A stretch of DNA of 38,970 nucleotides from Candidatus Dormiibacterota bacterium (lineage in GTDB: Bacteria; Vulcanimicrobiota; Vulcanimicrobiia; Vulcanimicrobiales; Vulcanimicrobiaceae): the NCBI GenBank assembly GCA_035532035.1, contig DATKRS010000023.1, positions 1 through 38,970 of the forward strand, in the 5' to 3' direction. The notes beneath the pieces are model-generated. The model was not told where the DNA came from, searched no databases, and saw only the letters and a program-made list of their open reading frames with translations. The position numbers and the translations under genes are program-made. This document shows positions 1 through 38,970 of this stretch, piece by piece; the first letter of the stretch is position 1; each line of letters opens with the position of its first letter.

Positions 1-345
1 GATCGTTGTTTTGGGTTGCGGCGCAGTGCCGAAGCTCTTCTCGAGCAAGGCGTGCAGCTCGCCGCTTTCGGCCATCGGTCCGAGCACGTCGGTATCGCCG
101 TAGAACGTCCCGTCGATGAAGACTTTGGGCAGCGTCGGCCAGTCCGTCATCGCGGCCAGTACCTCGCGTTTGGGCACGTTCTCGAGCACGTCGACCACTT
201 CGAACGGGTAACCGAAGCGGTCGAAGAACTCGATCGTTTCGAGGGTGAATCCGCACCGCGGCGCCTCCTTCGTGCCCTTACCATAGACGAGGATCTTGTT
301 GGCGCCGATCTCGCGGGCGATCTCGTCGCGAATCTCTTGCTGCAT
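1..345 (-). CDS. grxD: Monothiol glutaredoxin, Grx4 family (3' end cut by window edge)
   Basis: This is a single-domain CGFS-type glutaredoxin; in this family the protein binds a [2Fe-2S] cluster with glutathione and passes it on, usually with a BolA partner. The read protein has 115 residues and the stop lies outside the window. Visible marks are the KGT stretch near residue 23, a CGFT active site with Cys31 (the fourth residue is Thr where CGFS is usual), the WPTLP segment with the cis-proline, and a GDTDVL glutathione-binding end. The ATG at 345 follows a strong GGAGG and lies 1 base after the bolA stop, so the two are translated together. The pairing with bolA supports a role in Fe-S trafficking rather than general thiol reduction. 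Function is firm at family level; the CGFT variant is worth noting. Confidence 0.93.
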   Translation of the reverse strand, partial: MQQEIRDEIAREIGANKILVYGKGTKEAPRCGFTLETIEFFDRFGYPFEVVDVLENVPKREVLAAMTDWPTLPKVFIDGTFYGDTDVLGPMAESGELHALLEKSFGTAPQPKTTI

Positions 346-346
346 G

Positions 347-583
347 TCATTCCTCCCTGGGGACGGTCTTGAGCTCGACGGCATGCACTCGGCCATCGCG
401 CAGAGCGCCTCGCAGCGCCCCGTAGACCAGCTGATGTTGTTGGATGAGGGACCTGCCTCTGAAAGCCCCGGACCGAACGGTGACGTTGAAATGATCCATC
501 GTGCCGGTGCGATCGACGATCTCGACCTCGGCATCGGGGATGTCCCGCCGGATCAGCGCAGCGAGCGCGTCGTTGTCGATCAC
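347..583 (-). CDS. bolA: BolA/IbaG family protein
   Basis: A 78-residue BolA-fold protein, the usual length for the short BolA/IbaG form. Such proteins form heterodimers with CGFS glutaredoxins through a shared [2Fe-2S] cluster and act in cluster delivery or sensing. The sequence shows the family order: an acidic N-terminal helix, a central MDHFNVTVRSGAF strand region, the Q-H-Q-L-V-Y helix, and a C-terminal HAVELKT strand with the conserved His. The start is GTG at 583, overlapping the stop of the upstream small membrane gene as GTGA. The stop lies 1 base before the glutaredoxin ATG. The three genes therefore form one tight operon. The adjacent glutaredoxin is independent support for the call. 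Confidence 0.93.
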   Translation of the reverse strand: MIDNDALAALIRRDIPDAEVEIVDRTGTMDHFNVTVRSGAFRGRSLIQQHQLVYGALRGALRDGRVHAVELKTVPREE

Positions 584-834
584 GGGTTGAGCGGCGGGCG
601 CGTGCCTCGCAGCGACTCCGACAACTCGCGTGCTTCGCGCAGCGTTTCAGGAAGGCGCTCGGCGCTTCTCGCAAGCATCGCGGCCACGCCGGAGGCGGCA
701 ACGATGCCGGTGACGCCGACCAGAATGGCGGGAACGCCGCGTGCGTGGATCGGGCCGATGTGGATCTCGAAGCTCTCCTGAACACGCGCGATTCCTCGAA
801 AGATCGCCTTCAGAATGCGGCCGCGCTTTTTCAT
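580..834 (-). CDS. Small single-pass membrane protein, first gene of the bolA-grx operon
   Basis: An 84-residue protein with a basic N-terminus (MKKRGRILK), one predicted membrane helix at about residues 33-56 rich in Ala, Val and Gly, and a charged C-terminal helix (about 57-76) that could be amphipathic or coiled. No family is recognised. The ATG at 834 was chosen because residues before it, which lengthen the frame to 1248, run antisense through the oxidoreductase gene and look like a shadow. Its stop overlaps the bolA GTG by 4 bases, so it is the promoter-proximal gene of the operon. A role in anchoring the Fe-S pair at the membrane is only a guess from position. Confidence 0.7.
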   Translation of the reverse strand: MKKRGRILKAIFRGIARVQESFEIHIGPIHARGVPAILVGVTGIVAASGVAAMLARSAERLPETLREARELSESLRGTRPPLNP

Positions 835-900
835 AGGGAATGGCTCGTACGGCGCGGCGGTGGCGAAGGCCTGGCGTGCGCCGCGTCGTACCGGTCGGCC

Positions 901-1896
901 ATGCGTGCGGTGCTCCTTCGCGAACTCGGCGGCCCCGAACGGCTTATCCTCGAGGAGGTTCCGACACCCGCGCCGGCAGCGGGAGAGGTTCTCGTTCGCA
1001 TCCGTGCAGCGGCGCTGAATCATCGCGATCTCTTCGTCACGCGCGGCCTCTATCCGAAGATCGCGCTGCCGGCATTGCTCGGCAGCGACGGATCCGGCGA
1101 GATCGCCGCGCTCGGCGCCGGCGTTACGGGCCTTCGCACGGGCAGCGAGATCGTCGTCGATCCGATGCTCGACTGGGGCGACGATCCCGCGCTGCGCTCG
1201 CCGGCCTCGTCGATTCTCGGAATGCCGCACGCCGGAACGTTTGCGCAATACGTCTGCGTTCCGGCGGTAAACGTCTATCCGAAGCCCGCCGGCCTTTCGT
1301 TCGAAGAGGCGGCAGCGATTCCGCTCGGAGGGCTCACCGCATATCGTGCCCTCTTCACGCGCGGCAAGCTCGCGCGCGGAGAGACCGTCCTGGTTCCGGG
1401 AGCCGGCGGCGGCGTGCAGACGTTCGTCGTTCTCTTTGCAAAGCAGGCCGGTGCGCGCGTCATCGCAACCTCCAGCAGCAGCGAGAAGCTCGAACGGGCA
1501 CGCGCGCTCGGAGCCGACGTTGCGCTGAACTACGCGGAGAACTCGGCATGGGAAAAGGAAGCACGCGCGGCCGGTCCGGTGGATCTCGTCGTGGATTCAT
1601 CGGGCGGTGAGACGCTCTCGAAGCTGCTCGGCGTCGTGCGACCCGGTGGCCGCATCGTGCTCTACGGCGGTACGCATCCCGAGGCGAACGTCAAACTCTT
1701 TCCGCTCTTTTGGAACGAGCTCTCGATCTTCGGATCGACGATGGGCAGCCCACAGGATTTCAGCGCGATGCTCGCCCTGTTCGATAGCGGCCTCAGGCCC
1801 GCGGTAGACCGCGTCTTCTCGATGACGGAGATCGTCGCGGCCATGCGGCGCATGGACGACGCGTCACAGTTCGGCAAGATCGTGCTCTCGTGGTGA
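901..1896 (+). CDS. MDR-superfamily NAD(P)-dependent oxidoreductase, quinone-reductase-like
   Basis: A 331-residue medium-chain dehydrogenase/reductase. It has the GroES-like N-terminal fold (PAAGEVLVRIRAAALNHRDLF at about residues 21-41), the cofactor-binding VPGAGGGVQTF segment near residue 165, and the later VVDSSGG and VRPGGRIVLYGG segments. The N-H-R-D at the place where alcohol dehydrogenases carry a zinc-binding Cys puts it with the zinc-free quinone oxidoreductase branch. Substrate cannot be told. The start at 901 fits the family N-terminus (MRAVLLRELGGPE); the open frame back to 745 is not needed. It is divergent from the bolA operon with 66 bases between. Its last 33 bases overlap, on the other strand, the end of the MBL hydrolase gene. 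Confidence 0.88.
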   Translation: MRAVLLRELGGPERLILEEVPTPAPAAGEVLVRIRAAALNHRDLFVTRGLYPKIALPALLGSDGSGEIAALGAGVTGLRTGSEIVVDPMLDWGDDPALRSPASSILGMPHAGTFAQYVCVPAVNVYPKPAGLSFEEAAAIPLGGLTAYRALFTRGKLARGETVLVPGAGGGVQTFVVLFAKQAGARVIATSSSSEKLERARALGADVALNYAENSAWEKEARAAGPVDLVVDSSGGETLSKLLGVVRPGGRIVLYGGTHPEANVKLFPLFWNELSIFGSTMGSPQDFSAMLALFDSGLRPAVDRVFSMTEIVAAMRRMDDASQFGKIVLSW

Positions 1897-2829
1897 GAGT
1901 GCGTAGCGGTCGAGGCGCTCGATGCGATGCGCCGTTCCGAGCTCCGCTTCGATCACGATAGCGAGCTCGGCTTCGACGAGCGAGGCCCAGTCGGGGTTGA
2001 GCATCGCAGACTCCGGCGCGTTGAGCGGCCTCTCGACCGGCGATGCGACGACGCGGCCTTCTTCCGTCAGGGCTTCGAGATACGCCATCAGCTGGCGCGC
2101 GGCCGCCGGCCAAAGCGCCGTCTGCGTGTCGGCGTAGATGCGCTCGACGAGCTCGGGGATTGTTTGCGGCCCGTGCGAAAGGATGTCGAGAAGCTGTGCT
2201 TCGCGCCATTTCCGGTGCGCGACGTACTCCGCGATCTTCGCCTGAGCGTCGGCCACGAGCGGGCCGTGTCCGCCGCGAATCGTGCGCGCCTGCGGGAACT
2301 CGCGCGCGAGGCGCTCGAGCGTGCGCTGATACGGCCGCATAGCACCGCCCGGCGGTGCTATGACGACGGTCCCTTCGCCTAAGATCACGTCTCCGGTGAA
2401 GAGCGTGAGCGCCGTGGGATCGTAGAAGACCACGTGATCGAAGGTGTGGCCGGGAGCGTCCATTACGTGCAGCTCGCGCTCGCCGACGCGTAGCGCGCCG
2501 TCGAGCGGGAGATCGCGATCGTGCGCTACCGCGGATCGCGGATGCGCGTAGATCGCGGCCCCGGTCGCGCGCGAGAGCAGCGCGGCAGCGGGCGCGTGAT
2601 CCGGATGACCGTGCGTGATCGCGATGGCGGCAACGGCGAGCTGCCGGCGAGCGGCCGCGTCGAGCAGCGCGCGAACGTGGCGCTCAAGCGGCGGTCCGGG
2701 ATCGATGACGAGCGCCGTCCCAGCGCCGCAGTCCAACAGATAGGAGTTCGTTCCGGTGAGCGTCATCGGCGACGGATTCGGTGCGCGCACGAGCGTGACG
2801 TGCGCGTCGTCTGCGATCGGGCTCACCAT
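1864..2829 (-). CDS. MBL-fold metallo-hydrolase, LACTB2-like
   Basis: A 321-residue metallo-beta-lactamase-fold enzyme. Metal ligands are visible: His73, His75, Asp77 and His78 in THGHPDH, His128 in APGHT, Asp146 in LFTGDV, and His188 in RGGHGP. After the MBL domain comes a helical segment (about 200-265) with HRKWREAQLLDIL, matching the winged-helix end of LACTB2-type proteins. Relatives act as endoribonucleases or thioester and other hydrolases, so the substrate is open. The ATG at 2829 overlaps the stop of the Nudix gene by 7 bases (ATGGTGA), so the two are co-translated. Its 3' end runs 33 bases into the convergent oxidoreductase gene. Confidence 0.88.
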   Translation of the reverse strand: MVSPIADDAHVTLVRAPNPSPMTLTGTNSYLLDCGAGTALVIDPGPPLERHVRALLDAAARRQLAVAAIAITHGHPDHAPAAALLSRATGAAIYAHPRSAVAHDRDLPLDGALRVGERELHVMDAPGHTFDHVVFYDPTALTLFTGDVILGEGTVVIAPPGGAMRPYQRTLERLAREFPQARTIRGGHGPLVADAQAKIAEYVAHRKWREAQLLDILSHGPQTIPELVERIYADTQTALWPAAARQLMAYLEALTEEGRVVASPVERPLNAPESAMLNPDWASLVEAELAIVIEAELGTAHRIERLDRYALSPREHDLAEL

Positions 2830-3464
2830 CCGCCCTCGAGCGCACGCGGCAATGCGAAGCCGTCGCGCTCGGTGCCCTCGGCCAGCACCGTGAGAATGGG
2901 TTTCGTGCGCGCGAAGGCGAGCAGCTCGGCGACGCCGGGAAAGCCGCGCAGTCGCTCGAGGTGCTTGCGCGTCGGATAGATCATCCGAAGGTCTCCCGCG
3001 TCACTGCGCGCGAGCGCATCCGCCGGGGTCAGCCAGAGCCCGTCGTGCGTCTCCGTCGCATCCGCCACGGGCGTCTGCCCTTCGGGCATTCGCGCGACGA
3101 AGAAGAAGACGTCGTACCGTGGCGTGATGGCCGTGGGCGTGATCCAGCGCGAGAAGAGCTCCAGCGGCTCTGCGCCCGGCAGCCGGACTCCCGCCTCTTC
3201 CAAGAGTTCGCGCCGCGCTGCGGCGACGAGGCCCGCTTGAAGGTCGCGACCCGGCGGCGAGTCCATCCGAAAGAGCCGGCGCAGCTCTTCATGGCTCGTG
3301 CGTGCGCCGGCATCCCGGTCGGTCGCATCGACCGTGCCGCCGGGGAAGACGTAGACGTTGGGAGCAAACGCGCTCTTCTCGCTGCGCCGCAGCATGAAGA
3401 CCTCGATTCCGCGCGCGCTTGCCTCTCGTACCAGCATCACGGTGGACGCCGGGCGTACACTCAT
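2823..3464 (-). CDS. Nudix hydrolase, NUDT19-like
   Basis: A 213-residue Nudix protein. The Nudix box is split in the way known from NUDT19-type proteins: VFPGGTVD at about residue 43 begins it, a roughly 30-residue insert follows, and then comes the catalytic RRELLEEAGV helix near residue 87 with the Glu residues that bind metal. Members of that branch cleave CoA or acyl-CoA diphosphates. The start at 3464 (MSVRPASTVMLVR) fits the first strand of the domain; the longer open frame upstream is antisense to rpiB. The gene leads an operon with the overlapping MBL hydrolase and is divergent from rpiB by only 20 bases. A joint role with the MBL hydrolase in acyl-CoA turnover is inferred, not shown. 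Confidence 0.85.
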   Translation of the reverse strand: MSVRPASTVMLVREASARGIEVFMLRRSEKSAFAPNVYVFPGGTVDATDRDAGARTSHEELRRLFRMDSPPGRDLQAGLVAAARRELLEEAGVRLPGAEPLELFSRWITPTAITPRYDVFFFVARMPEGQTPVADATETHDGLWLTPADALARSDAGDLRMIYPTRKHLERLRGFPGVAELLAFARTKPILTVLAEGTERDGFALPRALEGGW

Positions 3465-3484
3465 TCCCGGCGAATACTCCTTCG

Positions 3485-3952
3485 ATGCGTATCGCCCTTG
3501 GAAGCGACCTGCGCTGCGAGCTGACCGACGCGCTCGAGCAGCGGCTGCGCGGGCGCGGCGACGATCTCGTGTTCTTCGGCGCACTCGACCCGAGCGCGCA
3601 GGCCGACTGGCCGAGCGTCGGCAGAGGCGTCGGTGAGGCGGTCGCGCGCGGCGCCTGCGCGAGCGGCATCGTCTGCTGCTGGACTGGAACCGGCGTCTCG
3701 ATCGCCGCGAACAAAGTACGCGGCGCACGCGCGGCGCTTTGCGGCGATGCGGAGACGGCTCGCGGGGCGCGTGTCTGGAACGACGCCAACGTCCTCGCGC
3801 TCTCGATCCGCTCGATTACGCCCGCGCTCGCCGACGAGATCCTCGCCGCCTGGTTTTCCGCCGCACCGGCCGAAGACGGCAAAGATAAACACGCGATCGC
3901 CACCCTCAAATCGTGGGACGAACAATTATCCGAAAAGCCGAGGAGGTCCTAA
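3485..3952 (+). CDS. rpiB: RpiB/LacA/LacB-family sugar-phosphate isomerase
   Basis: A 155-residue RpiB-type isomerase, likely interconverting ribose 5-phosphate and ribulose 5-phosphate in the pentose phosphate pathway. Family marks are the N-terminal MRIALGSDL, the VCCWTGTGVSIAANKVRGARAA core (about residues 61-82) holding the active-site Cys, and the NDANVLALSIR segment near residue 101. The family normally has an Asp-His pair after the first strand; here the residues are less typical (SDLRCEL), so another pentose or tetrose phosphate is possible. The ATG at 3485 gives the family N-terminus; no Shine-Dalgarno is visible before it, only AATACT six bases upstream of the ATG, which could be the -10 box of a leaderless transcript. 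Confidence 0.85.
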   Translation: MRIALGSDLRCELTDALEQRLRGRGDDLVFFGALDPSAQADWPSVGRGVGEAVARGACASGIVCCWTGTGVSIAANKVRGARAALCGDAETARGARVWNDANVLALSIRSITPALADEILAAWFSAAPAEDGKDKHAIATLKSWDEQLSEKPRRS

Positions 3953-4010
3953 CGAGCGAGGGGTGTCGCGTTGCGTCGAGGAAGCTCGGACCGGCGAGCG
4001 GAGGCGAGAT

Positions 4011-4045
4011 AAAAAGCAGAGAGGCTGCGCACACGCGTAGCCTCT
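4011..4045 (-). terminator. Intrinsic terminator
   Basis: An 11-bp stem (4020-4030 with 4035-4045, one G-U pair on the plus strand) with a 4-base loop is followed on the minus strand by CTGC and then five T residues (4015-4011). The T run is only on the minus strand, so it ends transcription coming from the VKOR-like gene and any RNA after it. As a stem it may also slow transcription from rpiB. Confidence 0.65.
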
Positions 4046-4154
4046 GGTCATCTGCCGTTACCGGGCCGCGGCTTTCTGTCGCACACTCGGCACGCTCTCC
4101 CGGGTGGTAACGCGAAGTTTTCCTCGCCCACTCAAGATTGCTGCATCGTAGCAA
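4011..4154 (-). ncRNA. Candidate structured RNA or structured 3' UTR
   Basis: Read on the minus strand, this stretch folds into a run of hairpins ending in a terminator. There is a 7-bp hairpin at 4138-4154, a GCGAGG/CUUCGC hairpin with an AAAA loop at 4112-4127, a long stem pairing 4106-4112 with 4056-4062 (7 bp) extended by 4099-4101 with 4063-4065, and the 11-bp terminator stem at 4020-4045. It starts 23 bases after the VKOR-like gene stop. No known riboswitch or RNA family was matched. It may be an independent small RNA or the 3' UTR of the upstream gene. Confidence 0.35.
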
Positions 4155-4177
4155 AGCCCGGCCGGACTCGCAAGGGG

Positions 4178-4576
4178 CTACCGGCTCCCGGCGTGCCACG
4201 CGTGGACCGCCCACAAGACGACAAGCGACCAGTTGATCGCATGCGATGTCCAGCAGTACGCGCACGATCGGCGAGTGACGAACAGCAGCGAGTACGCAAG
4301 CACGACCGACGTTCCCCCTGCGAGAACGACGAGAGCGAAGACCAACAGCGAAAGCTCCGGACGCAGCGGCAGCCATACCGCGACGGCGGCCGCCGGATAG
4401 TACCATGCGCCGAGCAACGCGTTCGAGACGCGCCCGAAGAGGTGGGCACGGGGCGTTTGGACCACGCTCGGCTCTGCGAGCCTGCCTCGCGCGGCCTGTC
4501 GAGCCTTTTCCAGCATGAAAAGCGATGCGTAGAGACCAACTCCGCAGAGTACCGTGACCAGCACCTCGACGATCAA
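4178..4576 (-). CDS. VKOR-like membrane protein with a single CxxC
   Basis: A 132-residue integral membrane protein with about four helices (roughly residues 3-21, 52-70, 73-95 and 106-125). The end carries CAYCWTSHAIN (Cys106 and Cys109), the redox CxxC of vitamin K epoxide reductase homologues, which reoxidise periplasmic disulfide carriers with quinone. FGRVSNALLGAWYY matches the VKOR half-helix region, but the loop cysteine pair that normally takes electrons from the partner is missing. It may be a reduced or different redox protein. The start is TTG at 4576 preceded by GGGAG. It lies head to head with the VTT gene, 12 bases apart. Confidence 0.7.
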   Translation of the reverse strand: MIVEVLVTVLCGVGLYASLFMLEKARQAARGRLAEPSVVQTPRAHLFGRVSNALLGAWYYPAAAVAVWLPLRPELSLLVFALVVLAGGTSVVLAYSLLFVTRRSCAYCWTSHAINWSLVVLWAVHAWHAGSR

Positions 4577-4588
4577 ACCGCGCTCCCT

Positions 4589-5230
4589 TTGAGTACTGCC
4601 GTTAGGCGGCTAGCCGCCATAGCGCTCCTCGGCGCCTCTTTCGTGCTCGCGGTCGTCGTCATCCGCTATCAACCGCTCGTCGAGCATCTGATCCGCTCCT
4701 ACTACCCCTTTGCCGTCCCCTTGGCGATCGGCGTCTTCGCGCTGGTCGCATCTGCACCGTTCTCGGTCACCGACGCGCTCGCGGTCATGAATGGAGCGAT
4801 CTTTGGACCCATTCGGGGGACCATCATCGATGCCATCGGGCTCGTCCTCGCGGGGTTGCTCGGCTACTGGATCAATCGGCACGCATCGCGTCTGCTCGAT
4901 CTCGACTCCTACTTGCAGCGGTTGCCTGCGTGGGTCAAGCGCTTCCCCGTCGGTTCCCCGGGCTTCCTCATCGCGGTGCGCATCATTCCGGGATTCGGCG
5001 GAACGGTCGCAACGGCAACCGCCGCAACCTTTCGCGTTCCGGTGTGGGTGCACGTCTGGACGATGTGTGCCGTCGCTATTCCCGTATGCGCGATCCTTTC
5101 GATCTTCGGCAATCAAGTAACGATCTACGTGCACCGCTACGAAGCGCGCGCGCGCACGTATCTCGAGCACCATCACCCGCATTTCAACTTCCACTTCAGG
5201 CATCGCGTTCCACCGACGAGCCAGCCGTGA
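4589..5230 (+). CDS. VTT-domain (TVP38/TMEM64, DedA-related) membrane protein
   Basis: A membrane protein of about 213 residues. It has an N-terminal helix (about 7-24) and the VTT core: the FALVASAPFSVTDALAVMNGAIFG region, the GYWINRHASR re-entrant part, the VRIIPGFGGTVATATAA segment near residue 140, and a last helix VWTMCAVAIPVCAILSIFG. Members of this family are linked to lipid scrambling or undecaprenyl-phosphate recycling. The C-terminus is His-rich (EHHHPHFNFHFRHR). No ATG or GTG fits; TTG at 4589 is the likeliest start, without a clear Shine-Dalgarno. The stop overlaps the rnd GTG, giving a coupled VTT-rnd-acnA run. Confidence 0.8.
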   Translation: MSTAVRRLAAIALLGASFVLAVVVIRYQPLVEHLIRSYYPFAVPLAIGVFALVASAPFSVTDALAVMNGAIFGPIRGTIIDAIGLVLAGLLGYWINRHASRLLDLDSYLQRLPAWVKRFPVGSPGFLIAVRIIPGFGGTVATATAATFRVPVWVHVWTMCAVAIPVCAILSIFGNQVTIYVHRYEARARTYLEHHHPHFNFHFRHRVPPTSQP

Positions 5231-6399
5231 CGGACGTCGCGATGGTCGCGAGCGCGCACGCGCTCGACGAGCTCTGCCGGCGCGTACGCGACGCGTCTCG
5301 CATCGCGCTCGACACCGAGTTCCACGCGGAGCGCACCTACGCGCCGCGGCTGATGGTGGTGCAGCTCGCGTTCGACGACGGGGTCGCGATCGTCGATCCC
5401 ATCGCCGTCGTGCACCTGCAACCGCTGGCGGAGGCGCTGACACAGACCGAGGTCGTCGGCCACGCGCTCTCGTCCGATCTCAAGATCTTTGCCGACCGCT
5501 TCGACCGCGTGCCGGAGCGCGTCTTCGACACGCAAGTGGCGGCGGCGTTTCTCGGCTACGGCATGCAGGTGTCGCTCGCGGAGCTCGTGCGCGATCTGCG
5601 CGACGTCCGGCTTGCAAAGTCGCAGACCGTCAGCGATTGGGGCGCGCGCCCGCTCTCGCCGCGTCAAATCGAGTATTTGGTCGATGACGTCGCTCATCTC
5701 TTGCCGATGCAGGACGCGCTCGTCGAGCGGTTGCGTTCGGCGGGGCGTCTCGAGTGGGTGCGCGAGGAGTGCGCGCAGCTCGGTCAACTCGAGCGCTATC
5801 GAATCGACGAGCGGCGCGCGTATCTGCGCATACCCGGTGCATCGCGGATGAGCCGGCGCGAGCTTGCAGTGTTGAGCGCGCTCGTGAAGATGCGCGACGG
5901 GTTTGCGCGGCGGCGCGACGTTCCTCCACGCTACATCATTCCCGACGACGTGCTTGCGGGGTTGGCAACGCTACGCCCCACGAGCGCCGACGACCTCGCG
6001 CAACTGCGTCGTTTGGATGCGGCCGCGCGCCGGCAGCACGGGGCGGCGATTCTCGAGGCTGTCGCTGCGGCGGCGGCGCTGCCCGAGGAAGAACTTCCCG
6101 AACGGCCGAGCCGTCCGCTCGGGACCGCGCGCGACACGCTCGCTGCGCTCATGAGCATCGTCGTCGGCGAGATCGCACGCAGGCACGATCTCGCGCCGAG
6201 TCTTCTCGTTCCTCGTGCGTCGCTCGAACGCGTATCGCGCGAGCTTCCGCGCGACGCGCGCGCCCTCGAAGAGGCGCTGAACCTCTCGGCGTGGCGATTG
6301 GAACTCGTCGAGCAGCCGCTGCAGCGGCTGCTTTGGGGCGAGGCCTCGATCGTCGTCGAAGGCTACGCCGACGGTGACCCGAACATACGGGTGCGATGA
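5227..6399 (+). CDS. rnd: Ribonuclease D
   Basis: A 390-residue DEDDy 3'-5' exoribonuclease of the RNase D type, used in the family for tRNA and small RNA 3' trimming. Visible catalytic motifs are DTEF (about residue 28), [10 protein letters not shown] (about 78-87) and [10 protein letters not shown] (about 152-161, with the motif Tyr and Asp). [15 protein letters not shown] segment precedes the last motif as in Rnd. Helical HRDC-like regions follow at about 195-280 and 310-375. The GTG at 5227 overlaps the VTT stop (GTGA); ATG 5242 is an alternative. The stop overlaps acnA as ATGA. Length matches the family. Confidence 0.92.
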
Positions 6400-9176
6400 G
6401 CGAACAGGTCGGGAGTTTTGGCGCAGCCGCAACGCTAGCGGTTGGAGATCGACGCTATCGCTACTTCCGCTTAGCGGCGCTCGAAGAAGCGGGACTGACG
6501 AATCTCGCGCGGCTTCCGTATTCGATCAAGATCCTTCTGGAAAACCTGCTCCGCTACGAGGACGGCAGGACCGTGAAGCGCGACGACGTCGAAGCGCTGG
6601 CGCTCTGGACTCCGGCGCCGCTGGACCGCGAGATCGCGTTTCGGCCGGCGCGCGTTCTGCTGCAAGATTTCACCGGCGTTCCCTGCGTCGTCGATCTGGC
6701 TGCGATGCGCGACGCCATATCGGCGATGGGCGGCGATGCGAAAACGATCAATCCGCTGCAGCCGGTCGAACTCGTGATCGATCACTCCGTGCAGGTCGAC
6801 TTCTTCCGCGGCCCGGAAGCATTCGCGAAGAACGCTGCGCTCGAGCTCGAGCGCAATCGCGAGCGGTACGCATTTCTCAAGTGGGGCCAGGCTGCGCTAT
6901 CGGGATTTCGCGTCGTGCCGCCCGACACCGGCATCGTGCACCAGGTCAACATCGAGTATCTCGCGCGTGTGGTCTTCGGTGAGGGTGGTGGCGGGCTTAC
7001 GGCCGATCCTTCGGGGGCTCTCGCCTATCCCGATACGCTGGTTGGGACGGATTCGCACACGACGATGGTCGACGGACTCGGCGTGCTGGCATGGGGCGTC
7101 GGCGGCATTGAAGCGGAGGCGGCGATGCTCGGCCAGCCCGTCACGATGCTTATCCCGCGCGTCGTCGGCGTGCGGCTCGACGGAGCGCTGCGCGAAGGCG
7201 TCACCGCGACGGATCTCGTCCTGACCGTAACGCAGATGCTGCGCAAGCGCGGCGTCGTGGGAACGTTCGTCGAGTTCTTCGGTAGAGGATTGAGCTCGAT
7301 GCCCGTTGCGGATCGGGTGACGATCGGAAATATGTCGCCGGAGTTCGGCTGCACGGTCTCGATGTTTCCTATCGACGATCGCACGCTCGAGTACCTTCGC
7401 TTCACCGGGCGTTCGCCGGAGCACGTGGCGCTCGTCGAAGCATACGCGAAGGCGCAGAGTCTTTTCCGCACGGATGCGACGCCCGATCCGCACTACAGCG
7501 ACGTGCTGGAGCTCGACCTCTCCAGCGTCGAGCCGAATATCGCCGGCCCGCGCCGCCCGCAGGACCGCGTGCCGCTGCGTGACGCGAAGCGCGCCTTCGC
7601 GACGGCAATGGCCGAATTGTCGAAAGCGCGTAACGGCAACGGCAACGCGGTCGGAAGGTTCGAGGGCGAAGGCGGCGGGCAGACGGCGGCCATCGGGGAG
7701 ATCGAAGCCGACGCCGACGGGCAGAGCGTTCCGGAAGAGGCGGCGAAGGATGTCTCCGACGGCGCCGTGGTGATCGCCGCGATCACCAGCTGTACGAACA
7801 CCTCCAACCCCTCGGTGCTGATCGGCGCGGGGCTTCTCGCGCGCAACGCGGTCGAGCGCGGCTTGCAGACGAAACCATGGGTCAAGACGTCGCTCGCACC
7901 GGGGTCGCAAGTCGTCACCGACTACCTCACCAAAGCCGGTTTACAACAGTACCTGGACGCGCTCGGCTTCGATCTCGTCGGCTACGGATGCACGACGTGC
8001 ATCGGCAACTCGGGCCCGCTGCCTGCAGAGGTTGCCGACAAAGTCGAAGAGCACGATCTCATCGTCGCGGCGGTGCTCTCCGGTAACAGGAACTTCGAAG
8101 GGCGCATCCACCCTCAAGTGCGCGCGAACTATCTTGCGTCGCCGCCGCTCGTCGTCGCGTACGCGCTGGCGGGGCGAATGGACGTCGATCTCACGACGGA
8201 GCCGCTAGGCATCGGGAGGGAAGGGCCGGTGTACTTGCGCGACATCTGGCCGAGCAACGAGGAGATCGCGCAGACCGTGACCGCGTGCATTACGGACCAA
8301 ATGTTCAAGCGGCGTTACGCCGACGTTTTCAAAGGCGACGAGAACTGGGCGAAGATTCCCGTCGGCAAGAGCGAGCGCTTCTCATGGGACCCGGCGTCCG
8401 AGTACGTGAAACGACCGCCCTACTTCGACGGTATGCAAGCCGAGCCGCCCGCGACCGCCGACGTCAGAAACGCGCGCGTCTTGGCGATGCTCGGAGATTC
8501 GGTCACGACGGACCATATCTCTCCGGCGGGAAATATCGCGCGCACCAGTCCTGCCGGCACGTACCTCATGGAACGCGGGATCGAGCAGAAGGATTTCAAC
8601 TCGTACGGCGCGCGGCGCGGAAACCACGAGGTGATGGTGCGCGGTACGTTTGCGAACGTGCGACTGCGCAATCTGCTCGTACCGGGCGTCGAAGGCGGCA
8701 TGACGCGCTACCTTCCGACCGGCGACCAGATGACGATCTATGACGCGGCGATGAAGTACCGCGCGGGCGGTACGCCGCTCATCGTGCTCGCGGGAAAGGA
8801 GTACGGCTCGGGCTCGTCGCGGGACTGGGCTGCGAAAGGCCCGTATCTGCTCGGCATCAAGGCCGTCATCGCCGAGTCGTTCGAGCGCATCCATCGCAGC
8901 AATCTCATCGGTATGGGTATCCTGCCGCTCGAATATCTCGATGAAGCGAACCGCGACGCCTACGGTCTCACCGGAGAAGAGCTGTACGACATCACCGGGA
9001 TCGAACGCGGCATCTCACCGCGCATGACCGTAAACGTCACCACGACGCATCCACACAGCGGTCAATCGTGCACGTTCGACGTCCGGCTGCGCATCGATAC
9101 TCCCGACGAAGCCGAGTACTACCGCCACGGCGGTATCTTGCAGTACATGCTCCGGCAACTCATGAGCCGGCGGTGA
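6396..9176 (+). CDS. acnA: Aconitate hydratase AcnA
   Basis: A 926-residue aconitase of the AcnA/IRP1 type, converting citrate to isocitrate through cis-aconitate in the TCA cycle. The [4Fe-4S] ligands are Cys466 in TSCTNTSNP and Cys532 and Cys535 in YGCTTCIG; the 66 and 3 residue spacing is that of E. coli Acn[43 protein letters not shown] and [17 protein letters not shown] cover the substrate-binding and swivel-domain signatures. About 50 residues near 405-455 are Gly, Ala and Glu rich and look like a variable linker. The ATG lies inside the rnd stop (ATGA), so translation is probably coupled. Family proteins can also bind mRNA when they lose the cluster. Confidence 0.98.
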
Positions 9177-9221
9177 TTCGGTAGCGCTCTTTGCAAACGC
9201 GCTTGCATGTATCGGTGCGTC

Positions 9222-9237
9222 GCGCAACCCCTTGCGC
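9222..9237. terminator. Stem-loop between convergent acnA and secretin genes
   Basis: GCGCAA and TTGCGC form a 6-bp perfect stem around a CCCC loop, 46 bases after the acnA stop and 77 before the secretin stop. No T run follows on either strand, so it is a weak or Rho-assisted stop at best. Nothing else was seen in the 137-base gap 9177-9313. Confidence 0.3.
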
Positions 9238-9313
9238 CACAAGCCTTTGCGGAGCATCGGCCGCTGTACGCCAAGGGTCGGTTGCTCGGTGCCACGACAA
9301 TCGGGTCCGCCGC

Positions 9314-10831
9314 TTAGGGGTGTGGCGAAGCCGTGACGCTTGGGGCCGCGTCCGTGCGTTGTCTGATGATATGCGGCGTCACCACGATGTAGAGATTGGT
9401 CCGCGCGGTCGAATCGCGCCGCACGCGAAACAATCCACCGATGATGGGCAGGTCGCCGAGGATCGGGAGCTTGGACATATTCCTGATCTCGTTGTCCTGC
9501 AGCAACCCGGCGATCACGAACGGGCTGCCGTCCTGTACCAACGCTTCAGTGCTTGCGCGACGCAGACTGATTTGGGGTACGTTCCCCTCGGGCGTCGGAA
9601 CGTATGCGGCGACGCTGGAAACTTCCGCGTAAATATAGGAAAGAACCTGATTGTCTCCGCTGATCCGTGGGAGTATCTGGAGGTTGATTCCGACGGTTAC
9701 GTATGTGGTTGAGACCTGCGTTATGGCCGTGGAACCGGGATAGATCGTCGACTGAATGATCGGAATCGCATCGCCCGCAAGGATTTGGGCCGGCGTTCCG
9801 TCGAGCGCGAGTATCCGCGGCGTCGCGAGAATCTTGCCTCCACCGTGGGCGATGGTCGCGTAGAGCTGGCCTTCGAGCGACACGGCCGTCTGCGTGTTCC
9901 CGGTGCCGCCGGTCAAGGCACCGGCGGTGTTTCCAAACACTACGCTTGCCTGCGCAATGGGGCCGCCTGCGCCAGCCGCTAGATCGAGCCCAAGGTCGTG
10001 TGCCGATGACTCGGTTAGCTCAACGATCTGGCAATCGAGCATCACGCTGTCCAGCGGAACATCGATCTGAGAAACCAGCGATTTTATCGATGCGATCTCA
10101 TCGGGTGGCCCAGACAAGATGAGCGCATTGAGGCGGCGGTCGACGGCGATCGTGTCTGTGACGCGTTCGGCACGGGCTGATGCGGCAACCCCGACTGACA
10201 TATCGTTTGCCCCGGTCGCTCCTCCCATTCCCAAGCCCGAAGTCGGGAGCGAGAACATCGAGCCCGAGGGGTGAAAATTATCGGTCGGCTGCAGTTGTTG
10301 TCCCTGCACCAGGATGTCGGCGATCTCGCTGACGTCCGCGTACTTCAGCGGTATCACCGTGTAGCTCAACGCGGCTAGCGGCGCAGTGGGAGCCGCCGGC
10401 ACCGCTGCCTGCGCTACGGCCCTGGGTTGCGAGCCGATGAGCAACACGAGCGCCGATGGAAGGGCTTGAGTCGTGACCGGCTCAGCGCCGGTAAGCCGAA
10501 ATAAAACCCTCAGAGCGCGATTTGCGCTTGCTATCGCGATCGACTCGACTGGGCTGCTTCGAATCGCCGGTGCCGACGTGAAGTCGATTCCCTTCGCCGT
10601 CTCTGGTAACACGGCAGTGACGCTGTCCGTACCGGAGCCCTCCAAGTGCCAGCCGGCCGGAACACCGCCGGGAAAGAACATCACGACGCGCGCGCTGCTG
10701 ACCGATGCTATTTCTCGTACGGAACTCAGAATCGCACGCGCGTCGGCGGAGCCTGAGGCAAGGACGGCCATCGCGACGGTTACGCATGCCGCCGGGAGCC
10801 ATCGCCCTGTCCACGGGTGCTTCGCGGGCAC
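9314..10831 (-). CDS. Orphan PilQ/GspD-type secretin
   Basis: A 505-residue outer-membrane secretin. A signal peptide (about 1-31, ending SADA) is followed by an AMIN-like domain (about 33-135), a Pro/Ala linker, an N1 (secretin_N) domain at about 150-255 with VDRRLNALILSGPPDEIASI, and the secretin channel domain at about 265-490. The signature end is present: PFVIAGLLQDNEI, SKLPILGDLPIIGGLF and NLYIVVTPHII. Secretins form large gated rings that pass pili, enzymes or phage. No pilus, pseudopilin or ATPase genes are in the window. GTG at 10831 touches the stop of the serpin-like gene (TAGTG). It is the last gene of a four-gene operon of exported proteins, which points to a dedicated partner set. 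Confidence 0.9.
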   Translation of the reverse strand: MPAKHPWTGRWLPAACVTVAMAVLASGSADARAILSSVREIASVSSARVVMFFPGGVPAGWHLEGSGTDSVTAVLPETAKGIDFTSAPAIRSSPVESIAIASANRALRVLFRLTGAEPVTTQALPSALVLLIGSQPRAVAQAAVPAAPTAPLAALSYTVIPLKYADVSEIADILVQGQQLQPTDNFHPSGSMFSLPTSGLGMGGATGANDMSVGVAASARAERVTDTIAVDRRLNALILSGPPDEIASIKSLVSQIDVPLDSVMLDCQIVELTESSAHDLGLDLAAGAGGPIAQASVVFGNTAGALTGGTGNTQTAVSLEGQLYATIAHGGGKILATPRILALDGTPAQILAGDAIPIIQSTIYPGSTAITQVSTTYVTVGINLQILPRISGDNQVLSYIYAEVSSVAAYVPTPEGNVPQISLRRASTEALVQDGSPFVIAGLLQDNEIRNMSKLPILGDLPIIGGLFRVRRDSTARTNLYIVVTPHIIRQRTDAAPSVTASPHP

Positions 10832-11799
10832 TACTCAGCATTCAGCGTCGGGTGCGCGACGTAACCTACGAAGAGCAGCGCGTGCGCGCTCCAGTAGACG
10901 ATTGCGAAATAGAACGGATGGTTGAACGACGCGGTAACCGGCGGGCAATTGCCTTCCATCGCCTCGCGCCTCGGGCAATTCGTCGGAGAAAAAGCGGCGT
11001 TGGTCAGCGGAGGCCAGTCCCAGGCCCGCCCCACACCATGCTCGTTGACACGGATGACCGACGTCTGCTCCAGCGGAACCCGGCGCGTTGCCCGGATCAC
11101 TGAGGTCCCGATGGTAGTCGTTAATGCGAACACGGGCAGTTGGAGTCGCACTTCGCGCAGATTCCTCAGTCGGTACATGTCTCCAGCCCCCGGAATTGCG
11201 ACTAGTTGCTCGACGACGTTGCGGACAGACCCAAGTGATGGCGTTCCGGGAAAGAGCAAGAAACCGTAACGAGCATCGCGGCAGTGCAGTTCGATCACCA
11301 TGATGCCGGCAACGTTTTCAATCATGGTGAGCGCACTCAGCCGCATCGTTGGAACGCTGTACCTGGGGCCATAGCCGTAGAAGGGCGCCGGAGACGTAGG
11401 AGCGACGGGTCCCACATAGAGCCACGCGTCGTTGAAGGTGCCGATGGCTTTGACCGTGGGTTCGCCCTTCGAGCGACGATCAAGAAAGCGACAGTTCTGG
11501 CCAAACCCTGCGTCGGGCCGGCGTAGCCCTAAGAAGGAGAGGTCGCTGACGAAGACCCTTATGCCCGGTGCGAGGTAGGCATCCTTACAGGCTGCGGCGG
11601 TTGTCAGCGCGAGCGCCGCCGTATCGAGCGCAGCCGCCGCTTCATTATCCATGACGACATTGTAAACGGCATTGCGATGTTCTCGTGCTGCAATTGCCAA
11701 TTTGCTCCATACATCCGAGGCTGGAACGGCCGCACCGGACGGCGATGCGCCAGCGACAACGCCCAGCAGCGCCACAAGCCACAGATTTCTCAGCCTCAT
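10831..11799 (-). CDS. Secreted divergent serpin-family protein
   Basis: A 322-residue exported protein (signal peptide about 1-23) whose second half reads as a serpin. In order: VPTMRLSALTM, then IMVIELHCRDARYGFLLFPG (strand pair and ELPY-type loop), LREVRLQLPVFAL (the LPrF strand), SVIRVNEHG at about 247-255 (the VNEEG before the reactive loop), and NHPFYFAI (293-300) with LLFVGYVAHP at 308-317, the serpin signature. Serpins trap serine or cysteine proteases. The hinge, normally GTEAAAAT, reads GVGRAWDWPP, and the N-terminal helical half is about 90 residues short, so a non-inhibitory role is likely. Four-base overlap with the upstream lipoprotein gene. Fold call is fairly sure; activity is not. 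Confidence 0.72.
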   Translation of the reverse strand: MRLRNLWLVALLGVVAGASPSGAAVPASDVWSKLAIAAREHRNAVYNVVMDNEAAAALDTAALALTTAAACKDAYLAPGIRVFVSDLSFLGLRRPDAGFGQNCRFLDRRSKGEPTVKAIGTFNDAWLYVGPVAPTSPAPFYGYGPRYSVPTMRLSALTMIENVAGIMVIELHCRDARYGFLLFPGTPSLGSVRNVVEQLVAIPGAGDMYRLRNLREVRLQLPVFALTTTIGTSVIRATRRVPLEQTSVIRVNEHGVGRAWDWPPLTNAAFSPTNCPRREAMEGNCPPVTASFNHPFYFAIVYWSAHALLFVGYVAHPTLNAE

Positions 11800-13607
11800 T
11801 GTTCCGTCGTCGATCCCAGTATCTGCCCGGTATAGGCGTCGACCGCAATTTGTTCGCGCCCTCCGATCGTGAATATCCAGGCGGACCGAGCGCCTTCACT
11901 TGAAGAGGCGTTAGCGTCGGGCATCCACAGCCCAGGCTGATAGGCTGTGATGTTTGCGCCTGCAGGCAGTGCGCTTGCGGCGGTTATGGCATCAATAGAG
12001 GTTGTTCCCGCGGGTTGGATATTCGAGTTCGTACCCGTGAACGAGCGCCACAGGCGAAAGGCAGAGGAGATGTATGGCGTATCGCTGGTGGTCACTTGCC
12101 ATTGCTCGCATACAGGCTTTATCGGCGGATCATTGTAAATCCATTGTACGCACGTCTTCGTTGTAAGATGACGATCCGCGACCACGACCTTGATCCCGTC
12201 GTACCCCGCAACCGAACTGTCCGCGTGGTGCCAGATGAATTCGTAGCCATCGTTGACCGCGGCGCCCGTCGAGGGAGAATACGCCCAGAACTGGAGAACA
12301 GAATACAGCACAGCATCCGATGGCATTCCGAGGGTGCTGCTGATGTAGGTTTCCGCAGCTTGCAGCGCCGTACTCTGAGAAAAAGCAATCGGATCGCGCG
12401 GCTTTGGCCCAACGTACATCACCGCGCCCGACTGGCCATAATTGTATTGCACCCCTCCCCAGTTCGTCTTCGAGACGTAGGTCGACCCGTTATCGGAGTT
12501 GACAACGGGAGAGACGGCTTGCGACTCGTACTGCTGTGCCAGCGACCGTGCGTTCCATGATTCGTTCGTCACCGACTGGGGATTGAGCGCGAAAGTAGTG
12601 GGCGCAACTGTAACGCTTTGCACGTTGTAGCCGTTCGGATTGGCCGGATAGTAGAATATGATGCTGCCGCTTAAGAACGAGGTGTAGGACGGAGGGGCGC
12701 TCCCGTCACCCGGGCCGCTGATGATATCGTTTCGCGCCGATGCATCCTCCCATATCGCCCAGCGGCCATCCTGCCCGGCGTCCATGAAGGCGCAAACCCA
12801 TGCGTCGTGGATATCCTGTCCCTCCACCTGAGTGCCGTTGAGTTCACCCGGTACGATGAGTAGCGAAAAGTCAAGAGCTGTCGGCGAGTTCGTGAAGTCG
12901 CAGTTCCGCGTGCTTGTGCCTTGAGCCGTGCATGACCCCGGTGATTGCCAAGCCCCGTACAGCCCGTGCAGCGAGCCACCGAAGATCGATCGCCAGTCCG
13001 CCGTCCACTGGGGATTCGCCGGGTCCACGCCGCTCGGCGCTGCGACGGTGTCGGAGCCCGGATCGAATATCCACTTTAGCCTGCCTTGAATCGGAAAGCT
13101 CAATCCCGTATAGCCCGTGGTTCCGGCACAGCCAACGGTCCCCCCGTTCTCAGCGGTAAGTCCTCCATTGTCACCCACGCCCCACCATTGTTGGTCCGGT
13201 CCGTAGCCACCCGTGTTGAAGCCATAGAGATCGTCGATCCCGACCCAGCCGTGGCCGCGGTAGAATAAGACGTCCGCGCTCTGCTGGTACGCCTGGAAAG
13301 AGGTCGCACAGACTTGCGCATCGGTAAGACGAGCGAGCTGCGCCCAATCGGTAAATGTATTGCCCTTCATTTCGCGTGCAAAATTGTCTACGTCGCCTAT
13401 GGGGTCATATCCGTGCTGGACGCTGTAGGGGTCTCCCAGATCGATCGCGGGGTTCGCGTAGTTGTCGATGGCAAGCGTCACGAAGCTGCCTGCGAATTGC
13501 TTCGGCTGGGGTGGGAAGAGTATATTCAGGAGCGAGTCGACGTTGCAGGCCGCGAGCACAACCGCGAGCGTGCTGAGTACAAGGGTCGTTTTCGTCTTCC
13601 TCAACAT
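11796..13607 (-). CDS. Large lipoprotein, DUF6345-like
   Basis: A 603-residue probable lipoprotein: basic start, hydrophobic stretch, and lipobox LAAC with Cys21. The N-terminal part (about 40-330) has a DVLFYRGHGWVG motif near residue 112 and several Cys and many Trp, Gly and Asn residues; the His-Gly-His-Gly pattern recalls DUF6345 proteins and caspase-like folds, which is an impression only. The C-terminal part (about 400-603) ends with AWIFTIGGREQIAVDAYTG, a PepSY-like strand and D-x-x-T-G turn. It may be a surface-held enzyme or binding protein. The ATG overlaps the preceding gene's stop by 7 bases and its own stop overlaps the serpin ATG. Function unknown. Confidence 0.7.
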   Translation of the reverse strand: MLRKTKTTLVLSTLAVVLAACNVDSLLNILFPPQPKQFAGSFVTLAIDNYANPAIDLGDPYSVQHGYDPIGDVDNFAREMKGNTFTDWAQLARLTDAQVCATSFQAYQQSADVLFYRGHGWVGIDDLYGFNTGGYGPDQQWWGVGDNGGLTAENGGTVGCAGTTGYTGLSFPIQGRLKWIFDPGSDTVAAPSGVDPANPQWTADWRSIFGGSLHGLYGAWQSPGSCTAQGTSTRNCDFTNSPTALDFSLLIVPGELNGTQVEGQDIHDAWVCAFMDAGQDGRWAIWEDASARNDIISGPGDGSAPPSYTSFLSGSIIFYYPANPNGYNVQSVTVAPTTFALNPQSVTNESWNARSLAQQYESQAVSPVVNSDNGSTYVSKTNWGGVQYNYGQSGAVMYVGPKPRDPIAFSQSTALQAAETYISSTLGMPSDAVLYSVLQFWAYSPSTGAAVNDGYEFIWHHADSSVAGYDGIKVVVADRHLTTKTCVQWIYNDPPIKPVCEQWQVTTSDTPYISSAFRLWRSFTGTNSNIQPAGTTSIDAITAASALPAGANITAYQPGLWMPDANASSSEGARSAWIFTIGGREQIAVDAYTGQILGSTTEQ

Positions 13608-14206
13608 GCGCTCATGCTCCGCGGGAGATTGGCGGCGCTGCTCTGCACTGGCGTCGCGAGTATCGCCGCCTCCGATGAGAGGACACCGGTCGTAGCGTCA
13701 TAGTAAAAAGTGAAGACGTACGGATACAGCGTGCAGTCTTGGTCGTCGTAGCGACCCATGCCGATTTCCTGGATTATGATCTGGTTTGCAGTCGGAGCTG
13801 GAGTCGCGGGCGATGCGCTAATTGTATGCCGCGCACCGAGAGGCATTCGGACGAACCTATTGCCTCGTGGTGCCGCGATGTTTCCGAAAAACGGCTTGGG
13901 CCGCGGAAGGCTGCGCCAGGCATGTGCGCTGAGGCGCGCCGGTCGTGCCAGCGCACGCCTGACGGTCAAGGTTTCGCTCGTGCTCGGCGATTGGAGGCTG
14001 CGGCCGTTGATTGCCCTCGCTCCGTGTGCGCCTTGCGAGCCGAGACGGATATCCTCCATGATTCTTTCGGCGGCGTCGACGTACAAGTACGCCTTCGTCA
14101 CGTGCGTATGCGTGAATCGTGGATAGATCATGTGCCTCGCCGCCGCTGGCGCTGCCGATGCACCGAGAAAATACGCTAGAACCACGACAGGCGCAAAGAA
14201 CTTCAT
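13601..14206 (-). CDS. Secreted protein of unknown function, first gene of the secretin operon
   Basis: A 201-residue exported protein with a signal peptide at about 1-23 (ending PAAAR). The middle is rich in Arg, Pro, Ser and Ala and looks disordered. The C-terminal part (about 140-190) is better ordered: QIIIQEIGMGRY, a Cys, YPYVFTFYYDATTGVLSSEA. The D-x-x-T-G-x-L ending resembles the end of the next gene's product, as if both carry a PepSY-like strand-turn. No family is recognised. GGAGGG six bases before the ATG at 14206 is a good ribosome site. It leads the operon and is divergent from the luxR-type gene with 207 bases between. Confidence 0.7.
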   Translation of the reverse strand: MKFFAPVVVLAYFLGASAAPAAARHMIYPRFTHTHVTKAYLYVDAAERIMEDIRLGSQGAHGARAINGRSLQSPSTSETLTVRRALARPARLSAHAWRSLPRPKPFFGNIAAPRGNRFVRMPLGARHTISASPATPAPTANQIIIQEIGMGRYDDQDCTLYPYVFTFYYDATTGVLSSEAAILATPVQSSAANLPRSMSAC

Positions 14207-14260
14207 GGAATGCCCTCCGCCTGAAAGTCTAGCGGAACGCGGAGGCGCGCGCTATTCTTC

Positions 14261-14316
14261 CAATCGCCTATGCCCTTCGGCTTACGCGCAATCGCCTAGG
14301 CCGGATGGCATAGAAT
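14261..14316. promoter_or_regulatory. Direct repeats and -10 box between luxR-type gene and secretin operon
   Basis: CAATCGCCTA occurs at 14261-14270 and again at 14289-14298, 28 bases apart; both copies continue as NGCC. A dyad pairs CTATGCC (14267-14273) with GGCATAG (14307-14313). TAGAAT at 14311-14316 fits a plus-strand -10 box for the luxR-type gene, with no good -35, as at activator-dependent promoters. TAGACT on the minus strand (14227-14232) could serve the secretin operon. These repeats are a candidate operator for the neighbouring regulator. Confidence 0.45.
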
Positions 14317-14388
14317 TTGGGCGGCGTTGCGGGGTCAGAACCGCAAGGCGACCGCGGCGAGGCGGAATTGGGGGCAGGGGAGGGGATA

Positions 14389-14398
14389 CCCCCCCCCC
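14389..14398 (+). repeat. C10 homopolymer in the leader of the luxR-type gene
   Basis: Ten C residues sit 15 bases before the ATG of the luxR-type gene, just after three G runs (5, 4 and 4 G residues) that can pair with them. A TTGCGG/CCGCAA hairpin (14327-14346) lies further up the leader. Such tracts change length by slippage, which here would change the leader fold and the distance to the ribosome site, not the reading frame. Confidence 0.6.
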
Positions 14399-14413
14399 GA
14401 AGGTGTGCTACAA

Positions 14414-14719
14414 ATGGAGCAGCCGGCTCAGGTGACGGCAGTTTCAGCGCTTCCAGAGCGCGCCAACTCAGACCGCGTCCGCGGCCTCACTCACCGCGAA
14501 AGCGAAGTTTTTCGTCTCGTCCTCAAGGGTTACCACAACGAGCGCATCGCGCGCGAACTGGACGTAGCTGTGGGTACCGTGAAAGCACACCTGAGAAGAA
14601 TATTCGCCCACTTCCGCGTTAACGGACGCTTGGAACTGATGGCGAAGTTCGGCCTTTCGTTCGCCGACGTGCTCCAAAGTCAAGACGCGAGCGCAGGCTC
14701 GCCGGACGATGCCGGGTGA
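14414..14719 (+). CDS. Small LuxR/NarL-type DNA-binding regulator
   Basis: A 101-residue protein that is essentially one GerE/LuxR helix-turn-helix. LTHRESEVFRLVLKGYHNERIA and VAVGTVKAHLRRIFAHFRVNGR (about residues 24-70) carry the family pattern, including the Glu of the first helix, the GYHNERIA turn and the TVKAHL recognition helix. No receiver or sensor domain is present. The ATG at 14414 is preceded by GAAGGTG; the frame opens upstream to 14327 but that part holds the G/C tracts and is non-coding in look. Divergence from the secretin operon and the repeats between them suggest it controls that operon and perhaps itself. Confidence 0.85.
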   Translation: MEQPAQVTAVSALPERANSDRVRGLTHRESEVFRLVLKGYHNERIARELDVAVGTVKAHLRRIFAHFRVNGRLELMAKFGLSFADVLQSQDASAGSPDDAG

Positions 14720-14836
14720 ATAGCCCCTTCACCCTCGCGCTCGCGTCGTGCCTCTCATTACCACAACGGCTTACCGCGCAATCGCACGGCAACAACGTCT
14801 TCCTCTCTCGCCGGTGAGCGTCGGTCGCTACAGCGC

Positions 14837-16105
14837 TTAGAGCATCACCCGGCGGAAGTCGGCGAGCGCGTTCGCGACATAGACGAGAAAGCGCGCCGCG
14901 CTCGCTCCGTCGATGACGCGGTGGTCGTAGCTGACGCTGATCGGTAAGACCAATCGCGCGACGAAGCGCTTCTTATTCCAAACGGGTTTCATCGCCGCGC
15001 GCGTCGCGCCGAGGATCGCGACCTCGGGGGCATTGACGATCTGGGTGAACTGCGTGCCGCCGATGCCGCCGATCGACGAGATGGTGAACGAGCCGCCGCT
15101 CATTTCGGCCAGGTTGAGCTTCCCTTCCCGCGCTTTCGTCGCGAGCTCCGCGGCCTCGGCCGCGATCTCGAGCAGCCCCTTTGCGTCGGCGTTCTTGAGA
15201 ACGGGAACGACGAGCCCGTCCTTCGTGTCGGCGGCGAAGCCGATGTTGTAGTAGTGCTTGTAGACGAGCTGGTCGCCGTCGAGCGAGCTGTTGAACTCGG
15301 GGAACTCCTTGAGCGCTGCAACGCACGCCCGCACGAGAAAGGCGAGCATCGTGAGCTTCGCGCGTTTTTTCTTGGCTTGTTCCGCGTTGATTTTCACGCG
15401 GAACTTTTCGAGCCCGGTCACGTCCGCTTCGTCGTAGTTCGTGATGTGCGGAATCTGCAGCCAGTTGCGATGGAGATTCGGCCCCGCGATGCGCCGAATG
15501 CGCGAGAGCGGCTTGCGTTCGATTGGCCCGTAGCGGGCGAAATCGACCGCCGGCCATGGTGGAAGACCGGCGCCGATGCCGCCAGTGCCCGCGGTGCCGG
15601 CGAGTGCGGCTTTGACGAAGCCTTGCACGTCCTCGCGGCTGATGCGGCCATGCGGCCCCGTTCCGGAGAGCGCGTGCACGTCCACGCCGAGCTCGCGCGC
15701 GAAACGCCGGATCGATGGGCTCGCGTGAACGATTGCGCCGTTGCCGGATCGCGTCGCCGATGGCGGCTGAGGCTGGGGCGCAGGCGCTGCTTGCGGTTGT
15801 GGCGCAGGTGCTGCTTGCGGTTGTGGCGCAGGCGCTGCTTGCGGCTGAGGCGGCGCTTGTGCCGCGGCTGGCGCGATCGTCGCAATGACCGTGCCCTGCG
15901 AGACGGAGTCGCCGACTTTGACGTTGACTTGTGCGATCGTTCCCTCGGCCGGCGACGGGATCTCCATCGACGCCTTTTCGCTCTCGAGCGTGATCAGCGA
16001 ATCGTTCTGCTTGACGCGCTGACCGGGCTTGACGAGCACTTCGATCACCGGCACATCTTTGAAGTTGCCGATGTCGGGAACGCGCAGCTCGACCGTCTCC
16101 GCCAT
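14837..16105 (-). CDS. aceF: Dihydrolipoamide acetyltransferase, PDH E2
   Basis: The 422-residue E2 core of pyruvate dehydrogenase, moving acetyl groups from E1 to CoA. A lipoyl domain (1-78) carries Lys44 in LESEKASME. A Pro/Ala/Gln linker follows (about 80-115) with a repeated QAAPAPQP unit. The E1/E3-binding domain is at about 128-165 (ASPSIRRFARELGVD, GRISREDV). The catalytic domain (about 195-422) ends with SYDHRVIDG, holding His395 and Asp399. One lipoyl domain is fewer than the three of E. coli. The ATG is 5 bases after the aceE stop, one operon. No lpd gene is in the window. Nothing notable is seen in the 117 bases between this gene and the luxR-type gene. Confidence 0.96.
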   Translation of the reverse strand: MAETVELRVPDIGNFKDVPVIEVLVKPGQRVKQNDSLITLESEKASMEIPSPAEGTIAQVNVKVGDSVSQGTVIATIAPAAAQAPPQPQAAPAPQPQAAPAPQPQAAPAPQPQPPSATRSGNGAIVHASPSIRRFARELGVDVHALSGTGPHGRISREDVQGFVKAALAGTAGTGGIGAGLPPWPAVDFARYGPIERKPLSRIRRIAGPNLHRNWLQIPHITNYDEADVTGLEKFRVKINAEQAKKKRAKLTMLAFLVRACVAALKEFPEFNSSLDGDQLVYKHYYNIGFAADTKDGLVVPVLKNADAKGLLEIAAEAAELATKAREGKLNLAEMSGGSFTISSIGGIGGTQFTQIVNAPEVAILGATRAAMKPVWNKKRFVARLVLPISVSYDHRVIDGASAARFLVYVANALADFRRVML

Positions 16106-16110
16106 GCGCC

Positions 16111-18807
16111 CTACACCGTGACCGGATTGGGTTTTTCGGGATCGATATCGTACTTCACGAGCGCCTTTGCGGGCGCGTCGCGCGAAACGGCGCCCTCGTC
16201 AGCGAGCGCGCTCAGTGCGGCGAGCGCGACGTAGCGGCGATCCACTTCGAAGAAGGCGCGAAGCTGCTTGCGGTAATCGCTGCGGCCGTACCCGTCGGTG
16301 CCGAGCGTCGCGTAGCGCCGCGTTGCGGAGCCGGCTGACGTGACGAACGGGCGAATCTGCTCGGCGAACGTGCGCACGTAATCGCTGGCCGCAATACCCG
16401 GCCCAGTGCGCCCTTCCAGGCATTGCTCGACGTACGAGCGCTTCGGTGGCTCGCCCGGATGCAGCATGTTCCACCGCTGCGCGGCCACGCCGTCGCGCTG
16501 CAGCAGGTTGAAGCTCGTCGTGCTCCACACGTCGCTGCGGACGCTCCAGTCTTTCTCGAGCAGCTCCGCGCCGGCGAGCACTTCGCGCAAGATCGCGCCG
16601 GAGCCGAAGAGCTGCACGCGCGGCTCGTTTCCCGCTCCACCGTCGCGCAGCAGATACATGCCGCGCAGAATCCCTTCGAGCGCGTTCTGGGGCATCTCCG
16701 GATGGTGGTAGTTCTCGTTGAGCAAGGTGATGTAGTAATACACGTCCTCCTGCTCGGCGAGCATGCGCCGCAGGCCGTCTTGGATGATGACCGCCACCTC
16801 GTAGCCGAACGTCGGATCGTAGCTGCGGCAGTTCGGAACGACCGATGCGATGACGTGGCTCTGCCCGTCTTCGTGCTGCAAGCCCTCACCGTTGAGCGTC
16901 GTTCGGCCCGACGTGCCGCCGAGCAGGAAACCGCGCGTACGGCTGTCGCCTGCCGCCCACGCGAGATCTCCTACCCGTTGAAATCCGAACATCGAGTAGA
17001 AGATGTAGAACGGGATCATCGGGAGGTTGTGATTGGAGTACGACGTGCCGGCTGCAATCCACGACGAGATCGCGCCGGCTTCGTTGATGCCCTCCTGCAG
17101 AATCTGGCCGAGCCGGTCCTCACGATACCACATGAGCTGTTCGGCGTCTTGCGGCTGATAGAGCTGGCCGACGGACGAGTAGATCCCGAGCTGCCGGAAG
17201 AGACCCTCCATGCCGAACGTGCGCGATTCGTCTGCGACGATCGGAACGACGCGCGGCCCGATCGTGGGGTCGCGTACGATGGCGCTCAGGATACGCACGA
17301 ACGCCATCGTGGTGGAATGTTCGCGCTCAGCGCCGCTCTTGACTTGCGCATCGAAGGCGCTCAGCGCCGGCACGGTCAGCGCGACCGACGTCCGGCGCCG
17401 CTGCGGCAGCGATCCCCGGTCGTGCATGCGCGCGCGCAGGTAGTGCATCTCCGCGCTGCCCTCGGGCGGGCGGCAGAATGGAATGCTCTCGATCTGCTCG
17501 TCGGTGACCGGTATGTCGAAGCGATCTCGGAAAGCGCGCAGATCGTCGACGCCCATCTTCTTGGCTTGATGGGCGATGTTCTGGGCTTCGCCCGCGCCGC
17601 CCATTCCGTAGCCTTTGATCGTCTTAGCGAGGATGACCACGGGCGAACCGCGATGCTCGAACGCGGCTCGGTACGCAGCGTAGATCTTCGCGGGATCGTG
17701 ACCGCCGCGCTGAAGCGCCCAGATTTGATCGTCGTTCCAGTCGGCGACCAGCGCCGCCGTCTCCGGATACCGGCCGAAGAACTTCTCACGCACGAATCGT
17801 CCGTTACGCGACTTGAACGTCTGATAGTCGCCGTCGACGCACTCGTCCATGAGCTGCACGAGCCGGCCGGTCGTATCGGCCGCGAGCAGCGGATCCCAGT
17901 TGCTTCCCCAAATGACCTTGATCACTCTCCAGCCGTTGCCGCGGAAAACGCGCTCGAGTTCTTGGATGATCTTGCCGTTGCCGCGAACCGGACCGTCGAG
18001 GCGCTGCAGATTGCAGTTCACGACCCAGATGAGGTTGTCGAGGTGCTCGCGTCCCGCGAGCGAGAGCGAGCCGAGCGATTCCGGCTCGTCCATCTCTCCG
18101 TCGCCGAGGAAGGCCCAGACTTTGCGATCGCTCGTTGCGATGAGCCCGCGGTCGTTGAGATAGCGCATGAAGCGCGCCTGCGCGATCGACATGATTGCGC
18201 CGAGGCCCATCGAGACCGTCGGATACTGCCAGAACGCGGGCATCAGCCACGGATGCGGATACGAAGAGAGTCCCTTTCCGTCAACCTCGCGCCGAAAGTG
18301 CTCGAGCTGCTCTTCAGCGATTCGACCTTCGAGGAACGCGCGTGCGTAGATGCCTGGGGAAGAATGCCCTTGGTAGAAGATCATGTCGCCGCCGAAACCA
18401 TCGGTTCCGTCCGGACCAGGCTCGGCCGGCGCGCGGAAAAAGTGGCTCTGCCCGATGTCGAACAACGTCGCTGCGGAAGCGAACGTTGCAACGTGCCCAC
18501 CGAGCTCCGAGCTCAGCTTGTTGGCGCGCACGACCATGGCGAGCGCGTTCCAGCGCACGTAGTGGCGCAAGCGCGCTTCGATCGCTCGGTCGCCGGGAAA
18601 CGGCGCCTGCTGGTCCGGCGGAATCGTGTTGACGTAGGGCGTCTCGACGCCGATAGAGACGTGCGCGCCGCCCTTCCACGCCTCGTCGACGATCCGGTGG
18701 ATCAGCTCGCGCGCGCGCTCCGGCCCCTCGGCGGCGAGCACGCCGCGCATCGCATCTACCCATTCTTGGGTCTCTTGTGGATCGGGATCCGACCGCTGCA
18801 TCGCCAT
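16111..18807 (-). CDS. aceE: Pyruvate dehydrogenase E1, homodimeric type
   Basis: An 898-residue single-chain E1 that decarboxylates pyruvate with TPP. The TPP motif is GDGEMDEPES with Gly235-Asp236-Gly237 and the Asn pair in VVNCNLQRLDG about 26 residues on. YINTIP-like YVNTIPPDQQ, ELGGHVATFASAATLFDIG and GQGHSS-type FYQGHSSPGIYARAFLEGR match E. coli AceE along its length. The start at 18807 (MAMQRSDPDPQETQEW) aligns with the family; the frame stays open to 18945 but that part overlaps the thiC riboswitch leader and has no family match. ATG at 18801 is an alternative. Followed closely by aceF. Back to back with thiC, which makes the precursor of its cofactor. Confidence 0.96.
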   Translation of the reverse strand: MAMQRSDPDPQETQEWVDAMRGVLAAEGPERARELIHRIVDEAWKGGAHVSIGVETPYVNTIPPDQQAPFPGDRAIEARLRHYVRWNALAMVVRANKLSSELGGHVATFASAATLFDIGQSHFFRAPAEPGPDGTDGFGGDMIFYQGHSSPGIYARAFLEGRIAEEQLEHFRREVDGKGLSSYPHPWLMPAFWQYPTVSMGLGAIMSIAQARFMRYLNDRGLIATSDRKVWAFLGDGEMDEPESLGSLSLAGREHLDNLIWVVNCNLQRLDGPVRGNGKIIQELERVFRGNGWRVIKVIWGSNWDPLLAADTTGRLVQLMDECVDGDYQTFKSRNGRFVREKFFGRYPETAALVADWNDDQIWALQRGGHDPAKIYAAYRAAFEHRGSPVVILAKTIKGYGMGGAGEAQNIAHQAKKMGVDDLRAFRDRFDIPVTDEQIESIPFCRPPEGSAEMHYLRARMHDRGSLPQRRRTSVALTVPALSAFDAQVKSGAEREHSTTMAFVRILSAIVRDPTIGPRVVPIVADESRTFGMEGLFRQLGIYSSVGQLYQPQDAEQLMWYREDRLGQILQEGINEAGAISSWIAAGTSYSNHNLPMIPFYIFYSMFGFQRVGDLAWAAGDSRTRGFLLGGTSGRTTLNGEGLQHEDGQSHVIASVVPNCRSYDPTFGYEVAVIIQDGLRRMLAEQEDVYYYITLLNENYHHPEMPQNALEGILRGMYLLRDGGAGNEPRVQLFGSGAILREVLAGAELLEKDWSVRSDVWSTTSFNLLQRDGVAAQRWNMLHPGEPPKRSYVEQCLEGRTGPGIAASDYVRTFAEQIRPFVTSAGSATRRYATLGTDGYGRSDYRKQLRAFFEVDRRYVALAALSALADEGAVSRDAPAKALVKYDIDPEKPNPVTV

Positions 18808-18874
18808 GAATGGCTCTGCATTCCGCCAGCGGATGGGAACCCTTGCCTCTGGGGTGATCCTTTCTGCCGAGTAG

Positions 18875-20725
<1,851 letters not shown>

Positions 20726-20734
20726 CGATACGTT

Positions 20735-21226
20735 TTGCAACCGTTGCAGGCCGTGCTCTTCGACCGTGACGGGACGCTCGTCGTCGACGTGCCGTATAAC
20801 GGCGACCCCGGCGCGGTCGTTCCTGTCGACGGTGCGCGCAAGTGCCTCGACCGGCTTCGTGCCGCCGAGTTGAAGCTCGGCATCGTGAGCAATCAAAGCG
20901 GCATCGGGCGCGGTACGATCACCTACGCGCAGATGGAAGCCGTGAACGCCCGCATCGAGGAGATGCTCGGCAATTTCGACGGATGGTTCGTCTGCCCGCA
21001 TGCGCCCGAAGACGATTGCGCATGCCGCAAGCCCAAGCCGAAGCTTCTTCTCGACGCCGCGGACGCGTTCGGCGTCGAGCCGTCGGCATGCGTCTTCATC
21101 GGCGATACAGACGTCGACGTGGAGGCTGCGCGCAACGCCGGAATGCGCATGCTGCGCGTCGGCTCGGCGTTGACGCTCGCCCAGGCGTGCAGCGGACTCT
21201 TACGGATGCAAGACGAGAGGAGCTAG
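20735..21226 (+). CDS. gmhB: HAD-IIIA phosphatase, GmhB-like
   Basis: A 163-residue HAD phosphatase close to D-glycero-D-manno-heptose 1,7-bisphosphate phosphatase. Motifs: DRDGT (residues about 10-14) with both Asp residues, SNQSGIGRG (motif II), the zinc loop CPHAPEDDCACRKPKP, and GDTDVDVEAA (motif IV). The zinc loop is the mark of GmhB-type enzymes. In heptose synthesis it removes the C7 phosphate; histidinol phosphatases of the same branch are the main alternative. The start is TTG at 20735 with a weak ribosome site, 9 bases after thiC, so it is probably co-transcribed. No other heptose genes are in the window. The 212 bases after it (21227-21438) hold no convincing gene. Confidence 0.8.
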   Translation: MQPLQAVLFDRDGTLVVDVPYNGDPGAVVPVDGARKCLDRLRAAELKLGIVSNQSGIGRGTITYAQMEAVNARIEEMLGNFDGWFVCPHAPEDDCACRKPKPKLLLDAADAFGVEPSACVFIGDTDVDVEAARNAGMRMLRVGSALTLAQACSGLLRMQDERS

Positions 21227-21438
21227 GACGGAGCTTTTCGCGCACACTCGATGATCGACTGCGCAAGCGCAGCGCGATCGGCGATGAGATCGATAAGGAA
21301 TCCATCGGAACGCATTGACGAGCTGATAGCAGAACTCACGGACTGGCGTGGCAGAACGTCTGCCGATATCCGCTGTGGTCTCACGACGGAACGATCGCCG
21401 TCGCCAACGCCCACAAGGAGAAGGAGAAGCTCCGAGTA

Positions 21439-22098
21439 CTAGCGCGTTTTTAGCCAGTAGTCGACGTCGGCGCCGTGGGCCTGCGTCCATGCGGGCGCGA
21501 GCGCGCCGAGCAGCGCGCTGCGCGGAATGAGCACGGTGCGCTGGAAGTGGTGCCACGTGTCCAGGACGCGCTCGACGTAGGTTTGCGTTTCGGAGTACGG
21601 CGGAACTCCGCCAAACTCCGCAACGGCTTGCGGGCCTGCATTGTACGCGGCAAACGTCAGCGCGTAGCGGTTTGCCTTGTGCGCGAAGCGCTGCACGAGG
21701 CCACTGAGGTAGCGCGCTGCACCGGCGAGGTTTTGTTCCGGGTTGCGCGGGTTTACGTTCAGCGTGGCAGCCGTGCCGGGCATGAGCTGCCCGAGCCCCA
21801 TGGCTCCGGCACCGGAGACGGCGTGCGTGTGCCACCGGGACTCCACGGTGACGACCGCTGCCAGCATGTTGGCGTCGATGTGCCAGCGGGCCGCGTTGAT
21901 GAGAAGATGGTGTGCGAGCTCGCGGCTCAACCAGGCCGGCATCTGGGGGTTGATACCACGTAGGACCTTTGCATAGATCGAAACGACCTTCGGGGTCGCC
22001 GGCAGGCTTCTGGTCGCCGCGGCGGCAGGCGCTCCGGCGCCGAGGACGCAAGAGACGAACGCCGCTCCAATGAGGAACGTCCCAATGCTGCTACGCAT
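21439..22098 (-). CDS. Lytic transglycosylase, SLT family
   Basis: A 219-residue exported peptidoglycan lyase. The signal peptide covers about 1-28 (ending GAPAAAA). The SLT domain (about 65-175) has VVTVESRW with the catalytic Glu, GAMGLGQLMPGTAATL, the NLAGAARYLSGL segment and LTFAAYNAGPQAV. These enzymes cleave glycan strands, making 1,6-anhydro ends, for wall turnover or for inserting envelope machines. ATG at 22098 with a GGGGG run upstream starts a clean signal peptide; the open frame before it is Pro and Glu rich and reads as non-coding. It is tail to tail with nothing obvious and head to head with the small frame at 22141. Confidence 0.9.
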   Translation of the reverse strand: MRSSIGTFLIGAAFVSCVLGAGAPAAAATRSLPATPKVVSIYAKVLRGINPQMPAWLSRELAHHLLINAARWHIDANMLAAVVTVESRWHTHAVSGAGAMGLGQLMPGTAATLNVNPRNPEQNLAGAARYLSGLVQRFAHKANRYALTFAAYNAGPQAVAEFGGVPPYSETQTYVERVLDTWHHFQRTVLIPRSALLGALAPAWTQAHGADVDYWLKTR

Positions 22099-22140
22099 CG
22101 TCGCCCCCGTTCGGCTCCCTCCCGGGCCCTCCTCCCCGGT

Positions 22141-22269
22141 ATGACCCGGAGGGGCTGGGGGTTCGTAATGGGCTTTCTCTTCCTCGTAATGTGCGGGCTC
22201 ATCGCGTGGGGGCAGTGGTACGCCGTTCACGTCAACGTGCCGCGTTTCGAATCGCGCGCCGCTCGGTGA
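22141..22269 (+). CDS. Possible small membrane protein
   Basis: A 42-codon frame whose product has a basic start (MTRRGW), one clear membrane helix (FVMGFLFLVMCGLIAWGQW, about residues 8-26) and a short tail. A second ATG at 22168, preceded by a GGGGG run, would give 33 residues with the helix at the very start. It lies in the 274-base gap between the divergent transglycosylase and Asp-box genes. Codon use is as GC-rich as its neighbours. No relative is recognised; it could be a chance frame. Confidence 0.35.
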   Translation: MTRRGWGFVMGFLFLVMCGLIAWGQWYAVHVNVPRFESRAAR

Positions 22270-22372
22270 AACCGGCGGAGGCGTCCGTCGTAAGCATTTG
22301 AGCATACTCTGATGACGCGCACGCAGGAGTTTGTGCGCGCACATTGCACCGGCTTCGCAAGGAGAGACTTGG

Positions 22373-25300
22373 ATGCATCGCTTGTTTGCCGTCGCAGTTT
22401 GTGCGGCCGCCTTCCTTTGTTCGTCGCCGGCGGCGGCGAACGCCGCAGCGCCTCCGTCGCCCGCGCCTTCGATGAGGCCCGCCGCGCCGAGCCCGCACGC
22501 CAGCCCGACGCCCACCGCGTCACCGACGCCGACCCCGGGGCCTGCGTGGGGTAACGCGAGCTGGCGAGAGATGGGGCCCGCAGCCGGCGGGGGACGAATC
22601 GCCGCCGTCGCTGGAACCGATCAGGATCCCAATCTCTACTACGTTGGAACGGCCGGCGGCGGCGTTTGGAAGAGCGCGAACGCGGGCGAGACGTGGGATC
22701 CGGTCTTCGACAAGGAGCCGATCGCGGCGATCGGCGCGGTAACGATCGATCCGAACGACGATCGCACGGTTTGGGTCGGAACGGGCGAATCCAATCCGCG
22801 TAACGACGTGAGCTACGGAGACGGCGTCTACAAGAGCACCGACGGCGGTGGGACATGGACGAACATGGGGCTGCGCGATACGAAGCAAATCTCGCGCATT
22901 CTCGTCGATCCTCACGATTCTCGCCACGTCATCGTAGGTGCCCTCGGCAATCTCTTCGCGGACTCCCACGACCGCGGCGTCTACGTGACGTGGGATGGGG
23001 GCAAGACGTGGCAGCAGACGCTTTACGTCGGCCCGCAGAGCGGCGCGTCGGACCTCGCCATGGACGTGCAGAATCCCAACGTGATCTACGCCGGCATTTG
23101 GCAGTTCCGGAGGCGCCCGTGGACGTTCACGAGCGGCGGCCCACAAGACGGCCTCTACAAATCGACCGATGGCGGGCGCACGTGGACGAAGCTGACCGGG
23201 CACGGTCTGCCGGCCGGCGTAACGGGGCGGATCGGTCTCGCCGTCGCGCCGAGCGACGGAAACCGCGTCTACGCGCTCATCGAGTCGAGCGCGGGGATCC
23301 TCTGGCGTTCGGACGATGCAGGTGCAACGTGGAAGATGGTTTCGAACGACACCCTCGTCGACCAACGCCCGTTCTACTTCTCGCACATCGCGGTCGATCC
23401 GAAGAATCCCGATCGCGTCTACGCGGTCTCGATGATGCTCGCGCTCTCCAAGGACGGTGGAAAGACGTTCCATCCGATCGCGCAAGCGGTGCACGTGGAT
23501 TATCACGCCATTTGGATCGCACCGGATAATCCGCAGCGCATCATCGTCGGCGAAGACGGCGGCTACGCGCTCACGCTCGACGGCGGGCAGAACTGGTCGT
23601 CCTCGCTCAACATGCCGATTGCCCAAATCTATCGCATTGGGCTCGACAGCGGCAATCCGTACACCGTCTGCGCGGGTCTGCAGGACAACAACGCGTGGTG
23701 CGGCCCCTCGAACTCGCTCGATCCTGCAGGCATCCTCAACAAGCACTGGATTGTAACGGCCGGCGGGGACGGAGAGTGGTCGCTCGTCGATCCAAGCGAT
23801 CCGAACTGGATCTGGTCGGATAGCGAGGACGGCGCCCTGCAGATTTACAACCGGGTGACGCAAGACGGCTGGTTCGCCGATCCCTACGACCAGCTCGGTG
23901 GCGAGAGCTTCGATCTCGCAACCAGCCGGTACCGCTTCAACTGGGAGTCGCCGATTGCGTTTGCGCCGTGGGATCCGCACGTCGGATGGTACGGCGGCAA
24001 CGTCATCTTTCAGACAACCGACCGCGGAAAGAGCTGGACGGTAATCAGTCCCGATCTGACGCGCAACGACAAGGCGCATCAGCAACCCGCGGGCGGACCG
24101 GTTACGCACGACGTTTCGGGAGCCGAATACAGCGATACGATACTCGACATCGAGGGGTCGACGCTGCGCCGCGGCGAGATCTGGGTGGGTACGGACGACG
24201 GGTACGTGCAGATGACGCTCGATGGCGGCAAACAGTGGCACAACGTGACGCCGCCCGGCGCTCCGGCGTACGGCCGCTTCGCGACGGTGGCGCCTTCGAC
24301 GCTGCGCGATGGAACCGTCTACGCGATCGAAGACGACCACTACACGGGCGACGACGCGCCGTACGCGTGGGTGACGCGCGACTACGGCCGGCACTGGACG
24401 TCGATTGCCGGCGGGATCCCGCGCACCGAGTGGGCGCGCTCGATCAGGCCCGACATCAAGAATCCGAACGTCGTCTACCTCGGCACCGAGCTCGGGATCT
24501 ATCTCTCATATGACGGCGGTACGACCTGGCATTCGTTCCTCAACAATATGCCGCACGTCTCCGTGCACGACATTCGCATGCAGCCGCAGTTCGACGACCT
24601 CGTGCTCGCGACGCACGGCCGCTCCGTGTATGTCATGGACGACATGCGCCCGATCCAAGAGCTGCAAACGGCTATTGCGCGTGGGACGTATCTCTTCCAG
24701 CCGCGCACGGCGTACGAGTACACGTTGCACGAGAACGACGAAGGCACGTACACGCGCTACGCCGCCGACAACCCGCCCTACGGCGTGATGATCTCCTTCT
24801 ATCAATCGGCGCCGCAAAAGAGCGCGCCGAAGATCGAGATCCTCGACGCGCGCGGCCACGTCATCCGTACGATCTCCGGCACGCACGCAGTCGGGGGCAA
24901 GCAGGTGCCGTACGTCGAGAACAAAGCGGGATTGAATCGCTACGTGTGGGACTTCACGATCGACGGCCCCGTCAAATACACCGGCGCGCCGAAGATGTTC
25001 CAAGGTCCCGACTCGATCGTCGGCGTTCCTCCGGGGACCTACGCCGTACGCATGACGCTCGGGACGCACACGTATCTCCAGCACTTCGCGGTCAAGCCGG
25101 ATCCGCGGTCGCATTTCACGCAGGCGGAGTACGAGCAGACGTACGCGCTCGGCCGGCACATTCAGGCGCTCTTCTCCAACGTCGACGTGATGCTGAACGC
25201 TCTCGATACGGTGAAGAAGACGCTCGCGGACGACTTGACGAAGGCGCAAAAGGCAAACAATGCCGCGCTCGCAGCACAGATCGTTGCGGCGCAAAATGCC

Positions 25301-25579
25301 CACGACGCGATCTTCAACGAGCTGACCGCGAACTATCAGAACGCGGAGGACAGCATTCAGCGGCCCGGCAAGCTGCGTGAGGACCTCGAAACCGCCTTCT
25401 TCACCGCGCTCGGTCTCGTCACGCAACCGACGACGTCGTACGTCCATCGGGCCGAAGGCGAATACGCGCACGGCGTGTCCGGTTACAACGCCTACGTGCG
25501 GTCCCTCGCCACGCTCAACGCGTCGCTGAAGGCTGCCGGTCTCCCCACGGTGCCCACGAGCGTCAAGGAGGTCCATTGA
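22373..25579 (+). CDS. Exported Asp-box beta-propeller protein (sortilin/VPS10-like), copy 1
   Basis: A 1068-residue protein with a signal peptide (about 1-23) and a Pro/Ser/Thr/Ala-rich linker (about 24-58). A long propeller region (about 60-770) then carries about eleven Asp-box motifs of the S/T-x-D-x-G-x-T-W kind, such as STDGGGTW, WDGGKTW, STDGGRTW, LDGGQNW and SYDGGTTW. Relatives are often labelled glycosyl hydrolase or sortilin-like, but catalysis is not shown. The C-terminal part (about 780-1068) holds a beta-sandwich-like stretch (PPGTYAVRMTLG) and a long helical segment near 930-1010. ATG at 22373 follows AAGGAG by 8 bases. It is coupled to a close paralogue that starts within its stop (TGATG). 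Confidence 0.85.
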   Translation: MHRLFAVAVCAAAFLCSSPAAANAAAPPSPAPSMRPAAPSPHASPTPTASPTPTPGPAWGNASWREMGPAAGGGRIAAVAGTDQDPNLYYVGTAGGGVWKSANAGETWDPVFDKEPIAAIGAVTIDPNDDRTVWVGTGESNPRNDVSYGDGVYKSTDGGGTWTNMGLRDTKQISRILVDPHDSRHVIVGALGNLFADSHDRGVYVTWDGGKTWQQTLYVGPQSGASDLAMDVQNPNVIYAGIWQFRRRPWTFTSGGPQDGLYKSTDGGRTWTKLTGHGLPAGVTGRIGLAVAPSDGNRVYALIESSAGILWRSDDAGATWKMVSNDTLVDQRPFYFSHIAVDPKNPDRVYAVSMMLALSKDGGKTFHPIAQAVHVDYHAIWIAPDNPQRIIVGEDGGYALTLDGGQNWSSSLNMPIAQIYRIGLDSGNPYTVCAGLQDNNAWCGPSNSLDPAGILNKHWIVTAGGDGEWSLVDPSDPNWIWSDSEDGALQIYNRVTQDGWFADPYDQLGGESFDLATSRYRFNWESPIAFAPWDPHVGWYGGNVIFQTTDRGKSWTVISPDLTRNDKAHQQPAGGPVTHDVSGAEYSDTILDIEGSTLRRGEIWVGTDDGYVQMTLDGGKQWHNVTPPGAPAYGRFATVAPSTLRDGTVYAIEDDHYTGDDAPYAWVTRDYGRHWTSIAGGIPRTEWARSIRPDIKNPNVVYLGTELGIYLSYDGGTTWHSFLNNMPHVSVHDIRMQPQFDDLVLATHGRSVYVMDDMRPIQELQTAIARGTYLFQPRTAYEYTLHENDEGTYTRYAADNPPYGVMISFYQSAPQKSAPKIEILDARGHVIRTISGTHAVGGKQVPYVENKAGLNRYVWDFTIDGPVKYTGAPKMFQGPDSIVGVPPGTYAVRMTLGTHTYLQHFAVKPDPRSHFTQAEYEQTYALGRHIQALFSNVDVMLNALDTVKKTLADDLTKAQKANNAALAAQIVAAQNAHDAIFNELTANYQNAEDSIQRPGKLREDLETAFFTALGLVTQPTTSYVHRAEGEYAHGVSGYNAYVRSLATLNASLKAAGLPTVPTSVKEVH

Positions 25580-28500
25580 TGCACTTCGCCCGACTCGCAG
25601 CGCTCGTCACCGCGGCGCTCGGCGCGACGGCGGCAATCGCTGCGGGAACGCCGTACGCGCATCTCACGTGGCGCTCGGTCGGGCCGGCCTCCGGCGGAGG
25701 CCGCGTCGCAGCGGTTGCCGGCACGGCGAGCGATCCTAACCTCTATTACATCGGCTCCGCGGGCGGCGGCGTTTGGAAGACGGTCAACGGCGGAGCCACG
25801 TGGACGGCGGTCTTCGAAAAGGAGCCCGTTGCTGCCATCGGCGCGGTCACGATCGATCCGACGAACGAGAACGTGGTTTGGGTCGGCACGGGTGAAGCGA
25901 ATCCGCGCAACGACGTCACGTTCGGCGACGGCGTCTACAAGACGACGGACGGCGGTAAGACGTGGACGAACGTCGGGCTGCGCGACACGTGGAGCATTTC
26001 GCGCATCCTCGTCGATCCGCACGATCCGCTGCACGTCGTCGTCGGGGCCTTTGGCGATCCGTTTCGCAATAGCGAGGCCCGCGGCGTCTACGTGACCGAG
26101 GACGGCGGCAAGACGTGGAGCAAGACCCTCTACGTCGGCCCGCAGACCGGCGCCGCCGAGCTCGCGATGGATCCGAACGATCCGTCCGTGATCTATGCGA
26201 GCATGTGGCAGTTCCGCCGCCTGCCGTGGACGTTTCACTCCGGTGGGCCGGACGACGGCATCTGGCGCTCGACCGACGGAGGGAAGACGTGGACGCGCCT
26301 CGCCGGCCACGGTTTGCCGAGCGGCTTGACGGGGCGCAGCGCCGTTGCCATTGCGCCGAGCGACAGCAAGCGCGTCTATGCCATCATCGAAGCCAAGGGC
26401 GGCATCCTCTGGCGCAGCGACGACGGCGGCCAGAACTGGACCATGGTTTCGAACGACACGCTGGTCGACCAGCGCCCCTTCTACTTCACGCATTTGGCCG
26501 TCGACCCGCGGGATGAGAACCGCGTCTACGCGGTTTCGATGATGCTCGCGCTGTCGAAGGACGGCGGCAAGAAGTTCGCTGCGATCGCGCAAGGCGTCCA
26601 CGTCGACTATCATGCGATTTGGATCGCCCCGAACGATCCCAATCGCATCATCGTAGGTGAGGACGGAGGGTACGCGATCACGCTCGATGGTGGCGCGCAC
26701 TGGTCGTTCTCGCGCAACATTCCGATCGGCGAGGTCTATCACGTCGGTCTCTCCCTCCACCAGAACCCGTACTGGGTCTGCGCGCCGCTGCAGGACAACA
26801 ACGGCTTCTGCGCGCCGGAGAACTCACAGAGTCCGGGAGGGATCGCGAACGCGGATTGGCAGGACGTGATCGGCGGCGACGGTGAGTGGGCAGTGCCCGA
26901 TCCGAGCGATCCTTCGCACGTGCTCGCCGACTTGGAAACCGGGCGGATCGTGGATTACGACACGCACGCGCGCACGAGCCGCTTCGTCGTTCCGTACTAC
27001 GATTTCTCGCGCAATGCCTTCGCGCTGTACGACGCGCGTTATCGTTTCAACTGGGACGCGCCGATTGCATTTGCTCCGTGGAACGGACACGTTGCCTGGC
27101 TGGGCGCGAACGTCGTCTTCCAAACGATGGATCGCGGCGTCCACTGGATGCCGATCAGCCCCGATCTCACGCTGAACGACAAAGCGCACCAGCAACCTGC
27201 CGGCGGACCGATCACGCTCGACGTCTCCAGCGCGGAATACTCCGACACGCTGCTCGACATCGAAGGCTCGCCCGCGCGGCGCGGGGAGATCTGGACGGGC
27301 GCGGACGACGGCGTCATCGCCGTGACGACCGATGGCGGCGCGCATTGGGCCAAGCACACGATCGCGGGCGTACCCCCGTACTGCCGCGTCGAGACGATCG
27401 CACCATCGCCGTTTTCGGCGCGTACGGCATACGCGAACGAAGATTGCCATCGCTCCGGCAACTATCGCCCGTATCTTTTCGTGACCCACGATTACGGCCG
27501 CACGTGGACGAAGATCACGAACGGTCTGCCGGGCGGTGTCTGGGCGCGCACGATTCGCCCCGACGACCGAAACCCCGATCTACTCTTTGCCGGAACCGAG
27601 ACGGGGTTGTGGATCTCGTACGACCGCGGCACCGTGTGGTCGCCGTTCAACCTGAACATTCCGACGGTCTCGATCCGTGATATCCGCGAGCAGCCGGAGT
27701 TCAACGATCTTGCCATCGCGACGCACGGGCGCGATCTCTGGATCCTCGACGACATCGGCTCGCTGCAGGGGCTGCCTCAGGCGCAGCGCGCGGGCGCCAT
27801 GCTCTTCGCGCCGCGCGTCGCGTACGAATACGCCTTCGAGTCGAGCGGCGACGAGGGGGCTTACACGGACTTTCGTGGTGCGAATCCGCCTTCCGGAGCG
27901 ATCGTCGACTTCTATCAAGCCGCGCCGCAGCCGCACGCCCCGTCGATGGAGATCCTGGACGGCGCCGGACACGTGATCCGGCACATTCTGCCCCAGCGCA
28001 AGCCCGCGAAGGCGGCCCCGTTCAACCCGTACGCGGGACCGGGGGCGGGACCCGGCGTCACGAACGATGCGGGCATCAACCGTGTCGTGTGGAATTTCCG
28101 CGAGGACGGGCCGCCGCTGTGCACGGTCTGCGCAAAGGAGTTCCGCGGCTCCCCCGTCGGAGCGTTGGTACTGCCCGGCCGGTACGTCGCGCGCATCACG
28201 CTGAACGGCCGGACGTATTCGCAAGCGTTCGTCGTGCGTGCCGATCCGCATCACCCGTACACGCTCGCGCAACTGCGCGCAGGCTATGCGTTCGCTCGCA
28301 GATACGGTACGGTCTCCGGCAAGATCAACACGGTGATCGATCGCCTCGCGGCGCAGCAACGCTCGTTAGAGGCCTCGTATGCCGCACTCGTTGCGAAGAA
28401 CGCCGCGCTCGCGGCGCGGGTAACGGCGGCGTTGCACGAGGATCGCGCGATCTTCCATGCGTTCACCGCCGATTACCACAACGACGAAGACTCCATTCAA

Positions 28501-28722
28501 CGGCCGGGCGCCTTGAAGGAAGACGTCCCACGCGCGGGATTCGGGCCGTCACAACCGCCGCCGACGCCGGCACTCCTCTCGTACGCACGCCGCTTCGACG
28601 TCGAGTACCGCGCGGCGATGGCTCGCTACGACGCATACGTGCGATCGCTGGGCGCGCTCTCCGCTGCGCTCCGCAGCGCCGGAGCGCAACCGGTCGCGGG
28701 AGCGACGCCGGTATCGCCGTGA
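25579..28722 (+). CDS. Exported Asp-box beta-propeller protein (sortilin/VPS10-like), copy 2
   Basis: A 1047-residue paralogue of the preceding gene with the same plan: signal peptide (about 1-20), about eleven Asp boxes (for example TTDGGKTW, EDGGKTW, STDGGKTW, THDYGRTW), a PGRYVARITLNG sandwich segment and a helical end containing NDEDSIQRPG. Long blocks are nearly the same in both, such as NDTLVDQRPFYF and YAVSMMLALSKDGGK. It lacks the Pro-rich linker after the signal peptide and has an added Cys pair (CTVCAKEF) in the C-terminal part. The ATG shares a base with the upstream stop (TGATG) and AAGGAGG lies 8 bases before it. The two products may pair at the cell surface; that is inference. 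Confidence 0.85.
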   Translation: MHFARLAALVTAALGATAAIAAGTPYAHLTWRSVGPASGGGRVAAVAGTASDPNLYYIGSAGGGVWKTVNGGATWTAVFEKEPVAAIGAVTIDPTNENVVWVGTGEANPRNDVTFGDGVYKTTDGGKTWTNVGLRDTWSISRILVDPHDPLHVVVGAFGDPFRNSEARGVYVTEDGGKTWSKTLYVGPQTGAAELAMDPNDPSVIYASMWQFRRLPWTFHSGGPDDGIWRSTDGGKTWTRLAGHGLPSGLTGRSAVAIAPSDSKRVYAIIEAKGGILWRSDDGGQNWTMVSNDTLVDQRPFYFTHLAVDPRDENRVYAVSMMLALSKDGGKKFAAIAQGVHVDYHAIWIAPNDPNRIIVGEDGGYAITLDGGAHWSFSRNIPIGEVYHVGLSLHQNPYWVCAPLQDNNGFCAPENSQSPGGIANADWQDVIGGDGEWAVPDPSDPSHVLADLETGRIVDYDTHARTSRFVVPYYDFSRNAFALYDARYRFNWDAPIAFAPWNGHVAWLGANVVFQTMDRGVHWMPISPDLTLNDKAHQQPAGGPITLDVSSAEYSDTLLDIEGSPARRGEIWTGADDGVIAVTTDGGAHWAKHTIAGVPPYCRVETIAPSPFSARTAYANEDCHRSGNYRPYLFVTHDYGRTWTKITNGLPGGVWARTIRPDDRNPDLLFAGTETGLWISYDRGTVWSPFNLNIPTVSIRDIREQPEFNDLAIATHGRDLWILDDIGSLQGLPQAQRAGAMLFAPRVAYEYAFESSGDEGAYTDFRGANPPSGAIVDFYQAAPQPHAPSMEILDGAGHVIRHILPQRKPAKAAPFNPYAGPGAGPGVTNDAGINRVVWNFREDGPPLCTVCAKEFRGSPVGALVLPGRYVARITLNGRTYSQAFVVRADPHHPYTLAQLRAGYAFARRYGTVSGKINTVIDRLAAQQRSLEASYAALVAKNAALAARVTAALHEDRAIFHAFTADYHNDEDSIQRPGALKEDVPRAGFGPSQPPPTPALLSYARRFDVEYRAAMARYDAYVRSLGALSAALRSAGAQPVAGATPVSP

Positions 28723-28746
28723 TCTAACGCGATCTGCTGCAGCGGT

Positions 28747-29565
28747 TCACGAGGCAAAGAGACGGCGCAGGAACGCGTCGTGCCGGTAGGAGCCGTTGCG
28801 GCCGAAGTGCACGGCGGCGAGATTCTGCGATGCGACGATGTAGAGCGCCTGTCCGCCCGCACCGCTGGCGTAGGCGAGATCGTCCGGAGCTCCCTTGGCT
28901 CCGAGCCACCAGCACAAGCCGTATCGCGGATTTGCATTCGAACCCTTGAAGCACGCGGCGAGATCGTCGCGGTGCGCGAGCACCCAGCGCCCGTAAGCGA
29001 GCCAGTCGCGTGCCGTCAGCTGCGCTCCGGTCGGAAGGGGATGCGTGCCGTCCGCGAGCGTGCGCCACGACGCGACGGTGACGCCTGCGGGGCCGAGCAC
29101 ACGCTCGCGGAGATAGCCGAGTGGGGTGAAGCCGAGCGGCCCGAGCTTGCGGGCGAGCACCCCGCCAAAGACTTGCAATGCGATACCGCCGTAGGTGAAG
29201 CGGGTATCGGGCGCGTTCTTCAACGGCGCCGCGAGCGCCGCGTCGTACGTCGGAACGGCATTGCCTAAGCCGCCGAATCCGAAACCCGCCGTCAGGCGCA
29301 GGAGCATCCGCAACGTGACCGCGCTCTTTCGCTCGTCGCTCGCCCATGCGGAGAACGTCCGAGAGACGAGCTCGTCGAGCGTGAGTATTCCTTCGCGCTG
29401 CGCGACGAGCGCGGCAACACCCCAAAAGCTCTTCGTCCCACTATACAGCGGATGCGCCTGCGCAACGGTGTATCCGTCCGCGTACGTCTCGAGTTCGATC
29501 TGCTCGCCGCGCGCCACCACGAGTGCGTGCAGGCCGTGTGCGCGCGCGTAGGCGAGTGCCTCCAC
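28747..29565 (-). CDS. Serine hydrolase, beta-lactamase/class C-like
   Basis: A 272-residue beta-lactamase-fold serine hydrolase. The SxxK nucleophile motif is SGTK (about residues 43-46) followed by SFWGVAALVAQREG, and RFTYGGIALQVFGGVL gives the Tyr motif with Gly-Gly in place of the usual Ser/Ala-Asn. GAGGQALYIV near the end takes the place of the third motif. No signal peptide is seen, so it is probably cytosolic and an esterase or amidase rather than a drug-resistance enzyme. GTG at 29565 follows AGGAAGAG. It is convergent with the Asp-box genes and divergent from the epimerase, 41 bases apart. Confidence 0.82.
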   Translation of the reverse strand: MEALAYARAHGLHALVVARGEQIELETYADGYTVAQAHPLYSGTKSFWGVAALVAQREGILTLDELVSRTFSAWASDERKSAVTLRMLLRLTAGFGFGGLGNAVPTYDAALAAPLKNAPDTRFTYGGIALQVFGGVLARKLGPLGFTPLGYLRERVLGPAGVTVASWRTLADGTHPLPTGAQLTARDWLAYGRWVLAHRDDLAACFKGSNANPRYGLCWWLGAKGAPDDLAYASGAGGQALYIVASQNLAAVHFGRNGSYRHDAFLRRLFAS

Positions 29566-29606
29566 CGCGCAGGCTCTTCCTCGAGCGGGGCGGTATCTCC
29601 GTCTGC

Positions 29607-30722
29607 ATGCATGTCCTCCTCACCGGCGCCGGCGGGTTCGTCGGTCATCACGTACTCGAGCACTTCCTCGTCAACACGGATGCGTATCTAACGCTGACCG
29701 ACTCGTTCAGGCATCGTGGAACGTCGGAGCGCATCACGGAAGTGCTCGAAGGAAGGCCGGGCTCGCACGGGCGCGTCTCCGTCTTGACGCACGATCTCAC
29801 GACGCCGTGGAGCCAGTACGGGATCAGTGCGATTCGCGAGCACGGTGACGTCGATGTCATTCTGCAGATCGCGTCGGAGAGCCACGTCGACCGCTCGATT
29901 GCGGAGCCGGTGCCGTTCGTGCGCAACAACGTCGACGTCGCGTTGAACGCGCTCGAGCTCGCGCGGACCCTCGAGCCGAAGGTGTTCGTTCTGCTCTCGA
30001 CCGACGAAGTGTACGGGCCGGTTCCGCTCGGCCGGCCGTCGATCGAATGGGACCCGATTCTACCGAGCAACCCATACAGCGCGTCGAAGGCAGCGCAGGA
30101 AGCGATTGCAATATCGTATTGGCGCACCTACGACGTTCCGTTGGTCATCGTCAACGGCATGAACCTCATCGGCGAGCGTCAGCACCCGGAGAAGTTCATC
30201 CCGAAGGTTATCGCAAGCGTGATCGACGGCAAACCCGTTCCGGTGCATTGCTCGAGTGCCATCGTACGCGAGCTCGGCAGCGCACCGTTGCGCGCCGAAG
30301 ATACCGAGCGCGTCGAGCGAGCGCAGATCGGCCGCCGCTGCTACTTGCATGCGCGCAATCTCGCCGACGCGATGCTCTTCTTGGTTCGCGACGCGCGAAT
30401 CGAGGGAGCGCCGCTCGAGGCGACGGTGCGCTACGATCCAAGCGGTCGTGGTGCAGGCGTCTTTCCGCAGCGCTTCCACGTCATTGGAGAGCAGGAGGTC
30501 GACAACCTCACGATGGCCGAGCGCATCGCCGCGTTTGCGGGCAAGCCGCTCGTCTGGGAGGCCGTCGACTTTCACTCGACGCGACCCGGGCATGATTTGC
30601 GGTACGCCATGGACGGACGGCGCCTGCAAGAGCTCGGCTGGACACCGCCCGTACCGCTGTGGGACTCTCTTTCGCACGTCGTACGGTGGACGCTCGAGCA
30701 TCCGCGTTGGATGGTGCACTGA
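29607..30722 (+). CDS. NAD-dependent sugar-nucleotide epimerase/dehydratase (RmlB-like)
   Basis: A 371-residue extended-SDR enzyme. The N-terminal GAGGFVGHHV binds NAD; LLSTDEVYGPV and NPYSASKAAQE give the Ser/Thr and YxxxK catalytic residues. The TDEVYG wording is that of dTDP-glucose 4,6-dehydratases, with Asp-Glu following the Thr. NGMNLIGERQHPEKFIPKVI covers the substrate region. It probably makes a modified sugar nucleotide for surface glycans; the exact sugar is unknown. The ATG at 29607 begins the fold directly. The glycosyltransferase gene follows 5 bases after the stop and the flavin reductase overlaps that, giving a three-gene operon. Confidence 0.87.
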   Translation: MHVLLTGAGGFVGHHVLEHFLVNTDAYLTLTDSFRHRGTSERITEVLEGRPGSHGRVSVLTHDLTTPWSQYGISAIREHGDVDVILQIASESHVDRSIAEPVPFVRNNVDVALNALELARTLEPKVFVLLSTDEVYGPVPLGRPSIEWDPILPSNPYSASKAAQEAIAISYWRTYDVPLVIVNGMNLIGERQHPEKFIPKVIASVIDGKPVPVHCSSAIVRELGSAPLRAEDTERVERAQIGRRCYLHARNLADAMLFLVRDARIEGAPLEATVRYDPSGRGAGVFPQRFHVIGEQEVDNLTMAERIAAFAGKPLVWEAVDFHSTRPGHDLRYAMDGRRLQELGWTPPVPLWDSLSHVVRWTLEHPRWMVH

Positions 30723-30727
30723 TCGGC

Positions 30728-31993
30728 ATGCCGCCCGATCTCAGCGTCGTGATTCCCGCCCACAATAATTGGTGGCTCACCCGCCGGTGCCTCGGGGCCT
30801 TGGACGCTCTGCGGTCGTCGTCGGCGGTGCGCTTCGAAACCATCGTCGTCGACGACGCATCGAGCGACGAGACTCCACTCGAGCTTGCGAGCTACGATTG
30901 GGTGCGTCGCATGCGGCTCGACGTCAATGCCAACTTCGGCGGCGCAACTACTGCCGGCGCGCGTATCGCGCAAGCGCCGATCGTGCTCTTCTTGAACAAC
31001 GACGCATGGCCGCTGGGCGACGCCTTGCCGCCGCTGGTCGCTGCGTTCTCGCGTCCCGAGGTGGCCATCGCAGGCGCCGCGCTCTTCTACGAAGACGGCG
31101 TGACGCAGGGAGCGGGATGCGTATTGCTTCCGAACGCGCACTGGTTTCTGTCATATCGGAATTTACCGGCGACGCTCGACGCCGTCCGAACGTCGCGCGA
31201 CGCGATCGTCGTTCCAGGAGCGGCAATTGCGGTGCGTAGGGATTGGTTCCTCGCGGGCGGTGGATTCGATCCGCTCTATCGCAACGGATTCGAGGACACC
31301 GATCTCTGCATGCGCGCGCGTTCCGAGGGCCTCGTCACTCGGTACGTTGCCGAGTCCCGCTTCGCCCATTACGAGGGCGCGACGACCGGCAGGTTTACTT
31401 GGGAAGAGGCAAACGAGATCGCGTTCTACCGGAGGTGGTCGTCGGCGCTCTCGTCCATCGCACGCACCGAGCGCGGCGAGGTGAGCGCGATCGTCGTCCA
31501 CCGCGGCCCGAGCGATCCCCTCGGCGAGGCCGTATTGGAGGACGTCCTCGAGGCCATCCGTTCGTACGGCCACCCGGTCGTCGACGCTATTGCTCCGTGG
31601 CATCGCTTCGACAGGCGCTTTCGCATCGCGGCGAGCCTGGCGTGGAACTGCGACGGCGCCGCGTTCGCGCCGAGCGTCGAGGTCGCGTGCGAGAGCGGCA
31701 GCGTGCATCTGAAAACGCACGGTGCGATCGGGCTGTGCGTACCGTGGATGCCGTGCGCGGAGCCGCGCAGGGCCGGTGCGCCGCGCCCCTCCGGCAGCGA
31801 TCTCTACGGCTACGCGGCGCTGCTCGATGCGTACGCCGGCAAGGCCGGCGAGGAGGCTAGGCAGGACGCGCTGCGCCGCGGCGCCCCGCGACGCAGCGCT
31901 ATGCGCGTCATCGATCTCGCACGCGTCGCTCGCTTCGGCCTCGAGCGCAGCGGTCGCGCGGTCTCGAACGCACCGATTCGCATATCCGCATGA
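30728..31993 (+). CDS. Family 2 glycosyltransferase
   Basis: A 421-residue inverting glycosyltransferase. The GT-A domain (about 1-240) shows SVVIPAHNN, VDDASSDET, the nucleotide-sugar and metal site LFLNNDAWP, and GGGFDPLYRNGFEDTDLCMRA, the acceptor-side ED motif. The rest (about 260-421) has SAIVVHRGPSDPLGEAVLEDV and a strand-helix pattern that is not assigned; it could be a second transferase-like domain or an interaction part. No membrane helix is seen. It likely adds a sugar made by the preceding epimerase to a glycan or protein. The stop overlaps the flavin reductase start (ATGA). Confidence 0.87.
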   Translation: MPPDLSVVIPAHNNWWLTRRCLGALDALRSSSAVRFETIVVDDASSDETPLELASYDWVRRMRLDVNANFGGATTAGARIAQAPIVLFLNNDAWPLGDALPPLVAAFSRPEVAIAGAALFYEDGVTQGAGCVLLPNAHWFLSYRNLPATLDAVRTSRDAIVVPGAAIAVRRDWFLAGGGFDPLYRNGFEDTDLCMRARSEGLVTRYVAESRFAHYEGATTGRFTWEEANEIAFYRRWSSALSSIARTERGEVSAIVVHRGPSDPLGEAVLEDVLEAIRSYGHPVVDAIAPWHRFDRRFRIAASLAWNCDGAAFAPSVEVACESGSVHLKTHGAIGLCVPWMPCAEPRRAGAPRPSGSDLYGYAALLDAYAGKAGEEARQDALRRGAPRRSAMRVIDLARVARFGLERSGRAVSNAPIRISA

Positions 31994-32472
31994 GCGCCGG
32001 CAGGCAGGCGGACCCGCAGTCGTATCGCGAGGCCATGCGTCGCACGGCCGCGAGCGTCGCGGTGATCACGGCGGCGCACGAAGGAAGGATCCACGGGATG
32101 ACCGCCACGGCAATGACAAGCGTCAGCGCGGATCCTCCCACGCTGCTCGTCGTGGTGAGTCGAGCGACGAGGACCCATCCCTTCATTCGCAAGAGCGGGC
32201 GGTTTGCCGTGAACGTCTTGGCACGCGGTCAGGAAGAGATCGCGCGTCGCTTTGCGGCCGGGATCGAGAATCAATTCGACGGGGTCGCGCACGAGCTCCA
32301 TGCTGCCGAGGTGCCGATCATCGCCGGAACGGCCGCGGCGTTCGTCTGCATCGCAACGGAGGCGTTCGACGTCGCGACGCACACCATTTTCATCGGCGCG
32401 GTAGAGGAAGCCCACCATACGGAGCTTCCGCCGCTCGTCTATCACGACGGCAGCTATCACGCACTAGGCTAG
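31990..32472 (+). CDS. Flavin reductase-like FMN-binding protein
   Basis: A 160-residue flavin reductase domain protein, the normal length. The FMN-binding GMTATAMTSVSADPPTLLVVV (about 36-56) and the FAVNVLARGQEEIARRFA segment (about 74-91) match the family, as does the late GAVEEAHHTELPPLVYHDG. Such proteins reduce free FMN or FAD for two-component monooxygenases. The partner is not in the window. The ATG overlaps the glycosyltransferase stop, so a link to sugar or surface modification is possible though unusual. Convergent with egtB, 8 bases apart. Confidence 0.88.
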   Translation: MSAGRQADPQSYREAMRRTAASVAVITAAHEGRIHGMTATAMTSVSADPPTLLVVVSRATRTHPFIRKSGRFAVNVLARGQEEIARRFAAGIENQFDGVAHELHAAEVPIIAGTAAAFVCIATEAFDVATHTIFIGAVEEAHHTELPPLVYHDGSYHALG

Positions 32473-32480
32473 TACTTGCA

Positions 32481-33740
32481 CTAGGTCACGCAGCGGAACG
32501 TAGCATACACGTATGGATAGTCGGCGCGGAACCAGTTGCGGAAGCTGCGGCGAACCAAGCGCGAATGCGTGACCGGAGAAGCGCCTTTCAGCACGTAGTG
32601 CGCTCCGTCGAAGAAATCGACGGAGTATTGCGGGTAGGACGCCATCGGCGCAAAGCCCGGCAGCGGGCCGAACGGCGTGCTCGTCCATTCCCATCCGTTT
32701 CCGACGAGGTCGTTGACGCCCCACGCGCTCGCGCCCGCCGGATACGAGCCGGCGGGCACCGGATCGAACCGTTCGAATCCGAAGTTTCCACGCGCGGCGT
32801 CGGGCGGCGCGTCGCCCCACGGGTACGCACGCTCCTCGCCTTCTGGCGTCCCGAAAGCGGCGCGATGGTACTCGGCTTCGGTCGGCAAGCGCAGACCCTT
32901 CCACCGCGCGTACGCGTCGGCTTGCCGCTGCGTTACGAAGACGGGCCACGAAATGGGGAGCGGCAGCCGATCGAAGAGCGTTGCGAGCTGCCACCGTTCG
33001 CCGGAGCGCCGCCAGAATGGGGGCGTCTCGCCGCCCGCTTCAACGAAGGCGAGGTAGTCGCCGTTCGTAACGTTGTCTGCTTCGATTTCGAAAGCACCGA
33101 CGCGAACCGTCGTTTCGCCGAACTCATTGTCCCAGCCAAACGCAATCGCCTCACGGGGCGCGCCGAGCGTCGCCGTGCCCGCCGGAATCTCTACCCGGCG
33201 GTACGGGGGAGGAACGGCGTCGCGGTGCTCGCTTGGAAGAACGCGCTTGCTCTCGCGCGGCAACTGGTGAATCATGTAGAGCAGCGTCTCGTGGTGCATC
33301 TGTTCGTGCTCGATGATGTTGTAGGCGCTTTGCGCTCGAACCAGACGCGGGTTGTCGTCATCGTCGATGCGCGCGCGAGCGAGCGCATCCCGCACGCGCG
33401 CATCGCAAGCACGCGCGAAGGCGCGAACGGCTTCGCGCTGCGGCCATTCGGTCGGTGCGACAGCGGCGGCCTCGGAAGGATTGCCGGGATCGATGCCTCG
33501 CTGGAAGAGGCGCTCTAGGTCCTCGTCGATCGGTGCGCTGCCGAGCGCTCGCCGCACGAGCGTCAAGAAGCTAAATCCCGGAATGTGGCCTTCGTAGAAT
33601 AGGAACGGGTGACGCAGCGGAATCGGCCGCTCGTAGTACGCCTGCGGATCGAGCAGATCGAAAATCAGCTCGGTACGCTGCCGGTTCTCCTCGTAGGCGC
33701 CCTGCAGTATCGCGCGCTCCCGCGTAAGCCCCGAAATCAT
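32481..33740 (-). CDS. egtB: Ergothioneine biosynthesis sulfoxide synthase EgtB
   Basis: A 419-residue non-haem iron enzyme that joins hercynine with a thiol (gamma-glutamylcysteine or cysteine) by oxidation. The DinB-type N-terminal half carries the iron site: His in LFYEGHIPGF and HEQMHHE near residue 142. The FGE-sulfatase half (about 190-419) has ADNVTNGDYLAFVEAGG, LRLPTEAEYHRAAFG and DLVGNGWEWT, ending RNWFRADYPYVYATFRCV. Both halves and the length match EgtB. ATG at 33740 with a G-rich upstream stretch. Divergent from egtD with 65 bases between, so the two likely share a control region. Confidence 0.96.
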   Translation of the reverse strand: MISGLTRERAILQGAYEENRQRTELIFDLLDPQAYYERPIPLRHPFLFYEGHIPGFSFLTLVRRALGSAPIDEDLERLFQRGIDPGNPSEAAAVAPTEWPQREAVRAFARACDARVRDALARARIDDDDNPRLVRAQSAYNIIEHEQMHHETLLYMIHQLPRESKRVLPSEHRDAVPPPYRRVEIPAGTATLGAPREAIAFGWDNEFGETTVRVGAFEIEADNVTNGDYLAFVEAGGETPPFWRRSGERWQLATLFDRLPLPISWPVFVTQRQADAYARWKGLRLPTEAEYHRAAFGTPEGEERAYPWGDAPPDAARGNFGFERFDPVPAGSYPAGASAWGVNDLVGNGWEWTSTPFGPLPGFAPMASYPQYSVDFFDGAHYVLKGASPVTHSRLVRRSFRNWFRADYPYVYATFRCVT

Positions 33741-33805
33741 CGCCCCCGCCCCTTCGCAACCGGTCAGGAAGAGACATTCCCCGGGTCCGGCGAAAACGGC
33801 CGCTC

Positions 33806-34804
33806 ATGACCGCTGGCGAGGCTGCATTCCTGAGCCGACTCACGATCGACCAAGAGGAGGCCGGCTCCACGAGCGGCAGCTTTGCGGAAGACGTGCGCGC
33901 GGGCCTCACGTCGTCACCCAAGTGCCTTCCGGCGCGCCACCTGTACGATGCGATCGGATCTGCGTTGTATGAAGCCATCACGCTGTTGCCGGAGTACTAT
34001 CTCACGCGCGCCGAGCGCGCGATTCTCGAACGCTACGCGGGCGTGATTCTGGAGCGCGTCGGGGATGCCGAGATCGTCGAGCTGGGGCCAGGAGACGGGA
34101 GCAAGTCGCGTATCGTCATCGAGGCGGCGCTGCGCCGGCAGCAGATCGTACGCTACCATCCGATCGACATCTCCGCGGCGGCGTTACAGGCGCTGGCCGA
34201 GCGCCTCGTCGTCGAGTACGACCGTCTTATCGTAGCCGCGCACTGCGGCGACTACCGCCGCGCTTTGCTCGCGCGCCGGCTGCGCGGCGACGCGCGCGTG
34301 ATGGTGATGTTTCTCGGTTCGAGCATCGGAAACTACGAGCGCCGCGAAGCGGTTGGGCTTCTGCAGAGCATCGCCACGGCGCTGCGTCCCGGGGACGCAC
34401 TGCTGCTCGGCGTCGATTTGAAGAAGTCTCGCCAAGAACTGGAGCTCGCCTATAACGATCCGTGCGGGGTCACCGCGGCGTTCAATCGCAACGTCCTTGC
34501 CCGCATCAATCGCGAGCTGGGCGGCGCGTTCGATCTCCAAGCGTTTCGCTTTCTCGTCGCGTACGACGAGCGGCGCGCATGCGTCGATTCCTTCCAGGAG
34601 TCGACGACCGATCAACGCGTTGGGATCGCGGCGCTCGGCATGCACGTCGATTTTGCCCGCGGCGAGCGCATTCACACGGAATCATCGTACAAGTACGATG
34701 CGGACGAGATACGCTCGATGGCGCAAGACAGCGGCTTTAGCGTGGATGACGCCTGGACCGACGGCGCGCAGCGCTTCAGCGTGAACTTGCTCGCGCGCCG
34801 CTAG
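33806..34804 (+). CDS. egtD: L-histidine N-alpha-methyltransferase EgtD
   Basis: A 332-residue SAM-dependent enzyme that trimethylates histidine to hercynine, the first step to ergothioneine. LPARHLYDAIGSALYEAITLLPEYYLTRAE (about residues 32-63) gives the substrate loop with the Tyr residues, ELGPGDGSKS (about 92-101) the SAM site, FLGSSIGNYER the middle strand and ERIHTESSYKY the late substrate-binding segment with Glu and Ser. ATG at 33806; no Shine-Dalgarno is visible. Together with egtB it gives the core of the pathway; egtA, egtC and egtE are not in the window. Confidence 0.96.
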   Translation: MTAGEAAFLSRLTIDQEEAGSTSGSFAEDVRAGLTSSPKCLPARHLYDAIGSALYEAITLLPEYYLTRAERAILERYAGVILERVGDAEIVELGPGDGSKSRIVIEAALRRQQIVRYHPIDISAAALQALAERLVVEYDRLIVAAHCGDYRRALLARRLRGDARVMVMFLGSSIGNYERREAVGLLQSIATALRPGDALLLGVDLKKSRQELELAYNDPCGVTAAFNRNVLARINRELGGAFDLQAFRFLVAYDERRACVDSFQESTTDQRVGIAALGMHVDFARGERIHTESSYKYDADEIRSMAQDSGFSVDDAWTDGAQRFSVNLLARR

Positions 34805-34835
34805 GACGTAAGGTCGCGACTCCGAGCGCGAAATA

Positions 34836-34865
34836 GATATGCTCGTTGCGCTGCGAGAGCATATC
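34836..34865 (+). terminator. Stem-loop after egtD
   Basis: GATATGCTC (34836-34844) pairs fully with GAGCATATC (34857-34865), 9 bp, 31 bases after the egtD stop. No T run follows, so it may be a processing or Rho-linked 3' end rather than a full intrinsic terminator. Confidence 0.4.
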
Positions 34866-34893
34866 AGCCAACGCGCATAGGCGCCTGAGAGAG

Positions 34894-34925
34894 AAGGACC
34901 CGCGTACCGAAGCACGCGAGCCCTT
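34894..34925 (-). terminator. UUCG-loop stem-loop after the Gly/Tyr-rich gene
   Basis: On the minus strand 14 bases on each side pair fully if three G-U pairs are allowed, closed by C(UUCG)G, one of the most stable tetraloops. On the plus strand the same places become A-C mismatches, so the structure belongs to the minus-strand RNA. It begins 18 bases after the stop of the 34944-35390 gene. The following sequence is CTCTCTC, a weak U tract. Confidence 0.55.
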
Positions 34926-34943
34926 TCTGGTCGCTACGTTGCG

Positions 34944-35390
34944 CTAACGGATGCCGTTGTGCGGTGGTCTGTACGTCGAGCCGTAGGAGTTACGCGATCC
35001 GCCACGGCGAATCTGGCCGTACCGGCCCCTGCCGTATTGGCTCTGGCCGTATCGGCCCTGGCCGTATCGGCTCTGGCCGTATCGGCCCTGGCCGTATTGG
35101 CGACCGCCGCCGCGGTTCCAGCTGCCGTAGCGCTGCGGAAACCGGTGGTAGCGGTAGTAGTTGGCAGCCTCGCGCGAGACGTACCAGCGACGGTTGTCGC
35201 GTTCGTAGTATGGGCGTCCGCTGTTGTCGTAGGCGATCGCCCCGACGATCAGGGCGGCGGCGGCTGCGATCGCAATGGTCGACGTCGTATCCGCCGAGGC
35301 GGGACGCGGCATCGCGACGAGCGCGGCAGCGAGGACGCCGCTCGCGAGGACGAGCTTGGCGGCGACCGGTTTGATGAAGTTGACGAGCAT
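34944..35390 (-). CDS. Secreted Gly/Tyr/Arg/Gln-rich repeat protein
   Basis: A 148-residue exported protein with a signal peptide (about 1-33, ending ASADT). An Ala/Ile-rich stretch (about 36-53) may be a membrane helix. A short ordered part with many Tyr and Arg residues follows (SGRPYYERDNRRWYVSREA), then pentapeptide repeats of the GRYGQ/SRYGQ type (about 97-126) and a disordered end. Such composition suggests a sticky or phase-separating, nucleic-acid or wall-binding secreted protein; no known family was matched. The start at 35390 has GGAG eight bases upstream. The repeats are coded by a 15-bp DNA repeat. Confidence 0.75.
   Translation of the reverse strand: MLVNFIKPVAAKLVLASGVLAAALVAMPRPASADTTSTIAIAAAAALIVGAIAYDNSGRPYYERDNRRWYVSREAANYYRYHRFPQRYGSWNRGGGRQYGQGRYGQSRYGQGRYGQSQYGRGRYGQIRRGGSRNSYGSTYRPPHNGIR
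35013..35102 (-). repeat. 15-bp tandem repeat, six units, inside a coding region
   Basis: Six head-to-tail units of the form CTGGCCGTATCGGCC (plus strand) with one to three changes each. The unit is a multiple of three, so gain or loss of units changes the number of RYGQ-type pentapeptides without shifting the frame. The three middle units are the closest, a sign of recent copying. Confidence 0.85.
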
Positions 35391-35581
35391 GGTGCTTCTC
35401 CGTTCTGTTGCGACCCGAAAAGAGCGGGCTGCACATAGGAAACGGGGCGCCGCTTCGAATCGGCCCGCGAGATCATTAACTGGCCATTGAGGGCTACTGT
35501 GAGAGCGCTGAGAGCGTCACCCGGTTCAAATCGTGTAAAGCGCACATTTCGCAGCATGGAATTGGCCGAACATAAGACGGC

Positions 35582-36841
35582 ATGGAGCAACGCGCTGCAA
35601 TTGAAGCGTGCTTGGATAGCATCGCGCGCGACGCAGCGATCGGGCCGGTCGCGGTCGTTGCGGCGAATGCGGTGCTCGCTTCGCGCGTGGGTCATCACGA
35701 CGCCGCCGAGGCCTGGTTCAACCTTGCCATCGAGCGCGTCGGGGACCTGGAGTCCAAAGCGGCGCTCGCCTACCGCTCGTCGCTTGCCTTGCTACGGCGC
35801 GGGCGCGTCGAGTGCATCCCCCGGCTCGAGCGCTTTGCCGATCAAGGGTCGTCGCTTTCGGCCGCTCTGAACGCGACGCTCGCGACGGCCTACGTGCTTG
35901 CCGATCGCATGCCGGATGCGTACCGTCGTGCGTATCGCGCGCGCGACATCCTTGCCGGTGATGCGGAGTGCGCGCAGCGCGCGCGCACGCTCTATCAGAT
36001 CGGGTACGTTGCGTTGCGCGCGGGCGAGCTTACCGACGCCAAGACCTTCGCCCACGAGGCGATCGAGTCGGCGCGACGGTGCGAAGACGACGACATCGCC
36101 GCTCGCGGCTACAGCCTCCTGTACGAGCTCGCGTACTACATAGAGTGCGACCCACGAAGTGCCCTGCGCTACGTGGAGCTGGCAGAATCGTTCGCCGCAA
36201 AGTCGGGCGACGCGCACATCCGCACGTGGGCGATCATGGGGGCGCTCTATATCGAGATGGAGGCGGGCAACCTCAGCCGAGCGCGCGAACGCGAGCGGGC
36301 GCTGAGCGCCATCGACGTGGTGCAGAGCGCCGAACAGACGAGCGAGGCACTCGTGCCGGCGCAAGCGCTACGATGCGCATGGAACGGCGACTTCGCGCGG
36401 GCGTATCGCATCGTCGCCGAAAGCGGGGAGTCGCAGATCTCGGCCGACCGGCGCGCTCTGCGCTTTGCCGAGGCGGCGCTCTACGCGGCGGCCGCAGGCC
36501 TCACCGATGCCGCGCGCGCTGCGATCGAATCGGCGGATTGGACGCTCGCGCAATCGCCGTCGAAAACGAAAGAACATATCGTAGCGCTCGCGTACCTCGT
36601 GCTCGCCGCCGCGTCCGCGACCGGCGTCGACGAAGCCGCCCGGCGGCTGCAGAGCCTCTCGGCGATGCGCGCGGAGGTTCCCATTGCGATGGATGCACTC
36701 ATCGCCGCCGTCGAAGCCGTCTTCGGAAGCTGGACGTCGGCGAAGAACCACGACGAGCTGCTCGATGCCTTTGCAGCGCTCCGCGCGCAGTACCTGGGCG
36801 GGATATCGATGCTCCTCGAAGCCCTTCCGGCGCTCGCGTAA
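35582..36841 (+). CDS. TPR-like helical repeat protein
   Basis: A 419-residue all-helical protein made of about eight to ten helix pairs. Repeated patterns such as AALAYRSSLALLRRGR, AQRARTLYQIGYVALRAGELTDAKTFAHEA, AARGYSLLYELAYYIECD and HIRTWAIMGALYIEMEAGNLSRARE look like tetratricopeptide repeats. No enzyme motif, signal peptide or DNA-binding domain is seen. In some high-GC bacteria similar helical arrays form the C-terminal part of LuxR/MalT-type regulators; here the part upstream (35391-35581) contains no such domain in any frame. Likely a cytosolic protein-protein adaptor. ATG at 35582 with a poor ribosome site. Divergent from the Gly/Tyr-rich gene, 191 bases apart. Confidence 0.7.
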   Translation: MEQRAAIEACLDSIARDAAIGPVAVVAANAVLASRVGHHDAAEAWFNLAIERVGDLESKAALAYRSSLALLRRGRVECIPRLERFADQGSSLSAALNATLATAYVLADRMPDAYRRAYRARDILAGDAECAQRARTLYQIGYVALRAGELTDAKTFAHEAIESARRCEDDDIAARGYSLLYELAYYIECDPRSALRYVELAESFAAKSGDAHIRTWAIMGALYIEMEAGNLSRARERERALSAIDVVQSAEQTSEALVPAQALRCAWNGDFARAYRIVAESGESQISADRRALRFAEAALYAAAAGLTDAARAAIESADWTLAQSPSKTKEHIVALAYLVLAAASATGVDEAARRLQSLSAMRAEVPIAMDALIAAVEAVFGSWTSAKNHDELLDAFAALRAQYLGGISMLLEALPALA

Positions 36842-36891
36842 AGCTTCGGTCAAATCTCGCTCGACTCGGGACTTTCGACCTACGCATCCGA

Positions 36892-36921
36892 TTGATGCGC
36901 GCGCGCGTTCCGAGCTAGACT
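36892..36921 (+). promoter_or_regulatory. Sigma-70-like promoter of a probable leaderless mRNA
   Basis: TTGATG (36892-36897), an 18-base spacer with a CG run, and TAGACT (36916-36921) match -35 and -10 boxes at four of six bases each. Only six bases separate the -10 box from the ATG at 36928, so transcription would begin at or beside the start codon. No Shine-Dalgarno is present, which agrees. Confidence 0.5.
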
Positions 36922-36927
36922 GACGTC

Positions 36928-37884
36928 ATGGATGGCTCGATCGCGCGGTCCGGTACGCTGCTGTTCAGCGAGCGCCGCGCCTTCTTGCGCGACGCGATTC
37001 TCGAAGGAGCCCCGGAAGCAAAGAACTCGGTCTTCGCGCGTGCGTTCGCAGAGTGTTTCGTCGACCGCGTTGCGGAAGCGCTCGAAGAGGGCGCGTGGAC
37101 GCCGTTCTTGACCTGGGTCGACGTTACGTACCGCCGGCATGCCGAATCGGTCCCTGCGCGCTCCCTTTTTACCGCCGCTCCCCGAGCGGTCTCGGACGCG
37201 CTCGACACGATTGGAACGCCGCCGGACGTGCTCGAGCGGTTCCGGTCGGTGGCGCAGGAGATCGCGACGATCGCGGACGGCATTCTCAGCGCTGACGGGG
37301 CGGACCATGCAGGAGTGCTCGAAGAGATCGACGTCGCGCTAGCGAGCGTCGTCGGCGAGCTTCGCGCGCTCGACCCGATGACGGCGGATCACGCGCAGGC
37401 CGTGTCGGCATGGTGCGGGCGCGTTGCCGAGCGGATGGGCTTGACGAAACCCGAGGCGAGAAAAGTAACGCGAGGCGGGCTCGTCCACGATTTCGGTAAG
37501 ACTGCGATTCCAAGAGAGATTCTCACGGCGCCTCGCTGCCTGAGCGACGAGGAATGGGATCTCATGCGCGAGCACGTTCTTGCCGGTGAGCGCGCGATTC
37601 GCGAGACGCCGTCGCTCCGGCAGTTCTGCTCGATCGTGCGCTCGCATCACGAGCGGTTCGACGGTTTGGGCTATCCCGACGGTTTGGAGTCCCATCGCAT
37701 TCCGATCACCGTTCGCATCGTCGCGGTCGCGGATTCGTTCAACGCGATGATCGCGTCGCGCCCGTATCGGCCTGCGATGAGCCCGGCGCACGCGCTTGCC
37801 GAGCTCAAGCGCTGCAGAGGCTCCCAGTTCGATCCGGGTGTCGTCGACGCGATGATCGACGTCGTCACCACGGGACGCCCGTAG
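36928..37884 (+). CDS. HD-GYP domain protein, likely c-di-GMP phosphodiesterase
   Basis: A 318-residue protein. The first 130 residues are helical and match no sensor known to me. The HD-GYP domain (about 145-318) shows the first His in DHAQAV, GGLVHDFGK with His187-Asp188, the REHVLAGERAI His, RSHHERFDGLGYPDGL with Gly248-Tyr249-Pro250, and VRIVAVADSFNAM with the late Asp. All metal ligands of the family appear present, so it is probably active on c-di-GMP. No signal peptide or membrane helix. The start at 36928 is supported by a promoter directly before it. A stop at 37882 is followed in the same frame by a relic of a protease tail. Confidence 0.9.
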   Translation: MDGSIARSGTLLFSERRAFLRDAILEGAPEAKNSVFARAFAECFVDRVAEALEEGAWTPFLTWVDVTYRRHAESVPARSLFTAAPRAVSDALDTIGTPPDVLERFRSVAQEIATIADGILSADGADHAGVLEEIDVALASVVGELRALDPMTADHAQAVSAWCGRVAERMGLTKPEARKVTRGGLVHDFGKTAIPREILTAPRCLSDEEWDLMREHVLAGERAIRETPSLRQFCSIVRSHHERFDGLGYPDGLESHRIPITVRIVAVADSFNAMIASRPYRPAMSPAHALAELKRCRGSQFDPGVVDAMIDVVTTGRP

Positions 37885-37959
37885 GCGATTCCCGGATACA
37901 ACGGCCCCGCCGGCCTCGGCACGCCGAACGGAACCGGCGCCTTCGAAGGGAAGCGCTAG
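37885..37959 (+). pseudogene. Relic of an S53/S8-type protease C-terminus
   Basis: Straight after the HD-GYP stop, in the same frame, 24 codons read IPGYNGPAGLGTPNGTGAF and a short end before TAG. The pattern PGY(N/D)xxTGLGTPNGxxAF is the conserved last turn of sedolisin and subtilisin-type secreted proteases. No other part of such a gene is near, so this looks like the last scrap of a deleted protease gene. It has no start of its own. The remaining bases to 38003 show nothing further. Confidence 0.5.
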
Positions 37960-38003
37960 CACTTCGCGGGGGCTGACGACTGGTTTGCGGGAAAGAACCT
38001 CGC

Positions 38004-38970
38004 GTGAACGATTTCCGTTACACAGCCGTCGAGAGCCCTTCGTCCGCACTCACGGCCATCGCCTCCGACGCGCGGGCGAGGTTCATCGCAGGCGGCACCA
38101 CGATACTCGATCTCATGAAGGATCGCGTCGAGGATCCGCCGTTGCTCGTCGACATCAACGCGCTTCCTCTGCGCGCAATCGAGCAACGCGACGACGGGCT
38201 GCATATCGGTGCCCTCGCGCGGATGGCCGACGTAGCGGAGCATCCGCTCGTACGCGAGGGATTTCCCGCGATCGCGATCGCACTCGAGCAAGCGGCGTCG
38301 CCGCAGCTGCGCAACATGGCTTCGATCGGCGGGAACCTGCTCCAGCGTACGCGTTGCTCCTACTTTCGCGACGTTGCGACGCCGTGTAACAAGCGCGCGC
38401 CGGGCACCGGCTGCGGCGCGCTGGCGGGCGAGCATCGGCGCCAAGCCGTTTTAGGAACGAGCGATCGCTGCATCGCGACGCACGCATCCGATCTCGCCGT
38501 CGCGCTGGTCGCGCTGGATGCAAGCGTGCATATCTCCGGTCTGCGCGGTAATCGCGCGATCGCGCTGCGCGACTTCTACCGTGAGCCCGGCGATACGCCG
38601 CACGTCGAGACGGCGCTCGAGCCGGGCGAGCTCGTCACGGAGGTCGCCGTGCCGGCGCTTCCCTACGCGCGCCGTTCTACGTACGTGAAGGTGCGCGATC
38701 GCGCGCAGTACGATTTCGCGCTTGCGTCCGCAGCCGTGGCGCTCGATCTCGTGGGCGGCACGATTTGCGAGGCGCGCATTGCGCTCGGCGGCGTGGCGAC
38801 GATACCGTGGCATGCGCCCGCCGCCGAACGCGCTCTCGCCGGCGCGCCCGCCGCGCGCGAGCATTTCGAACGCGCCGCCGAAGAGGCGCTGGCCGGCGCG
38901 CGCGGTTTCGGGCAGAACGATTTCAAGATTCTGCTTGCAAAGCGCACGCTCGTCCGAGCGCTCGAGATCG
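38004..38970 (+). CDS. FAD-binding subunit of a YagS/PaoB-type molybdenum hydroxylase (3' end cut)
   Basis: The first 322 residues of a xanthine dehydrogenase-family medium subunit. FIAGGTTILDLMK (about 27-39) and ASPQLRNMASIGGNLLQ (about 98-114) bind FAD. TRCSYFRD, TPCNKR, GTGCGA and DRCIATHASD hold four Cys residues in the pattern that binds an extra [4Fe-4S] cluster in YagS/PaoB and 4-hydroxybenzoyl-CoA reductase beta. The subunit passes electrons between Fe-S clusters and an acceptor in a three-part aldehyde or aromatic hydroxylase. GTG at 38004 follows GGGAAAGAA. The [2Fe-2S] subunit is not upstream; the molybdenum subunit is expected after the window edge. Confidence 0.93.
   Translation, partial: MNDFRYTAVESPSSALTAIASDARARFIAGGTTILDLMKDRVEDPPLLVDINALPLRAIEQRDDGLHIGALARMADVAEHPLVREGFPAIAIALEQAASPQLRNMASIGGNLLQRTRCSYFRDVATPCNKRAPGTGCGALAGEHRRQAVLGTSDRCIATHASDLAVALVALDASVHISGLRGNRAIALRDFYREPGDTPHVETALEPGELVTEVAVPALPYARRSTYVKVRDRAQYDFALASAAVALDLVGGTICEARIALGGVATIPWHAPAAERALAGAPAAREHFERAAEEALAGARGFGQNDFKILLAKRTLVRALEI

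Follow-up and report, generated by a model that had tools for sequence, protein, structure and literature searches.

In the window, the whole 38,970-nucleotide stretch of DNA that we analysed, from an uncultured soil-type bacterium of the phylum Eremiobacterota, a secretin is encoded at the end of a four-gene module whose other products are exported proteins, one of them with a predicted caspase-like peptidase fold and another related to serpins. The secretin is an orphan at its locus, yet related machines exist in the same genome. Related bacteria show the same pairing, and in other bacteria relatives of the secretin adjoin secreted proteases. These findings suggest an undescribed system of small size for the export or control of peptidase-like proteins on the cell surface. 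We regard the module as real and found no description of it, while its mechanism is inferred. The features are as follows.

9177..14836, no strand assigned: lineage-specific insert between aconitase and PDH-E2 that holds the operon and an HTH gene (empty junction in relatives)
9314..10831, minus strand: gene 4, secretin (505 aa), with PF00263 and PF03958 matches and below all type-specific cut-offs
9362..9847, minus strand: secretin domain, residues 329-490 of gene 4 (PF00263)
10831..11799, minus strand: gene 3, exported reduced serpin-like protein (322 aa; PF00079, 32.3 bits)
11796..13607, minus strand: gene 2, lipoprotein (603 aa), predicted caspase-fold and YpeB/PepSY-like parts (ORF, lipobox, AF2 model with VIA-align)
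11802..12620, minus strand: YpeB/PepSY-like C-terminal half of gene 2, residues 330-602 (5boi and 5coz matches)
12705..13499, minus strand: predicted caspase-fold domain of gene 2, residues 37-301 (structure matches of the model)
13053..13055, minus strand: Ser185 at the catalytic Cys position, Ser in 12/12 homologues (homologue alignment)
13251..13253, minus strand: His119 (GHG), catalytic His column, 12/12 (homologue alignment)
13601..14206, minus strand: gene 1, small exported protein (201 aa; ORF, conserved C-terminal hairpin YVFTFYYDATTGVL)
14414..14719, plus strand: small LuxR-type HTH gene, divergent from the operon (PF00196, 52.3 bits on a longer ORF from 14327)

A preliminary description of this DNA had reported a minus-strand quartet with overlaps of 7, 4, and 1 bp and an export signal on each product, and the ORF coordinates and our reading by eye agree with both claims. 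Signal peptides were recognized on genes 1, 3, and 4, and gene 2 carries a lipobox (VVLAAC, LAA-C21) with Cys21 as the putative lipidation site of an outer membrane-type lipoprotein. Relative to the sister-species copy C12, dN/dS was 0.34, 0.17, 0.26, and 0.15 for genes 1 to 4, respectively; all four are under purifying selection. These values, together with the same gene order and the same 7-bp and 1-bp overlaps in G116, indicate that the quartet is more than a chance arrangement. None of the four genes matched the PADLOC defence-system library. Open-access literature searches (with noisy word-start matching) for orphan bacterial secretins, secretins with sedolisins, and Eremiobacterota secretins returned no paper.

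The assignments of gene 4 as a secretin and gene 3 as serpin-like were borne out by profile searches. Gene 4 scored 135.8 bits with PF00263 (cut-off 27.5), which places it in the secretin superfamily, and 47.8 bits with PF03958 (Secretin_N). Its best NCBIfam matches were GspD of the type II secretion system (T2SS) and PilQ of the type IV pilus, with which it shares the secretin fold and the Secretin_N domain; however, it reached only 187 bits against the GspD equivalog cut-off of 351 and 158 bits against the PilQ cut-off of 284. It scored 106.5 bits with the type III SctC equivalog (cut-off 238.5). The protein also differs from GspD and PilQ in its length of ~500 aa, in forming part of its own clade, and in its neighbours, which are exported peptidase-fold proteins instead of GspC/E/F/G or PilM-P. 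The T2SS-T3SS_pil_N domain, present in the secretin of the C32 Tad locus, is missing here, and the protein does not class with the Tad secretins CpaC/RcpA. Genes of the gspC/E/F/G type were found neither in the window gene list nor near the gene-2-linked secretins of relatives. No pilus, T2SS, or T3SS genes were seen among the predicted genes of the window, as the preliminary description had stated for the surroundings of the secretin.

The host genome (2.25 Mb, 96% complete) contains four secretin hits, namely the window gene, its C12 counterpart, C35, and C32. C35 is a pilus/T2SS-type locus with its own secretin, two T2SSE ATPases, T2SSF, and a pilin-type protein, while the C32 Tad locus combines its own secretin with RcpC/CpaB, two T2SSF proteins, and T2SSE. 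The proposed search for pilus/T2SS ATPase genes elsewhere in the genome thus found them, but in machines separate from the operon. In a tree of 57 secretins, the gene-2-linked sequences grouped in one clade (90/92), distinct from the Tad and pilus/T2SS-type secretins; one linked secretin (G126:C7) fell outside this clade, which also includes three partial cases (G020, G018, and G030). Since the C35 and C32 loci own their secretins and the window secretin belongs to a different clade, the latter is not a stray PilQ or GspD.

To describe gene 2, we relied on an AF2 model whose mean pLDDT was only 63. VIA-align matched its residues 37-301 to SAVED-CHAT (Z 14.4), gingipain R (13.4), MALT1 (12.4), and caspases (~11), with separase also among the clan CD matches (overall Z 11-14), so that the model places this domain in the caspase-hemoglobinase fold. 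The His-Cys dyad of clan CD is incomplete, as His119 is kept and the Cys position is occupied by Ser185. Ser was found in 12/12 secretin-linked homologues, whereas two canonical DUF6345 proteins from the phylum have Cys there. Window gene 2 gave no match with PF19872 (DUF6345), but its G116 homologue scored 41.5 bits (gathering score 26.9), a sequence-level result that supports the assignment independently of the structure model. Gene 2 resembles the DUF6345 proteins of clan CD in its conserved His and predicted caspase fold, and differs from them in the Ser at the nucleophile position, in a PepSY-like part that is C-terminal rather than N-terminal, and in its linkage to a secretin. A whole-database scan found no relative of gene 2, an NCBIfam search of its homologues found nothing, and an open-access search for DUF6345 returned no paper.

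Residues 330-602 of the same model matched 5boi (YpeB; Z 11.2, rmsd 8.8) and 5coz (Z 11.2). Foldseek also ranked 5boi as the top match, with a weaker result than VIA-align. This half resembles the PepSY domain of YpeB from the YpeB/SleB spore cortex hydrolase pair; according to one report, YpeB may keep its enzyme SleB inactive (PMC13393411). In contrast to that pair, gene 2 fuses the regulatory and the enzyme-like parts into one lipoprotein.

Gene 3 exceeds the PF00079 cut-off of 27 and belongs to the serpin superfamily. Over its last two thirds it can be aligned with the full serpin that adjoins gene 2 in G115 (profile-profile E 9e-7 over 191 columns), and this G115 protein scored 223.7 bits. 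Read by eye, the window hinge VNEHGVGRAWDWPPL lacks the small residues at P12-P9 of the inhibitory consensus, while the G115 hinge VNERGAQTAVAS appears intact. Gene 3 is a reduced, probably non-inhibitory serpin, and suicide inhibition is unlikely given its hinge. An AF2 model built from 5 sequences had a mean pLDDT of 39 and was unusable. Viral CrmA is a serpin that inhibits caspases. The window recalls it in that a serpin relative, full-length in G115, is encoded beside a caspase-fold protein; it differs in its reduced serpin and in a hinge without the small residues needed for insertion.

The second copy, C12, provided a comparison at the level of alleles. Positions 1-17499 of C12 (L006) are collinear with window positions 1-17525, and both begin with an identical 141-bp prefix, likely an assembly k-mer. 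C12 carries the same genes at ~95% identity to the species G003 and ~88% to the window; for aconitase alone, the values are 94.8% and 88.7%, respectively. From this collinearity, the common prefix, and the closer identity to G003, we rejected a paralogous second operon of one genome. C12 is most likely a sister-species (G003-like) contig binned into the MAG, and could therefore be used as an independent allele. Between the two alleles, dS reached saturation in two segments only, the first half of gene 2 and the serpin core; gene 1, the rest of gene 2, and the secretin had values of 0.1-0.9. This confinement points to the caspase domain and the serpin core as swapped or hypervariable cassettes.

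The operon lies in an insert of 5,660 bp. Aconitase and PDH-E2 abut (10-17 bp) in the same-genus genomes G001, G004, and G007, and GC content is 0.605 in the operon versus 0.656 in the flanks. The lower GC is consistent with acquisition. The junction itself is variable (L165, L170), with a different small membrane-protein gene there in G002 and G005. The LuxR-type HTH gene is kept in C12 (dN/dS 0.30) and is a candidate local regulator.

A search of 149 genomes of the phylum Eremiobacterota revealed full-length gene 2 at 11 loci (C12 counted), 10 of which have an adjacent secretin, although each genome encodes only ~3 secretins. The gene order proposed for such a search is kept in G116 (gene 1-gene 2-serpin-secretin, followed by an S8 subtilase). 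Shorter or altered versions are gene 1-gene 2-secretin in G036, the same followed by a beta-lactamase-family hydrolase in G126 (which has a second copy in reversed order), and gene 2-lipoprotein-secretin in G091, G093, and G095, with an SGNH-type hydrolase next in G091 and G095. In G095 (L112:3-10867) the gene 2-lipoprotein-secretin-SGNH operon occurs twice in tandem. Gene 1 homologues directly precede gene 2 in G036, G116, G091, G126 (twice; after it in G126:C7), G095, G115, G030, and G122. Two genomes lack an adjacent secretin: G115 has gene 1-gene 2-serpin with an exported protein without family matches, and G020 a gene 2 remnant with a serpin.

The encoded proteins belong together. The possibility that the secretin is an ordinary PilQ split from a pilus locus, with the other genes occurring away from secretins, failed on both points, given the separate secretin of C35 and the adjacency of gene 2 to a secretin at 10/11 loci. 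An orphan secretin with partner genes, as first described, is thus separate from the pilus and Tad machineries of the genome, and the genes upstream of it are genuine partners conserved along with it. The serpin did not hold up as a constant part, being swapped for a lipoprotein or missing in most relatives and lacking an inhibitory hinge in the window. The suggestion of protease control gained support: the predicted caspase fold and YpeB/PepSY-like half of gene 2, and the subtilase or secretin-sedolisin pairs of relatives, speak for it.

Outside the phylum, the closest secretins come from Alphaproteobacteria. Of 18 such loci with upstream sequence, 16 have an exported peptidase-like gene immediately before the secretin, although these 18 loci represent one clade and not independent events. 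Eleven of the 16 genes are sedolisin-like (kumamolisin E 3e-25), three are Phi_1, and two belong to a further family with an HELxE-like motif; an NCBIfam search of these peptidases found nothing. The sedolisin/kumamolisin (S53) loci share with the window a homologous orphan secretin behind an exported peptidase, but genes 1 and 2 and the serpin are absent from them. The pairing of a sedolisin with a secretin seems to be a general arrangement that is as yet undescribed. In G153, the sole T2SSE-family ATPase adjoins the only other secretin, in an order that resembles a Tad locus; a separate T2SS/T4P motor was therefore not found in this genome, a MAG in which absence is not proof.

The recurrent finding of a stand-alone secretin encoded next to a single exported peptidase-fold protein, whose family differs from case to case, led us to favour a self-contained outer membrane module, in which the secretin is a dedicated conduit for co-encoded peptidase-fold clients and their regulators; we put its probability at roughly 0.5. 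The ring would serve the co-encoded exported proteins, above all lipidated gene 2, outside any pilus or T2SS. The role of the YpeB/PepSY-like half and of gene 3 would be to restrain, chaperone, or regulate the peptidase-fold domain before it is displayed or released, and gene 1 would be an accessory factor of gene 2. Energy may be dispensed with or borrowed from the pilus/Tad ATPases of the cell. We infer that gene 2 crosses, or is presented through, the ring and that the serpin and PepSY parts regulate it. Adjacency alone does not demonstrate client passage, and gene 2 with a serpin but without an adjacent secretin in G115 and G020 counts against the conduit. So does the observation that, in Eremiobacterota, roughly half of the family to which this secretin belongs lacks an evident peptidase neighbour and lies beside the SUF operon or in an unrelated housekeeping-type neighbourhood. 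Lipidated gene 2 might also stay on the inner leaflet, and the T2SSE ATPases present in all of the Eremiobacterota genomes tested could drive the ring.

Alternatively, the upstream proteins could help to assemble, pilot, or gate the ring, with a lipoprotein as pilot and a serpin-like protein as plug, and the ring itself would serve the pilus/Tad machines or some unrelated cargo. Like pilotins, gene 2 and the replacement proteins of other relatives are lipoproteins, and pilus-type and other T2SSE ATPases were present in 6/6 Eremiobacterota genomes tested. We nevertheless consider this unlikely: known pilotins are small, whereas gene 2 is 600 aa with a predicted caspase fold, the window secretin stops ~15 residues past the barrel motif and so leaves no room for an S-domain, and the pilus/T2SS-type and Tad loci own their secretins. 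The allelic replacement pattern confined to the caspase domain and serpin core, the lower-GC insertion at a variable site, and the tandem copies of G095 would instead suit a surface recognition or conflict system, whose hypervariable parts bind or process foreign proteins (phage, predator, or competitor) with the secretin as the exit. With no PADLOC match, only two alleles compared, and no immunity or effector gene identified, such a system seems rather improbable. Least credible is a spare GspD/PilQ-type secretin in a chance operon. The GspD and PilQ scores fit it, as does the finding that most phylum relatives carry such a secretin without gene 2, but the scores are far below the cut-offs, gene order is kept across genera, and the association is clade-wise.

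The dedicated-conduit reading could tentatively be widened to a minimal export or display class in Eremiobacterota and Alphaproteobacteria, in which a stand-alone secretin without its own type II/IV machinery would have one co-encoded peptidase-fold client (caspase fold, sedolisin, or Phi_1 type); in the window branch this client would be caspase-fold, with a conserved Ser-His for Cys-His and a serpin alongside. The established view is that secretins form the outer rings of large machines. If true, a conserved secretin clade travelling with exported peptidase-fold proteins, in place of pilus or T2SS parts, would mean that a secretin can be a small dedicated exit, an idea that could be tested in Novosphingobium isolates amenable to culture. 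With a Ser where caspases have Cys and a serpin relative as its neighbour, the gene 2 family also raises the question of a bacterial serine-type caspase-fold enzyme or a serpin-regulated pseudo-caspase.

Several neighbouring genes were recorded in passing. An exported sedolisin-like or Phi_1 gene precedes the secretin at loci L127, L130-L140, L142, and L144. At L128:5133-6404 and L136:5182-6432, an exported family with an SHELAEW(L/M)DDP motif lies ahead of the secretin; the Phi_1 proteins carry a similar HELEE..DP motif, which is possibly metallopeptidase-like. A TPR-LuxR regulator is encoded upstream of the G116 operon (L106:10853-12388), where the window has just the short divergent LuxR-type HTH gene, and a protein that appeared CHASE2-TIR-like by eye downstream of the G036 operon copy (L042:12254-14191).
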